64,000 nucleotides of DNA from Lactarius indigo (Eukaryota; Basidiomycota; Agaricomycetes; Russulales; Russulaceae). Below are positions 1 to 64,000 of this stretch, piece after piece. Positions within the stretch are counted from its first letter, which is position 1. Every line of letters starts with the position of its first letter. Made by a program: the position numbers and the translations under genes. Location of the stretch: positions 992,001 to 1,056,000 of the forward strand of contig JAFKAC010000017.1 in NCBI GenBank assembly GCA_025766275.1. The letters run 5' to 3'. The notes beneath the pieces are model-generated. The model worked only from the letters and a program-made list of their open reading frames with translations, was not told the origin of the DNA and searched no databases.

Positions 1-812
1 GGGCGCCAGCCGAGCAAGACTGCGTCCACCGTGACGACGAGCGCGGTGAAGCCCGCCGCCTTGGCGCGGCCCAGGATCGAGAGCGTCACGTCAGTGTTGC
101 GTGGCCTGCAGTACATTATAAACATCGTTATCAGCACCTCGCAAAAACGAAACGCGTACCAGTATAGCTGGTACCACCGATGCCCATCGCCGTTGGCCAT
201 GGCCACAGCTTCGATGGAACGCGAGCTAGCGTTCGACATGATGAATGGTACTCCGACGGTCGCTGCGGCGCTCGCAGTGGCGAGTTCGCCATCCTTGTGT
301 AAGATGCCTTGCACTCCAATAGGTGCAATGAGCACTGGCGAGGAGAGCTTGACGCCAAACAGGGTAGTCTGGGGAGACACGCAATTGGGTCAGGTGGGGC
401 GCAGTGAGTAAGTAGGCGCCGTATACTTCAAGGTTGCGATTGGTGGTGTCGCGAAGCATACGGGGGATGATATGCCATTGCTGAAGTACTTTGAGATTGC
501 TCCGATGCGTGTTGCTGGTCCCGGCACTGCCAAAGGTGTATATGTAGGCAGCTGACGGTCACGATGCGCTCATTCACACGATGGGAGAATACACCAGATT
601 GGTGTGCAGTCAGACGCACCATGATTGTCCTTCATCACCTCGCGTGCCTTGGCTTCGACGGCACGATGGTCATACGAGCCATTGACTGGACGCCTGTCCG
701 TCAAATAGATCTGAGTAAGTAAGGAAGACCATGTCGTTTTCGAGGCGGATGAGTTTTCGTTGGCCATATCAGAGTATTGAGGAGCGTCCAAGGATATAGT
801 AGGTGCTGACAT
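1..812 (-). CDS. FMN-dependent alpha-hydroxyacid dehydrogenase (lactate 2-monooxygenase-like), 5' part
   Basis: Four exons read on the minus strand: about 812-620, 551-427, 368-160 and 105-1, with introns 619-552, 426-369 and 159-106, all GT...AG and 54 to 68 bases long. Across the joins the protein reads continuously through FGSAGTSNTHRSNL, QWHIIPRML, FGVKLSSPVLIAPIG, SNASSRSIE and HRWYQLYW to ALVVTVDAVLLGWR. These are hallmarks of the FMN-binding TIM-barrel family that oxidises L-lactate and related 2-hydroxyacids, probably in cytosol or mitochondria. No frameshift or stop was seen, so this is the best-preserved host gene here. The start is uncertain: ATGs lie in frame at 824, 812 and 767; 812 (MSAPT) is my choice. 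The barrel half with the active-site histidine lies beyond the window. Lactate 2-monooxygenase and glycolate-oxidase-like members cannot be separated from this half. Confidence 0.85.
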
Positions 813-1430
813 CAGCAAAAACAAGGAAAAATATTGGGTGATTATAATTACTTATAATCACCGTAAGTGGTGTGAGCAGAACCTGGATTATAAATCAGCG
901 AAAGTGCATACGATAGCTCCCCAAATTGGAAATCTATTGGTGATCAGTCACAATCATGCCTGTGAATGGTAATCGCTTTTGTGGATTGTATTGCCTAACA
1001 CTCTTCATATGGGTTGTATGCACTTATAATTGATTTTAATTCAGAGGATACTAGTTGGAAAAATTACAATGCTATTGTACTTTGATATTCTCATGATTTA
1101 TTATTTAATTCCTTATCATTGGACATCCTTCTCAGATTTCATAATACCAAGCTACTAAGAGTTGAGACCAAGGCGCATAATAAATGGGCATAAGCAGATT
1201 TGAACACTGGCACGCAGTTGACAGGTGCTGACATAATGAGTTGAGATCACAACAAATATTACCGCTACACTACAAGGTCATCAACATGAACCCAATAAGT
1301 TTATACTTAAATAGCAGGGGGGGATTCTGCTGGAGTCAGAGAGCAGAGGAACAGGGGAGGGAAGTGACCAATGTTGCAGAACAAGGACGAGATAGAGCGA
1401 GAATCAGGTTAGGGAAACACCATGGGTCAC
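813..1430. other. Intergenic, no gene seen
   Basis: AT-rich sequence upstream of the FMN dehydrogenase gene with runs such as ttataatcacc. It presumably holds that gene's promoter. Short open frames here have no recognisable protein character. Confidence 0.5.
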
Positions 1431-1560
1431 CCCCAGGTCACTCAAGGGCTACCCATGCCCATACCCACCAAAACCTGTACCTGCACCCATGACTATGGGT
1501 ATGGGTCCAGATGGGTATGATGGGTTCATGCGGGTTTGGCAGGTTACCCTTAGCCCACAG
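1431..1560. repeat. Low-complexity GGGTATGGG / CCCATACCC stretch
   Basis: Blocks of acccatgcccataccca are followed by gggtatgggtcc and gatgggtatgatgggt, giving an imperfect inverted repeat of simple sequence. It could fold, but no gene or known element was recognised. The bases to 1692 also show nothing recognisable. Confidence 0.5.
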
Positions 1561-1692
1561 AGGTATGGAAGTCAGAGGCCAGGAGGATTTATTTCCTACT
1601 AGTAGTACACATAACCATTGTTGCCGTCGCTCCAGAGTCATTGTAGCTCCTCATCGCCATCACTGCAGTCATCGTGGTCGTTGCACCACTGC

Positions 1693-1831
1693 TGTAACAC
1701 CACTACAGGGGTGTTAGGTACGACCTGTACCAAGTCAGTCAGATCGTGGTAGCACAAGCTCCAAGGCTTGGCTTCAGTAGAATGATGCACAAGGATCACA
1801 AGGACGTTAGTCACTTGGACTGTAGGGAAGG
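1693..1831 (-). repeat. Fragment of LTR family E, truncated by element B1
   Basis: The inverse complement of the last roughly 139 bases of the complete solo LTR at 56000-56571. Shared words include cttgtgatccttgtgcatcat, gaagccaagccttggagctt and gactgactt. It starts at its terminal TGTAACA and stops at 1831, exactly where the B1 LTR begins, so B1 inserted into an older E copy. The other half of this E copy is not in the window. Confidence 0.75.
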
Positions 1832-2370
1832 TGTTACGATGCGACGCAGATACTGTACAACGCAAGCCATGGACCCTTACTGTACTGGTTGCAACTACGG
1901 CGGTAAGGTAGATTAGTTGCGGACTTACCTATGGTGATATGAAGTACGATAGGAGATTGCACGAGATTGCTGACTGAGAACGGACGCCACTAATACTAGT
2001 AGTCGTAGTATTAGGATTCGAGCTACTTACGCGATACGTTGGACGCTACATTACGATGACTCATAGCAGTGCTTGAAAGCCTGCTTGACTTGTATTTAAA
2101 CTGACTCGTGAAGACCAAGATACGCCATCTTGGTCTTCTTGAATCGTCACTTGCTTCCTTCTCTTCTTTCGCTCTATTTCCTCTCATCTATAGACTGGTA
2201 TCCGACTTCGATCGTGATCAAGCACAAGTCAGCAAAGAGTTTCACCGGTGTACCTCCGTGTATTCACTAGGAGGCAAGAACACGGACCTTCGTGTCGTTG
2301 TGTCAGATTATTGCTAAGTTGTTACCGCCGCTTCGAGCTCAAGTCGAGCTAACGTTGTGACGACGTTACA
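1832..2370 (+). repeat. 5' LTR of gypsy B1
   Basis: Runs from TGTTACG to CGTTACA, then the TT spacer and the primer site. It matches the B2 LTR at 59994-60505 over most of its length, with length differences near the 5' end. The exact left edge is set by where similarity to B2 and the terminal motif begin. Confidence 0.75.
2093..2137 (+). promoter_or_regulatory. TATA box and predicted transcript start of B1
   Basis: TATTTAAA at 2093-2100 lies 34 bases upstream of atcttggtctt (2127-2137), the 11 bases proposed as the RNA 5' end and self-primer. Confidence 0.55.
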
Positions 2371-2372
2371 TT

Positions 2373-2383
2373 AAGACCAAGAT
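2373..2383 (+). promoter_or_regulatory. Self-primer binding site of B1
   Basis: aagaccaagat, two bases after the LTR, is the exact reverse complement of atcttggtctt in the LTR. This is the Tf1/sushi self-priming layout rather than a tRNA site. Confidence 0.6.
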
Positions 2384-2389
2384 AACACC

Positions 2390-2761
2390 GTGGCCATAAC
2401 AACAAGAGACCAGTGGACGAGTTTCTGTCCCTATTCACTCCCCAGGAGAGGAGAGCACAACATCCCCACATGCTTTCTAAAGGCAGCTAGTTGGAGGGAA
2501 AGGCAAGAAGAAACAGGATATTTCGTAGAATTCAACGGACCTACCAGGTTCCGACCAGTTGAGTTCAACTTTGACCACCTGTGTTGGGCAGAAGTTACAT
2601 GGAACCCCATAGACTCCCAGTGGGACGTGGTGCGACCAGCAGGGCCCAGATACCAGTGCGACATCGACACAAGAGAGCTCAATAGCAGAGCAGACTGGGG
2701 CCCCATTGACGGACAACTACAAGAACATACGACCGGAGAAGCGGTGTCCGAAGGTGCAGAG
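2390..2761 (+). pseudogene. gag: B1 gag, N-terminal extension, first 124 codons
   Basis: From a GTG in strong context (A at -3, G at +4) this encodes the conserved AUG-less start of Gag: TRDQWTSF, GYFVEFNGP, RFRPVEFNFDHLCW, EVTWNPIDSQWD and GPIDGQ. It is about 75 percent identical by eye to the same segment in family A. It is cut at 2761 by the 3' LTR of element C and resumes at 34770. The role of this segment is unknown; it precedes the Gag capsid-like region. B1 cannot make full-length Gag because of the insertion and a stop at 35520. Confidence 0.8.
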
Positions 2762-3537
2762 TGTAGCGGTATGACTTATCGCGACAACTAGACCAAGCAA
2801 AGAGTAAGTGAACTGAACTAGTGCACACTCAAGCCTAATGCTGAGACAAGTCACGCGCTGAACATACAGTCACAGTGGAGGGTAGACACGCTTGACACCT
2901 TTATACAAGGTGCTATGTCTGATGATCACACTGTGGCACGCTGAGTGGAGAACCAAGAGGACAAGTTAACATTTGGAGAAGAGTAAGGGAAGTACAAGAG
3001 AATACGCACCTGAGTGGAGAACCAAGAGGACAAGTTGGTTCCACTCAGGATGTTACATGAGGGTTTATATACACTGCTGTGGCTGAGTTCGAATTACTAT
3101 AGAACCTTGTTACTAAAGGTACATGTAATAGTAATGAGTCAGACGCTGACGCGTTGTGTCTAATAATAGCGTTATCTATTGTGCTGACTGATGCACAGTC
3201 ATTAACACTGACAGAACAATGACGCGTCCTTATCTATGAGTCACAACCCTATGACAACGTAGTCTAGAACTATCTAGAATCTTCCCTGCTTATCGTCCAA
3301 TGAGAAACTATCATACTAATAAGGAAAGTGACCTAAAGAGGTAACATCCAATTAAGGAGGTTACTATCCCAGGGTCACGTGCTTGTAGGTGCACATGTTG
3401 GCATCATGTGACTAACCATCTTATCATATCTTATGATAAGGACTTGGATGTTTGACACAGCGTTGGAGGCTTGTATCTTTACCGAATAAATCCATAAAAA
3501 TATGGATAAATAGGGCGAAAATAGAGCGTCCGTGACA
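2762..3537 (-). repeat. 3' LTR of gypsy C
   Basis: 776 bases, TGTCACGG...CGCTACA when read on the minus strand, preceded by the purine tract aggaggggggtga (3538 onward, minus). Same length as its partner at 33989-34764. Confidence 0.92.
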
Positions 3538-3549
3538 TCACCCCCCTCC

Positions 3550-6500
3550 TTAAGGGTCAACGTCCACGTTGGCCAATGTATCCACATGATGGGCTTGCCA
3601 AGGTAAGGACGCGTAGATGAGAGCTGCTATTTTTCTAGGTACACCCGGGTTTGAGGAATGGAATTCCTTAACCGCATCAGGGGCATGTGCTAGATTTTTA
3701 GCTGGTTCCCATGTGTCCTCACCCTCACCATATCCTTTCCATCGGACGAGGTACTTAAGAGTACAACCAAAGAGTTTAGAATCTCTTATGTGGTCTACTT
3801 CATACTCTTCTTCTCCCTTGACCGTTACTGGATCGGGTGGTGGAGGCGTGAGCCCATTGACTTCGTTTCCTTTATAAGGAGAGAGATGGTCTACATGAAA
3901 TACATCATGGATCCGTAATGCAGGGGGTAATGCAAGCTTGTAGTCGACGTCACTTATGACTTTAGTGACTTCAAATGGGCCTAACTGTTTAGGTCCCAGT
4001 TTGGATGACTGCTGATGTATCTTTATCTGCTTTCCTTGCAGCCAAACTTTATCCCCAACGTTAAAGGAGTATGGCTTAGTCCTTTGTTCAACGTCTGTCT
4101 GCATTCGCCTTTTACTTAGGCGTAGAGCTGCCTCTGCATCCTTGCGAGCGGAAACTAAGTGCTGGAGGCGCTTATCGAGCAGTGGAATACCCGTGGGTCT
4201 ACCAGCAGGAATAGTGAAGTTAGGCGTAAAGCCATATAGTAGCTCAAAGGGGGTATGACCCGTTGCCGAGTTGAGTCTACTATTGACTACAAATTCTGCT
4301 GTAGGAAGCAGGTCTGCCCAATCATCCTGCCTCTTACTAATGAACATGCACAAGTATATCTCAACTTCTTGATTTTTGCGCTTGACCTGTCCATTAGCTT
4401 GAGGGTGGTAGGCTGTAGTAAGACCTGCGTCTATTCCAAGTCGCTTATAGAGGGCACGCATGCTTCGCGCTGCGAACTGGGGTCCTCTATCACTTATGAC
4501 TTTGTGAGGGATCCCATGCAGGGGGAAGATTTGCTCAAAGTAGATGGATGCCACCCCATCAGCTGTAATCTGAGAGGTCACGGGGAACAGATGAATCTGT
4601 TTGGTATAATGATCTACGACGTTTAAGATCATATCCTTCCCACGTGACATAGGCAGTGGACCGATTAGATCGATCCCAATTATCTGCCAAGGTCCCTCAG
4701 GAACTTCTTGCGGCTGAATGGTTGCTTTGGGGTGTAGATCTTTGCGATAGCATTGGCATTGATCACATCCTTCTACATATGAGGCAATAAAGCCTGACAT
4801 GCGTGGCCACCAATAGTAGCGACTGACTAGCTCTATAGTTCCGTTTTTTCCAGGGTGTCCTGTAGTGACCGAGTCGTGGCAAGACTTCACCACATCCCTA
4901 CGAAGGGTACGATCATTTGGGACGTACAATTTACCCTGGTGGTATACGAAACCATCTTCTTCTTCCCACATTAAGACGCCATCCGTGAGAGCTTTAGGAG
5001 CAGTCTTAGAAATGATTTTAAGACCCTCTATTACTTCAGCTTCTTGTATAGATGCGAGCTTAATGCGACTCCCTAAGGAGTCTGTTTCGGGGATGAAGTG
5101 CGCTTTAGCGGCAGCTAGGAAATGCTCAGGTTTTAACACCTGAACCTGGCGGTTATCTTCAGAATCTCGGACTTGGTCTCGTGAGAAACAACTTAATGCA
5201 TCGGCTTGCATGGACTCTCCTTTCTTATAGGTGATTTTGAAGGCAAACCGACTTAAGAATAAGGCCCATCTAGCTTGGCGCCTGTTTAAGTCTTTCATGG
5301 TTGCCCACCATTCCATATTCTTATGGTTGGTGATCACTTCGAAAGAGATGCTTTCGAGGAAATGTCTCCAATCCTCTAAGGCGCGGATTAAGCCGAGCAT
5401 TTCTCTGTCATAAATCTCATAATTGTGTTCTTCTTTGCTTATAGACTGTGAGCAATACGCAATAGGGTGCCAGAGACCGTCCGGGTATTTCTGAGTTAAG
5501 ATACCACCAGTAGCAAATCCTGAAGCATCTACTTCGACTCTAGTTGGAAGGTTCGGATCGTAAACCCTAAGAATAGGTTCTTGTACGAAACATTCCTTCA
5601 ACAGGTCGAAAGCTTTCTGCTGTTCAGACTGCCAGATCCAAGGAGTGTCTTTCTTAGTAAGGTCATGGAGGGGTCGGGCAATAGCCGCGAAATCCTTGAT
5701 GAACCTTCTATAGAAATTGGCGAACCCGATGAAAGCTCTGACTTCTTTGAGCGTAGTCGGGGTTGGCCACTCCTTTACTGCAGAGACCTTGCCAGGGTCC
5801 ATCTGCACTTCTCCGGGACGGATAATCATCCCAAGATACTCCATTTCTTGCTTCTCAAAATCGCACTTCTCAGGTTTGAGATAGAGGTCGTACTGTTCTA
5901 ACCGTGTTAACACTTCGCATACTATCTTGCAATGGTGTTTTAGGTTATTACTATAGATGAGAATGTCATCCATATATACAGCGACTTCTCCTTGCGCGAT
6001 TAGATCAGCAAAGACGGCGTTCATCAAGGCTTGGAAGGTGGCAGGGCTATTAGTCATGCCAAAGTACATGACTTTTGGCTCGTATAGACCTCTGTTGGTG
6101 ACAATAGCACCCTTCCATTCATCGCCTTCTTTGATGCGGATATTATGATATCCCCATCGAACGTCGAATTTAGTGAAGTATTGAGCTCCCTTGAGCCTGT
6201 TAATAATATTGGCAGCGAGTGGAAGTGGATATCGATTCTTAACGGTGATTTTGTTAAGACGACGATAGTCTTGGACTAGACGGAGCTTGCCGTCCTTTTT
6301 CTTTATGAAGAACACAGGGGATGCCATAGGTGACTTGGATGGCACTAAATATCCTTTCCCTATGTGTTCGTCTAAGAATTTATCCAATTCCACTTGCTTG
6401 CTAGGTGACATGGGGTACGTCTTGACCTTCCAGTGCTTGACTGCATCTGGTTTGAGGTCTATAGTGTGGTCCCATGGCTGATGCTCAGGGAGTCTCTGGG

Positions 6501-7221
6501 ATTCTTCCTCAGAGAAGACTTTTGCAAAGTCTCGATAGTGTTCAGGGACCATTTCTTCGAAGGTTTTCTTAGGTTTGGAGGTTATGGCTTTCTCGGCAAT
6601 CTGCTGAGAGTACGTGAAACCGGCCAAACAGAAAACTTCGTCAGAGACTGTGTCCAACACTTTCTCCGCAAGGAGACGGCGGCGTTCCATACGGTTCGCC
6701 ATAATGCGCATCACCTCTATCTCTATCTCCAGTGCAGCTATTTCAGCGCTGGAGTTGAGATGCATAGTGCCTTCCTGCCAATTTATGTGCGGGTTTCGAT
6801 GTCTAAGCCAAGGCAGTCCCAATATGACTCGTTCTGGGCCCAGTGAAGTAACCATGAAGTCGAACTTCTCTGCACTAGGACCAACTTTAAGAACGAGTGT
6901 TACTTTATGGGTGATACTGCCAGCTTCATTGAGCGTCCCATCGATATTGTATAATGTAATGGGATGCTCCAGCGGAACTTGCAACATCTTGTGGCGGTCA
7001 GCGTACTTCTTGTCCAGGAACAACGAGGTTGCTCCGGAGTCTACCATGGCTGCTACTTTTACAGCACGATGACGTCCTTGTAATTCAACAGAAATATGAA
7101 AGTGAGATCTGCTATCTTTTGTTTCAGGAATGATACATGAAGAAAGCGCTGCATCAGAAATCATCACTTGCGGCGCTGCTACAAAGGGTGGAGCAATCGG
7201 AACACTAATACTATTGTTCAT
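3550..7221 (-). CDS. pol: Gypsy C Pol polyprotein (PR-RT-RNaseH-IN-chromodomain), 1223 aa from first ATG
   Basis: One uninterrupted frame. Protease DSGA at residues 61-64; reverse transcriptase YMDD at 416-419; RNase H starting at VEVDASGFATGG; integrase zinc finger (H...H...CDQC) near WWPRM; integrase core with DLIGPLP and SDRGPQF; then a chromodomain (EYEVDHI...YLVRWKGYGEGEDTWEP). It copies element RNA into cDNA and integrates it; the chromodomain probably targets heterochromatin marks. The frame is open upstream of the ATG back to the gag stop, so translation most likely enters by a -1 shift at 7434-7442. Oddity: the third residue of the integrase DD35E triad is lysine (K947, codon 4381-4383), where GQ-x-ER is expected. 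Despite the intact frame, integration by this copy should fail. Confidence 0.95.
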   Translation of the reverse strand: MNNSISVPIAPPFVAAPQVMISDAALSSCIIPETKDSRSHFHISVELQGRHRAVKVAAMVDSGATSLFLDKKYADRHKMLQVPLEHPITLYNIDGTLNEAGSITHKVTLVLKVGPSAEKFDFMVTSLGPERVILGLPWLRHRNPHINWQEGTMHLNSSAEIAALEIEIEVMRIMANRMERRRLLAEKVLDTVSDEVFCLAGFTYSQQIAEKAITSKPKKTFEEMVPEHYRDFAKVFSEEESQRLPEHQPWDHTIDLKPDAVKHWKVKTYPMSPSKQVELDKFLDEHIGKGYLVPSKSPMASPVFFIKKKDGKLRLVQDYRRLNKITVKNRYPLPLAANIINRLKGAQYFTKFDVRWGYHNIRIKEGDEWKGAIVTNRGLYEPKVMYFGMTNSPATFQALMNAVFADLIAQGEVAVYMDDILIYSNNLKHHCKIVCEVLTRLEQYDLYLKPEKCDFEKQEMEYLGMIIRPGEVQMDPGKVSAVKEWPTPTTLKEVRAFIGFANFYRRFIKDFAAIARPLHDLTKKDTPWIWQSEQQKAFDLLKECFVQEPILRVYDPNLPTRVEVDASGFATGGILTQKYPDGLWHPIAYCSQSISKEEHNYEIYDREMLGLIRALEDWRHFLESISFEVITNHKNMEWWATMKDLNRRQARWALFLSRFAFKITYKKGESMQADALSCFSRDQVRDSEDNRQVQVLKPEHFLAAAKAHFIPETDSLGSRIKLASIQEAEVIEGLKIISKTAPKALTDGVLMWEEEDGFVYHQGKLYVPNDRTLRRDVVKSCHDSVTTGHPGKNGTIELVSRYYWWPRMSGFIASYVEGCDQCQCYRKDLHPKATIQPQEVPEGPWQIIGIDLIGPLPMSRGKDMILNVVDHYTKQIHLFPVTSQITADGVASIYFEQIFPLHGIPHKVISDRGPQFAARSMRALYKRLGIDAGLTTAYHPQANGQVKRKNQEVEIYLCMFISKRQDDWADLLPTAEFVVNSRLNSATGHTPFELLYGFTPNFTIPAGRPTGIPLLDKRLQHLVSARKDAEAALRLSKRRMQTDVEQRTKPYSFNVGDKVWLQGKQIKIHQQSSKLGPKQLGPFEVTKVISDVDYKLALPPALRIHDVFHVDHLSPYKGNEVNGLTPPPPDPVTVKGEEEYEVDHIRDSKLFGCTLKYLVRWKGYGEGEDTWEPAKNLAHAPDAVKEFHSSNPGVPRKIAALIYASLPWQAHHVDTLANVDVDP

Positions 7222-7433
7222 CTCCGAGGCAGATGTAGATGTAAAATCAGAACAGGAAGCTGAGATATCACTACTATCAACATGACAGGCAGAAACAGAG
7301 TGGTACGTAGGAATTACAGATTGGTCCGAGTCCGAAACGAGGCGAGATTGTAGGCATATCTTACAACTACACGAGGCTGAGTCAACTGTATCTGTTTTAC
7401 AGGGAGAGTCCGCAGCTATGACTGCCCCTGGAT

Positions 7434-7442
7434 CTAAAAAGC
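7434..7442 (-). promoter_or_regulatory. Likely -1 frameshift site at the gag stop of C
   Basis: Minus strand GCT TTT TAG: five Ts lead directly into the gag stop. Slipping TTT back one base reads TTT TTA GAT and enters the pol frame, which is open from here to 3550. This is a single-codon slip, not the classic X XXY YYZ heptamer. Confidence 0.45.
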
Positions 7443-8286
7443 TGCTTTAAGAGCGTTGATCTGCTCTTGTTGAGCTGTGAGCGCTGCCAATAACTTTGCC
7501 ATGTCTGCCTGGGACGTATTGGCTTTGGGCAGTGCAGGAGTGCTTGTTTGGGTGGTGGAAGCCGCCGACTGACTGGAAGAAGGTTGGGAGGGGGTGTCCT
7601 CACTACTGGCCGCAGCTTTCGCTTTGGCGGATTTCCCCATAAATTTGAGCATGCAGACGGGTGCCCTATGTCCGACTTTTTGACAATGGTGGCACACATC
7701 TCGTTCGTGATTTCCATCCTTCTTTGAGTGGTCCTTAGAACCACACCCGTAACACTTGCCTTGCATGTGTTTTTGATAGTCTTGCCGAGTCTTTCCGCCG
7801 GATGCGGGCTTGCTCGTGCCAGATCCCTGCTGATGTGATGCATCAACTTGCATCGCGTCTGGATCGGACGGCTTGCCTGCAGGCAAGATTGATTGGCTGG
7901 ACGAACCGCCCTTCTTCTCCGAGTCCCTCTGTCTCAGTCGCTGATCCAGTGATTGTGAGACCTGCTTGAGGTCGTCAAAGTCGACGTGGGCCTTGTCCGT
8001 TAAGGCTAAGGCATCTTTTACGCGGTCCGAGAGACCATCGTAAAAGCGGGTGCGGAGGTCTGCTTTTGACCATCCAGTCTGTCCAGAGTACTGTTCAAAC
8101 ATGGATCGGTACTCTGCAACCGATCGGCGGCCCTGTTTTGTCTTCTTCAACTGTTCCCTGGCTGTCTCCGTGGTATCGAGGGGTGAGAATCGCCTGTTGA
8201 ATTCTTTGACAAATTCATCCCACGAGCCAGAGAATGGAATATTGTTTTGCTGAAGTTGTTCAAGGTAAGGGAGAGCCCATGACTTG
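7434..8286 (-). pseudogene. gag: Gypsy C gag, C-terminal part (interrupted gene)
   Basis: C-terminal 284 codons or so of Gag: the capsid-like region (EYRSMFEQYSGQTGWSKADL), a serine/glutamine-rich stretch, and two zinc-knuckle-like boxes. The second, CHHCQKVGHRAPVC, is canonical CX2CX4HX4C. The first, CYGCGSKDHSKKDG, lacks its final cysteine. The gene is broken at 8286 by the A1 LTR. The other part is 32268-32641, and the two add up to 1227 bases (409 codons including stop) with no frame change. Gag forms the particle and binds RNA. Confidence 0.9.
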
Positions 8287-8795
8287 TGTTACGGTACGAA
8301 CTTGGTGACTTATTACATACAACTCATGACCAGTTATGACTATGGTCCGACACTGATATTAGTCATGGACTCTTACAACGCATCAGTCAGCATAGTAGTT
8401 CACATGTGATTGTGACTCATGTATGACTCATTCCTAGGATAGCTGTACTAGGGTTCGAGCTAGTTACGCTATTGGGTACTTACTATTCCAGCGGTGCTTT
8501 AAAGCCCGTGCATATCTGTATAAGTAGTTGACTCAGAAGACCAAGAGTCCCCATCTTGGTCTTCTTCAATCCACCACTTGACTTGTCTTTTGCTTGCCTT
8601 AATCTCGGACTAAGCGTGTCTCTACTTCTATCCACCAAGGGATAGTACTTCTTCACTTCTTTGCTGCAGCGTGCGCCAGAGTGCCCCTGTTCAGCTTGCG
8701 TTGGGTTGACACGTGATCCCCATTCGCTTGACTTTCGCTAAGTCGATTACGCCTTTCACAAGTCCACGTCGGACTAATGCCGGTGGAGCGTAACA
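8287..8795 (+). repeat. 5' LTR of A1
   Basis: TGTTACG...CGTAACA with perfect 7-base inverted ends. TATAAG at 8519-8524; predicted RNA start atcttggtctt at 8553-8563, 34 bases downstream. Confidence 0.93.
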
Positions 8796-8797
8796 TT

Positions 8798-8808
8798 AAG
8801 ACCAAGAT
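8798..8808 (+). promoter_or_regulatory. Self-primer binding site of A1
   Basis: aagaccaagat, two bases inside the LTR, pairs over 11 bases with the predicted RNA 5' end at 8553-8563. Confidence 0.6.
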
Positions 8809-8815
8809 CCTCATC

Positions 8816-10777
8816 GTGGCGTATTCGACCAGAGATCAGTGGACGTCCTTTCGTCCTTATCATATTGAACGACGAGGAGATCGCAATGTACCTACAAGAT
8901 TCCTAGGAGCAGCTCAGTGGAGAGAACGAGGAGAAGACACCGGATATTTCGTAGAATTCAACGGTCCTAACCGCTTCCGACCCATTGAGTTCAATTTCGA
9001 ACACCTCTGTTGGACCGAGGTTACTTGGAACCCTATAGATCATCGCTGGGATATTGTACGACCAGCAGGAAGAAACTACAATTGCGACATCGATGCGCGA
9101 GAACTTAATAGTCACACAGATTATGGTCCCATTGACGGACAAGCACAAGAACATACAGACGAAGGAATCAGCGGAGAAGAGGCTTCTGAAAGTCAATCTC
9201 CAAGTAGAGGGACAACCCCAGCAGAGGACACCAGTTTAGGAGCTATTGGCGATCACATCATACAACGAACTGAGTCCCTTACCATTCACCAACTTGAACC
9301 AGAAGTAATTCACATCCATAGTCCAGCAGCTGTGATGGCTACCACCACCGTCACACAAGAAGAAGTACGACTAACTGAAGAAGCTAGGGATTGAATAGCC
9401 CTAGAGGAACAAAGACGTATTGCCGCAGAATCGCAAGCCAATTTAGCCCCCATCAACCCTTATACCGGTCATCGAATGACCAAGGACGACGTAGCAATTC
9501 ATCGCGCCATCGGACCCGATGTAGCCAATCCCCCCAGCGGAGGAGGCGGACCTCCTGGCGATCTACCAGGAGGAGGAGGACCTCCATCAAGAGGGCCCGG
9601 ATTCGGAGGGTTTCCTGGAGGATTCCCGGGAGGACCGCCAGGAGGAGGACATCCTGGAGGAGGATTACCAGGTGCAGGTCCTATTGTTCCCCCTCCAAGT
9701 AACAAATTAGCTGGCGAAGCACCTACAGTATTCGATGGAGAACGCACCAAAGTTGAAGCGTTTCTCACTCAATGGCACGTCTACTGGGGCATGAATGCAG
9801 ATGAAGGCATCATGGCAACCCCATATCGCCGCGCCTTACTCTTTCTCTCATACATCAAGGGCGTCAACGTTAGCGAATGGGTATTAGCCATGCTCACTTG
9901 GCTCAACAACCAGATACAAACCGGGATACCCCGTACCAGCGAAGGGTTATGGAATGAAGTAACCCGCAGTTTTATGCAGCGTTTCTGCAATATGATGGAG
10001 CAAGAGCAAGCTCAATACGAACTCAAAAAAGGAGTCAAGATGATCGGGGGCAACCTAGATGAGTACTGCACCCAATTCGAACAGTTAATACGCCAAGCCC
10101 ACTACAGACTTGACGATCCACAAACATTGGATCTGTTTGCAAGTGGTCTACCAAAAGACCTATATGAGAAGGTCTACACCCTCGACAATCCCCGCAACTA
10201 TCGCGAGTGGAAAGAAGCAGCCACCACTCGACAACAACAATATCTTCACCTAAAGGCAGTATTAAACAAAGGAGTTCCTCCAGGGCAAGGACAAGGACGA
10301 CAGCGCCAGCAACAACAATGGCAGGGACCGCCACGGAGTTCTTGGCAACCCAGAAATCTGCCCCGAGATCCAAATGCGATGGACACCTCGGCAGACCAAA
10401 TTCGAGGGTGACTTGCAGGAGCAGAAGATATACTCACTCCTCGTCCCCCATACCGACCAAGGGGAGGATTCCTCCAGAGAGGAGGAGGGCATAACAACCA
10501 AAGGCCAGTCACTTGTTACAATTGTGGGAAGGACGGACACATGGCCCGCGATTGCAGGCAACCACAAGGAGGCTATCAGCCTCGAGCATCAACTAGTCGT
10601 TATATCGATACCGACTATCATCAGCAAGAACCAGAGGTCACTACCAGGGTGGTTTCAGAGGCACCCCCTCAACAGTGCACCAACAATTGGCTTAACGGAG
10701 TAGCAGGAGAATCAGACGACGTAAAAGATATTATCCTCCAACAGTTGTGGAAAAAGGAGGGTTTTCAGGACGCCTGA
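8816..10777 (+). pseudogene. gag: A1 gag with N-terminal extension, stops at 9392 and 10409
   Basis: Single frame from the GTG at 8816 through the first ancestral ATG at 9335 to the stop at 10775. Parts: conserved extension (TRDQWTSFRPY...GPIDGQ), then MATTTV, a proline/glycine-rich linker (GGGGPPGDLPGGGGPP), a capsid-like region (FLTQWHVYWGMN, LDEYCTQFEQLIR) and one zinc knuckle CYNCGKDGHMARDC. TGA codons at 9392 and 10409 stand where sister copies have arginine or a related codon; the 10409 one is CGA in A2. An ATG at 8777 exists only because ACG became ATG in this copy. Confidence 0.88.
10759..10765 (+). promoter_or_regulatory. -1 slippery heptamer of A1
   Basis: GGGTTTT read as G GGT TTT in the gag frame, four codons before the gag stop. 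Slipping back one base reads GGG TTT TCA and enters pol. Confidence 0.65.
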
Positions 10778-12129
10778 ACCCATCGGCCTGGGTGAGGGCA
10801 GTTAATTGTAACAGTGTAATCATGACTTGCTATCGATCTATGAGAGTTCCAGTATCGATTCGCACCAGTTACGCAATGGCCGACATATGAGCACTAGTCG
10901 ACTCAGGAGCAACCCATTGCTTCATGAGACCCTCCTTTGCGAAAAGGATGGGGCTTGGGACCAAACAACTTGACGTCCCAAAGAAAATATGGAATATCGA
11001 TAATACAGAAAACAAGTCGGGGCGTATCACTCACTATACCGATGTCGACGTCCAAACTAAAGGCATTCATAAGGAAATTCGCTTCCTTATTACAGATATT
11101 GGCAACGAAGACATCGTACTAGGATACCCCTGGCTCGCCATCTATGACCCGCATATTAAATGGTCACAAGCCGCCATACACGAGGATATGCTCCCTATTA
11201 TTATTCGATCAACTAATCCTTACGTCAGAACAACACCAGTGGTTGCAAAAGCCACCGTCCAGAATGACGACTACGAAGTAATAAACTCCTGCATCATCAC
11301 GAACGAACAACGACAACAATTCAAAGAGGAGTGCCGAATCCGAGCCACCGCCACTGACCTCGCTATTGCCGCGCAACAATACATCACCAAAGCTGAGTTA
11401 CCCCCTGAATATTGCGAATTCGAACGTCTCTTCAGTGAAGAAGCATCGGACAGGTTTCCGCCCAGCAGGCCCTGGGATCATGCCATCAAATTCAAACCAG
11501 GAACAGCCGACGCAATTGATTGCAAAATATACCCTATGACTCAAGAGGAGGACAAAAAACTGTGCGAATGGATCGACGAACAATTCAAGAAGGGATATAT
11601 ACGACCTTCTAAATCCCCATACACCTCTTCCTTCTTTTTCATCAAAAAGAAGGATGGGAAGTTACGACCCGTGCAAGACTACTGAAAAATCAACGCTGTC
11701 ACCATTCGCAACCAGTATCCACTCCCCCTCATCTCTGATCTCATTACCGACCTCAGTAATGCTCATATTTATACCAAGCTTGACGTTAGATGGGGATACA
11801 ACAACGTACGTATCAAAGAAGGAGATGAGGAGAAAGCAGCGTTTAAGACGTGATACGGACTGTTTGAACTGACGGTGATGTTTTTCGGCCTTACCAACTC
11901 CCCAGCGACGTTCCAGACTATGATGAATTTCATATTCAGGGACATCATAGCAAAACACAAGGCACGCGGAACAGTGATTCGGGTCTACATGGATGACATT
12001 GGCATCGCAACGGGACTCAACTATTCCCTTCAAGATCACATCGAAGCAGTCAAAGACATTCTCCGTGTATCTGCGGAACACGACCTATATTACAAGCTTG
12101 AAAAATGTCTCTTCCACTCCCCACGCATG

Positions 12130-12163
12130 GATTACCTGGGGGTAATCCTTGAAAAGGGGGTGA
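12130..12163 (+). promoter_or_regulatory. Hairpin plus internal polypurine tract in A1 RT
   Basis: gattacctgggggtaatc (12130-12147) has a perfect 7-base stem and TGGG loop, followed by gaaaagggggtga (12151-12163), identical to the 3' purine tract next to the 3' LTR. A central polypurine tract is the likely meaning. Confidence 0.5.
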
Positions 12164-14324
12164 CGCGCATGGACCCTGTCAAAATTTCTGGCATCAAAGA
12201 CTGGCCTACGCCAACCAAGGTTAAGGATGTCCGCTCTTTCCTTGGTTTTTGCAATTTTTACCATCCTTTTATACGAGGCTTCGCAACCAAGGCACGACCT
12301 CTCAACAAACTTACACGCAAGGATACCGAGTGGCACTGGGGAACGGAAGAAGAAAAGGCATTCCAAGACCTTAAATCCCTCGTCACCAGCAAACCCGTTC
12401 TTGCACACCCAGACCTGACGCAACAATTCGAACTAGAAGTCGATGCATCAGGATTTGCAACGGGCGCAGTCCTTCTTCAACGAAAAACAGACGGCAAACA
12501 ACATCCCATTGGCTATTACTCTTCTACCCTCAACAAAGCTGAGTGGAACTACGACATTTACGACCTTGAACTCTTGGCCATCGTCAAGGCTTTCAGACAT
12601 TGGAGACCCCTCTTAGCGGGCTCCCCTCACAAAATCAAAGTGTTCTCTGACCATCTCAACCTACAATACTGGAAATCACCTCAGAAGATCAGTAGGCGCG
12701 TCGCCAGGGAAGTACTCGAGCTCTCTGAATATGACTTTGAGATTCACCACATCAAAGGAACCTCCAACGGACGTGCCGATGCCCTGTCACGGAGGCCGGA
12801 CTACGATCAAGGGGAAAATGACAATGAAGGGGTCACGGTATTACCAGAGAGCGTCTTTGCGTGCGCCACCACACTAGACGAGCCTCGACACCCACACTGG
12901 AGACCAGAAATCTTACCAGTAGACATGACTCCGGAGCACCCCATCTACGAACAAGATACAGCTAAGTTAAAAACTTGGATTGATGCCCATTGACTAAAAG
13001 ACATCGAAGGGACATGGTATAAAGATGGACGCCGAGTGGTCACAGGTGGTATTCACGATAAATGCACCCTTATCGCTGCCCATCACAACTCTCCAGTCTA
13101 TGGTCATCCAGGCATTAAACGAACTCTCCAACTTACCGAACGACACTACTGGTGGCCGCAGATGAAAAATGACATCACAGACTATGTCAAAGGCTGTGCG
13201 GAGTGCCAGCGGCACAAAGTTAACTTACGCCCTATTAGGGCGCCTTTGCAACCAATCTATCCCAAACCAGAAGCCCTGCCGTTTGAGACTATTGCAGTGG
13301 ACTTTATTACTAAACTCCCCATCTCCCGCGGTTATGACTCCATCCTAACAGTAACAGATCATGACTGTATGAAGGCCGCTGTTTTTATTCCCTGCAATGA
13401 AGAAATAACGGCTGAAGGAACAGCCGCTCTGTACGTCTCCCATGTCTTCCCACAATTCGGACTACCCTCGTGTGTTATCAGTGATCAAGATCCCCACTTC
13501 ACCTCCAAGTTCATGCGAGAGATATGCAAAATCCTTGGCATCAGCCAAAATATCTCCACCGCTTATCATCCAAGGACCAATGGCCAATCAGAACGCACAA
13601 ACCAATGGTTAGAACAATACCTCCGCTTCTGGGTAAATGAACGACAGGACGACTGGGCCCGTTATCTACCAATGGCAGAATTCACGCATAACAATTGGCC
13701 TAATGAAACTACACAGGAGTCCCCCTTCTTCCTCTTATCGGGGTTCAACCCTCGCGCTGATTGGACCGATAGGCCATCCCCTATCCCACAAGTATCATTA
13801 AGGCTAGATCAATTCAAACAGGCACGACAACGTGCCTTCTCCTGCATGCTCCGGGCGCAAAAGTCGTGGATCAAACATAAAGATACGCCCAAGTTCAAGA
13901 ATGGAGACCTCGTGTGGCTCGAAGGACGCCACTTACGCACACACCAACCAACCGCAAAACTAGCTGCCAAACGACATGGGCCATTTAAAGTCATCCAGGT
14001 GATGTCCCCTGTCAACTATCGCCTCGAACTTCCCACACAGTGGAGCATCCACGACATCTTCCACATAGATCTTCTCACACCTTATCGTGAAACACTCACG
14101 CACGGACCAAACTATCAGCGCCCACCACCTGATTTGGTCGATAACGAAGAAGAATATGAAGTCGAGAAGATTCTAGACTCTCGGCGATTCGGCAGAAGGC
14201 GCCGGCTCCAATACCTCGTCAAATGGAAGGGGTATCCAGACTCTGATAACCAATGGATAGATAAGGATGACGTATTTGCCAACGATGCCGTTCGGGAGTT
14301 CAAACATTCCAACCCCGACAGAGA

Positions 14325-14831
14325 TGTTACGCTCCACCGGCGTTTAGTCCGACTTGGACTTGGAGTAAGCGTAATCGACTTAGCGAAGATAAGTGAATGG
14401 GGACTTGTATCAACCCAACACAGGCTGAACAGGGGCACTCTGGGCACACACTGCAGCGAAAAGCAAGGAAGAGTATCCCTTGGTGGATACAAGCGAAGGC
14501 ACGCTTAGTCAGAGACTAAGGCAAGCAAAAGACGAGTCAAGTGGTGGATTGAAGAAGACCAAGATGGAGACTCTTGGTCTTCTGAGTCAACTACTTATAC
14601 AGATACACGCGGGCTTTAAAGCGCCGCTGGAATAGTACGTAGCCAATAGCGTAACTAGCTCGAACCCTAGTACAGCTATCCTAGGAATGAGTCATACATG
14701 AGTCACAATCACATGCGAACTACTATGCTGACTGATGCGAAGTAAGAGTCCATGACTAATACTGATACCGGACCGTAGTCATAACTGGTCATGAGTCGTG
14801 TGTAATGAGTCATCAAGTCCGTACCGTAACA
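14325..14831 (-). repeat. 3' LTR of A3
   Basis: 507 bases in minus orientation, ends TGTTACG/CGTAACA, preceded on the minus strand by the purine tract gaaaagggggtga (14832-14844). Confidence 0.92.
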
Positions 14832-14863
14832 TCACCCCCTTTTCAGGAGTGAGGCCCACCTCA

Positions 14864-14889
14864 CTAATCTGCTACCGATTCTTGCCTCA
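14864..14889 (-). pseudogene. pol: Last codons of A3 pol (MRQESVAD-type end), separated by A2
   Basis: Reads MRQESVAD then TAG, matching the end of A2 pol. It is detached from the rest of A3 pol at 22706 by the A2 insertion, with TSD CCTCA on both sides. Confidence 0.85.
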
Positions 14890-15400
14890 TGTTACGGTAC
14901 GAACTTGATGACTCTTTACTTATGACTCATGACCGGTTATGACTACGGTCCGGCATTGCTATTAGTCATGGACTCTTACATCGCATCAGTCAGCATAGTA
15001 GTTCGCATGTGATTGTGACTCATGCATGACTCATTCCTAGGATAGTTGTACTAGGGTTTGAGCTAGTTACGCTATTGGTTACTTACCATTCTAGCGGCGC
15101 TTTAAAGCCCGCGTGTATATGTATAAGTAGTCGGTTCGGAAGACCAAGAGTCTCCATCTTGGTCTTCTTCAATCCACCATTTGATTCATCTCTTGTCTGC
15201 CTTAGTCTTGGACTAAGCGTGCCTCCACTTGTATCTTCTACCAAGGGATACTCCTCTTCGTCCTTTTGCTGCAGCGTGTGCCAGTGTGCCCCTGTTCAGC
15301 TTGCATTGGGTTGACACGTGATCCCCATTCGCCCAACTTTCGCTAAGTCGATTACGCCTCTTACAAGTCCAAGTTGGACTAACGCCGGTGGAGCGTAACA
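14890..15400 (+). repeat. 5' LTR of A2
   Basis: TGTTACG...CGTAACA. TATAAG at 15122-15127 and predicted RNA start atcttggtctt at 15156-15166. The DNA around the start is itself an inverted repeat (gaagaccaaga / tcttggtcttc). Confidence 0.95.
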
Positions 15401-15402
15401 TT

Positions 15403-15413
15403 AAGACCAAGAT
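15403..15413 (+). promoter_or_regulatory. Self-primer binding site of A2
   Basis: aagaccaagat two bases after the LTR; exact 11-base complement of 15156-15166. Confidence 0.65.
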
Positions 15414-15420
15414 CCTCATC

Positions 15421-17382
15421 GTGGCGTACTCGACCAGAGACCAGTGGACGTCCTTCCGTCCCTATCACATTGAACGACGAGGAGATCGTAACGTACCTAC
15501 AAGATTCTTAGGAGCAGCTCAGTGGAGAGAATGAGGAGAAGATACAGGATACTTTGTCGAGTTTAACGGTCCTAACCGTTTCAGACCCGTTGAGTTCAAT
15601 TTCGAACACCTCTGTTGGACCGAGGTTACTTGGAACCCCATAGATCATCGCTGGGACATCGTACGACCAGCAGGAAGAAACTACAATTGTGACATCGACG
15701 CGCGAGAGCTTAACAGCCGCGCAGACTACGGTCCTATCAACGGACAAGCACAAGAACATACAGACGAAGGAGTCAGTGGAGAAGAAGCCTCCGAAAGTCA
15801 ATCTCCAAGCAGAGGAACAACACCAGCAGAAGACTCCAGTTTAGGAGCTATTGGCGATCACATTATACAACAAACTGAGTCTCTTACCATTCACCAACCC
15901 GAACCAGAAGTAATTCACATTCATAGCCCAGCAGTCGCAATGGCAACTGCCACCATCACGCACGAAGAGTTGCAGCTCACCACGGAAGCAAGGGATCAAA
16001 TAGCCCTAGAAGAACAAAGACGCATCGCTGAAGAATCGAGAGCTAATCTAGCTCCCATCAATCCCTACACCGGCCACCGAATGACCGAGGACGACGTAGC
16101 AATCCATCGCGCAATCGGACCCGATGTCGCTGACCCTCCCAGCGGAGGAGGAGGACCTCCTAATGATTTACCAGGAGGAGGAGGAGGACCTCCGTCTCGA
16201 GGACCCGGATTTGGGGGATTCCCTGGGGGATTCCCAGGCGGACCACCAGGAGGAGGACCTCCGGGAGGAGGAATACCAGGTGCAGGTCTTGTCATTCCCC
16301 CTCAAAGTAACAAGCTAGCTGGCGAAGCACCCACAGTATTCGATGGAGAACGCGCAAAAGTCGAAGCATTTCTCACCCAGTGGCATGTCTATTGGGGCAT
16401 GAACGCAGACGAGGGCATTATGGCCACACCATACCGACGCGCCCTACTTTTTCTATCTTACATCAAAGGCGTCAACGTCAGCGAATGGGTACTAGCGATG
16501 CTCACCTGGCTTAACGGCCAGATACAAGCTGGTATACCCCGCACTAGTGAAGGGCTATGGAATGAAGTCACGCGCAGCTTTATGCAGCGCTTCCGAAACA
16601 CAATGGAACAAGAACAAGCTCAATACGAGCTCAAGAAAGGAGTCAAAATGATTGGAGGCAATCTAGATGAGTATTGCACTCAATTCGAACAACTGATACG
16701 CCGCGCTCAGTATCGACTCGATGACCCGCAGACGCTGGATCTGTTCGCAAGCGGACTACCAAAAGACCTGTATGAAAAGGTCTATACTCTTGACAATCCC
16801 CGCAACTACCGCGAGTGGAAGGAAGCGGCCACCACTCGCCAACAGCAATACCTTCACCTTAAAGCGGTGTTGAACAAGGGAGTTCCCCCTGGACAGGGAC
16901 AAGGAAGACAGCGACAACAACGACAGTGGCAAGGGCCACCAAGGAGTTCATGGCAGCCCAGAAACTTACGAGATCCGAATGCCATGGATACCTCAGCCGA
17001 TCGAATCCGAGGGCGACTCGCAGGAGCAGAAGACATACTCGCTCTGCGTCCCCCATACCGACCAAGAGGAGGATTCCTCCAAAGAGGAGGAGGACGTAAT
17101 AACCAAAGGCCAGTCACCTGTTACAACTGTGGAAAGGACGGACACATGGCCCGTGATTGCAGACAGCCACGAGGAGGATACCAACCCCAAACATTGACCA
17201 GTCGGTACATTGACACCGACTACCATCAGCAAGAACCAGAAGTCGCTACCAGGGCGGTTCAAGATGTTCCCCCTCAACAGCGCGCCAGTGACTGGCTTAA
17301 CGGAGTAGCGGGAGAATCAGACGATGTAAAAGACATTATCCTCCAGCAGTTGTGGAAGAAGGAGGGTTTTCAGGACGCCTGA
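15421..17382 (+). pseudogene. gag: A2 gag: AUG-less extension (15421-15939) plus Gag from ATG 15940 (480 aa)
   Basis: From ATG 15940 the frame is intact to the TGA at 17380. It encodes MATATITHEE, a glycine/proline-rich linker of roughly 70 residues, a capsid-like region (FLTQWHVYWGMNADEG, YKGVNVSEWVLAMLTWLN-type helices, DEYCTQFEQLIRR) and one zinc knuckle CYNCGKDGHMARDC near the C-terminus. Upstream, 173 codons from GTG 15421 continue the same frame and are conserved with family B, but carry one TGA (15532) that is CGA in A1. The short Gag could still be made. Gag packages the element RNA into cytoplasmic particles. Confidence 0.9.
17364..17370 (+). promoter_or_regulatory. -1 slippery heptamer of A2
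   Basis: G GGT TTT in the gag frame, with the gag stop at 17380. The -1 product continues GFSGRLNPSAWVR into protease. Confidence 0.7.
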
Positions 17383-18734
17383 ACCCATCGGCCTGGGTGA
17401 GGGCAGTTAATTGTAACAGTGTAATCATGACTCGCTATCGTTCTATGAGAGTTCCAGTATCAATTCGCACAAGTTACGCAATGGCCGACATACGAGCATT
17501 AGTCGACTCAGGAGCAACCCATTGCTTCATGAAACCCTCCTTTGCAAAAAGGATGGGATTGGGAATCAAACTACTAGACGTCCCAAAGAAAATATGGAAC
17601 ATTGACAACACGGAAAACAAGTCGGGGCGTATCACCCATTATACTGATGTCGATGTCCAAACTAAAGGCATTCACAAGGAAATCCGCTTCCTCATCACAG
17701 ATATAGGCAACGAAGACATCGTATTAGGCTACCCTTGGCTCGCCATTTACGATCCACACATCAAATGGTCGCAGGCGGCCATTCACGAAGATATGCTACC
17801 TATTATTATCCGCTCAACTAATCCCTACATCAAAACAACATCGGTAGTAGCAGCAACCACCGTCCAGAACGACGATTACGAGATCGTACACTCCTGCATC
17901 ATCACAGACGAACAATGACAACAATTTGAAGAAGGATGTCGAATCAGAGCTACAGCCACCGAACTAGCAATCGCCGCCCAACAATACGTTACTAAAGCTG
18001 AGTTACCACCTGAGTATCGTGAATTTGAACGCCTCTTCAGTGAAGAAGCATCGGACAGGTTCCCACCAAGCAGGCCTTGGGATCATGCTATCGAATTCAA
18101 ACCCGGAACGGCCGACGCAATAGATTGCAAGATATATCCCATGACTCAAGAAGAAGACAAGAAACTACGCGAATGGATCGACGAACAACTCAAGAAAGGG
18201 TATATACGACCCTCCAAATCCCCATATGCATCATCCTTCTTCTTTATTAAGAAAAAGGACGGGAAGTTACGACCTGTTCAAGACTATCGAAAAATCAACG
18301 CAGTCACCATTCGCAACCAGTACCCGCTCCCTCTTATCTCTGATCTCATCACCGACCTCAGCAATGCCCACATCTACACCAAGCTTGACGTCAGATGGGG
18401 GTACAACAACATACGTATCAAAGAAGGAGATGAGGAGAAAGCGGCGTTTAAGACGCGCTACGGACTATTTGAACCAACGGTGATGTTCTTCGGCCTAACC
18501 AACTCCCCCGCAACGTTCCAGACTATGATGAATTTCATCTTCAGGGACATCATCGCCAAACATGAGAAGCGGGGCACTGTCATTCGTGTCTATATGGACG
18601 ATATCGGCATCGCAACCGGACTCCATCACTCTTTACCAGATCACATAGAAGCAGTCAAAGACGTACTCCGCGTATCAGCGGAACATGATTTGTACTACAA
18701 ACTCGAGAAATGCCTCTTCCACTCCCCGCGTATG

Positions 18735-18768
18735 GATTACCTGGGGGTAATCCTTGAAAAGGGGGTGA
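18735..18768 (+). promoter_or_regulatory. Hairpin plus internal polypurine tract in A2 RT
   Basis: gattacctgggggtaatc (18735-18752) then gaaaagggggtga (18756-18768), the same 13 bases as the 3' tract at 22177-22189. Confidence 0.5.
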
Positions 18769-21003
18769 CACGCATGGACCCTGTCAAAATTTCGGGCATT
18801 AAAGACTGGCCTACGCCAACCAAGGTTAAGGACGTCCGCTCTTTTCTTGGTTTTTGCAATTTTTACCGACCCTTCATACGAGGCTTCGCAACCAAAGCAC
18901 GACCACTCAACAAACTCATGCGTAAAGACACCGAATGGCACTGGGGAACAGAGGAAGAGAAGGCGTTTCAAGACCTCAAAACCCTCGTCACCAGCGAACC
19001 CGTTCTAGCACACCCCGATCTCACGCAACAATTCGAGTTAGAGGTCGACGCATCCGGGTTTGCCACCGGAGCTGTTCTCCTTCAGCGCAAAGCAGACGGC
19101 AAAAGACACCCCATTGGCTATTATTCATCTACTCTCAACGAAGCCGAACGAAATTACGATATTTATGACCTTGAACTCTTAGCAATTGTCAAAGCTTTCC
19201 GCCACTGGAGACCCCTCTTAGCGGGCTCCCCTCACAAGATCAAAGTATTCTCCGATCATCTCAACCTACAATACTGGAAGTCGCCACAAAAGATTAGCAG
19301 ACGCGTAGCCAGGGAAGTACTCGAACTCTCCGAATATGACTTCGAAATTCACCACATCAAGGGAACTTCCAATGGACGCGCTGATGCACTATCCCGAAGA
19401 CCAGATTACGATCAAGGAGAAAACGACAACGAAGGCATAACGGTATTACCAGAAAGCGTCTTCGCGCGTGCCACCACATTAGACGAACTGTGACACCCCC
19501 ACTGGAGACCCGAGGTTTTACCTGTGGAGATGACACCAGAACATCCCATCTACGAACAAGACACAGCTAAGTTGAAACCCTGGGTTGATGCTCACAAGCT
19601 AAAAGACATCGAAGGGACATGGTACAAAGACGGACGCTGAGTAGTTACCGGCGGCATCCATGACAAGCGTACTATCATCGCTGCTCATCATGACTCCCCT
19701 GTCTACAGCCATCCTGGTATCAAGCGTACTCTCCAACTTGCCGAACGACATTACTGGTGGCCGCAAATGAAGAACGACGTCGCCGATTATGTCAAAGGCT
19801 GTGCAGAGTGCCAGCGGCACAAAGTCAACCTCCGACCAATCAGAGCACCCCTACAACCTATTTATCCTAAACCGGAAGCCCTGCCATTTGAGACTATCGC
19901 AGTGGACTTCATTACTAAACTCCCTGTTTCTCGCGGTTACGACTCTATTCTCACAGTGACAGATCACGATTGCACCAAAGCTGCTGTCTTCATCCCGTGT
20001 AATGAAGAAATAACAGCCGAAGGGACAGCCGCCCTGTACGTCTCTCATGTATTCCCACGGTTTGGACTCCCCTCGCGTGTTATCAGTGACCGTGATCCCC
20101 GCTTCGCATCCAAGTTTATGCAGGAGATATGTAAAATTCTTGGCATCAGCCAAAATATCTCAACCGCTTATCACCCCAGAACCGATGGCCAATCGGAGCG
20201 AACAAATCAATGGCTGGAGCAATACCTCCGCTTCTGGGTAAATGAGCGGCAAGACGATTGGGTCTGCTATCTGCCTATGGCGGAATTCACGCATAACAAT
20301 TGGCCTAATGAAACCACGCGGGAGTCCCCCTTCTTTCTCTTATCCGGATTCAATCCCCGCGCTGATTGGACCGATAGGCCTTCCCCTATCCCACAAGTGT
20401 CGTTAAGATTAGACCAATTCAAACAGGCACGACAGCGCGCCTTCTCTTGTATGCTCCGGGCGCAAAAGTCTTGGATCAAACACAAAGATACGCCCAAATT
20501 CAAAGAAGGAGACCTCATGTGGCTAGAGGGACGCCACTTACGAACCCATCAACCAACCGCAAAATTAGCTGCAAAGCGCCATGGACCATTTAAGGTCATC
20601 CAGGTGATGTCCCCTGTCAACTATCGCCTCGAACTCCCCACGCAGTGGAGCATCCACGATGTCTTCCACATAGATCTTCTCACACCTTATCACGAGACAC
20701 CCACGCACGGACCAAACTATCAGCGCCCACCACCTGATTTGGTCGATAACGAAGAAGAATATGAGGTCGAGAAGATTCTAGACTCACGGCGATTCGGCAG
20801 AAGACGACGGCTCCAATACCTCGTGAAATGGAAAGGGTATCCGGACTCTGATAACCAATGGATAGATAAGGATGACGTATTTGCCGATGAAGCTGTTCGG
20901 GATTTCAAACATTCCAACCCCGACAGGGAAACACATATAAGGGTAGCCTCCTGTCACGATAAGTCCCCATCTCCCACTCATCCCATGTCCTCTACTCGAC
21001 GCA

Positions 21004-21804
21004 ATGACCAGCTCGCACTCCTCTCTACCCTCGTCAACGACTCCTCCACCACACTTGTCGACCCCGACTCCACCAACAACGCCACAGCCACTAGAACTAC
21101 GGGAAGAAGCCGTTCCCCCGTGCAGCATGAGGAAGACGGCCCTATCACTAGTGAAGAACTGCACCAGACATTGCAACGATTCCCTATGCCCGTACAGGGA
21201 ACTCTCGACGACAATCCAGCAGCAGCTCAACCAGCACCTCCGCCAATGTACGCCCTCACAAACCCCAACACCGGTGAGCCCGAAGTCTTCCTCACGGAAG
21301 ACGAGCTCTTTCGGCTTCAAGCAGCTGTCCCGCGCGGTGAAGCCACCCAACGCCATGCAGAAATACGAACAAGAATGGAAGGAGACGGCGGCGCGGTGGC
21401 AGCGGGAGCAACTGCATATCGCCGCTTGCCGACGCCGAATGATGAAGGAGCGGAGGGAGTATTGGACGAAGATGAGGATGAAGACGAGCTTGGAGACCAT
21501 TACCCCATCAGGCACGCATTCCTTAATCATGAATTCTATGCTGAAGATCCAGCCGCCACTCCCTACCTCGTCGACGCAGCGGGGGGACCTTTACACCGGG
21601 GACGAGTCGCCGTGGCACAAGCGGCTCGTTATACACCAATGGGGGAACGAGACCCAGCAACCAGGGCCGTCGTCCCTGAAGGGTTCCAGGTCAATCGAGG
21701 ACCCAATTACATTCCGTTCCCGATCAAGCTCCCCAACGGACCGACGGTACAGGCATCACACGTACAGGTTATCCGAGCAGGAGACCCCTTCGTTCTCGGA
21801 TTAG
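21004..21804 (+). CDS. Second open frame (266 aa) overlapping the A2 pol tail in frame +1
   Basis: Starts MTSSHSSLPSS and stays open for 266 codons while the pol frame is also open. The same frame is open in A3 (262 aa) and for 214 codons in A1, where it runs into an indel. Its segment KYEQEWKETAARWQREQL followed by an R/M-rich helix resembles YELEGWRRVAAEWQKEQL in the same relative frame of B1 (46681 on), about 20 of 35 positions identical by eye. The pol frame there is low-complexity and poorly conserved. I infer a real overlapping gene or a frame-switched part of the pol product. Function unknown. Confidence 0.45.
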   Translation: MTSSHSSLPSSTTPPPHLSTPTPPTTPQPLELREEAVPPCSMRKTALSLVKNCTRHCNDSLCPYRELSTTIQQQLNQHLRQCTPSQTPTPVSPKSSSRKTSSFGFKQLSRAVKPPNAMQKYEQEWKETAARWQREQLHIAACRRRMMKERREYWTKMRMKTSLETITPSGTHSLIMNSMLKIQPPLPTSSTQRGDLYTGDESPWHKRLVIHQWGNETQQPGPSSLKGSRSIEDPITFRSRSSSPTDRRYRHHTYRLSEQETPSFSD

Positions 21805-22189
21805 CTCCGGGATCTGGTTTCCTGTACGGTAAACCCCTCTACGCCACTCCCCATCTCCCCAAGAACAACCGCACCTTCATCCCACACGAGGAGTACTTTA
21901 TGCTCCGCGACAGACACCCCACAGACTTGCTGCTTATGCGCATTGGGGATGTCACCCTCACTCAAGAACTGCGTCGGTTCCGGCAATTCGCCTTCGCCGA
22001 AGACCAGCTGGATAGGCGAATCCGGCAGTTGCAGTTGGATAGGGAGATGGCGATCCAAGATAAAAAGGACAGTCTCTATCGTCTCGAGAGGGCTAACATA
22101 TTGGCAAGGATGGAAGATGAGGCGGAGCGGATGAGGCAGGAATCAGTAGCGGATTAGTGAGGTGGGCCTCACTCCTGAAAAGGGGGTGA

Positions 22190-22700
22190 TGTTACGGTAC
22201 GAACTTGATGACTCTTTACTTACGACTCATGACCGGTTATGACTACAGTCCGGCATTGCTATTAGTCATGGACTCTTACATCACATCAGTCAGCATAGTA
22301 GTTCGCATGTGATTGTGACTCATGCATGACTCATTCCTAGGATAGTTGTACTAGGGTTTGAGCTAGTTACGCTATTGGTTACTTACCATTCTAGCGGCGC
22401 TTTAAAGCCCGCGCGTATATGTATAAGTAGTCGGTTCGGAAGACCAAGAGTCTCCATCTTGGTCTTCTTCAATCCACCATTTGATTCGTCTCTTGTCTGC
22501 CTTAGTCTTGGACTAAGCGTGCCTCCACTTGTATCTTCTACCAAGGGATACTCCTCTTCGTCCTTTTGCTGCAGCGTGTGCCAGTGTGCCCCTGTTCAGC
22601 TTGCGTTGGGTTGACACGTGATCCCCATTCGCCCAACTTTCACTAAGTCGATTACGCCTCTTACAAGTCCAAGTCGGACTAACGCCGGTGGAGCATAACA
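22190..22700 (+). repeat. 3' LTR of A2
   Basis: 511 bases, same ends as the 5' LTR except that the last motif is CATAACA (CpG to CpA). Confidence 0.95.
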
Positions 22701-23032
22701 CCTCATCCGTTCTGCCTCATCCTCCATTCTTGCCAATATGTTAGCACGCTCCAATCGATAGAGACTGTCCCTTTTGTCCGCCGTCACCATTTCTCTTTCC
22801 ATCTGCAACTGCTGAATCCGCTTTTCCAGTTGGTCTTCGGCAAAGGCGAACTGTCGGAACCGGCGTAGTTCTTGAGTAAGGGTGATGTCCCCGATGCGCG
22901 TGAGCAGCAGGTCTGTAGGATGTCTATCGCGGAGCATGAAATACTCCTCATGTGGGATGAAGGCTCGGTTGTCGTTCGGAAGGTGAGGGGTGGCGTAAAG
23001 GGGTTTACCATAAAGGAACCCGGATCCCGGAG

Positions 23033-23821
23033 CTAGTCCGAGAATGAAGGGGTCTCCTCCTCGGATAACCTGTACGTGGGATGCTTGTACCGTCGGTCCG
23101 TTGGGGAGCTTGATCGGGAACGGAATGTAATTGGGTCCTCGATTGACCCGGAACCCTTCAGGGACGACGGCCCTGGTTGCTGGGTCTCGTTCCCCCATTG
23201 GTGTATAACGAGCCGCTTGTGCCACGGCGACTCATCCTCTGTGTAAAGGCCCCCCCGCTGCGTCGACGAGGTAGGGCGTGGCGGCTGGATCTTCAGTGTA
23301 GAATTCATGGTTAAGGAATGCATGCCTGATGGGGTAGTGGTCTCCAAGCTCGTCTTCATCCTCATCCTCGTCCAGTACTCCCTCCGCTCCTTCATCATTC
23401 GGCGTCGGCAGGTGGCGATATGCAGTTGCTCTCGCTGCCACCGCGCCGCCGTCTCCTTCCATTCTTGTTCGTACTTCTGCATGGCGTCGGGCGGCTTCAC
23501 CGCACGGGACAGCTGCTTGAAGCCGAAAGAGCTCGTCTTCTGTGAGGAAGACTTCGGGCTCGCCGGTGTCGGGGTTTGTAAGGGCGTACATTGGCGGAGG
23601 TGCTGGTTGAGTTGCTGCTGGATCGTCGTTGAGAGTTCCCTGTATGGGCACAGGGAATCGTTGCAGTGTCTGGTGCAGTTCTTCACTAGTGATAGGGCCG
23701 TCTTCCTCATGCTGCACGGTGGTACGGCTTCTTCCCGCAGTTCCAATGGCTGTGGTGTCGTCGGCGGGGTTGGAGTTGACAAGCGTGGCGGAGGAGTCGT
23801 TGACAAGGGTAGAGAGGACAC
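23033..23821 (-). CDS. Overlapping +1 frame in the A3 pol tail (262 aa)
   Basis: Counterpart of the A2 frame at 21004-21804: begins MSSLPLSTTPPP, contains KYEQEWKETAARWQREQL, and remains open although the A3 pol frame has a stop at 23232. Survival of this frame beside a broken main frame is weak support for it being coding. Confidence 0.4.
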   Translation of the reverse strand: MSSLPLSTTPPPRLSTPTPPTTPQPLELREEAVPPCSMRKTALSLVKNCTRHCNDSLCPYRELSTTIQQQLNQHLRQCTPLQTPTPASPKSSSQKTSSFGFKQLSRAVKPPDAMQKYEQEWKETAARWQREQLHIATCRRRMMKERREYWTRMRMKTSLETTTPSGMHSLTMNSTLKIQPPRPTSSTQRGGLYTEDESPWHKRLVIHQWGNETQQPGPSSLKGSGSIEDPITFRSRSSSPTDRRYKHPTYRLSEEETPSFSD

Positions 23822-26008
23822 GACAAGAGGTCCTCCTTATATGCGTTTCCCGATCGGGGTTTGAATGTTTAAACTCCCGAACGGCTTCGTCGGCGAATAC
23901 GTCATCCTTATCTATCCATTGATTGTCTGAGTCAGAGTAGCCCTTCCATTTGACAAGATACTGGAGCTGACGTCTTCTGCCGAATCGCTGAGAATCTAGA
24001 ATCTTCTCGACCTCGTATTCTTCCTCGTTATCGACCAAATCAGGTGGTGGGTGCTGATAGTTTGGTCCGTGCGTGGGTGTTTCACGATAAGGTGTGAGAA
24101 GATCTATGTGGAAGACATCATGGATGCTCCACTGCGTGGGAAGTTCGAGGCAATAGTTGACGGGAGACATCACCTGTATAACCTTAAATGGTCCATGCCG
24201 TTTAGCAGCTAGTTTCGCGGTTGGTTGGTGTGTGCGTAAGTGGCGTCCTTCAAGCCACACAAGGTCTCCTTCTTTGAATTTGGGCGTATCTTTGTGTTTG
24301 ACCCATGACTTTTGCGCCCGGAGCATGCAGGAGAAGGCACGCTGTCGTGCCTGTTTGAATTGGTCCAGCCTCAGTGATACTTGCGGAATAGGAGAAGGTC
24401 TATTGGTCCAATCAGCGCGAGGATTGAACCCTGATAAAAGAAAGAAAGGGGACTCTCGCATGGTTTCATTGGGCCAATTGTTATGCATGAATTCTGCCAT
24501 GGGTAGATAACAGACCCAGTCGTCCTGTCGTTCATTTACCCAGAAACGGAGATATTGCTCCAGCCATTGGTTCTTCCTTTCCGATTGGCCGTCAGTTCTG
24601 GGATGATAAGCGGTTGAGATATTCTGGCTGATGCCAAGGATCTTGCATATCTCCCGCATGAACTTGGACGCGAAGCGGGGGTCTCGATCACTGATAACAC
24701 GCGAGGGGAGTCCAAATCGTGGGAAAACGTGAGAGACGTACAAGGCGGCTGTTCCTTCAGCCGTTATTTCTTCGTTGCACGGTATAAAAACAGCTGCTTT
24801 GGTACAATCATGGTCGGTTACCGTCAGAATAGAGTCGTAACCACGAGAGACTGGTAGTTTGGTAATAAAGTCCACTGCAATAGTCTCGAATGGCAGGGCT
24901 TCCGGTTTGGGGTAAATGGGTTGTAGAGGTGCTCTGATGGGGCGAAGATTGACTTTGTGTCGTTGGCATTCTGCACAGCCTTTGACATAGTCCTGAACGT
25001 CGTTTTTCATCTGCGGCCACCAGTAATGTCGTTCGGTGAGTTGGAGAGTTCGTTTGATACCTGGATGACCGTAAACAGGGGAATCATGATGGGCAGCAAT
25101 GATGGTACGCTTGTCGTGGATGCCACCGGTGACCACTCGATGTCCATCCTCATACCACGTTCCTTCGATGTCTTTTAATTTATGAGCATCGACCCAAGGT
25201 TTCAACTTAGCTATGTCTTGTTCATAAATAGGATGTTCGGGAATCATTTCTGTTGGTAAGACCTCAGGTCTCCAGTGCGGATGTTGGGGTTTTCCTAGTG
25301 TGGTGGCACGTGCGAAAACGCTTTCTGGCAATACGGTTACCCCTTTGTTATCGTTCTCTCCTTGATCGTAATCCGGTCTTCGTGACAGCGCGTCGGCGCG
25401 TCCATTGGAAGTGCCCTTGATGTGGTGAATTTCAAAATCGTATTCGGAGAGTTCGAGTACTTCCCTGGCCACACGCCTGCTAATCTTTTGTGGCGATTTC
25501 CAGTACTGTAGGTTAAGGTGGTCAGAAAATACTTTGATCTTGTGGGGCGAACCCGCCAAGAGGGGTCTCCAATGGTGGAAGGCTTTGACGATTGCTAGGA
25601 GTTCAAGGTCGTAAATGTCATAATTCCTCTCGGCTTCATTGAGGGTGGATGAGTAATAGCCGATAGGGTGTCGTTTGCCGTCTGCTTTTCGTTGAAGAAG
25701 GACTGCACCCGTGGCGAAACCGGATGCGTCAACTTCTAATTCGAATTGTTGTGTGAGATCTGGGTGCGCTAGGACAGGCTCGCTGGTGACGAGAGTTTTA
25801 AGGTCTTGGAATGCCTTTTCTTCTTCGTTTCCCCAATGCCATTTGGTGTCTTTGCGTGTGAGCTTGTTAAGTGGTCGTGCTTTGGTTGCGAACCCTCATA
25901 TAAAGGGGCGGTAAAAATTGCAAAATCCAAGGAAGGAGCGGACATCCTTAACTTTGGTTGGTGTTGGCCAGTCTTTGATGCCCGAAATTTTGACAGGGTC
26001 CATGCGTG

Positions 26009-26042
26009 TCACCCCCTTTTCAAGGATTACCCCCAGGTAATC
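26009..26042 (-). promoter_or_regulatory. Hairpin plus internal polypurine tract in A3 RT
   Basis: Minus strand: hairpin gattacctgggggtaatc (26042-26025) then gaaaagggggtga (26021-26009), unchanged from A1 and A2. Confidence 0.5.
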
Positions 26043-27393
26043 CATACGTGGGGAGTGGAAGAGGCACTTCTCAAGTTTATAATATAGGTCATGTTCCGCG
26101 GATATGCGGAGTACATCCTTGACGGCTTCTATATGATCTGGTAGCAAGTGGTTAAGTCCTGTAGCGATGCCGATGTCGTCCATGTAGACCCGGATAACGG
26201 TACCCCGTTTTTCATGTTTGGTGATGATGTCCCTGAAGATGAAATTCATCATAGTCTGGAACGTTGCCGGAGAATTGGTTAAGCCGAAAACATCACCGTT
26301 GGTTCGAATAGTCCATAACGCGTTTTGAACGCAGCTTTCTCTTCATCTCCTTCCTTGATACGTATGTTATTATACCCCCATCTAACATCGAGTTTAGTAT
26401 AGATGTGGGCGTTACTGAGGTCGGTAATGAGATCGGAAATGAGGGGAAGAGGATATTGGTTGCGGATGGTAACAGCGTTGATTTTCCGGTAGTCTTGGAC
26501 GGGTCGCAGTTTTCCATCCTTCTTCTTAATGAAGAAGAAGGATGAGGCATATGGAGACTTAGAGGGTCGTATATACCCTTTCTTGAGTTGTTCATCGATC
26601 CATTTGTGTAGTTTTTTGTCTTCTTCCTGTGTCATGGGGTATATTTTGCAATCAATTGCGTCGGCCGTTCCTGGTTTAAATTCAATGGCGTGATCCCAGG
26701 GCCTGCTGGGTGGAAACCTGTCTGATGCCTCTTCGCTGAAGAGGCGCTCGAACTCGCGATATTCAGGAGGTAACTCAGCTTTAGTGACATATTGTTGGGT
26801 GGCAATGGCAAGATCTGTGGCGGTTGCTCTGATTCGACACCCTTCTTCAAATTGTTGTCGCTGTTTGTCGGTGATGACACAGGAATGTACTATTTCATAG
26901 TCATCATTCTGGACCGTGGTTGTCGCAACTACCGGTGTTGTCTTGATATAGGGGTTAGTGGAGCGAATGATAATCGGAAGCATATCCTCGTGAATGGCCA
27001 CCTGCAACCATTTGATATGGGGATCATAGATAGCGAGCCAGGGATAGCCCAATACGATGTCTTCGTTGCCGATATCTGTGATAAGGAAACGAATTTCCTT
27101 GCGAATGCCTTTAGTTTGGACATCGACGTCTGTATAATGCGTGATACGCCCTGATTTGTTCTCTGTGTTATCGATATTCCATATCTTTTTTGGGACGTCG
27201 AGTAGCTTGGTCCCAAGTCTCATCCTTTTTGCAAAGGAGGGTTTCATGAAGCAATGGGTTGCTCCTGAGTCGACTAATGCTCGTATGTCGGCCATTGCGT
27301 AACTGGTGCGAATCGATACTGGAACTCTCATAGAACGATAGCGAGTCATGATTACACTGTTACATTTAACTGCCCTCACCCAGGCTGATGGGT

Positions 27394-29337
27394 TCAGGCG
27401 TCCTGAAAACCCTCCTTTTTCCACAATTGTTGGAGGATGATGTCTTTCACGTCGTCTGATTCTCCCGCTACTCCATTAAGCCAGTCACTGGCGCGCTGTT
27501 GAGGGGGTACATCTTGAACCGCCCTGGTAGCGACCTCTGGTTCCTGTTGATGATAGTCGGTGTCAATATACTGACTGGTTGACGCTTGGGGTTGGTATTC
27601 CTTTCGTGGTTGTCTACAATCGCGGGCCATGTGTCCGTCCTTTCCACAATTATAACATGTGACTGGCCTTTGGTTGTTACGTCCTCCTCCTCTTTGGAGG
27701 AATCCTCCTCTTGGTTGGTATGGGGGACGAGGGGCAAGTATGTCTTCTGCCCCTGCAAGTCGCCCTCGAATTCTATCTGCGGAGGTGTCCATGGCGTTTG
27801 GATCTCGAGGTAGGTTTCTCGGTTGCCAAGAACTTCTTGGCGGTCCTTGCCATTGTCGTTGTTGGCGTTGTCATCCCTGTCCTTGTCCTGGCGGCACTCC
27901 TTTGTTTAATACCGCCTTGAGGTGAAGATACTGCTGTTGACGGGTAGTTGCAGCTTCTTTCCATTCGCGGTAGTTACAGGGGTTGTTGAGGGTGTAGACC
28001 TTCTCATACAAGTCTTTTGGTAGTCCGCTTGCGAATAGATCCAACGTCTGGGGATCATCAAGCCGATACTGAGCGCGGCGTATTAATTGTTCAAACTGAG
28101 TGCAATACTCATCTAGATTGCCCCCAATCATCTTGACTCTTTTTTTGAGCTCATACTGAGCCTGTTCCTGTTCCATCGTGTTGCGGAAACGCTGCATGAA
28201 GCTGCGCGTGACTTCGTTCCATAATCCTTCACTGGTATGGGGTATGCCGGTTTGTATTTGGCCGTTAAGCCAGGTAAGCATCGCCAATACCCATTCGCTA
28301 ACGTTGACACCCTTGATGTAAGAAAGGAAGAGTAGGGCGCGTCGGTATGGGGTTGCCATAATGCCTTCATCGGCGTTCATGCCCCAGTAGACATGCCATT
28401 GAGTGAGAAACGCCTCAACTTTTGCGCGTTCTCCGTCAAATACTGTGGGTGCTTCACCAGCTAATTTGTTACTTGGAGGGGGAATAATAGGACCTGCACC
28501 TGGTAGTCCTCCTCCCGGTGGTCCTCCTGGGAATCCTCCAGGGAATCCTCCAAACCCGGGTCCTCTTGATGGGGGTCTTCCTCCTGGTAAGTCGCCAGGG
28601 GGTCCGCCTCCGCCACTAGGAGGGTCGGCTACGTCTGGCCCGATGGCACGGTGAATTGCTACGTCGTCTTCAGTCATTCGATGACCGGTATAAGGGTTAA
28701 TAGGAGCTAGATTAGTCCTGGATTCTTCTGCGATACGTCTTTGTTCTTCTAGGGCTATCCGATCCCTTGCTTCGGTAGTGAGCTGCAGTTCTTCTTGCGT
28801 GATGGTGGCAGTTGCCATTGCGACTGCTGGGCTGTGGATGTGAATTACTTCTAGTTCTGATTGGTGAATGGTGAGGGACTCAGTTCGTTGTATAATGTGA
28901 TCTCCAATCGCTCCCAAACTGGCCTCTTCCGCTGGTGTTGTTCCCCTGCTTGGAGATTGGCTTTCAGAAGCTTCTTCTCCACTGATTCCTTCGTCTGTAT
29001 GTTCTTGTGCTTGTCCGTCAATAGGACCGTAATCTGCGCAGCTATTAAGTTCTCGCGTGTCGATGTCGCAGTTATAGTTTCTTCCTGCTGGTCATACAAT
29101 GTCCCAGCGATGATCTATGGGGTTCCAAGTAACCTCGGTCCAACAGAGGTGTTCGAAATTGAACTCAACAGGTCGGAAACGGTTAGGGCCGTTAAATTCT
29201 ACGAAATACCCAGTGTCTTCTCCTCGTTCTCTCCACTGAGCTGCTCCTAAGAATCTTGTTGGTACGTTGCAATCTCCTCGTCATTCAATATGATAAGGAT
29301 GGAAGGACGTCCACTGGTCTCTAGTCGAGTACGCCAC
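27394..29337 (-). pseudogene. gag: A3 gag with N-terminal extension, three stops
   Basis: Frame from GTG 29337 to the stop at 27394. TGA at 29283-29281 and 29094-29092 in the extension (both CGA in A1) and at 27871 after the capsid-like region. It encodes the same parts as A2 gag, including the zinc knuckle CYNCGKDGHMARDC; the glycine/proline linker is shorter. Confidence 0.88.
27406..27412 (-). promoter_or_regulatory. -1 slippery heptamer of A3
   Basis: GGGTTTT on the minus strand, in the same codon phase as in A1, A2, B1 and B2. Confidence 0.65.
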
Positions 29338-29344
29338 GATGAGG

Positions 29345-29355
29345 ATCTTGGTCTT
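29345..29355 (-). promoter_or_regulatory. Self-primer binding site of A3
   Basis: aagaccaagat on the minus strand, complementary to the predicted RNA 5' end at 30221-30211, which lies 34 bases after TATAAG (30255-30250). Confidence 0.6.
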
Positions 29356-29357
29356 AA

Positions 29358-30487
29358 TGTTACGCTCCACCGGCGTTTAGTCCGACTTGGACTTGGAGTA
29401 AGCGTAATCGACTTAGCGAAGATAAGTGAATGGGGACTTGTATCAACCCAACACAGGCTGAACAGGGGCACTCTGGGCACACACTGCAGTGAAAAGCAAG
29501 GAAGTGTTGATAAGTGACCCTTGCGCACTTAGCGGCTCATACGGACCGGACTTACAGATATGGACTGCTGTAGATTAATTAGGACCGCTTTAGATTAGAT
29601 ATTGATCTGTACAATCTAGGACTTCTTTATCTATGACATCATGTACAATGACATCATATGGACATATCCAGACTCTTCATTGTACTACGCGTTCTTGTAT
29701 CTTTCTTTGTTCTCCTTTAGGTCTATCCTTATTATGATGTCACTATGATATCATTTTTACTTCTGGACTCTCCTTGTTCTTTCTGCCCTTGTTCTCAGAA
29801 CGTCCACTCCTTTGTCCGTTTGTAGAACAATAACTGTCTTGTAGTACGTGACTTGTGTTACATCCCTTGTATAGTGTCACTCCCAGAAAGTGTATAAGTA
29901 GAGTAGCATGTACGCTCCTGGTCCACATCAGTTCTCACTGTTTGTGTGCCAGGTAAGCTCCCTTCCCTCCAATGTATAACATCAGTTCTCACTGTTTGTG
30001 TGCCAGACTTCCACTTTGCTTCACTCTGCTTGACACCCCTGTGCTGCTTCCAGTCACCCTCTATATCTCACCACAGTCTTATCAGTCCACTGTGAGTATA
30101 GTTCTCATGTGTCTGTTCATCAGGAAGAGTATCCCTTGGTGGATACAAGCGAAGGCACGCTTAGTCAGAGACTAAGGCAAGCAAAAGACGAGTCAAGTGG
30201 TGGATTGAAGAAGACCAAGATGGAGACTCTTGGTCTTCTGAGTCAACTACTTATACAGATACACGCAGGCTTTAAAGCGCCGCTGGAATAGTACGTAGCC
30301 AATAGCGTAACTAGCTCGAACCCTAGTACAGCTATCCTAGGAATGAGTCATACATGAGTCACAATCACATGCGAACTACTATGCTGACTGATGCGAAGTA
30401 AGAGTCCATGACTAATACTGATACCGGACCGTAGTCATAACTGGTCATGAGTCGTGTGTAATGAGTCATCAAGTCCGTACCGTAACA
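29358..30487 (-). repeat. 5' LTR of A3, interrupted by solo LTR D
   Basis: 29358-29504 and 30123-30487 joined equal the 3' LTR 14325-14831 except at two CpG sites. Confidence 0.92.
29505..30122. repeat. Solo LTR D, a fourth LTR family
   Basis: 618 bases, TGTTGATAAG...GTTCATCA, with perfect 5-base TSD GGAAG (29500-29504 and 30123-30127). No internal coding sequence remains, so the element was lost by LTR-LTR recombination. It contains gtataagtag at about 29890 and a 28-base direct repeat (acatcagttctcactg...) at 29925 and 29979. No similarity to LTRs A, B, C or E. Copia or gypsy origin cannot be decided. Confidence 0.88.
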
Positions 30488-30492
30488 AGAGA

Positions 30493-31721
30493 AACACATA
30501 TAAGGAGGGCATCCTGTCGTGATAAGTCCCCATCACCCATTCATTCCATGTCATCCACTCGATGCAATGACCAGCTCGCACTCCTCTCTACCCTCGTCAA
30601 CGACTCCTCTGCCACGCTTGTTGACTCCGACCCCGCCAACAACACCGCAACCACTAGAACTACGGATGGAGGCCGTACCACCATGCAGCATGAGGAAGAC
30701 AGCCCTATCACTGGTGAAGAACTGCACCAGACATTGCAACGATTCCCTATGCCCATACAGGGAACTCTCAACGACGATCCAGCAACAACTCAACCAGCAC
30801 CTCCGCCAATGTACGCCCTCACAAACCCCGACACCGGTGAGCCCGAAGTCTTCCTCACCGAAGACAAGCTTTTTTGGCTTCAAGCAGCTGTCCTGCGCGG
30901 TGAAACCACCGGACGCCATGAAGAAGTACAAACAAGAGTGGAAGGAGACGGCGGCGCGGTGGCAGCAGGAGCAACTGCATATCGCCGCTTGCCGAAGGTG
31001 GATGATGAAGGAACAGAAAGAGTACTGGACGAGGATGAGGATTGAAAACGAGCTTGGAGACCACTACCCCATCAGGCACGCATTCCTTAACCATGAATTC
31101 TATGCTGAAGATCCAGCAGCCACTCCCTACCTCGTCGATGCAGCAGGGGGGCCTTTACACTGAGGACGAGTTGCCGTGGCACAAGCGGCTCGTTATACAC
31201 CAATGGGGGAACGAGACCCAGCAACCAGGATTGTTGTCCCTGCAGGGTTCCGGGTCAATAGAGGACCCAATTACATTCCGTTCCCGATCAAACTCCCCAA
31301 CAGACCGACGGTACAAGCATCCCACGTACAGGTTATCCGAGGGGGAGACCCCTTCGTACTTGGACTAGTTCCGGGATCGGGTTTCCTCTATGGCAAACCC
31401 CTTTATGCCACCCCCCATCTCCCGAAGAACAATCACGCGTTCATTCCACATGAGGAATATTTCATGCTCCACGATCGACACCCCACTGACCTACTACTAA
31501 TGCGCATTGGGAATGTCACCCTCACTCAAGAACTACGCTGCTTCTGGCAGTTCGCCTTCACCGAAGACCAGTTGGAGAAATGGATTTGGCAATTGCAGAT
31601 GGAGAAGGAGATGGTAACCGTGGACAAAAAGGACAGTCTCTATCGTCTTGAAAGGGCTAACATATTGGCACACATGGAGGAGGAAGCAGAACGGATGAGG
31701 CAGGAATCGGTAGCGGATTAG
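30493..31721 (+). pseudogene. pol: A1 pol tail, resumed after A3
   Basis: Continues A1 pol after the A3 insertion: acid/proline-rich stretch, then HYPIRHAFLNHEFY, PNYIPFPIKLPN and EEYFMLHDRHPTDLLL to MRQESVAD and TAG. An extra t near 31042 shifts the frame; a TGA follows at 31161. The overlapping +1 frame (30519-31163) is open up to that indel. Followed by the purine tract gaaaagggggtga at 31741-31753. Confidence 0.85.
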
Positions 31722-31753
31722 TGAGGTGGGCCTCACTCCTGAAAAGGGGGTGA

Positions 31754-32262
31754 TGTTACGGTACGAACTTGGTGACTCATTACATACAACTCATGACCAG
31801 TTATGACTACGGTCCGACACTGATATTAGTCATGGACTCTTACAACGCATCAGTCAGCATAGTAGTTCACATGTGATTGTGACTCATGTATGACTCATTC
31901 CTAGGATAGCTGTACTAGGGTTCGAGCTAGTTACGCTATTGGGTACTTACTATTCCAGCGGCGCTTTAAAGCCCACGCATATCTGTATAAGTAGTTGACT
32001 CAGAAGACCAAGAGTCCCCATCTTGGTCTTCTTCAATCCACCACTTGACTTGTCTTTTGCTTGCCTTAGTCTCGGACTAAGCGTGTCTCTACTTCTATCC
32101 ACCAAGGGATAGTACTTCTTCACTTCTTTGCTGCAGTGTGCGCCAGAGTGCCCCTGTTCAGCTTGCATTGGGTTGACACGTGATCCCCATTCGCTTGACT
32201 TTCGCTAAGTCGATTATGCCTTTCACAAGTCCACGTCGGACTAACGCCGGTGGAGCGTAACA
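31754..32262 (+). repeat. 3' LTR of A1
   Basis: 509 bases, TGTTACG...CGTAACA, followed by the second ACTTG. Confidence 0.93.
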
Positions 32263-32267
32263 ACTTG

Positions 32268-32641
32268 GCTTCCCCTTCCATAAGGTTAAGAACTGCCATA
32301 ATCCAGTGGTCTTCTGCCTGGAAGTACATTCCCTGGGCCAGGTCCCAGGTGTTCATAGCGTCCTGCTGTGAGCCTGCCCAATTATGGAAGGCTGCAAGGA
32401 AGTGACGGGCATCTGTAGAGTTGCCTTTCCCATCCCATGCTTTGGGACGGGCCACTACTTCCTTGTGTTTAGGGCTGGGCTTGGCCGCGGTTGCTGAAAC
32501 CTGTGCGGTCAAGTCCGTGACTTTTTGTGTGAGTATGCCGACTACTTGGCCTAAATCGCTTATGAGGCGCAAGCAGTCGTTGAGAGTTGGGGGCGGAGCA
32601 GGAGCTGTGGGTGTAGGTGGAGCGGCGGCGGCGGCGGACAT
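32268..32641 (-). pseudogene. gag: Gypsy C gag, N-terminal part
   Basis: Begins MSAAAAAPPTPTAPAPPP, then a predicted coiled stretch (LISDLGQVVGILTQKVTDL) and a capsid-like start (AWDGKGNSTDARHFLAAFHNW) ending at NLMEGEAK, where A1 is inserted. The same frame is open without ATG upstream to about 32908 (a charged helix KYEERKRQDELDK precedes the ATG), so the true N-terminus may lie further up. Confidence 0.88.
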
Positions 32642-32777
32642 CTTATCTAACTCGTCTTGTCTCTTTCTTTCCTCGTACTTTCTGATCGACTCCTGTCTGT
32701 CTTCGATGAGGTGAAGCTGTTTGTCTTCGTTGAAGTCATCCCAGTTGTCGAAGTTCTTGATCCACTCTTTTTCTTCT

Positions 32778-33257
32778 TTAGAGAGGATCGTTCTGTACTT
32801 GGACGTTACTCCTGTGGGATACTGAGCTTGCGCCTGAGCTGCTCTCTGTTTCCCTTTGGGAGCTATCGTGGGAGTGGACGGATGGGGGAGGGGAAAGTTT
32901 GGGGGTTAGTGCTGCTGCGAAGGCGATCAGCTGAGGGGTGGTGAAAGGGGTGCCCGCAACCAGGCCGGAGACGCTGTAGAGTTCTAGGAGGGCGAAGCGA
33001 AATTCTCTGTCATAATAGACCGCGCGGACGTATGCTTCCACGTCGTTTTGTGGTTTGCCTTCCAAGGAAAATCTAAAATGTACCTCTTCACCAGCGAAGA
33101 CTTCTTGTTGGTGAACTACTGGAGGTGCGTAGGGGTCGTCAACGAGTGTCTCGTTGGAGGAGGAGTGTGCCGAATGATAGGAGTGCTCCGAAGCTGCTGT
33201 CAGAGTAGGAGATGCAAATCGGGGTGAGGGGATTGGATCAGAGGACGATTGATCCAC
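32778..33257 (-). CDS. Leader open frame of gypsy C (159 aa), possible N-terminal Gag part
   Basis: MDQSSSDPIPSPRF...VRAVYYDREFRFALLELYSV...PQLIAFAAALTPKLS. It lies between the 5' LTR and gag and overlaps, by about 130 bases, the ATG-less upstream part of the gag frame, which is +1 relative to it. Either a base was lost or gained in a once continuous Gag, or the shift is used in translation. The composition (serine-rich start, helical middle) looks protein-like. Not recognised. Confidence 0.45.
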   Translation of the reverse strand: MDQSSSDPIPSPRFASPTLTAASEHSYHSAHSSSNETLVDDPYAPPVVHQQEVFAGEEVHFRFSLEGKPQNDVEAYVRAVYYDREFRFALLELYSVSGLVAGTPFTTPQLIAFAAALTPKLSPPPSVHSHDSSQRETESSSGASSVSHRSNVQVQNDPL

Positions 33258-33976
33258 TCCCTGGACGTGTAGCGATGCCGAAGCAGAGGCTAAATTTGGA
33301 GTGAAATATGATTGTGGGGGTGATGGGGGCGCTGGGACAGGGAGAACTATTTCCTGTCTCCTCCAGAAGATACGTCGAAGACGTTGACGAACGTTCGCAA
33401 GTATGCAAGGCAGTTTGAAAAATCGAAGGTGGTGTAATGTGACGACGTGTTACAACGACCGCAAAGTGCTAAGTCGAAGGTGATTGGAGAGTCCAATCAA
33501 GCAAGACCGATACACAGTGATATTTCACACTGCGCGAGGCTGTGGCGATAACGGAACACTCAGGAATGGGGTAAGGGTATGTGTAGAGCCACAAGGCTGT
33601 CTGCCTCAGTCTTCTTGACCTGTTGGCTGCCTCTCATGCCAAAGCGCTCCCAAACTTTTCTGTTTACTTCGCGTACAGCTGTCGCAGGCTAGGCCTGGCA
33701 GGCTTCTCTTCCACTTGCAGCTTATCTGGCGTGGTGACCAGTTCTGCAAGCAGTACCCAAACGTTCTACTGATGACCAGATAGAACGCCTATAGGCAAGC
33801 ACAATCTATGCCGATTTTACGGACACTAGAGTTGTACCAAGATAGTGCAGATTCTGCATACGAAGGTCCACAGGCAAAGAGTGGGGTGGATAACACAAGG
33901 GACTTGTGGTTGTCAACCACCTAAAAAGGAGTAAAAAGGAAGACGCCGGTAAGATAGAAGGGGCGTGTGAAGGAAG
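33258..33976. other. Leader of gypsy C, no gene recognised
   Basis: About 700 bases between the primer site and the leader frame. No open frame of protein character was found. Confidence 0.5.
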
Positions 33977-33986
33977 AACTTGTCCT
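33977..33986 (-). promoter_or_regulatory. Self-primer binding site of gypsy C
   Basis: Minus strand: LTR end, TT, then aggacaagtt, the 10-base complement of aacttgtcct at 34263-34254, itself 33 bases downstream of TATAAA (34296). The same layout as families A and B but with unrelated bases. Confidence 0.55.
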
Positions 33987-33988
33987 AA

Positions 33989-34764
33989 TGTAGCAGTATG
34001 ACTTATCGCGACAACTAGACCAAGCAAAGAGTAAGTGAACTGAACTAGTGCACACTCAAGCCTAGCATGGAGACAAGTCACACGCCAAACGTACAGTCAC
34101 AGTGGAGGGTAGACACGCTTGACACCTTTATATAAGGTGCTATGTCCGATGATCACACTGTGGCACGCTGAGTGGAGAACCAAGAGGACAAGTTAACATT
34201 TGGAGAAGAGTAAGGGAAGTACAAGAGAATACGCACCTGAGTGGAGAACCAAGAGGACAAGTTGGTTCCACTCAGGACGTTACATGAGGGTTTATATACA
34301 CTGCTGCGGCTGAGTTCGAATTACTATAGAACCTTGTTACTAAAGGTACATGTAATAGTAATGAGTCAGACGCTGACGCGTCGTGTCTAATAATAGCGTT
34401 ATCTATTGTGCTGACTGATGCACAGTCATTAATGCTGACAGAACAATGATGCGTCCTTATCTATGAGTCACAACCCTATGACAACGTAGTCTAGAACTAT
34501 CTAGAATCTTCCCTGCTTATCGTCCAATGAGAAACTATCATACTAATAAGGAAAGTGACCTAAAGAGGTAACATCCAATTAAGGAGGTTACTATCCCAGG
34601 GTCATGTGCTTGTGGGTGCACATGTTGGCATCATGTGACTAACCATCTTATCATATCTTATGATAAGGACTTGGATGTTTGACACAGCGTTGGAGGCTTG
34701 TATCTTTACTGAATAAATCCATAAAAATATGGATAAATAGGGCAAAAATAGAGTGTCCGTGACA
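33989..34764 (-). repeat. 5' LTR of gypsy C
   Basis: 776 bases. TATATAAA at 34298-34291 on the minus strand; predicted RNA start aacttgtcct at 34263. The word agaggacaagtt recurs at 34183 and 34252 as part of a direct repeat (gagtggagaaccaagaggac). Confidence 0.92.
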
Positions 34765-35218
34765 CGGAGCAAAGCTATGAAAGCAACGAAGAAGGGCGAC
34801 AGCCAGATCAGACTGAAAGCAGCGGAGGAGCCATACAAGACCTCCTTATTGAACGAGCTGAGTCCGCCCATATTACTGAACCAGAACCGATCCACGTACG
34901 ATCACCAGCTATCATGGCCACGATAACGCAGGCAATGGAAGAGGTCGCGCTTGAAGAATCACGCGCTATACGAGCAGAAGCCAGAGAAATACTTATGCCC
35001 ATCAACCCGGAAACCGGCGTACGAATGACTGCGGATGACGCTGCCATTTTTCGAGCAATAGGGTCAGATAGAGGAGACCCGCCGTCGGGAAGACAACCGG
35101 TGCTGGAGCTACCACCCGGGATAGGAGGGCCTAGCGGAGACCCGCCACCACCACCAGGAGGAGGAATCCCCTTCGACTTGCGAGGAACCGAACCACCACA
35201 TAGACCCCCAGTAGGACC

Positions 35219-35290
35219 TCCAGGAGGTGGAGGGGGAGGAGGAGGGGGAGGTGGAGGCGGAGGAGGAGGGGGAGGTGACACTGGAGGAGG
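35219..35290 (+). repeat. GGA/GGN microsatellite coding poly-glycine in B1 gag
   Basis: A purine-rich (ggnggn) run encodes about 18 consecutive glycines. The same place in B2 (about 61350) has only four glycines followed by DDAGGRDRG. Likely replication slippage after B1 became inactive. Confidence 0.8.
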
Positions 35291-36442
35291 ACACCACAAC
35301 GAGAAACTCACCGGCGAGCCACCCTCCATCTTTGATGGGGACAGACTAAAAATAGACCAATTTCTGACACAGTGGCACGTCTATTGGGGTATGAACCTGG
35401 ATGCCCCCATCATGCGAAACGACTACAGGAGGTGCCTCCTGTTCTTATCATACATCAAGGGAGGAGCAGTTAGCGAATGGGTCTTATCCTTCCTGAATTG
35501 GCTCAATCGACAAATACAATGAGGGATCAGTCCCTATACAAGAGAACTGTGGGACGCCGTAGCCAATGGTTTCAGCCAGCGGTTTGAGAATACGCTGGAA
35601 CGAGAACAAGTACAGGCCATACTGCGGAAAGGCTTTAAAATGACAGGAGAGGACATTGACAAGTACGTCAATGACTTTGAACAGCTTGCATGGAAGGCTC
35701 ATTACCGCCTCAACAAACCACAAACTATCAACCTATTTACATCGGGTTTGCCCAAGGAACTGTTCAAAAACGCATTCCAATTCGACGACCTGGTCACATT
35801 CAACGACTGGAAGAGGGCCGTACTCAAGAGGCAGAAAAACTACATACACCTCAAAGCAAGGCTTAACGAGTACAAGAACACCCCAACACAACAAAAGAAA
35901 CAGAGCGGCAACGCGGGGTGGATGATCCCACAGAATTTACCCCAGACTAATCCCTGGGCTATGGATACGTCAGCCGATCACGCCAAAGTCCGGCTCGCCA
36001 GATCAGAAGACATCAATTTTAACAAACTACCTCACCACGACTGGCTGACGCCACCATTCCCACCAAGAGGAGGCCCGGGAGTCAGAGGGCGAGGAAGAGG
36101 GGGATCACAAAGGGACCTAAGAAACGTCCTTTGTTATAACTGTCACGCTCCTGGCCACCTCTCACGAAATTGCCCGCACCCCCACATGCAGAGGCAATGG
36201 CAAAATGCACCCTCAAGCAGCCGCATGACAGAAACAATGGGGTACCCTCCGGGGCCTGTATCACAATACGAACCATCACTGCCAGGGTATATGACGCCAG
36301 TGCCCAGTGCAACGCCAATACCTCAGATTAACGCAGCAAGCACCAAAACGGCGGGAGAGCAGGCAAAGGAATGGCTCACGCAAGTAGCCAACAGCATGGA
36401 CGAGGTAAAAGACCTCATACTTCAGGACCTATGGGGAAAGGA

Positions 36443-36449
36443 GGGTTTT
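36443..36449 (+). promoter_or_regulatory. -1 slippery heptamer of B1
   Basis: GGGTTTT in the same phase as family A; gag stop TAA at 36459. Confidence 0.65.
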
Positions 36450-37783
36450 CGGGACGCCTAAACCTGTCAGTCTGGGTGAGGGCTTTACAATGTAATTCTG
36501 TAATTGTGACAACGCGCTATCGATCTCTGCGACTTCCAGTGACTGTCCGAATGAATTACCAAACGACTGAAACCAACACGTTGGTTGACTCTGGAGCAAC
36601 CGACAACTTTATCCGACCAAGCATGGCAGCCCGGGCTGGCATCCTGGTACAACTACTAAGCACGCCTCGAAAAATATGGAACATAGACAATATGGAAAAC
36701 AAAGCTGGGTTAATCACTCATTACGTTAACCTAGAGGTAAAAACACGAGGACAGGTGAAGAAAATGACCTTCCTGGTCACCAACCTCGGAAGCGAAGACA
36801 TGGTGCTGGGCTACCCATGGCTGAGCACCTTCGAACCTACGATCAGCTGGGCAACGGCAACCATACACCCCGACATGCAACCAGTGGTGCTGGCCACTAC
36901 TGAAGAACTACTTTCCACTTCCGCCGTTCGAGCACTGATCGTAACGGAAAAGGAAGACATCGTACGAGAATTAGAAGAAGAAACTTTCGCTAGAGCCACC
37001 ACCTCAACGGAACTGGCCATACAAGTGAAGCAACAACAGACAATGACTGTACTCCCTTTGGAGTACATAATGTTCAGTAAACTCATCAGCGAGCAAGCCT
37101 CACACCGATTTCCCCCGGCAAGGCCGTGGGACCATGCAATCGATTTCAAACCGTCCGCGCCGGCCGCTATAGACTGCAAGATATACCCTATGACACAAAA
37201 AGAAGAGGGCGAACTCAAGGAGTTCTTAGAGGAGAAATTGAAACAGGGTTACCTACGTCCCTCCATCTCCCCGTACGCATCCTCCTTTTTCTTCATTAAA
37301 AAGAAGGACGGAAAGCTACGGCCAGTTCAGGACTACTGGGTCATCAACTTGCACACAATTCGCAATCAATATCCGCTACCGCTCATTCAGGACCTTATTC
37401 TCGACCTTAGCAATGCTCACATCTATACCAAATTGGACATCCGCTGGGGGTATAACAATATTCGCATTCGTGACGGTGATCAAGAGAAAGCCGCATTCAA
37501 AACCAAATTCGGCCTCTTCGAACCCACGGTCATGTTTTTTGGTCTCACAAACTCCCCCGCAACCTTCCAAGCGATGATGAACCATATCTACTGGGACACC
37601 ATAGCGAAACACGAGCGTCTGGGCACTACGATACGTGTTTACATGGACGACATTGGGATAGCCACTCATTTTGACCATGACTTAACAGCCCACATCGCTG
37701 CGGTCCGCGATGTCTTGCGCATCGCGCAGGAACATGACCTCTACTTCAAACTCAAAAAATGTTTATTTCACCAGCCGCGTATG

Positions 37784-37817
37784 GATTACCTGGGGGTAAT
37801 CCTTGAAAGGGGGGTGA
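37784..37817 (+). promoter_or_regulatory. Hairpin plus internal polypurine tract in B1 RT
   Basis: gattacctgggggtaatc (37784-37801), identical to family A, then gaaaggggggtga (37805-37817), one base different from family A. The tract remains all purine apart from the t. Confidence 0.45.
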
Positions 37818-38978
37818 CCCGTATGGACCCCGTAAAAATTCAAGGCATCAAGGACTGGCCAACGCCAGCGAAGGTCAAAGACGTCCGATCTTTCCTAGGC
37901 TTCTGTAATTTTTACAGACTTTTCATCCACGGCTTTGCAACCCACGCCAAACCGCTCACCAAACTAACATGAAAGGATGAAGAATGGCGATGGATGGAAG
38001 AAGAAAACGAGGCATTCAACACATTGAAGCGCCTCGTAACAGAAGAACCAGTGTTGGCACACCCCATCCTCCAGGACCCATTTGAACTGGAGGTTGATGC
38101 CTCGGGCTACGCGGTGGGAGCTGTACTACTACAAAAGAAGTCTGACAGAAAACGACACCCCATAGGCTACTATTCAGCGACGCTCTCCGAGGCAGAACGA
38201 AACTACGACATTTACGACCTAGAACTACTCGCGATAGTTAAAGCCCTCCGAAACTGGAGACCACTACTCGCCGGAGCTCCACACAAAATCAAGATCTACT
38301 CAGATCATCTGAATCTGCAATACTGGAAATTGCCACAGAAGATTAGCAGGTGGGTGGCAAGGGAAGTACTTGAACTCTCGGAATACGACTTCGAGATTCA
38401 CCACATCAAAGGAAAGAATAATGGACGAGCCGACGCGTTGTCGCGAAGGCTGGACTACAACCAGGGAGCCGAAGACAACAGCAAAGTTGTGGTACTACCA
38501 CCAGAAGTCTTCATAAAAACCCTCAACACGGCAAGGACATTCACGATTAACCCCAACCTGCTACAACCGTGACATCAGCAAGACGAGGAGGTGATCAAGA
38601 TGTGGGTGGACCCCCATCAACTGAAGAAGATACAGGGGGAGTGGTACAAAGACGGCAGGTTCGTAATAACCGGACCAGCTTCCGCATATTGGGTACTGAT
38701 CCACGACCACCACGATCTACCAATACATGGCCACCCCGGAATCGCGAGAACACAGCGAATCCTAGAACGACACTATTGGTGGCCGCGTCTGCGAAGAGAT
38801 GTATATGAGTACGTGCAAGAAGAGGACTTCCTTTCTCGGTAACCACCACCACAAAGTCACGGCAACATGTCCTACTGGCAGTGGTAACTAGAGTACTCTA
38901 CACAACAACACCTACCCATAATACCTCCATAAAAAACCCGAAAGAGCACTCCATAAAACAGTAAACAAATTAGTTCAA

Positions 38979-40769
38979 ATGGCCTCTAAAGGCACCAGCC
39001 AAGCCGGCGCCGCAGGCCAACCCCCATCGTCATCGAGCAGAACCACCAGGTCAAGCTCAAAACTAGGGTCAACCGCCCCTCATAAAGATACAGGTCCCAC
39101 TACAGACCCAAGAAAAGTCAAGCCCATTGCAGGTATGGAGGCACGTGGCATACTGACAAAAATAGATTGTCTCCTAGAGGGCGAACAAGTCACACAAGGG
39201 GCACTGTTTAAGATCTACAAAAGAATACTAATGCGCTATGGTGACACAATCCCGCAGGACCTACACCTGACGCTCCAAGCCTTCGCAATCTTACTACAAG
39301 AATGCGAGGGCGCACACAACAGGGTGATGGAGAAACTAACTCAAAAGATAGAGGAAAAGGTCGAGAGCGCATTGGATAAGGGTCTAACTAAGATGAGTAC
39401 CATAATCGAGAACACCTTAGCTAACCAGAAGGAATGGCAGGCAACGACCGAATCAATAACGGGCGCGGCAGACTCACTCCAAAAACTCACGCAAGACATA
39501 TCCAAAAGCGTCAAAGAGGCCACAGTCAACTCGGACAACCTAACACACACAATTTCATCATACAAAGAAGCCCTCCTCAAAACGAGCAACGTGCCCGTCC
39601 GAGAGCACACAGTGGTGTCCCCCAGACAAGCCGAGGACCCCAGGCTAACCAGGGACTTAGAACGCAAAAAGAGACAAATCCTCCTGGAATTCAGCAACGA
39701 CTTCTCAGCAGAGAAGAGCGTGTTGGATCTCAAGGAGAGAATAGACACTGCACTCGCAAACTCCTCCCCTCCACCCCCGGAGGGGGCGAAGGTCCAGGAG
39801 ATCAACAAACTCCGCAACGGAGGTCTAATCATACAGCTGACGACCAAAGAAGCTGCAGATTGGCTACATGAACCCGCCAACGAGCTCGCCTTCGTTCACC
39901 AGCTAGATCCAAACGCCTACATAAAGGAGAGGGTTTACCCAATCCTAGTGCCAAGGATACCAACATCTTTTGAACCGAGCAACGACGAACATCTACGTGA
40001 AGTGGAATGCGTCAACAACCTATCGCCCAAAATGGTCAAAAATGCGAGATGGATAAAACCCGAATACAGACGTAATCCACACCAGAGATTCGCATACACC
40101 ACCATCACGCTCACCTCCGCATCAGAAGCTAACCGTTTAATTAGGGACGGGATGTACGTATGCAATGTGCGTACATACCCCAAGAGGCTCAAATACGAGC
40201 CGAAGCAATGCATGAAATGCCGTAAGTGGGGACACTTCGCCACAGACTGCCACGCAACCGTGGACACCTGTGGTACCTGCGGCGGAGAACACATGACCAA
40301 AGACTGCAAGGAACAAACAAAAAGATACTGCGTGGCATGTCGTTCAAATGACCATGCAAGCTGGGACCGAGCCTGCCCAGACTTTCAGAGGAAAAGCGCA
40401 CATTTCGACAAGCTACACCCAGAAAACGCGCTAACATACTTCCCCACAGATGAGAGCTGGACACTAACAGCAAGACTGGAAAGAATACCACTAGACGAAC
40501 GCTTCCCAAATAAGCACGCAGTCATCGGCCTCCCCCCTCCCAATCATACAGTCAGATCACACCCGGTAAGATCGGTAGAGCAAAAGCCTAAACGCCACAA
40601 AGCAAACAAAGGTAACAACGGCACGGGAACCCTGGATGACTTCGTCGTCCCAATGCCGTCCCTTAGGCACATACGGGACGCCATCAAGGACTACACCGAA
40701 GACTTACAAGATGACTGGGAGGACAAGGCAGTCGACAACCTCCTCTCACCCGACAAACTATGTCTATAA
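38979..40769 (+). CDS. LINE ORF1, Gag-like RNA-binding protein, 596 aa
   Basis: Intact. A low-complexity N-terminus is followed by a long helical, probably coiled-coil middle (residues about 100-250) and three cysteine boxes near 408-465: CMKCRKWGHFATDC (canonical CX2CX4HX4C), CGTCGGEHMTKDC (CX2CX3HX4C) and CVACRSNDHASWDRAC (CX2CX4HX6C). ORF1 proteins of this group coat element RNA and form the particle used in target-primed reverse transcription. The stop overlaps the ORF2 start, suggesting termination-reinitiation. Confidence 0.93.
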   Translation: MASKGTSQAGAAGQPPSSSSRTTRSSSKLGSTAPHKDTGPTTDPRKVKPIAGMEARGILTKIDCLLEGEQVTQGALFKIYKRILMRYGDTIPQDLHLTLQAFAILLQECEGAHNRVMEKLTQKIEEKVESALDKGLTKMSTIIENTLANQKEWQATTESITGAADSLQKLTQDISKSVKEATVNSDNLTHTISSYKEALLKTSNVPVREHTVVSPRQAEDPRLTRDLERKKRQILLEFSNDFSAEKSVLDLKERIDTALANSSPPPPEGAKVQEINKLRNGGLIIQLTTKEAADWLHEPANELAFVHQLDPNAYIKERVYPILVPRIPTSFEPSNDEHLREVECVNNLSPKMVKNARWIKPEYRRNPHQRFAYTTITLTSASEANRLIRDGMYVCNVRTYPKRLKYEPKQCMKCRKWGHFATDCHATVDTCGTCGGEHMTKDCKEQTKRYCVACRSNDHASWDRACPDFQRKSAHFDKLHPENALTYFPTDESWTLTARLERIPLDERFPNKHAVIGLPPPNHTVRSHPVRSVEQKPKRHKANKGNNGTGTLDDFVVPMPSLRHIRDAIKDYTEDLQDDWEDKAVDNLLSPDKLCL

Positions 40770-43700
40770 GACCCAACAGAGCACCAAACAGCGAACTAAC
40801 CATTTGGCAGCAGAACCTCAACAAATCCCCTACCGGCCAACATGATCTCATCAGCAGCGGTAGGTTAGCAAAATCAAACGTCGACATCATCGCCCTTCAA
40901 GAACCGGCAATCAACTTCCTCAATAAAACCATAGCAACGCAGGACTGGATCCCCTTATACCCTACCACACACGACAAAGAGCCGAAGAAAACACGTGCAA
41001 TCACCCTGTTACAAAGCGACCTACCCACCGAGAGATGGGAACAGGTTGACTTTGAATCTAGCGACGTAGTAGTAGTGAAGATATACGGGGACTGGGGCCA
41101 AGCAACAATACTCAACATATATAACGACTGTCATCACGATCACACCATTCACAAGCTGACCAACTTTCACAGGTATAACCGCGACCACCTCCAAGGTGTA
41201 GATGCGGAAGGAAATCCGAGACATACAATATGGCTAGGCGATTTCAACAGACACCACCCGGCATGGGACAACCCAGAAGATGAACGTCTCTTCAGCAATA
41301 ACGCCCTAGAGGCGGCGGAGACCTTAATCAAGGCCGTTGCAGATCTCGGCCTAGAATCTGCACTGGCTGCGGGTACCCCAACACACGTCCACAATGTCAC
41401 CAAGAAGTGGACCCGACTGGATCAAGTCTTCGCGACAGAACACACCCTAGAAAGGATAACAATATGCGAAGCGCGTTTTGAAGACAGAGGTATAAACACG
41501 GACCATGTCCCTGTCGTTATGACACTGGACATGTCTCTGGGTAAGACGCCAACACGCATCAGCAACAACTTCAGGGACGTAGACTGGGACGAATTCCGTA
41601 AAGCCCTAGAAGAAGAGATATCGGACTTCGGCGTACCAAAAAGACTAGGATCCCAATCAACTCTCGACCGCAAATGCACCAGGCTAACTAAAGCACTACA
41701 GAACGCTATCAAAAGAGCAGTTCCCACAACGGAAATCTGCCCCAAATCCAAAAGATGGTGGTCAAAGGAACTTAGTGACCTCAGGAAACGCACACAGAAA
41801 CTCGGGAGAAAGGCCAGCCAATACAGGAACTGGCCGGAGCACGCTGTGCACGTGGAGTACAAAGAGATCAGCAAACAATATGACAAGGCCATCAAATACA
41901 ACAAACGACACCACTGGCGCAACTGGTTGGAAAGAGCATCAGACCCCGACCTCTGGACGGCCAACAAATACATCACAGCCCCGGCAAGCGATGGGGGAAA
42001 AACGAGAACCCCAAACCTTAAAATCACCAAAGACGGGCAAGAATGGACGGCCAACAACAACGAGGACAAAGGGGTCATGCTAGCGAAAACTTTCTTCCCT
42101 CCCAAACCAGCCACCTGCGTAAACCCACATACTCCAGTCAACTACCCCCCGCCAATTTGCGCCACCCACAAAATCACCAAAGATCAAATAAGACGGCAGC
42201 TGAAACGTCTAAAGCCATTTAAGGCGCCCGGGCCAGACGGAATTCCCAATATCGTCTTATCCAAATGTGCTGACGTACTTATTGACAGGCTCTGGTACAT
42301 CTACAGCGCAATCCTGGAGCGCGAAATCCATCACACACCCTGGAAACAATCCAATACGATTGTCTTACGTAAGCCAGGGAAACCACGCTATGACACACCC
42401 AAGGCATATCGTCCCATCGCCCTATTGAACACAATGGGGAAACTTCTCACGGCGATAGTCGCAGAGCAGCTCACCTACTACACAGAGAAGTTCAATCTAC
42501 TACCCCCACTCCATTTCGGGGGAAGACCAGCACGCACGACCACTGACGCACTGCATGCCCTCACATACAGAATCAAAGACGCCTGGCGGAAAAAACAGGT
42601 CGTCGCAGTCCTATTCCTGGACATAGAAGGCGCATTCCCGAATGCGGTCAATGAAAGGTTAATACACAATATGAAGTCAAGAAAAGTGCTGGAGAAACTA
42701 GTTAAGTTCACTTATAACTTGTTGAAAGATCGTCGCACTACGCTTAAATTCGACGACTACACTTCAGATAGTATCACCCTGGACAACGGTATCGGACAAG
42801 GAGACCCCCTCTCCATGATCCTATACCAATACTACAACGCAGATCTGCTGGACATACCGAAAAACCCAGAAGAATCGGCAGCAGCCTACGTTGATGATGC
42901 CATCCTCATCGCGACGGCCAAAGACTTCCCCAAGGCGCACAAAATACTAGCAGATATGATGACTAGACCGGGAGGCGCGATTGAATGGGCAAATGAGCAC
43001 AACTCGCAGTTCGAATTCAATAAATTGGCGCTGATCGATTTCGCCCACAGGAATAACAACAAAAAGCGCTGCCCACTATCCCTCCCAAATGCCAATATTG
43101 ACCCAACGACAAGTACCAAATACCTCAGAGTCTACATCGACCAGCACCTTATGTGGAACATGCATATCGCGCACGCAATCAAGAAAGGGTCGATGTGGAG
43201 CGCCCAACTGAGACGAGCGGTAACCCCATCCTGGGGCTTAACACCAAAATACGCCAGAAAGCTTTTCATAAGCGTAGCAACCCCCAGGGTACTTTACGCA
43301 GTGGACGTGTGGGGGGCCCCCAAACCCATTGACACACTGCCGCCCAACAAAAAAGGGCTAAGCAAGGCAATCACGAAGCTAACAGCTACGCAAAGAGCAG
43401 GAGCACTGGCAATCACTGGCGGACTGAGAACATTGCCTACTGATGTCCTGGAGGCACACGCCTTCCTCCTGCCGCTGCACCTTGAGATCGACAAGATATG
43501 TCACAGAGCAGCCACGAGAATCGCAACCCTCCCCCTAGATCACCCCCTATCAAAGCCGGCCAGAAGATGTGCAAACAGACCAATCAAACGCCACCCATCA
43601 CCGCTCCATATCCTCATGCAAACTTACGGCATCCGTCCAGACAATTATGAAACCATCAGACCAGTACCACGAAACCCCGCACTCTCGCACAAAAGGCCAT

Positions 43701-44785
43701 TCACGGTAAGCATACCGGCCAATAAGAACGCCTCGGTAAGCGAAGAAGGACATGCCAGGGAGAAAGTGAAGGTCTACACTGATGGGTCAGCACACAACGG
43801 CAAAGTAGGGGCAGCGGCTATTCTATTCCGACAGGGAGGTCCGATCCGCAAGTTGCATTACCACCTAGGCCCAAGTTCACTGCACACTGTTCACGAAGCG
43901 GAACTCACGGGTATTCTATTAGGTCTACACTTAATAAGAACGGACAAAAAAGGGAAAACCAGCTACTCTATCGGAGTGGATAACCAAGCAGCACTAAGCG
44001 CACTCTCAGCGGTAAAGCCATCACCAGGCCAATACATTGCTGATGAAGTCTTGGTTACCGCAGCACGTATAAAGAAAAACATGAACTCCCCAAACTATTC
44101 ACTCAAATTCAGGTGGACGGCCGGCCACTCTGGTATCAAGGGAAATGAAGCAGTAGACAGCGAAGCAAAAATAGCAGCTGACGGACTAACCTCAGACATA
44201 AAAACACTTCCCCCGCTACTCCGCAAACCGCTAAAAATCAACAGATCGGCCACGCTTCAACAGAAAAGAACCACCCTGAGAAACCGGTGGAAGACTGAAT
44301 GGGCGACGTCAGCACGCGCACAGAAGACTAATGACATAGATCCCTCCCTGCCATCCAATAAATACCTTAAGCTGATCAATGATGACAGGTTATCAAGGGT
44401 GGATGTCAGCCGCATATTCCAACTGAGAACAGGGCACATACCGCTCAATGGTTATCTCGAACGTTTTAAACGGGTGGACAACGCAAGATGTCCGGCCTGC
44501 GGACACCCAAAAGAAAATCCCCGGCACTTCCTCCTTGAATGCCCATCCTATGGGCACGAAAGATGGGCGCTCATAGCACAGTGCAAAAAGAAAAACCCCA
44601 AATTAGCAGACATCCTAAACGACGCAAGCATGCTAGTCCCTTTAGCAAATTACATACACGCAACGGGCTGCTTCGAACAAGACAAAAACACCGAAGCCAC
44701 CGCAAGCCAACAAAGTGGCCCCAACGTGCACACACCAAACCCCACGTTACGACAGGCAGATGTCCCAAGCCCAACCAAGGCATGA
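40760..44785 (+). CDS. LINE ORF2, endonuclease-reverse transcriptase-RNase H, 1341 aa
   Basis: Intact. N-terminal AP-type endonuclease (WQQNLNKS, IALQEPAIN, WLGDFNRHHPAWD, TDHVPV). RT with KAPGPDGIPN, YRPIALLNTMGK, FLDIEGAFPN, GIGQGDPLS and the catalytic AYVDD at about 709-713. RNase H with YTDGSAHNG (D1008), HEAELTG (E1048), VDNQAAL (D1074) and AGHSGIKGNEAVD. C-terminal zinc box CPACGHPKENPRHFLLEC. It nicks target DNA and copies the RNA at the nick. The ATG at 40760 overlaps the ORF1 stop by 10 bases (ATGTCTATAA). No stop or frameshift and all catalytic residues present. Confidence 0.96.
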   Translation: MSIRPNRAPNSELTIWQQNLNKSPTGQHDLISSGRLAKSNVDIIALQEPAINFLNKTIATQDWIPLYPTTHDKEPKKTRAITLLQSDLPTERWEQVDFESSDVVVVKIYGDWGQATILNIYNDCHHDHTIHKLTNFHRYNRDHLQGVDAEGNPRHTIWLGDFNRHHPAWDNPEDERLFSNNALEAAETLIKAVADLGLESALAAGTPTHVHNVTKKWTRLDQVFATEHTLERITICEARFEDRGINTDHVPVVMTLDMSLGKTPTRISNNFRDVDWDEFRKALEEEISDFGVPKRLGSQSTLDRKCTRLTKALQNAIKRAVPTTEICPKSKRWWSKELSDLRKRTQKLGRKASQYRNWPEHAVHVEYKEISKQYDKAIKYNKRHHWRNWLERASDPDLWTANKYITAPASDGGKTRTPNLKITKDGQEWTANNNEDKGVMLAKTFFPPKPATCVNPHTPVNYPPPICATHKITKDQIRRQLKRLKPFKAPGPDGIPNIVLSKCADVLIDRLWYIYSAILEREIHHTPWKQSNTIVLRKPGKPRYDTPKAYRPIALLNTMGKLLTAIVAEQLTYYTEKFNLLPPLHFGGRPARTTTDALHALTYRIKDAWRKKQVVAVLFLDIEGAFPNAVNERLIHNMKSRKVLEKLVKFTYNLLKDRRTTLKFDDYTSDSITLDNGIGQGDPLSMILYQYYNADLLDIPKNPEESAAAYVDDAILIATAKDFPKAHKILADMMTRPGGAIEWANEHNSQFEFNKLALIDFAHRNNNKKRCPLSLPNANIDPTTSTKYLRVYIDQHLMWNMHIAHAIKKGSMWSAQLRRAVTPSWGLTPKYARKLFISVATPRVLYAVDVWGAPKPIDTLPPNKKGLSKAITKLTATQRAGALAITGGLRTLPTDVLEAHAFLLPLHLEIDKICHRAATRIATLPLDHPLSKPARRCANRPIKRHPSPLHILMQTYGIRPDNYETIRPVPRNPALSHKRPFTVSIPANKNASVSEEGHAREKVKVYTDGSAHNGKVGAAAILFRQGGPIRKLHYHLGPSSLHTVHEAELTGILLGLHLIRTDKKGKTSYSIGVDNQAALSALSAVKPSPGQYIADEVLVTAARIKKNMNSPNYSLKFRWTAGHSGIKGNEAVDSEAKIAADGLTSDIKTLPPLLRKPLKINRSATLQQKRTTLRNRWKTEWATSARAQKTNDIDPSLPSNKYLKLINDDRLSRVDVSRIFQLRTGHIPLNGYLERFKRVDNARCPACGHPKENPRHFLLECPSYGHERWALIAQCKKKNPKLADILNDASMLVPLANYIHATGCFEQDKNTEATASQQSGPNVHTPNPTLRQADVPSPTKA

Positions 44786-45101
44786 AGAGTCCTCTGACCG
44801 GCGAACCCAAGTTCTTTGCACAGCCACATTTGCAACTGCAAACATCAAAATCATCAAGGCACCCAAGATGACACACACCACCCGGCGGCAAAAACTTCAA
44901 TTCGTCTTGGCACGCAACGGCGCCTCAGAAGCACCCGACACTTGGCGCAACACAACGCCGCTTCTAATCCTAGGAGTGGAGAGGTTTTAAATGGAGGGGA
45001 AGAGAAGAAGGACAGACTCGGACAAACATCAGGGCACAACAGTAAATACTTAGTGAAGTGCTACATAGGGTTCTGTACCCCAAGGTGCACGAAAATGGAT
45101 T
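44786..45101 (+). other. LINE 3' UTR
   Basis: About 316 bases before the A tail, no coding sense. In target-primed transcription this end is recognised by the RT. Confidence 0.7.
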
Positions 45102-45131
45102 AAAAAAAAAAAAAAAAAAAACGTGCAAGAA

Positions 45132-46860
45132 TGCGCCGAATGCCAAAGGAACAAAGTGAACACCAGACCCATTCGAGCGGCACTACACCCTATCACACCG
45201 GTACTGGAAGCCACTCCGTTTCAGACCGTGGCTGTAGACTTCATCACTAAGCTACCGCTGTCAAAAGGTTACGACAGCATACTCACAGTCACAGATCACA
45301 ATTGTAGCAAGGCGTCCATCTTCGTACCATGCAAAGAGGAGATCACGGCGGAAGAAACGGCGGCTCTATATGTGACTCATGTATTCAAATGCTTCAGACT
45401 ACCACGCAAGGTCATTAGCGACCGCGACCCCCGGTTCACATCCAAATTCACTCGAGAAGCATGCTGAATTCTCAGCATCCAGCAAAACATATCAACGGCA
45501 TATCACCCCCACACGGATGGGCAATCAGAAAGAACCAATCAATGGCTGGAGCAATATCTGCGCTTCTGGGTCAACGAGCGTCAAGATAATTGGACCACCC
45601 TGTTGCCAATCGCAGAGTTCGCGCACAACAATTGGCCCCATGAGCATACTAAACAGTCACCGTTCCAACTACTGATGGGATATGACCCGCAAGCTGATTG
45701 GACCGATAAGCCGTCTCCCATTCCCCAAGTAAACGTACGACTAACGCAACTAAAAGAGGCTAGAGAGAACACCCAACGCCTCATGAAAAAGGCACAAGAA
45801 GCATGGGTATGCAACAAGACTATGCCAAAGTTCAAGAACGGCGACCTCGTATGGCTAGAAGGCAAACACCTTCGAACCAATCAACCCACGGCAAAGCTAG
45901 CGGCACGACACCATGGCCCCTTTAGGGTGATTCAGGTGATGTCGCCCTATAATTATCGACTGGAACTTCCCACGCAGTGGAGCATACATCCAGTGTTCCA
46001 TATCGATCTTCTCACACCCTACAAACAAACTCCCTTACACAGGGAAAACTTCACGCACCCACCGCTGGAGCTGATTGATGGAGAAGAAGAATACGAAGTC
46101 GAGGCCATTCTAGACACTCGGCACTTCGGCAGAGGAAAGCGTTTGCAGTACCTCATCAAATGGAAGTAATACACCGACTCGGAGAACCAGTGGGTCAACA
46201 AAGATGACGTCTTTGCACCAGAAGCACTCCGACTGTATCAGGAAATACAAGCACATGGCCGAAAAGATAAAACGAGGGTTGCTCGAACCGAGGAAAGTCA
46301 TCCCCTCTTCCTTCGCTCAGTCCACACTCTCATGCCTACTTCCCCGCTGCGACATGTCACACAAGCGCAACTCCTCGACTCCCTTGCAGAAGACGCCCAG
46401 GCCCTCCTGGCTGAGGACAACGACACCGAAATACCAAACACTCAGCTCACACCATGGACGCCACTTGCACCAACAGAGGGGCCCATCACTGCACAAGAAT
46501 GGATCAACGTCATCACCAGATTCCCAGACCCAACAACTGCCCCCGACAACGAGCGAGCAGTCGTCCATGTCTTTCGAGACGATCACGGGGAGCGCAAACC
46601 AATCACCGCTATCCCCCCAAGTGACGACCTCATCGGCGTTCACGGAATTTTCCTGAGCAACGACCAGCGTTCAAGCGCTGATGGAGTACGAGTTGGAGGG
46701 GTGGAGGAGAGTGGCAGCGGAGTGGCAGAAGGAGCAGCTCGACTCAGCAGCGGCCCGACTGAGGGAGATGTGCGAGCGACGGCAGCGATGGCGGCAGCTG
46801 AGGCTGGCCATGATGACGAAGATTACTACCCGGCGAGACATTCCTTCCTTCGAACGAAAA
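45132..46860 (+). pseudogene. pol: B1 pol, integrase core, chromodomain and start of tail
   Basis: Resumes B1 pol in the same frame after the LINE: CAECQRNK (end of zinc finger), VDFITKLPLSKGYD, ISDRDPRF, DGQSERTNQ (catalytic glutamate kept), and a chromodomain (EEEYEVEAILDTRHF...LQYLIKWK). Stops at 45465 (TGA) and 46167 (TAA, inside the chromodomain). The tail (GPITAQEWINVITRFPDP, DDEDYYPARHSFL) resembles the start of the family A tail, then similarity ends near 46855. The +1 frame from 46681 (YELEGWRRVAAEWQKEQL) matches the overlapping frame of family A. Confidence 0.85.
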
Positions 46861-47539
46861 GTGACCCTCACTGTGGGCATAGTACAATGTTATGTGAGTT
46901 TATATGCTAATTTTATAAGAAGCATATCCCAGAAATGTCTAAACAGTTGTTGTGTAAAATATTGTAAACTTATTTACAATATACTCTCCAATGTGCAAAG
47001 GCTTATGCCACCAGATATATTGTAAAAGTATCCACAATATAACTCACAATTAACTTTCAATATGCTCCACACATATATTATTAATAAATCCATGTTGTTC
47101 ATTGTGATGACATAGTGACTCATATTTACAATTTATTCCCAATTAATCTACGGATTTCATTGAAGAGATATCCAGGCTGACAGCCGACATCGTGACATCA
47201 TGAGTCAGCGACTCGAGACGTCTCAACTCAAGACGTTGAAATCTCGACATACAATACACGACATCTCGCTCGACATCGGAACACCTCAACTCACAAACAG
47301 ACACAGGCAAAGGCCCTCGGAACATCTCATTAATGGCTCGAGAGATCAAGCAATCAAGCCCAACTCAAAGACACAGCACACAAAGGCATCGTGCAGATTC
47401 ACACTTGCCAATAACACAGACATATTTTGCATATTAATTCTACAACTAACAATCACTTGTACATGTACAGACTCGAATCGGTGTAAGTTCGAAAGGCGAT
47501 ATACAATATCCGCAAGAAAGGGGAGGAAGAGGAAGTAGT
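46861..47539. other. AT-rich intergenic sequence, no gene seen
   Basis: Includes a perfect 9-base stem with 4-base loop (tattgtaaa-ctta-tttacaata, 46960-46981) and several ttacaat/attgtaa words, then cgacat-rich sequence. No protein-like frame. Confidence 0.5.
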
Positions 47540-47900
47540 GGTCCACTCCCGCCCTGCCCCGCTTCGTCTTGTCGCAGGGCCGACACCTCTCAGTGGTCCT
47601 CTCAGGGCTCGCCACCGTTGCACCTCTGCGACGGCAGCAGGACGGGGCGGCCTAAAGGTCGGGTCGCGGCTGTAACGACGACGGAGGGAGGAGGCCCGGA
47701 GCGTGACTCCAGAAGCTCCCGGTCCAGTTGTCGGTGCGACGGAGAGGGGTGGTTCTGAAGAGAGTGGTGACCACATGGACGCATCTAGAAAACGACATGA
47801 ATACTCACCTCTACCTGTATCGACGCGGGAGAGGTAGACTCTTGGTGATGGCTTGGGACAGAATGTGGACGGTAAGCGTCGCGACCGAGACAGCGCAGGT
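47540..47900. repeat. Unclassified dispersed repeat R1, copy 1
   Basis: Shares colinear blocks with 53885-54250: cactcccgccctg, cggcctaa-ggtcggg, gacgacggaggg, agagtggtgaccacat/gcat, gggagaggtagac. Diverged, GC-rich, no TSD or terminal repeat noticed. A long minus frame through it is probably not coding. Confidence 0.6.
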
Positions 47901-48860
47901 ACGGTGACAGGCGGCGTGGCCGAGGCGTGGCGAAGGACAAAGGACATGAGACGCGGGAACGCGCGGCCTACGAGTGAGCGGGTGACAAGCTGGCGTGCGT
48001 TGGCGATCCGATCCGATAAGGGTGAACGAGTGGGATGACCTCGTAACGAGAGTGAGTGGGTGGGTAGGTGGGTTGAAGCGAGCGGGAGAGAGGAAAGAGT
48101 GATCGATAAAAAGGAAGTGAATCCGAATCCGAACTGGCACTTCGGCCACGTGATGTCGATATTCGGCTGGGGCTCAAAAATGTTCAAATCTTGACTGTCC
48201 CTGGTCATGCTCTTTCTTGGAAAAAATCCAGGGGTTTCGGCGCTGAAAACGGTGAGATCGGCGCTAAGGCAAGAGTGGGGGAAGGTGGCGTCGGGTGTGG
48301 TAGTGGGGGTGTCGTGATCGTCAACTTCGCACAGGTGGATATTGGTGTGCGGCTGAGGGGAATGGCAACGGGAGTCTTGATTCACTTTAAAAGACCTTGA
48401 TGAGCCCATGCTTGTGTGCATTTGAAAGCGTTTGAAGTAATACCGACGACGTTGGCGGGGTAGAGACTCAGTGCGTTGTCGCGTGTGGTGGCGAGGGTAC
48501 CGCGTGTCCTCGGCTTGCGCTTGCTGGCGTCCTCGTGTGCTGCTAAGACTAAGACCGAGCCCCAGGATCGAAAACGAGGCGTCCAGTGTACGGCGTGTAC
48601 CGCGCTAGCCGAAACTATTGAGCAGAAGCGTCGCCTGCATTGGGGATGCTGTTCTGGCCGCTGCCGAGATCTTCCGCCTTGTTCCGGACCTTGCGCGTGC
48701 GGGTGGTGATGGTTGCCGAGCCGTTGAGGGGTGCCGAAACCAAGTCTGACTGAGTGACAAGAGTGAGTGCAAAGTCGAAGTAGACGCAGAGCCAGGCAGC
48801 AGGAGCGGGCGAAGCGTGTGGGAGACGAGGCGCGAGCGGCGCTGACAAGACTTCGTAGAG
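47901..48860. other. Intergenic, no gene supported
   Basis: Open frames in several registers on both strands, none with recognisable motifs or convincing splice structure. Confidence 0.4.
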
Positions 48861-48866
48861 TACCGG

Positions 48867-48990
48867 AGGTTCTTGCGACTTGAGCACTTGAGAGACGAGA
48901 TACTGCAGCCATTGAGTGTCTAGGAACGGGAGCGACTGTTCTTGCTACTTGAGCAGTTGGGGGATGCGATACAGCAGCCACCGAGTTGGG
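48867..48990. repeat. Imperfect tandem duplication of about 75 bases
   Basis: gttcttgcgacttgagcact (48867 on) and gttcttgctacttgagcagt (48938 on), each followed by a gat...cagcagcca/cagccat block. Confidence 0.6.
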
Positions 48991-49158
48991 ACTTGCTGTG
49001 AAAGGGAAGGAACTGTCGGCGAGGCGGGGACGGTGACTCTGGACCGAGAGGGATCTGAGCTGTGCGGGGTGACTCCGAGCAAGACTCTCAGTCCTCGTTT
49101 GGGCGGTAACAAAGGTCGCTGGTGGATCTGATAAGACGCCTCGGCATTAGAGTCCATG

Positions 49159-49159
49159 A

Positions 49160-49194
<35 letters not shown>
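49159..49194. repeat. (GGGCTC)n microsatellite
   Basis: About six hexamer units ctcggg. Confidence 0.9.
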
Positions 49195-49195
<1 letters not shown>

Positions 49196-49241
49196 ACACC
49201 GTCGGCTGTAAAAATGATGTTGACGCGGATGCACTTGTACA

Positions 49242-50160
49242 TCAATAAAGATATGAGGATTGTATGGCAGGAAAAAGTGACTGAAAAACACACCACTGCG
49301 ACTGCACTTTGGCCAACTTTGCGATGCCAAGAAGGGCAGGAATTATATCTTGTTTCGCTTGAGGCGAGATGGCCAAGGCGTCAAGCTGGGTGCTCAAGAC
49401 TTGATTGAATTCCTCCGTGCCGAAATCACCTCCCATTAAACCTGCCATGACGCGGGAAACAACGGACACCGATAGAGAGGACGTGTGTGGTTGCAGGAAG
49501 GCTGCGACTGATTGAGTGATCATATCAGTGGTATAACTGTTAGGTGCCTTGCGCGTCAGATGAAACGATACCGCAGAGGAAAGGTTAAATGACCTCGTTT
49601 CTGAAGTCATCTTGCAAGGAGCAACCTAGTCCACAGACCGACTGACGATGAGCCAGTTGAGAACATCAGAAAATACAGTGGAGTAAACGCGACTCACTCC
49701 ATCACCTTTGGCAAGTTCGATAACCGACCATCAGATCCCACATGATAACGCCTCATTGGAAACCTCTGCCGGAGGATGGTCTAGTGTGAAATTAAATGAG
49801 TTTTCCGATCCTGCATAAAAATCTATCTGATCTATGGCAGTGGGGCCATCGAAGGGTAATCGATCTGGAGCAGCTGTGTCTAGAACGAAATCATGATTAG
49901 TACGTTAGAATACAAGTCTAGTACATCATTGGCGTACCAGTATTACTCTCTAGGCGCGACTGCAACTTCTTCAGCTCCCTTATATACCTTCTTTCGGCCT
50001 TGCGTCCCGGGTTCTCTCTCACATTTCTTTACATGGGACGCAAAGCCCCCAAAAGTGACATCGAGTTTGACAAATTTTCTTCCCGCTCGTCGGGGATACC
50101 TTCGGGGAGGGAATCGCTTTCGGCATTTACAGAGGAAGTACAGACAAGAGTGAGAAGAGT
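49242..50160 (-). pseudogene. Unidentified multi-exon remnant, perhaps a transposase-like N-terminus
   Basis: Three protein-like blocks on the minus strand. 50160-49988 reads CLYFLCKCRKRF...GGFASHVKKCEREPG, a C-C...H-C zinc-binding pattern like the start of some basidiomycete Tnp2-like proteins. About 49879-49741 reads TAAPDRLPFDGPTAIDQIDFYAG...FNFTLDHPPAEVSNEAL. 49619-49242 reads MTSETRSFNLSSAVSFHLTRK...GDFGTEEFNQVLSTQLDALAIS. Plausible GT/AG sites lie between the blocks (donor gtatat at 49987, acceptor ending 49880), but the phases do not fit. I suspect a decayed gene. No firm function. Confidence 0.35.
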
Positions 50161-51160
50161 GAATAGTTAGAAGGGTAGTTGTACGAGTGATTTGAATTGT
50201 CTTGCGTGGGAAATAAACAAAACATATTATTAATACGTGATTATGAGAGAGGGACGCGTAGATCTGCTTTGCGATCCAGAGCTAGCAGAGCTCCAGGGAC
50301 CCGTAGACTCACCGCATTTGGGATATTAAGTGACATTGAAAAGCGGGTTTTGGTTCGGAGGTGTCGCACGGCGATTTGGGAATTGTCTGACGCTCATTCC
50401 TGTCTGACGTTTGGTCGCTGGCAATCCCATTGAGCCTCATCGCCTGAGGATGATCTTTATACGTGGCATGCAAGTACGAGGCGCGTTGAGCATGTGTCGA
50501 GCCCGATAACGGCGTCTATCCGGTGAAGCGATTAGGTCGGGGGAGAGGAGGAAGAGCGTACCTCGTTCACATATTCAGGCAAAGGCAACCTGTTTGTCGC
50601 TGACGCCGCAGAGCGCGTCCAGGACGACATCGCAGCGACAGCGCTCTACAATCTGCGTCACGATAGCTTCGGGCGTGCCACCCTTCCGAGTCCACAATGC
50701 ATCCCTCATCGCTGTGGTGTGGTCGGGGATCTGTTGACATGTGGGCCTGCGATCAGTGAGTACTTTGCGGGGTTACATTGACTAAAACTTAGCTTTCCCT
50801 CTCTTCGTAAGGTTTCCTGATGTCGCCACTCAGAGGCGCTCTGCGTGGTATCCCAACCACGACGCCCATGAGATGCCGCTGCCGCCGCCGAGGCACTCCG
50901 CCAACACGACCCGTGCGACCCCAATCATGACGGCGACGGTAACGCGATGGAGGGGCGAGGATGGGGACGTCGGTGGCGGTGACGGTAACGTGGCGGCGAG
51001 GCAACGACGTGGACGGTGACGAGGGAGGTGATGGGGTCGCTGGGTTTCAGCATTCCCGTGGCTAAAGAAAGAAGTAGAAAAGGTTTAAAACAAATTGGAG
51101 AGTATATCAAGCAAATTCGTAGTACTCTAAGGCAAGTTGGATGCCTGTCGACCTATCACG
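50161..51160. other. Intergenic, nothing recognised
   Basis: Only short frames, including one at 50197-50433 (plus, 78 aa) of unknown character. Confidence 0.4.
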
Positions 51161-51239
51161 CGACGGCGCCACCCTCTCCTGCCCATCTGAATAGAATATA
51201 ACATGAGAATAAATATGAGAATAAATGGACGCACTTACC

Positions 51240-51345
51240 CCATTAAATGCAGGATCACTATGGTAAACATGATGAGTCGAAATGTGCACGCCGTTCCATC
51301 TGCTGAAGTCCACCGTTAAGTGCCATCCCGGTTCTACTGCGCCTC
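51240..51345 (-). pseudogene. Possible isolated exon of an unidentified gene
   Basis: Minus strand, after an AG near 51340, reads VEPGWHLTVDFSRWNGVHI then STHHVYHSDPAFNG and meets gtaagt, a good splice donor. The residue pattern looks like a real protein, but neighbouring exons could not be joined in phase. Not recognised. Confidence 0.35.
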
Positions 51346-52845
51346 GTTCGCGGTGCCAGCCCGTAGGCCTGCAAGTGATTGTGAGTGCCGACGGGGCGCG
51401 TTAAAGAGGCGCGTAAAAACGCACCTCACAGTTGCGACCTCGACCCCATCATGCGCGAGTCGTTCATGACTCACAAAGTGGGCCCATACGTGTGCCTTTA
51501 CGATCTCCCGTGTTCTTTGATGACGCCTTGAACTGTAGAGGTCGCCCAGCTTAATGGTGAGAGGCATTGAAGATGGTGAGGTCAGCAAGGTGGCGATAAA
51601 AGGAAAAGAGCTGAAGTTGTAACTTATGTTAGCCCGGGAATATCAGCGACGACGCGAGAAAAATGAATGTGCCTCTAAGGCATCCCTCTACCGCTTAGAA
51701 CTGGGACTCGGGTCCGCTGGGTGACCAAAATTAAGCCTAGAAAGCTATCTTATAAGCTGCCTCTTTCTCTCTGTTTCTCGATCTCATCATCAGAGGTATC
51801 TAAGGCAATACCGCCGATGTGAGAGGCAGATAAAACCCTCTCTCCTGTCACTTCTCTCTCTGTTTCTCGGCTTTATCATTTGGTCAGGGTTTGAGACGAG
51901 ACTGACAGCGTCGATGGTGAGGCAGCGGGGTGAGTAACTGGCATGACTCATGAGGAATAAAAACCTTCTCACCTGATGCTCGGAGCTGAAGAAGTAGCAA
52001 GCGACAACAGTGACAGTCTAAGTATCCCAAGTAGTATCCTTGCTGAAGTTATTACGGTATTAGGCCCCAGTGGTCTCCTTCGTCTTGCCTAGGACCGTGA
52101 GAGACTTCAAGTTCCCAAAAAGTTAAATCACATTCTTCAGCACAGCACTTAGAATGTACAGCAAGCACGGCCAGCCAGGGAGGAAAGAAGTTTAAGAGAG
52201 ACGGTCGCAGCGGGTCAGGGACTCTTCAGGGGAAAGAGTCTAAGGGACTGTAATAACCACGCTCTGAATCCTTGATCCTGTTATGCTTTGTAATTATCTG
52301 AAAATTGTCATCATGATTATAAAGTGTCCCGGCATTTGGCGACATATGCTGATGCTCACCTCACGTTCCCTTGTGTAACTTCCATTTTGCGCCTTGTGCG
52401 GTCATTTGCAACGAAAGTCATTTAGTATATCCCGTACTCAGATTATCTCAATCCTGTCCCTGTGTATACATCAGATCGTAATCATAATCTCTCGCGAATA
52501 TATATTCTCTCGAAACCACCTTCCTACATGTCTTTGTGCGCGTTAAATCTCGAATGTTATGCAAGTCATATTTACGCTCACCTTCGGTCGCCATGCTTTA
52601 GATATTGCTTGCCACTAGCAAGATTAGTCGGCGATGAGGGTGTCCAATAAAAGAGTACCGTGCGACGGTTAGAGTCAATGATCCATGAGCAACATCACTC
52701 AAGGGGTGCATACTACTCAGGATTCTCACCTGATGGCGACTTCATTCCTCGGTCAGGTCGTCTACATCGAGGTCTTCTGTGTGCATGAAGCACGCCTGCA
52801 TGAGCTGTTGGTCAAAATTCCTTCACCATGAGTCTCATTGCGCTG
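51346..52845. other. Intergenic, no gene seen
   Basis: Contains a duplicated ctctctctgtttctcg motif (about 51765 and 51860) and otherwise nothing recognisable. Confidence 0.45.
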
Positions 52846-53839
52846 TCAATTCGGATAGAACCGTACCCTGTCCATTGGAAGAATATGTATCACTTCATGT
52901 CCACTGATTTCGAGGGGCGTCACTGCAATATGACAAATGATGTCCGAGGGTTCAATGATGACAGGTGGCACGAACTCGTTCCTGCACAAAAATCCTCCGG
53001 CGAATCCAAATCATTTATACCTTCGGTCTATTTCCCTGAGATCTGGGCTGTGTTGAAGAGGGGCATAGGGCTGCACGCAGAGGTAAACAGACGGGTGGCT
53101 AACTTGACCCCGAGAAGAAGACGAGGGTGAATCAGGAACGTGGGTATGAAAGAAAATGTGCGTGATCTGGCTGGACTTTTCATGCTGGGGGGATCGAAAA
53201 AACAGGTGGCTATCACGTGACCGACAGGTTGCCGTTGAGTACTGAACACCGCGGAGGGAGAACTTGTCCAAAAACTGAGCAGATACAGATGTGGTTGAAG
53301 AACTTCCTGTAGAATCCTTGGCCCTGAGATCCGGATGTTTGCGATATAAGAATTGTATGAACGCTGTTAGTACGGCATCGGGAAGCCTTGATTCACGTAG
53401 ACGTTCTCTATCATATGCGAAATCTGTTTGTTGTGTCAAGTGAACTGCGTCGATCAGATGGGCCAAGCGCGTCCCGCGGACGTCCTCAGCAAGAGTACTC
53501 TTGTATGCTTCCAGAAGGTCGCCAACATGTGAGCGGACCTCACTGTCATCCGCGAGTAGCGCTTGTAGATTTGCCTCCCTCGTCGAGGCACGCATGAATG
53601 TTAACTCGAGTTCACCTTGTCGAAAATAAGTATTTGGTAGGGTTATATCTAGAAGCAAGACGCAAACCTAGCTTCATGTTATGGTTCTTGCTCTGCATGG
53701 AATGGATGTACTGTTCGTAGAAGGCAGCGCCATGTGTGTGTGCAGGGCCAAACCCTCTGAGAACGTCCCCATAGTGCAAGGCGGCGTGATGGATCGGCTT
53801 CACCTTTGCCACCTTATATAGTGATTTGAATGTCGTCAC
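52846..53839 (-). pseudogene. Tnp2-like (CACTA-associated) transposase remnant 1, C-terminal part
   Basis: Two exons joined by a 50-base intron (minus strand, AAGCTAG|gtttgc...acaag|GTGAA) give ALHYGDVLRGFGPAHTHGA, then MKLGELELTFMRASTREANL, VRGTRLAHLIDAVH and SRDSHLFFRSP. An in-frame TGA (53013-53011) is followed by FVPPVIIEPSDIICHIAVTP...IHILPMDRV to a stop at 52846. The HYGDxLRxFGP and GELExTFM patterns are what I know from basidiomycete proteins linked to Tnp2 transposases. The stop after K looks like another CGA to TGA change. Repeat R1 abuts the upstream end at about 53880. Confidence 0.5.
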
Positions 53840-53884
53840 GTAGCGAAAGATATATTTCTCGTATAACTTGATCTCGTCCCCGGT

Positions 53885-54250
53885 TCACCACTCCCGCCCT
53901 GACCCACTTTCCTCTTGCAACAGGCTTGGACGCGCCCCCAAGTGCCAGAGGTATCGCGACACAGCTCGCTGCCGCAGCACCTCTACGATAGTACAAGAGA
54001 TTGGCGGCCTAACGGTCGGGTCACAACGACGGCGGAGGGGGGCACGGAGTAGGAATCAAGAATCAAGCCTCCGGCCCAGAAATCTGTGCTGTTGGGAAGA
54101 GTGGTTCTTGAGAGTGGTGACCGCATGCCCCGAATCTAGAGGATGACTCATTTCTTTGTCTGCATCAACGCAGGAGAAGTAGACCCTTACTGGTGGTTTG
54201 GGGTAGAGGTAGAGCAAACGATGAGGTGGTGAGCGTCACCGAGGCACAGG
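53885..54250. repeat. Unclassified dispersed repeat R1, copy 2
   Basis: Colinear, diverged match to 47540-47900. It begins at cactcccgccctgaccc directly beside the Tnp2-like remnant, so it may have inserted there. Confidence 0.6.
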
Positions 54251-54883
54251 AAAGAGAGCAGTGAAAGCACCCACCGAAACGGCCAGACGGTGCGTCGAGG
54301 GGAACTTTTTGAGGAGCTTGAAAATCTTGAAGACGGGGTACTCTAGGCCAAGGAGAGGGACGGGAGAGCAACGAACGCTCCCACCGAGGCCATCAGAGTG
54401 CGCGTCGAGATTGCTCGTGAAGGGAATCGTTCAGCAGAGATGTCATGGAGGAGAGAGAACGAGAGGTGGTACAGTAGTAGTGGGAACGTGGGTGATGGCC
54501 AGAGATACTTCAACTAGACAGTCGAAACGTCAACCGAACATTAACATTGGTCCGTCGGTTCCGCCAGCCTCCATCGGACCGTCACATATGCATGTCGCCC
54601 CGTCTCAATGGTTAGTCCTTCAATAGAGTATTAGTATTAGAGAACAGGAAAGTGTGGAAATGGGACAGTGAGGCAACACCCGTCAAAAGCTGAGCTGGAG
54701 TTAATTCAAAAGGTAGAATTTGAAATTGAACAGGCAGAGGTTACAGCGACATCCTAACATAATACTATATCATCAGAGCCGGGACTAATGACTTGCAAAG
54801 GTGTTTACGCCTCGTCCGCTTACACCGTGGTCAGGGCAATTGCTGAGGGAAAATGATGAGTGGCCAATTGAATGCGCGTGAGT
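54251..54883. other. Intergenic, no gene seen
   Basis: No protein-like frame; R1 similarity may extend a little further, but this could not be aligned by eye. Confidence 0.4.
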
Positions 54884-55474
54884 TTAGCACAGACTGATGT
54901 AAGCTGGGAATGGGGATCCAACCTCCGCATGGGCGATGCAAACCTCCATATATCTGAATGAAGATAGAGATATGCACTACATGCTGAGCAATGGGGGCAA
55001 CCGAAACTTACCGAGCAATAGCGAAATGGACCAACGGTCTGGGTGGCGCTCGAGAAACATAAGCTCTCCGTTTCCCGATGAACAGAACAGCTATTTCGCC
55101 TTGCCAGGGTATAAGAGGGAAGTCGCGCTGCAGGTTTGGGTTTCTGACGCAGCGATTATCGAAATAGCCAGTGATTAGGAGCTTGTAACCACCAACACGG
55201 ATAAGCGTGTCATATACATGAGGCGGAGAAACCCCAGGCAAAAAAAATGCAGTTTCGATGTCTACATAAGGAGGGCCGAATACATCCCCATGAAGAGGTA
55301 AGACTGCGCGGAAGCTGTGAGTGATAGCTCGGCGAAGCCATATTCCCCACAAATAGCCAGATACCAGGGAAGGTGTAGTCTGAGGTATTAGAGAAAGAAA
55401 ATCAATCATCCGCACACATGAAAATCGTGAACTCTTACAGGAATATTACGGGGTGTGCGACGGTGGATGACCAT
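54884..55474 (-). CDS. Small three-exon gene, 157 aa, unknown function
   Basis: Exons 55474-55439 (MVIHRRTPRNIP), 55379-55012 and 54953-54884. Introns of 59 and 58 bases begin gtaaga and gtaagt and end in cag. Exon lengths 36 + 368 + 70 = 474 bases, exactly 158 codons with TAA last, and the split codon CG|A reads through. The protein includes HGDVFGPPYVDIETAFFLPG, VGGYKLLITGYFDNRCV and WQGEIAVLFIGKRRAYVSRA. No signal peptide, transmembrane helix or known domain was recognised. Its neat splicing amid decayed DNA suggests a real gene, or the surviving end of a larger one. Confidence 0.55.
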
Positions 55475-55999
55475 TGCCCGAGTCTAGTCGTTGAGTTGAT
55501 GCGAAAGACAAGACGCGAAAGTTCCCGCACATCTGAGATGGGCACGCGCGTCCCTTAAACCCAAAATCGTAACTTGAGGGCAGGCTGGGTGACCATCAGA
55601 GCTCTTCAAGTTCGTGGAGTCACCCACACATTGGACAAAAGACTCGGTTGGGTCCAGCGCTCCCGGATTCCATTCTCGCCTATTCATTAGTGAGCCGCGC
55701 ATCCCCAAAGTCCACCCTCCGTCGGCGCCACGACAAATGTCACAGCACCACGCCTCCATTGTTATTCGCTTCTGCGTTAGAAATCAGAGCCCATTGTTCT
55801 ACAATTCTGGACTCACGCATGTCACGGACAGCATCATATCGTGATCCTAACCTGCCCTGGGATTGGAGATCAGAGTCCATTGAAATATACGATCACGGGC
55901 TAGCCTTACCTGACCAATTAATCGCGACCGTAGTGTACATGTATTCACGACATCGCATTGCAATGGTTTCTTGCCTCTAGATTGCAAGTCAGACCCCAT
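55475..55999. other. Intergenic, weak irregular repeats
   Basis: The motif atcagagcccattg recurs loosely at about 55786, 55868 and 55987 (the last adjoins LTR E). No gene seen. Confidence 0.35.
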
Positions 56000-56571
56000 T
56001 GTTACGATTTTCCTTGGGACTCGTTCTTTCACACCGTACTATTCCTTTCCCTCTACTATACAAGCCCTGTATGAGTACGCGGACCTTACGATTACCCGGT
56101 TCCTATCGCGCGCCCTACTTATCGATGTTCCCTTCTGATAAAGTTCGACATGTGCTAGTTTCCGTCATGTTCCCAATCACGCACAATCCCGCGTGATTCG
56201 CCTTTATTCCCAGTATGATGTCCCTTTGTTCCCGTTATGCCTTATCCCTTGTTCCAAAGCTAGCGATGGCGCCATCTGTTTGTAGTCACCACACGAACCA
56301 CTATCTATTTAAACCTAGTTCTATCTAGCTTGTACGGTAGACTAGACTTCTTGTGTAATACTACACTCGAACGCCTTTGCGCTCTCCCTGTCTCACGAAC
56401 TCCCCGTCTTTGCCAGACCTTCGAGCCTTGGCCTTCCTCTACGATCCAAGTGACTATTGTCCTTGTGATCCTTGTGCATCATCTCGCTGAAGCCAAGCCT
56501 TGGAGCTTGCGCTACCGTTGTCCGACTGACTTAGTACAGGTCGTACGCAACGCCTCTGTAGTGGCGTTACA
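56000..56571 (+). repeat. Solo LTR E, complete
   Basis: 572 bases, TGTTACG...CGTTACA, flanked by the perfect TSD CCCAT (55995-55999 and 56572-56576). TATTTAAA at 56306-56313. The inverse complement of its last 139 bases occurs at 1693-1831. Ends resemble those of families A and B, so a gypsy origin is likely. Orientation is assigned from the TATA box position. Confidence 0.88.
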
Positions 56572-56699
56572 CCCATTGTCCTCCTATTTTGGGTCTACAC
56601 GACATGGTCGTTGAATTGCGACGCCCGTGACCACGATATGAGGTACGGCAATACGATGTCGCTCGGTACATTCCATCAATCCAGGACTGACCTGAGAGT

Positions 56700-56849
56700 C
56701 AGAGATGAGTGACGCATTCACCATTTCCCAGGTCTTGAATGACAATAAAAGTCATATCTGGCAGGCGAGCCATGCCTTGGGCCATGCGGTTGACGGTATC
56801 AAAAACATTGTCATTTAAGTCTCCATCACCTCCTATATGTCTGAAAAAA
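56700..56849 (-). pseudogene. Possible terminal exon of an unidentified gene
   Basis: After a polypyrimidine tract and AG (minus strand, tttttttttttcag at about 56850) the frame reads HIGGDGDLNDNVFDTVNRM then AQGMARLPDMTF and ECVTHL, then stop. The upstream side is the AT-rich element-like stretch, so the rest of the gene may be lost. Not recognised. Confidence 0.35.
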
Positions 56850-56884
56850 AAAAAGCCAGTACACAGCCCTGTCACATAATGTCG

Positions 56885-57112
56885 CAAAATCCCGGAGCAC
56901 CTTATAATTGAACCGGTTTATAATTACCATTGTAAGGTAATTTCAAGACATTATTAAGGTCTTAAAAGCACATTAGAAGCACGTGGCTCGTATTTATAAA
57001 TATCATAAGACTTACCAACAATTACAAGCTATCATAAGATTATCATAAGGGAAGACAACGTATTATAATAAAGTTGCAGGATCGAGAAGGTACATTATAA
57101 TTAAATTATAAA
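56885..57112. repeat. AT-rich insertion-like stretch, possible MITE or SINE relic
   Basis: About 220 bases rich in ttataatt, bounded by the near-identical direct words aatcccggag (56887) and aatcccagag (57104), resembling a degraded target duplication. No clear terminal inverted repeats. Confidence 0.3.
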
Positions 57113-58235
57113 TCCCAGAGGGCCCTCAGAATTCCTTGAATTCGCTGTTGGGCGACTCAGTGATATTAGACCGACATCCGCGCGCACACAGTCGATGGGG
57201 GCGTGACTTGGACCGTTGGGGAAAAATTGCCCATTGACAAACTGCACAGCAAAATCAAAACACGAACACGCACAATAAAACCGCAGTCGGTTGGCACGGC
57301 GAGGTGAGAATGAGAACGACGCATAAGGCAACGTCAAGCTGTTCTTTTGCGAGCGGCGGGGTAAACAAGGGCAGTGGAGGCGGCGGGCGGACCGTGATGA
57401 AAGCTTGGGGGTACGAGGGGGACTTATTGATGATTCTTTGGGCCTGCTGCGCTCTGAATCACTGTGTACGAGGATGTTATGTGTATTTTCGACGAGAGCT
57501 AAGGAAATCAACGAAAATGTCGACATTAGTAATAAGCGAACATTGGCGCTGTGCGTGGTTTCCCAACTACGCGAGCACCAACCGTCGTCAGTTTTCCTCC
57601 ATCAGCTTTCCTTCGTCAATTCAGCAAGAATGAGCCCCTTGGACAAACGCAAACGAGAGCACACTCTCCCGGACACCCCGTGAAAGCGTTGACGGATCGT
57701 GTTGAACGTCGGTGAGTACTCACTCTCTGAATCCGCAGGGAAGCGGATTGGCTGACTCAGGCTTCGCCTTGGCTAAGTGGACCCTGGTCCTGTCGTTCCT
57801 GCAACACCCCCCCCACCGCCGCCCACGTCAGTTCAAGACGCCGACCCGCCCCAAGGCAATTCCCCATGCGGATGCTCGATCTGCGCCTGTGCTGGAGCGC
57901 AACAGTAGGTGAGTCGTCTGCGCTGGCGTGCTGTCCTAGGCTGACGCTCCCTCGATCGATCTGACAACTCCTGCGCGTCAGATCTGCGTACGCGTTCGCA
58001 AGCAGCAGAGATGGGGGCAATAACCCTTAGCAATAGTGTAGTGGAGTTAAGTTGTTCGTAGTTGAAGGAATGCGCACACGTTTGGGTCTGTCTGGACACT
58101 TTCTGCCTCCCTGTGAGGTACTCCCCCTTCATGCCTGGCTCGGATGGGTTCCTGTTGACGTGCGGTGACGTTCGATCAGTTCCTGTGGAGACTGTGTGCG
58201 TGCTCGCGAAGGGTTGTCCGGGAGATGGTCTTTGT
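57113..58235. other. Intergenic, no gene supported
   Basis: Several open frames on both strands without motifs or fitting splice signals. Confidence 0.4.
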
Positions 58236-59029
58236 TCAGAGGTAGAGGCAGCATGTTGCACACGCAGAGTCTTGATTGTTAGCACTGTCTCTGAGAGTCA
58301 TATTACTTGCGTGATGAGACTCGGCACGAACACGTTCTTCGAGTAGTTCGCGTACTCGGTCTTCTGGGGTGTCAGTGGTTCGGGAGAGTTCAGTTCTGGC
58401 CTGTCGCAGAAGGATTTCCAGGTCATCCTGCTTGCGCATTGTCTGCTGCAATTCTTCCGTGGCTTTATCAATCTGAAGATCTGCAATTAATACGCTGTCT
58501 GCATCATGTTGCTTTGACACGATATTGAGGTGGCCCTCGAGTTCCGGCGTTAGCTGCAGAAAGATCTAACGAAGCTTTCTCCGTCAGTGCATGCGCTTCT
58601 CGGGCCTCCTGAAGGTCTACAGCGACTTGCTGCAACTTGCCTTGTAGGGATTCGAGTTCCTCCGCATGATCGGTCTGAAGCTGAGCAATCTGTTCTTCAA
58701 TCGTCTCAGTGTCTGCGCGGAGTCGATCATGTTGTTCCATAGCTCTTTGCAGGATTAGGCTAGCTCATGTTCCAGTTCCGCACACGACTGGCTAAGATCC
58801 GCGTTTGCCACATTTAATTTGGCGACTTCGGCAGTGTACCTCGCCTGCTGGCCTCAAGTCTAAGAACACGCTCGGCAAACCCACCACGAGCGTCACGGAG
58901 GCCGAGGTGCCGCCAGATACCCCGTGAGATGGCGGAGCGTGTGGGATACCGGCGGGACTCAGCGTGGACCCCCCAATTCTGATGAACACTAGCAGACGAG
59001 AGGCGGTATCTTGGGCTTCTGCTTACCAT
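58236..59029 (-). pseudogene. Broken coiled-coil protein gene
   Basis: Minus strand segments in different frames form one heptad-rich helix: LRDARGGFAERVLRLE, AEVAKLNVANADLSQSCAEL, MEQHDRLRADTETIEEQIAQ, LQGKLQQVAVDLQEAREAH, then ADSVLIADLQIDKATEELQQ and EDRVRELLEERVRAE. Joining them needs at least three single-base corrections (near 58855, 58760 and 58555). It was once part of a long coiled coil; the parent protein cannot be named. Confidence 0.5.
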
Positions 59030-59291
59030 CGGAGAAACCTCTGGCGGCGGTTGGTCTCAATGCCCTAAGAGCACGATTGCGAACTTGGTTGTTGTTCTGT
59101 GGGAGTTTTTGTCAATGACGATGACCACTTAGATTGATTCTTCATTACTGTCGAGGAGAGTGTAGCCATTTCAGTTCAGGACAATCAAACAACTAAACGG
59201 CGAAAGCCTGTCATGATGAAAGCATTAGCCAATGGAATACGAAATGGATAAATGAGTCTTACCTTGTACATTAGTCTCCGATGTAGTAGTC
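59030..59291. other. Intergenic, nothing recognised
   Basis: No open frame with protein character. Confidence 0.4.
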
Positions 59292-59993
59292 CTAAGAGGG
59301 GAATAAGTCAAATGGGATCAGATGGAATATGAATATTTCATTGCAATGAAAGAATAGGTTGCCGCTGTGGTCAACGACGTCCATCACAAAGTAGTCGCCA
59401 GACATATTATCAAAGGTTCGAATGAGCGGCACACCACGCACAATTGACTGCGCAAAAAAGAACTCTGTTGATGACTTGGAGCGGAGACGACGAAGCCTCA
59501 AATCGACATCCTTGGACCGTGGTTGGCTTGCGGCGTCAAGGGGGTGCACCAGGAAAATAGGGAATGTATACTCTGCGACTGAGGTGGTGAATATAAACAG
59601 AAGCTCCGCGGAAATGAACCCATTTGTCGTCTTAAGAATCACGAAATCGCGTCTCTCAAGGCCATGGAATTGTGGGCTACAATATAGGTAGTCCAGGTAT
59701 TGTTGCCAGTTGACCATCGATTCGTAACATACTTTCATCGACCTATATTCCGTGATCTTAAAAGGCTATGAGCCAAAATACCAGATTAGATGCGAAACTC
59801 ACCTTGTCTTCAGCCTGAAATTCAACACGCATACAGCCTGGTGCAAAACTGAAGTTATACAAAGGCATTGTGTTAGTCAGCCATGTCACGAGCCTCACAC
59901 GGAAGTTCCTGAAAGTCCTATCTTGAACCCCCCGGGCTTCAAGAGCCCCAAATATGACAGGAGACTGTCGCGATTGCAAAATAACAGCCCCGG
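59292..59993 (-). pseudogene. Tnp2-like (CACTA-associated) transposase remnant 2, cut by B2
   Basis: Exon 59993-59803 reads FRNFRVRLVTWLTNTM...VEFQAEDK, then a 46-base intron (59802-59757, gtgagt...aag), then ITEYRSMKVCYESMVNWQQY, LYCSPQFHGLERRDFVIL, SSTEFFFAQSIVRGVPLI and GDYFVMDVVDHSG to a stop at 59292. The phase is kept across the intron. The patterns (YESMVxW, CSPxFHG, SIVRG, GDYFVxDxVD) fit the conserved C-terminal region I know from basidiomycete Tnp2-associated proteins. The B2 LTR starts at 59994, so B2 inserted into this gene; the 5' part should lie past B2. It differs from remnant 1 and lies in the wrong order to be its continuation. Confidence 0.5.
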
Positions 59994-60505
59994 TGTCACG
60001 TTTCGAATGGACTGTACGACTTGGACCCTTACTGTACCAGTTGCAACTACGGCGGTAAGGTATATTAGTTGTGGACTTATCTACGGTGATACGGTAGTGC
60101 GATAGGAGATACGGTACGGATTGCTGACTGAGGACTTACGCCACTAATACTAGTAGTAGTAGTATTAGGATTGAGTACTTTACGCGACACGTTGGACGCT
60201 ACTTTACGATGACTCATAGCAGCGCTTCAAAGCCTGCTCGACTTGTATTTATAGTGTCAGATGAAGACCAAGAAACGCCATCTTGGTCTTCTTGAATCGT
60301 CACTTGTTCCTTTCTTCTCTTTCTCCGAACTTCTTCGCATTGATTCCAATCGCTCTTTCAAGAACCTTCGAACTACCGGTGTACCTTCGTGTATTCACCA
60401 AGGCAGAACTTGGACCTTCGCGTCTTCAAGGATAAGACTTCGAACGCAGCTGAGTTGTTACCGTCGACCGAGCTCAAGTCGAGCTAACGTCGTGACGACG
60501 TTACA
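59994..60505 (+). repeat. 5' LTR of B2
   Basis: About 512 bases, TGTCACG...CGTTACA. TATTTATA at 60246-60253; predicted RNA start atcttggtctt at 60280-60290, 34 bases after the TATA start. Confidence 0.8.
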
Positions 60506-60507
60506 TT

Positions 60508-60518
60508 AAGACCAAGAT
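60508..60518 (+). promoter_or_regulatory. Self-primer binding site of B2
   Basis: aagaccaagat, exact complement of 60280-60290, two bases inside the LTR. Confidence 0.6.
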
Positions 60519-60523
60519 TCATC

Positions 60524-62569
60524 GTGGCCGTAACAACAAGAGACCAGTGGACGAGCTTCCGTCCATATTCGATCCCAAGAAGAGGAGAACGTAACGTCCC
60601 TACGCGCTTCTTGCGAGCCGCTAGTTGGAGGGAAAGACAAGAGGAGACCGGATACTTCGTGGAATTTAACGGACCTGCTAGGTTCCGACCAGTTGAGTTT
60701 AACTTCGACCACTTGTGTTGGACAGAAGTTACGTGGAATCCAATAGACTCTCAGTGGGACGTCATACGACCAGCAGGGCCCAGATACCGGTGCAACATCG
60801 ACGCTCGAGAACTCAATAGTAGAACAGATTGGGGCCCCATTGACGGGCAAGTACGAGAACATTCCACTGGAGAAGTAGTATCAGAAGAAGAGGAAGAAGC
60901 AAGCCAAAACGAGAGTGAAGGGCGAGAGCCAAATCAAACAGAGACTAGCGGAGGAGCAATACAAGATCTCCTCGTCGAACGAGCTGAGTCCGCCCACATC
61001 ACTGAACCAGAACCTATTCACATCCGATCCCCAGCCATTATGGCTACGATAACGCGCGCAATGGAAGAAGTAGCAATGGAAGAAGCGCGAGTAATACAAG
61101 ACGAGGCTAGAAATATCGTCATGCCCATTAACCCAGAAACGGGGGTACGTATGACTGCGGATGATGCCGCAATCTTCCGAGCGATAGGATCGGATAGAGG
61201 AGATCCCCCGTCGGAAAGGCGGCTAACAATGGAACTACCCCCGGGAGTAGGAGGGCCAGGAGACGATCCGCCGCCGCCACCAGGAGGAGGTATCCTGTTT
61301 GATCTGCGAAGGACCGAACCACCAAGAGGACCACCCCGCAACCCGCCCGGAGGTGGAGGTGGCGATGACGCCGGGGGGAGAGACAGAGGACACCCTAGCG
61401 AGAAATTAACCGGCGAGCCACCTTCCATTTTTGACGGAGACAGACTTAAAGTCGACCAATTCCTCACGCAGTGGCATGTTTACTGGGGCATGAACTTAGA
61501 CGCCCCCATTATGCGCAACGATTACAGGAGGTGTCTCCTGTTCCTCTTGTACATCAAGGGCGGAGGAGTCAGCAAATGGGTCCTATCCTTTCTAAACTGG
61601 CTCAATCGGCAGATACAACGGGGAATCAGTCCCTACACTCGAGGGTTGTGGGACGCGGTGGCCAACGGCTTCAGCCAGAGATTCGAAAACACGTTGGAAC
61701 GAGAACAAGCACAAGCCATCCTACGAAAAGGCTTCAAGATGGTGGGGGAGGATATTGACAAGTACGTCAACGACTTTGAACAGCTAGCACGGAAGGCTCA
61801 TTATCACCTCAACGAACCCCAAACTATCGACCTATTCACGTCGGGTTTGCCCAAGGAACTGTTCAAGAACGCGTTCCAATTTGATGAACCAGTAACGTTC
61901 GACGACTGGAAGCGGGCTGTCCTCAAACGACAAAAGAACTACATCCATCTCAAGGCACGGCTCAACGAATATAAAAATACGACGACCCCACCGAAGAAGC
62001 AGACAGGCAACGCAGGATGGGCACTCCCGCAAAACCTACCACAAACCAATCCATGGGCTATGGACACCTCCGCCGATCGAGCCAAAGTGCGATTAGCTGG
62101 ATCTGAAGAAATCGACTTCAACAAGCTGCCCCATCACGACTGGCCAACGCCACCCTTCCCCCCACGGGGAGGACCCGGAGCCAGGGGACGAGGGAGAGGC
62201 GGATCTAGAAGGGACTTAAGGAACGTCCTCTGCTATAACTGTAGAGCGCCAGGCCATCTCTCACGAAATTGCCCATACCCCCAACAACAGAGGCAGTGGC
62301 AAAACGCCCCGTCTAGTAGCAGAATGACGGAAACTGCCTGGCCATCGCAATGGCCGGGATCTCCGGGACCCACGTCTCAATACGAACCGTCGCTACCGGG
62401 GTATGCAACGCCAGCACCCAGTGTAACGCCCGCGCCACAAATCAAAGCAGCGAAAACAGCGGGAGAGCAAGCGAAGGAATGGCTGACACAGGTAGCCAAC
62501 AGCACGGACGAGGTGAAAGACCTCATATTACAAGACCTGTGGGGAAAAGAGGGTTTTCAGAACGCCTGA
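60524..62569 (+). CDS. gag: B2 gag, 172-codon AUG-less extension plus Gag from ATG 61040, intact
   Basis: Open from a TAA at 60485 to the TGA at 62567. The first ATG of any frame after the predicted RNA start is 61040 (MATITRAMEEVAMEE). GTG 60524 has A at -3 and G at +4 and is conserved in B1 and all A copies, so it is my candidate non-AUG start. Segments: extension (TRDQWTSFRPY, GYFVEFNGP, HLCWTEVTWNPID, ELNSRTDWGPIDGQ), acidic stretch, MATIT, proline/glycine linker, capsid-like region (FLTQWHVYWGMNLDAP, DKYVNDFEQLARKAHY) and zinc knuckle CYNCRAPGHLSRNC. 681 codons in all, about 509 from the ATG. Confidence 0.9.
   Translation: MAVTTRDQWTSFRPYSIPRRGERNVPTRFLRAASWRERQEETGYFVEFNGPARFRPVEFNFDHLCWTEVTWNPIDSQWDVIRPAGPRYRCNIDARELNSRTDWGPIDGQVREHSTGEVVSEEEEEASQNESEGREPNQTETSGGAIQDLLVERAESAHITEPEPIHIRSPAIMATITRAMEEVAMEEARVIQDEARNIVMPINPETGVRMTADDAAIFRAIGSDRGDPPSERRLTMELPPGVGGPGDDPPPPPGGGILFDLRRTEPPRGPPRNPPGGGGGDDAGGRDRGHPSEKLTGEPPSIFDGDRLKVDQFLTQWHVYWGMNLDAPIMRNDYRRCLLFLLYIKGGGVSKWVLSFLNWLNRQIQRGISPYTRGLWDAVANGFSQRFENTLEREQAQAILRKGFKMVGEDIDKYVNDFEQLARKAHYHLNEPQTIDLFTSGLPKELFKNAFQFDEPVTFDDWKRAVLKRQKNYIHLKARLNEYKNTTTPPKKQTGNAGWALPQNLPQTNPWAMDTSADRAKVRLAGSEEIDFNKLPHHDWPTPPFPPRGGPGARGRGRGGSRRDLRNVLCYNCRAPGHLSRNCPYPQQQRQWQNAPSSSRMTETAWPSQWPGSPGPTSQYEPSLPGYATPAPSVTPAPQIKAAKTAGEQAKEWLTQVANSTDEVKDLILQDLWGKEGFQNA
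62551..62557 (+). promoter_or_regulatory. -1 slippery heptamer of B2
   Basis: G GGT TTT in gag phase, gag stop at 62567. The -1 reading continues GFSERLNPSVWVRALRCNS. Confidence 0.7.
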
Positions 62570-64000
62570 ACCCGTCAGTCTGGGTGAGGGCCTTACGATG
62601 TAATTCTGTAATTGTGACAACGCGCTATCGATCTTTGCGAATTCCAGTGACTGTCCAAACGAATTACCAAACGACTGAAACGCACGCGCTGGTGGACTCC
62701 GGAGCCACCGATAATTTCATCCGACCAAGGATGGCGGCCCGGGCAGGAATCCCGATATGGCCTCTAGAAACGCCTCGCAAAATATGGAACATAGATAATA
62801 CGGAGAACAAAGCTGGGTTAATCACTCATTACGTTAACCTAGAAGTGAAAACACGCGGACAGATCCAACGAATGACCTTCTTAGTCACCGACCTCGGAAG
62901 CGAAGACATGGTACTGGGTTACCCATGGTTGAGCGCCTTCGAACCTACAATTAGCTGGGCAACAGCGACTATGCATCCGGACATGCAACCAGTAGTTCTG
63001 GCCACTACCGAAGAACTACTTACGACACCTGCCGTGTGGGCTCTAATCGTAACAGAAAAAGAGGCGATTATCCAAGAATTGGAAGAAGAAGAAACTATCG
63101 TACGGGCCACTACTTCGACAGAGTTGGCAATATCAGCAAAACAACAACAAACGGCAGCAGTGCTGCCACCGGTATACGCAGAATATAGTATGTTGTTCAA
63201 CGAGCAGGCCTCACATCAGTTCCCGCCATCTCGACCCTGGGATCATGCCATCGACTTCAAACCATCGGCGCCAGCGGCGATCGATTGCAAGATCTACCCT
63301 ATGACGCAGAAGGAAGAAGGCGAATTAAAAGAGTTCCTCGACGAAAAATTGAAACAGGGGTATCTACGCCCTTCTATCTCCCCGTACGCCTCATCCTTCT
63401 TCTTCATCAAAAAGAAGGACGGTAAACTACGCCCGGTACAGGACTACCGCGTGATCAATTCGCACACCATTCGCAACCAATACCCACTGCCGCTTATTCA
63501 AGATCTCATTTTGGACCTCAGCAACGCCCATATCTATACGAAACTTGATATCCAATGGGGCTATAACAACATCCGCATTCGCGACGGGGATCAGGAAAAG
63601 GCAGCTTTCAAGACCAAATTCGGCCTTTTTGAGCCAACAGTTATGTTTTTCGGTCTCACCAATTCCCCTGCAACCTTCCAGGCGATGATGAATCACATCT
63701 ACCGTGATACGATCGCGAAACACGAACGTCTGGGAACTACGATACGTGTTTACATGGACGATATCGGCGTAGCCACTCATTTTGACCACGATCTAGCGGC
63801 TCATATCGCCGCCGTACGCGATGTACTAAGCGTCGCACGTGAACACGACCTCTACTTCAAACTCGAAAAGTGCCTGTTCCACCAACCGCGGATGGATTAC
63901 CTGGGGGTAATCCTTGAAAAGGGGGTAACCCGAATGGACCCTGTAAAAGTTCAAGGCATCAAGGACTGGCCTACGCCAACAAAGGTCAAAGACGTCCGAT
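62551..64000 (+). CDS. pol: B2 pol, protease and most of RT, open to window end
   Basis: About 483 codons in frame -1 to gag with no stop. Protease ALVDSGATDNF; linker with KIYPMTQKEEGELK; RT KKDGKLRPVQDYRVIN, HIYTKLDIQWGYNNIRI, FGLTNSPATFQAMMNH and the catalytic VYMDDIGVA, ending in WPTPTKVKDVR. RNase H, integrase and chromodomain should follow outside the window, as in B1 and family A. Confidence 0.92.
63895..63928 (+). promoter_or_regulatory. Hairpin plus internal polypurine tract in B2 RT
   Basis: gattacctgggggtaatc (63895-63912) then gaaaagggggtaa (63916-63928). Confidence 0.5.

Follow-up and report, generated by a model that had tools for sequence, protein, structure and literature searches.

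Layout of the Element

The window, which is the whole 64,000-nucleotide stretch of Lactarius indigo DNA analysed here (contig JAFKAC010000017.1, positions 992,001 to 1,056,000), contains copies of two families of retrotransposons, A and B. The features of copy B2 (family B) and of the other copies used are as follows.

60246..60253, + strand: TATA-like box, 34 nt 5' of the predicted RNA start
60280..60290, + strand: ATCTTGGTCTT, predicted RNA 5' end, where R starts; reverse complement of the primer binding site
60280..60523, + strand: R-U5 leader without AUG, as far as the GUG (ATG counts, 70 copies)
60485..60487, + strand: TAA stop, in frame, 5' of the GUG in B2 (sequence)
60508..60518, + strand: primer binding site, AAGACCAAGAT, predicted Tf1-like self-priming, intact in 70/70 copies
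60524..60526, + strand: proposed GUG start codon of a long Gag (conservation, A at -3, G at +4)
60524..61039, + strand: N-terminal Gag extension, 172 codons, AUG-free in all frames in B2 (sequence, dN/dS)
60524..60853, + strand: predicted globular beta-rich domain, extension residues 1-110 (AlphaFold2)
60854..61039, + strand: acidic, variable linker, predicted to be disordered (pLDDT, alignment)
61040..61042, + strand: first AUG, proposed start of a short Gag (conserved, 70 copies)
60524..62569, + strand: long Gag, GUG to stop, 681 codons (open frame)
61040..62569, + strand: short Gag, AUG to stop, 509 codons (open frame)
about 61595-61852, + strand: Retrotrans_gag within the short Gag (profile match)
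about 62231-62275, + strand: CCHC knuckle within the short Gag (profile match)
62551..62557, + strand: putative slippery heptamer for -1 frameshifting, G_GGU_UUU as read in gag (sequence)
62320..64000, + strand: pol open frame (protease, RT), -1 relative to gag, running off the window (open frame, domains)
2373..2770, + strand: family B copy B3, primer site at 2373, GTG at 2390, extension truncated by the insertion of a repeat
8816..9334, + strand: family A copy A2, GTG at 8816, first in-frame ATG at 9335, three out-of-frame ATGs inside
15421..15939, + strand: family A copy A1, GTG at 15421, ATG at 15940, one in-frame TGA and one out-of-frame ATG
28819..29337, - strand: family A copy A3, GTG at 29337-29335, two stops in the extension, ATG at 28818

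Judged from its sequence, the element is a Ty3/Gypsy chromovirus, probably self-priming, with a knuckle-bearing Gag and a predicted RNA 5' end complementary to the primer site. In the B2 Gag, the CCHC match lies over its cut-off and Retrotrans_gag (23.5 bits) slightly below its own (24.1). The window stops inside the RT of B2, and the order of integrase and chromodomain was read from the pol of family A (RVT_1, RT_RNaseH, Integrase_H2C2, rve, SH3_Tf2-1, Chromo). The putative slippery site GGGTTTT, 9 nt before the gag stop, is present in 68 of 70 family-B copies. These 70, B2 among them, ranked highest when 110 copies were scored for similarity to B2, a choice that favours intact copies; they are diverged, with a median dS of 0.68 (n = 70).

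An earlier note on this DNA had placed the RNA start at 60280 and proposed that ribosomes begin a long Gag at a near-cognate codon and leak to the first AUG for a short one. The predicted RNA start is supported by the complementarity of its first 11 bases to the primer binding site, which ends 5 nt before the GUG, both 11-mers being intact in 70/70 copies, and by the TATA-like box, found at -34 in 68 of the 70 copies (at -35 in one; none found in the other).

A Leader Purged of AUG

The plus strand carries no ATG from 60262 to 61039, a run of 778 nt that is the longest on either strand of the window, followed by one of 623 nt on the minus strand. From the predicted RNA start to the Gag AUG (60280-61039, 760 nt), the earlier claim that no frame contains an ATG is borne out in B2, and across the 70 copies the same interval holds 40 ATGs against 447 expected (about 9%). 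The note had expected about a dozen in B2; base shuffles agree (11.3), whereas dinucleotide shuffles lower the figure to 5.7, with none at all in 7 of 5000 shuffles. The observation thus holds and is stronger than first stated.

In the 70 copies, none of the other 63 trinucleotides is as depleted as ATG, either in R-U5, where 11 ATGs were found and 125.6 expected (observed/expected ratio, O/E, 0.087), or in the extension (O/E 0.090). Its complement CAT is enriched instead, with O/E of 1.36 in the leader and 1.30 in the extension. Downstream of the AUG, gag contains 1632 ATGs compared with 1388 after shuffling. When the protein was held fixed and synonymous codons were shuffled, the extension had 28 ATGs where the shuffles gave 277 (sd 10, with a minimum of 247 in 200 shuffles). 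In the two frames unbound by methionine codons the figures were 22 versus 271, and in the gag body 1611 versus 1629. Both borders of the purge are sharp in ATG density, which is 7.4 per kb over the 56 nt that precede 60280, 0 over the 60 nt that follow, and 40.7 per kb at 61040-61099, where 101 of 171 ATGs lie beyond the AUG itself. The purge affects all three frames and both flanks of the GUG and ends at the AUG at 61040, which matches the prediction of leaky scanning. The earlier note had regarded RNA ends downstream of 60524 as decisive against its proposal; judged from sequence, the purge sets in at 60280, and RNAs that begin at this point would lead one to expect just that.

Stray ATGs, one to three per copy, occur in 30 of the 70 family-B leaders and count against a reading with two starts. 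Of these 40 ATGs, 33 are located at a mutated CpG, so the earlier statement, made for A1 and A2, that upstream ATGs occur only at such sites was slightly too strong in its "only". They accompany stop-bearing copies (10 of 11, versus 20 of the other 59; Fisher p 0.0006).

Conservation of the GUG Codon

In family B, the codon that opens the conserved frame is GTG in 69 copies and ATG in one; the -3 base is A and the +4 base G in 70/70. The earlier note had described a GTG with this context in every copy; the context stands, and the codon itself is close to universal genome-wide, with ATG at 49 sites. After the primer site, the 90-Mb genome contains 1104 GTGGC, 49 ATGGC, 1 TTGGC and 0 GTHGC, with CTGGC absent among the 50 HTGGC matches; these counts are lower bounds, since the search required an intact primer site and the GC. 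The ratio of 1104 GTGGC to 0 GTHGC indicates that GTG is kept at the nucleotide level. The 49 copies with ATG have 20 different spacers and make up 4% of the NTGGC total. Only 7 of the 1104 GTGGC sites have a base other than A at -3, and although the codon before GTG differs among family-B copies (ATC, ACC, AAC, ACT, ATA, ATT), its first base is A in 70/70.

Spacing between primer site and GTG shifts by single bases, and the distance from GTG to AUG is a multiple of three in all 70 copies. An in-frame stop precedes the GTG in each of them, in 58 a TAA 18 nt upstream, at the junction of LTR and primer site, and in the other 12 a stop 33-75 nt upstream. Protein similarity likewise begins at the GTG codon: matches to the B2 query, in which the GTG is residue 13, start at residues 10-13 in 102 of 110 copies, family A matches at residue 1-2 in 150/150, and matches scored with the metagenome protein P0008 at residue 1 in 69 of 76. 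A search for a structural enhancer near the GUG found none, which counts against use of the GUG as one of two starts; folding energy was not unusual.

The Extension and the Downstream AUG

As the earlier note had reported, the 172 codons from the GTG at 60524 to the ATG at 61040 are open in B2 and in frame with gag. The extension lacks stops in 59 of the 70 copies and has a length divisible by three in all of them. Its dN/dS is 0.071 in the 70 copies (69 copies served for gag and for the first half of the extension), far from the value near 1 that the note had taken as contrary evidence. Its first 30 codons show little synonymous variation, a point against the two-start proposal. With alignment A3, AlphaFold2 gave block-mean pLDDT values of 88-98 for residues 1-110 and of 35-55 for the linker; a fold search with the predicted domain of about 110 residues found no match.

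At 61040, the family-B copies have ATG in 70/70, A at -3 in 67/70 and G at +4 in 70/70. A methionine is aligned to this position in 26 of the 27 sequences of protein alignment A2, which are 37-94% identical to B2 and variable in the linker around it; P0004 lacks that stretch.

Related Families and Distant Relatives

Families A and C have the same layout, and at the protein level it recurs in other Lactarius species and in metagenomes. GTG is present in all 23 family A sequences examined (20 of the 150 listed, with L072 inspected by eye, and the window's own three). The earlier figure of about 75 percent protein identity between B2 and family A is close for the first 112 extension residues (77.7% with A1, 78.6% with A2) and too high for the entire extension (64-66%; four family A copies aligned). 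Leaders of 20 of the 23 family A sequences have 27 ATGs with 153.6 expected, and 8 of the 20 are ATG-free; this weaker depletion counts against the proposal. Family C is represented by four copies out of the 76 scored with P0008, some of the 76 being family A.

Among the distant relatives gathered, 80 of 123 proteins begin with V at the position of the GTG, 77 of those 80 having no Met in the first 160 residues; the distant proteins are 120 listed of 207, and the V-starts of metagenome proteins depend on a bacterial gene caller. Most distant proteins of the VALQQ type have a proline just before the Met, so that their -3 base would be C, a weaker context than in family B.

Proposed Translation of Two Gag Proteins

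With a probability of roughly 0.85, we propose that GUG starts a 681-residue Gag and that leaky scanning gives a 509-residue Gag from the same RNA. Ribosomes would scan from 60280 and encounter no AUG over 760 nt. A minority would initiate at the GUG at 60524, which has a strong context, and make a Gag with an additional folded N-terminal domain on an acidic linker, while the remainder would continue to the AUG at 61040; the -1 frameshift site into Pol would be open to both isoforms. Selection would hold the GUG weak and strip AUGs from every frame, because either change would shift the isoform ratio. We infer the use of both codons, this ratio and a role for the extra domain from the patterns described above, which support the interpretation given in the earlier note. 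The extra domain probably acts in particle assembly or targeting and would be given to a minority of subunits.

Among the alternatives, it is improbable that the long GUG-started Gag alone matters and that AUGs were purged because of RNA decay or harmful peptides rather than for the sake of the downstream AUG. GUG conservation and coding constraint would fit, and the gag body, which lacks a comparable depletion, fits any scanning-related cost of AUGs that precede the first. However, a GUG capturing most ribosomes needs no 516 purged nucleotides behind it, nor would the purge have to stop at 61040, where the Met is kept in 26/27 sequences (37-94% identity to B2) amid a variable linker; moreover, GTG-to-ATG copies recur (49, with 20 spacers) yet stay at 4% of NTGGC. 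Somewhat less probable is internal entry or shunting to the GUG, for instance by pairing of the RNA 5' end with the primer site. The 11 complementary nucleotides ending 5 nt before the GUG would suit such a route, but R-U5, whose depletion would be unneeded if bypassed, is as poor in AUG as the extension (O/E 0.087 vs 0.090), and the unremarkable folding energy speaks against it as well.

Introns are frequent in fungal genes, and NCBI gene models of relatives include added upstream exons, both in favour of a spliced or alternative transcript that provides an in-frame AUG and leaves GUG as an ordinary valine codon. We regard this as very unlikely. B2 has no AUG between the RNA start and 61040, and an AUG made at a junction requires AG|TG in the right phase, whereas the AGTG sites common to at least 60 copies (60546 in 70/70, 60753 in 67/70) are out of phase. 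No GTRNGY donor is common to at least 50 of the 70 copies, and an in-frame stop lies 18-75 nt 5' of the GTG in 70/70. As for the spliced 5' exon that the earlier note had named as a danger to its proposal, a search for a conserved splice site giving an in-frame AUG found none; a plain valine, furthermore, predicts other valine codons, of which 0 were found. As for an accident of composition, or a mere consequence of a methionine-free protein, the 7 ATG-free sequences in 5000 dinucleotide shuffles of B2 leave it some room, which 40 ATGs against 447 in 70 diverged copies (median dS 0.68), and 22 against 271 in the frames unbound by methionine codons, reduce to a negligible chance.

If the two-start proposal is true, these elements are a natural experiment, in more than 1000 copies, on the choice of weak starts by eukaryotic ribosomes, and a lineage whose leader records the rule of start choice as written by selection. 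Annotation of Gag in a fungal element group would have either missed the N-terminal domain or joined foreign exons to it, and the question arises what an element gains from keeping extended Gag at a fixed minority. A broader joint claim has, in our estimate, slightly better than even odds: that a two-start Gag is ancestral to the self-priming chromoviruses of Lactarius and of unidentified organisms in metagenomes, that a fixed GUG/AUG ratio is essential, that the long form has a domain of no recognised fold missed by annotation, and that copies in which CpG decay turned GUG into AUG are functionally dead because the short Gag is lost.

Comparison with Known Systems

The strategy is already known from glyco-Gag, rice tungro bacilliform virus (RTBV) and PEG10, and its proposed GUG-started fungal form is new. 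On our side the likenesses are those of sequence features. The parallel with murine leukaemia virus (MLV) drawn in the earlier note is apt, although RTBV and PEG10 are closer in logic. MLV glyco-Gag is an in-frame extended Gag started at accCUGg, 5' of the Gag AUG, and its extension shows a ribosome density of 6.7% of gag with little coverage at the CUG (PMC5778647). Both systems have an in-frame near-cognate codon upstream of the gag AUG and a conserved extension. The MLV extension has 88 residues (PMC5120145), starts with CUG and belongs to animal gammaretroviruses, whereas the fungal one has 172 codons opened by GUG, with a beta domain predicted in it and a leader purged of AUG throughout.

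RTBV ORF I has an AUU start used at about 10%, and the 900 nt behind it lack AUG, which lets most ribosomes continue to the later starts; changing AUU to AUG causes a strong drop in downstream translation (PMC5902531). A weak first start, here a proposed one, and an AUG-free stretch to the next are common to both. In RTBV, however, consecutive ORFs encode different proteins, and the AUU is reached by shunting after a uORF, while here both products would be Gag, GTG and AUG share one frame in 70/70 copies, and no AUG opens a uORF in the B2 leader. When a short uORF was placed within ORF II of RTBV, ORF III was translated no less than before (PMC5902531); a downstream product can thus be spared by an out-of-frame AUG, which counts against our proposal.

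PEG10 uses both a CUG 34 codons 5' of the AUG and the AUG, together with -1 frameshifting (PMC2800197). In our elements, GTG and ATG stand in one frame as candidate starts, and GGGTTTT, a putative frameshift site, is present in 68/70 copies. PEG10 is one domesticated gene of mammals, and its extension is short, whereas ours are a mobile fungal family; the passages of PMC2800197 consulted mention no counterpart of the purged 760-nt leader. In Tf1/sushi elements, the first 11 bases of the RNA are complementary to the primer site (PMC7175516), as are the first 11 nt of the predicted RNA here to a primer site adjoining the LTR, and the passages of that source consulted mention no non-AUG Gag start such as we propose. 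If our proposal is true, fungal elements join retroviruses and a domesticated mammalian gag in having a near-cognate nested Gag, which may have arisen more than once.

Fungal host genes (yeast ALA1 and GRS1, Neurospora cpc-1) also produce N-extended isoforms from near-cognate codons, GTG having about 20% of ATG activity in ALA1 and being among the most efficient codons in the GRS1 context (PMC2909995, PMC5487733). Unlike the elements studied here, these are host genes, and cpc-1 initiates at several near-cognate codons, with two AUG-started uORFs in its leader.

Structure of element B2 and its predicted RNA start

The window derives from a 90.3-Mb assembly of the basidiomycete Lactarius indigo (Russulales), and the family-B Ty3/Gypsy chromovirus copy B2 begins inside it and continues past its end. 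The 11 bases at 60280, ATCTTGGTCTT, and those at 60508-60518, AAGACCAAGAT, which adjoin the LTR end, are reverse complements of each other. Because of this complementarity to the primer site, the B2 RNA should start at 60280. Tf1 shares this arrangement, the first 11 bases of its RNA being complementary to the primer site (described in a section of PMC7175516). We compared the best 70 of 110 scored family-B copies, ranked by similarity to B2 and including it. Both 11-mers are unbroken in all 70, and 68 carry a TATA-like box 34 nt 5' of the predicted RNA start. The gag end of B2 has the following features:

62551-62557, + strand, -1 slippery heptamer G_GGU_UUU (GGGTTTT in 68 of 70 copies), in frame with gag and 9 nt 5' of its stop
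62569, + strand, end of gag, with a CCHC knuckle present and a Retrotrans_gag match slightly below cut-off

The pol of B2 lies in the -1 frame downstream of the heptamer, and a chromodomain was found in the pol of the related family A. Four related Gags (P0001, P0002, P0005, P0007) share the C-terminal end EGF(Q/P)(N/D)A. At the U3/R border (60263-60292), an inverted repeat, GAAGACCAAGA...ATCTTGGTCTTC, places a second complement of the RNA-start 11-mer directly 5' of it. The same repeat occurs at RNA starts near 2127, 8553 and 15156 (copies of families A and B inside the window) and in four leaders of family C, a third related family. Within the RNA, this second complement would belong to the 3' LTR portion and could rival the primer site.

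Depletion of ATG between the RNA start and the Gag AUG

The 760-nt leader of B2 contains no ATG, compared with 5.7 expected from dinucleotide shuffles, of which only 7 in 5000 were ATG-free. Its last 172 codons, from a GTG at 60524 to the ATG at 61040, form an extension that is N-terminal to a proposed short Gag of 509 residues and would give a long Gag of 681. Across the 70 copies (median pairwise dS 0.68), we counted 11 ATGs against 125.6 expected in R-U5 and 29 against 321.3 in the extension, versus 1632 against 1388 in gag downstream of the AUG. ATG is the lowest of the 64 trinucleotides in both R-U5 and the extension while its reverse complement, CAT, is enriched in both, placing the signal on the RNA strand. 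Synonymous-codon shuffles that held the extension protein gave 277 ATGs (sd 10) versus 28 observed; in the two frames free of methionine-codon constraint, the figures were 271 and 22. ATG density fell from 7.4 per kb at 60224-60279 to 0 at 60280-60339, stayed at or below 1.4 per kb in every bin up to 61039, and reached 40.7 per kb at 61040-61099 (171 ATGs, 101 besides the AUG itself). This profile sets the borders of the depletion at the predicted RNA start and the Gag AUG.

ATG is absent from 40 of the 70 leaders; 23 carry one, four carry two and three carry three. CpG transitions account for 33 of the 40 stray ATGs, and in this set, picked for similarity to an open copy (B2), leader ATGs occur in 10 of 11 copies with stops versus 20 of 59 without (p = 0.0006). 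From this pattern, the ATG-free leader looks like the living state and the ATG-bearing leader like a decayed one.

The GUG codon at 60524

The codon at 60524 is GTG in 69 copies and ATG in one, with A at -3 and G at +4 in all 70. In the preceding codon (ATC 43, ACC 22, AAC 2; ACT, ATA and ATT one each), the second and third bases vary and only the first is constant. The distance from primer site to GTG shows single-base variation, and that from GTG to AUG ranges from 504 to 531 nt, a multiple of three in every copy. An in-frame TAA lies 18 nt 5' of the GTG in 58 copies, and the other 12 have a stop at 33-75 nt.

Genome-wide, GTGGC follows the primer site plus at most nine bases at 1104 sites (reversed control, 0), only seven of which have a base other than A at -3. 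At this spacing, GTA, GTC or GTT followed by GC was found nowhere in the genome, ATGGC 49 times and TTGGC once. C precedes the ATG at 48 of the 49 ATGGC sites, as expected from CpG decay, and their 20 different spacers indicate that GTG-to-ATG changes had many origins. TGTGGC, the alternative product of that CpG, occurs at 319 sites, an excess that fits removal of ATG forms, although it is not a measured rate and the T could be inherited.

Coding constraint and predicted domain

Median dN/dS was 0.071 in the extension (dS 0.68, dN 0.049) and 0.040 in the gag body. Methionine codons number six in the extensions (70 copies) versus 691 in the gag bodies (69 copies). Synonymous variation reaches 0.52 of expectation in the extension, below the 0.65 of gag, with a minimum of 0.38-0.41 over the 30 codons that follow the GUG (60527-60615); folding analysis gave no signal accounting for this minimum. 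Structure prediction from a 34-sequence alignment returned a mainly beta domain for the first ~110 residues (block-mean pLDDT 88-98), followed C-terminally by a disordered acidic linker. A fold search with this domain found no match among solved or viral structures, which does not by itself prove a new fold.

Proposed leaky scanning and its alternatives

A GUG would be a weak start in a strong context, and a leader without other AUGs plus a second in-frame start where the depletion ends would supply the requirements of leaky scanning. AUG depletion as such would also fit a general penalty on upstream AUGs. Placing a short uORF within ORF II of RTBV left ORF III translation undiminished (reported in part of PMC5902531), so an out-of-frame AUG is not necessarily harmful. 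Under leaky scanning, the simplest account of the depletion between GUG and AUG would be that ribosomes passing the GUG must get to 61040, which would make the short Gag a genuine and probably major product. About 10% of ribosomes initiate at an AUU in RTBV and the remainder scan on, aided by 900 nt without AUG (same part of PMC5902531). In yeast, according to excerpts of PMC2909995, GTG had ~20% of the activity of ATG in one context, and in a second it ranked with the most efficient non-ATG codons. Nested Gag from a near-cognate start is already known in MLV and PEG10 (passages of PMC5778647 and PMC2800197), as are N-extended proteins of fungal hosts (a passage of PMC5487733). Our literature search listed no near-cognate nested Gag in fungal retrotransposons; the principle is known, and the fungal retrotransposon case predicted here appears new.

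Relatives and gene models

Family A shares the layout of family B both within the window and in the wider genome. Its depletion is clear yet weaker (27 ATGs versus 153.6 expected in 20 copies, eight of them ATG-free). In family C, the GTG is present in 4/4 copies and the stretch from RNA start to Gag AUG lacks ATG in 3/4. Protein searches retrieved relatives from L. akahatsu, L. sanguifluus, L. vividus, L. pseudohatsudake and L. hengduanensis. Several Lactarius gene models of Gag relatives open with unrelated upstream sequence, apparently for want of an AUG at the head of the true frame. Public models with unrelated sequence 5' of Gag are P0001 (Lactarius indigo, including a chromodomain), P0002, P0004, P0007, P0010 and P0012.

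Eight proteins reading through the proposed start site keep Ile/Thr-Val-Ala, with Thr-Val-Val in one. For the distant families, the evidence is at the protein level: V is the first residue at the site in 80 of 123 gathered proteins, 77 of which lack Met up to residue 160 and then have one, the other three having Met at residue 63, 117 or 118. Since metagenome gene callers accept ATG, GTG and TTG as starts, we read this initial V as a literal GTG. Five further proteins (P0014, P0023, P0031, P0070, P0073) begin with M at the site, which in ENA-derived proteins may be a mere printing convention for a start.

Other elements in the window

The family-B copies B3 and B1 may be halves of a single copy divided by a large nested insertion. 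The window also holds:

40715-44782, LINE-type element, a single open frame of 1356 codons with endonuclease, reverse transcriptase and RNase H domains
3553-7446, - strand, second chromovirus pol, a 1298-codon open frame with chromodomain

Two direct repeats, 96% identical, lie at 2762-3061 and 33989-34288, where the B3 and B1 extensions are broken.
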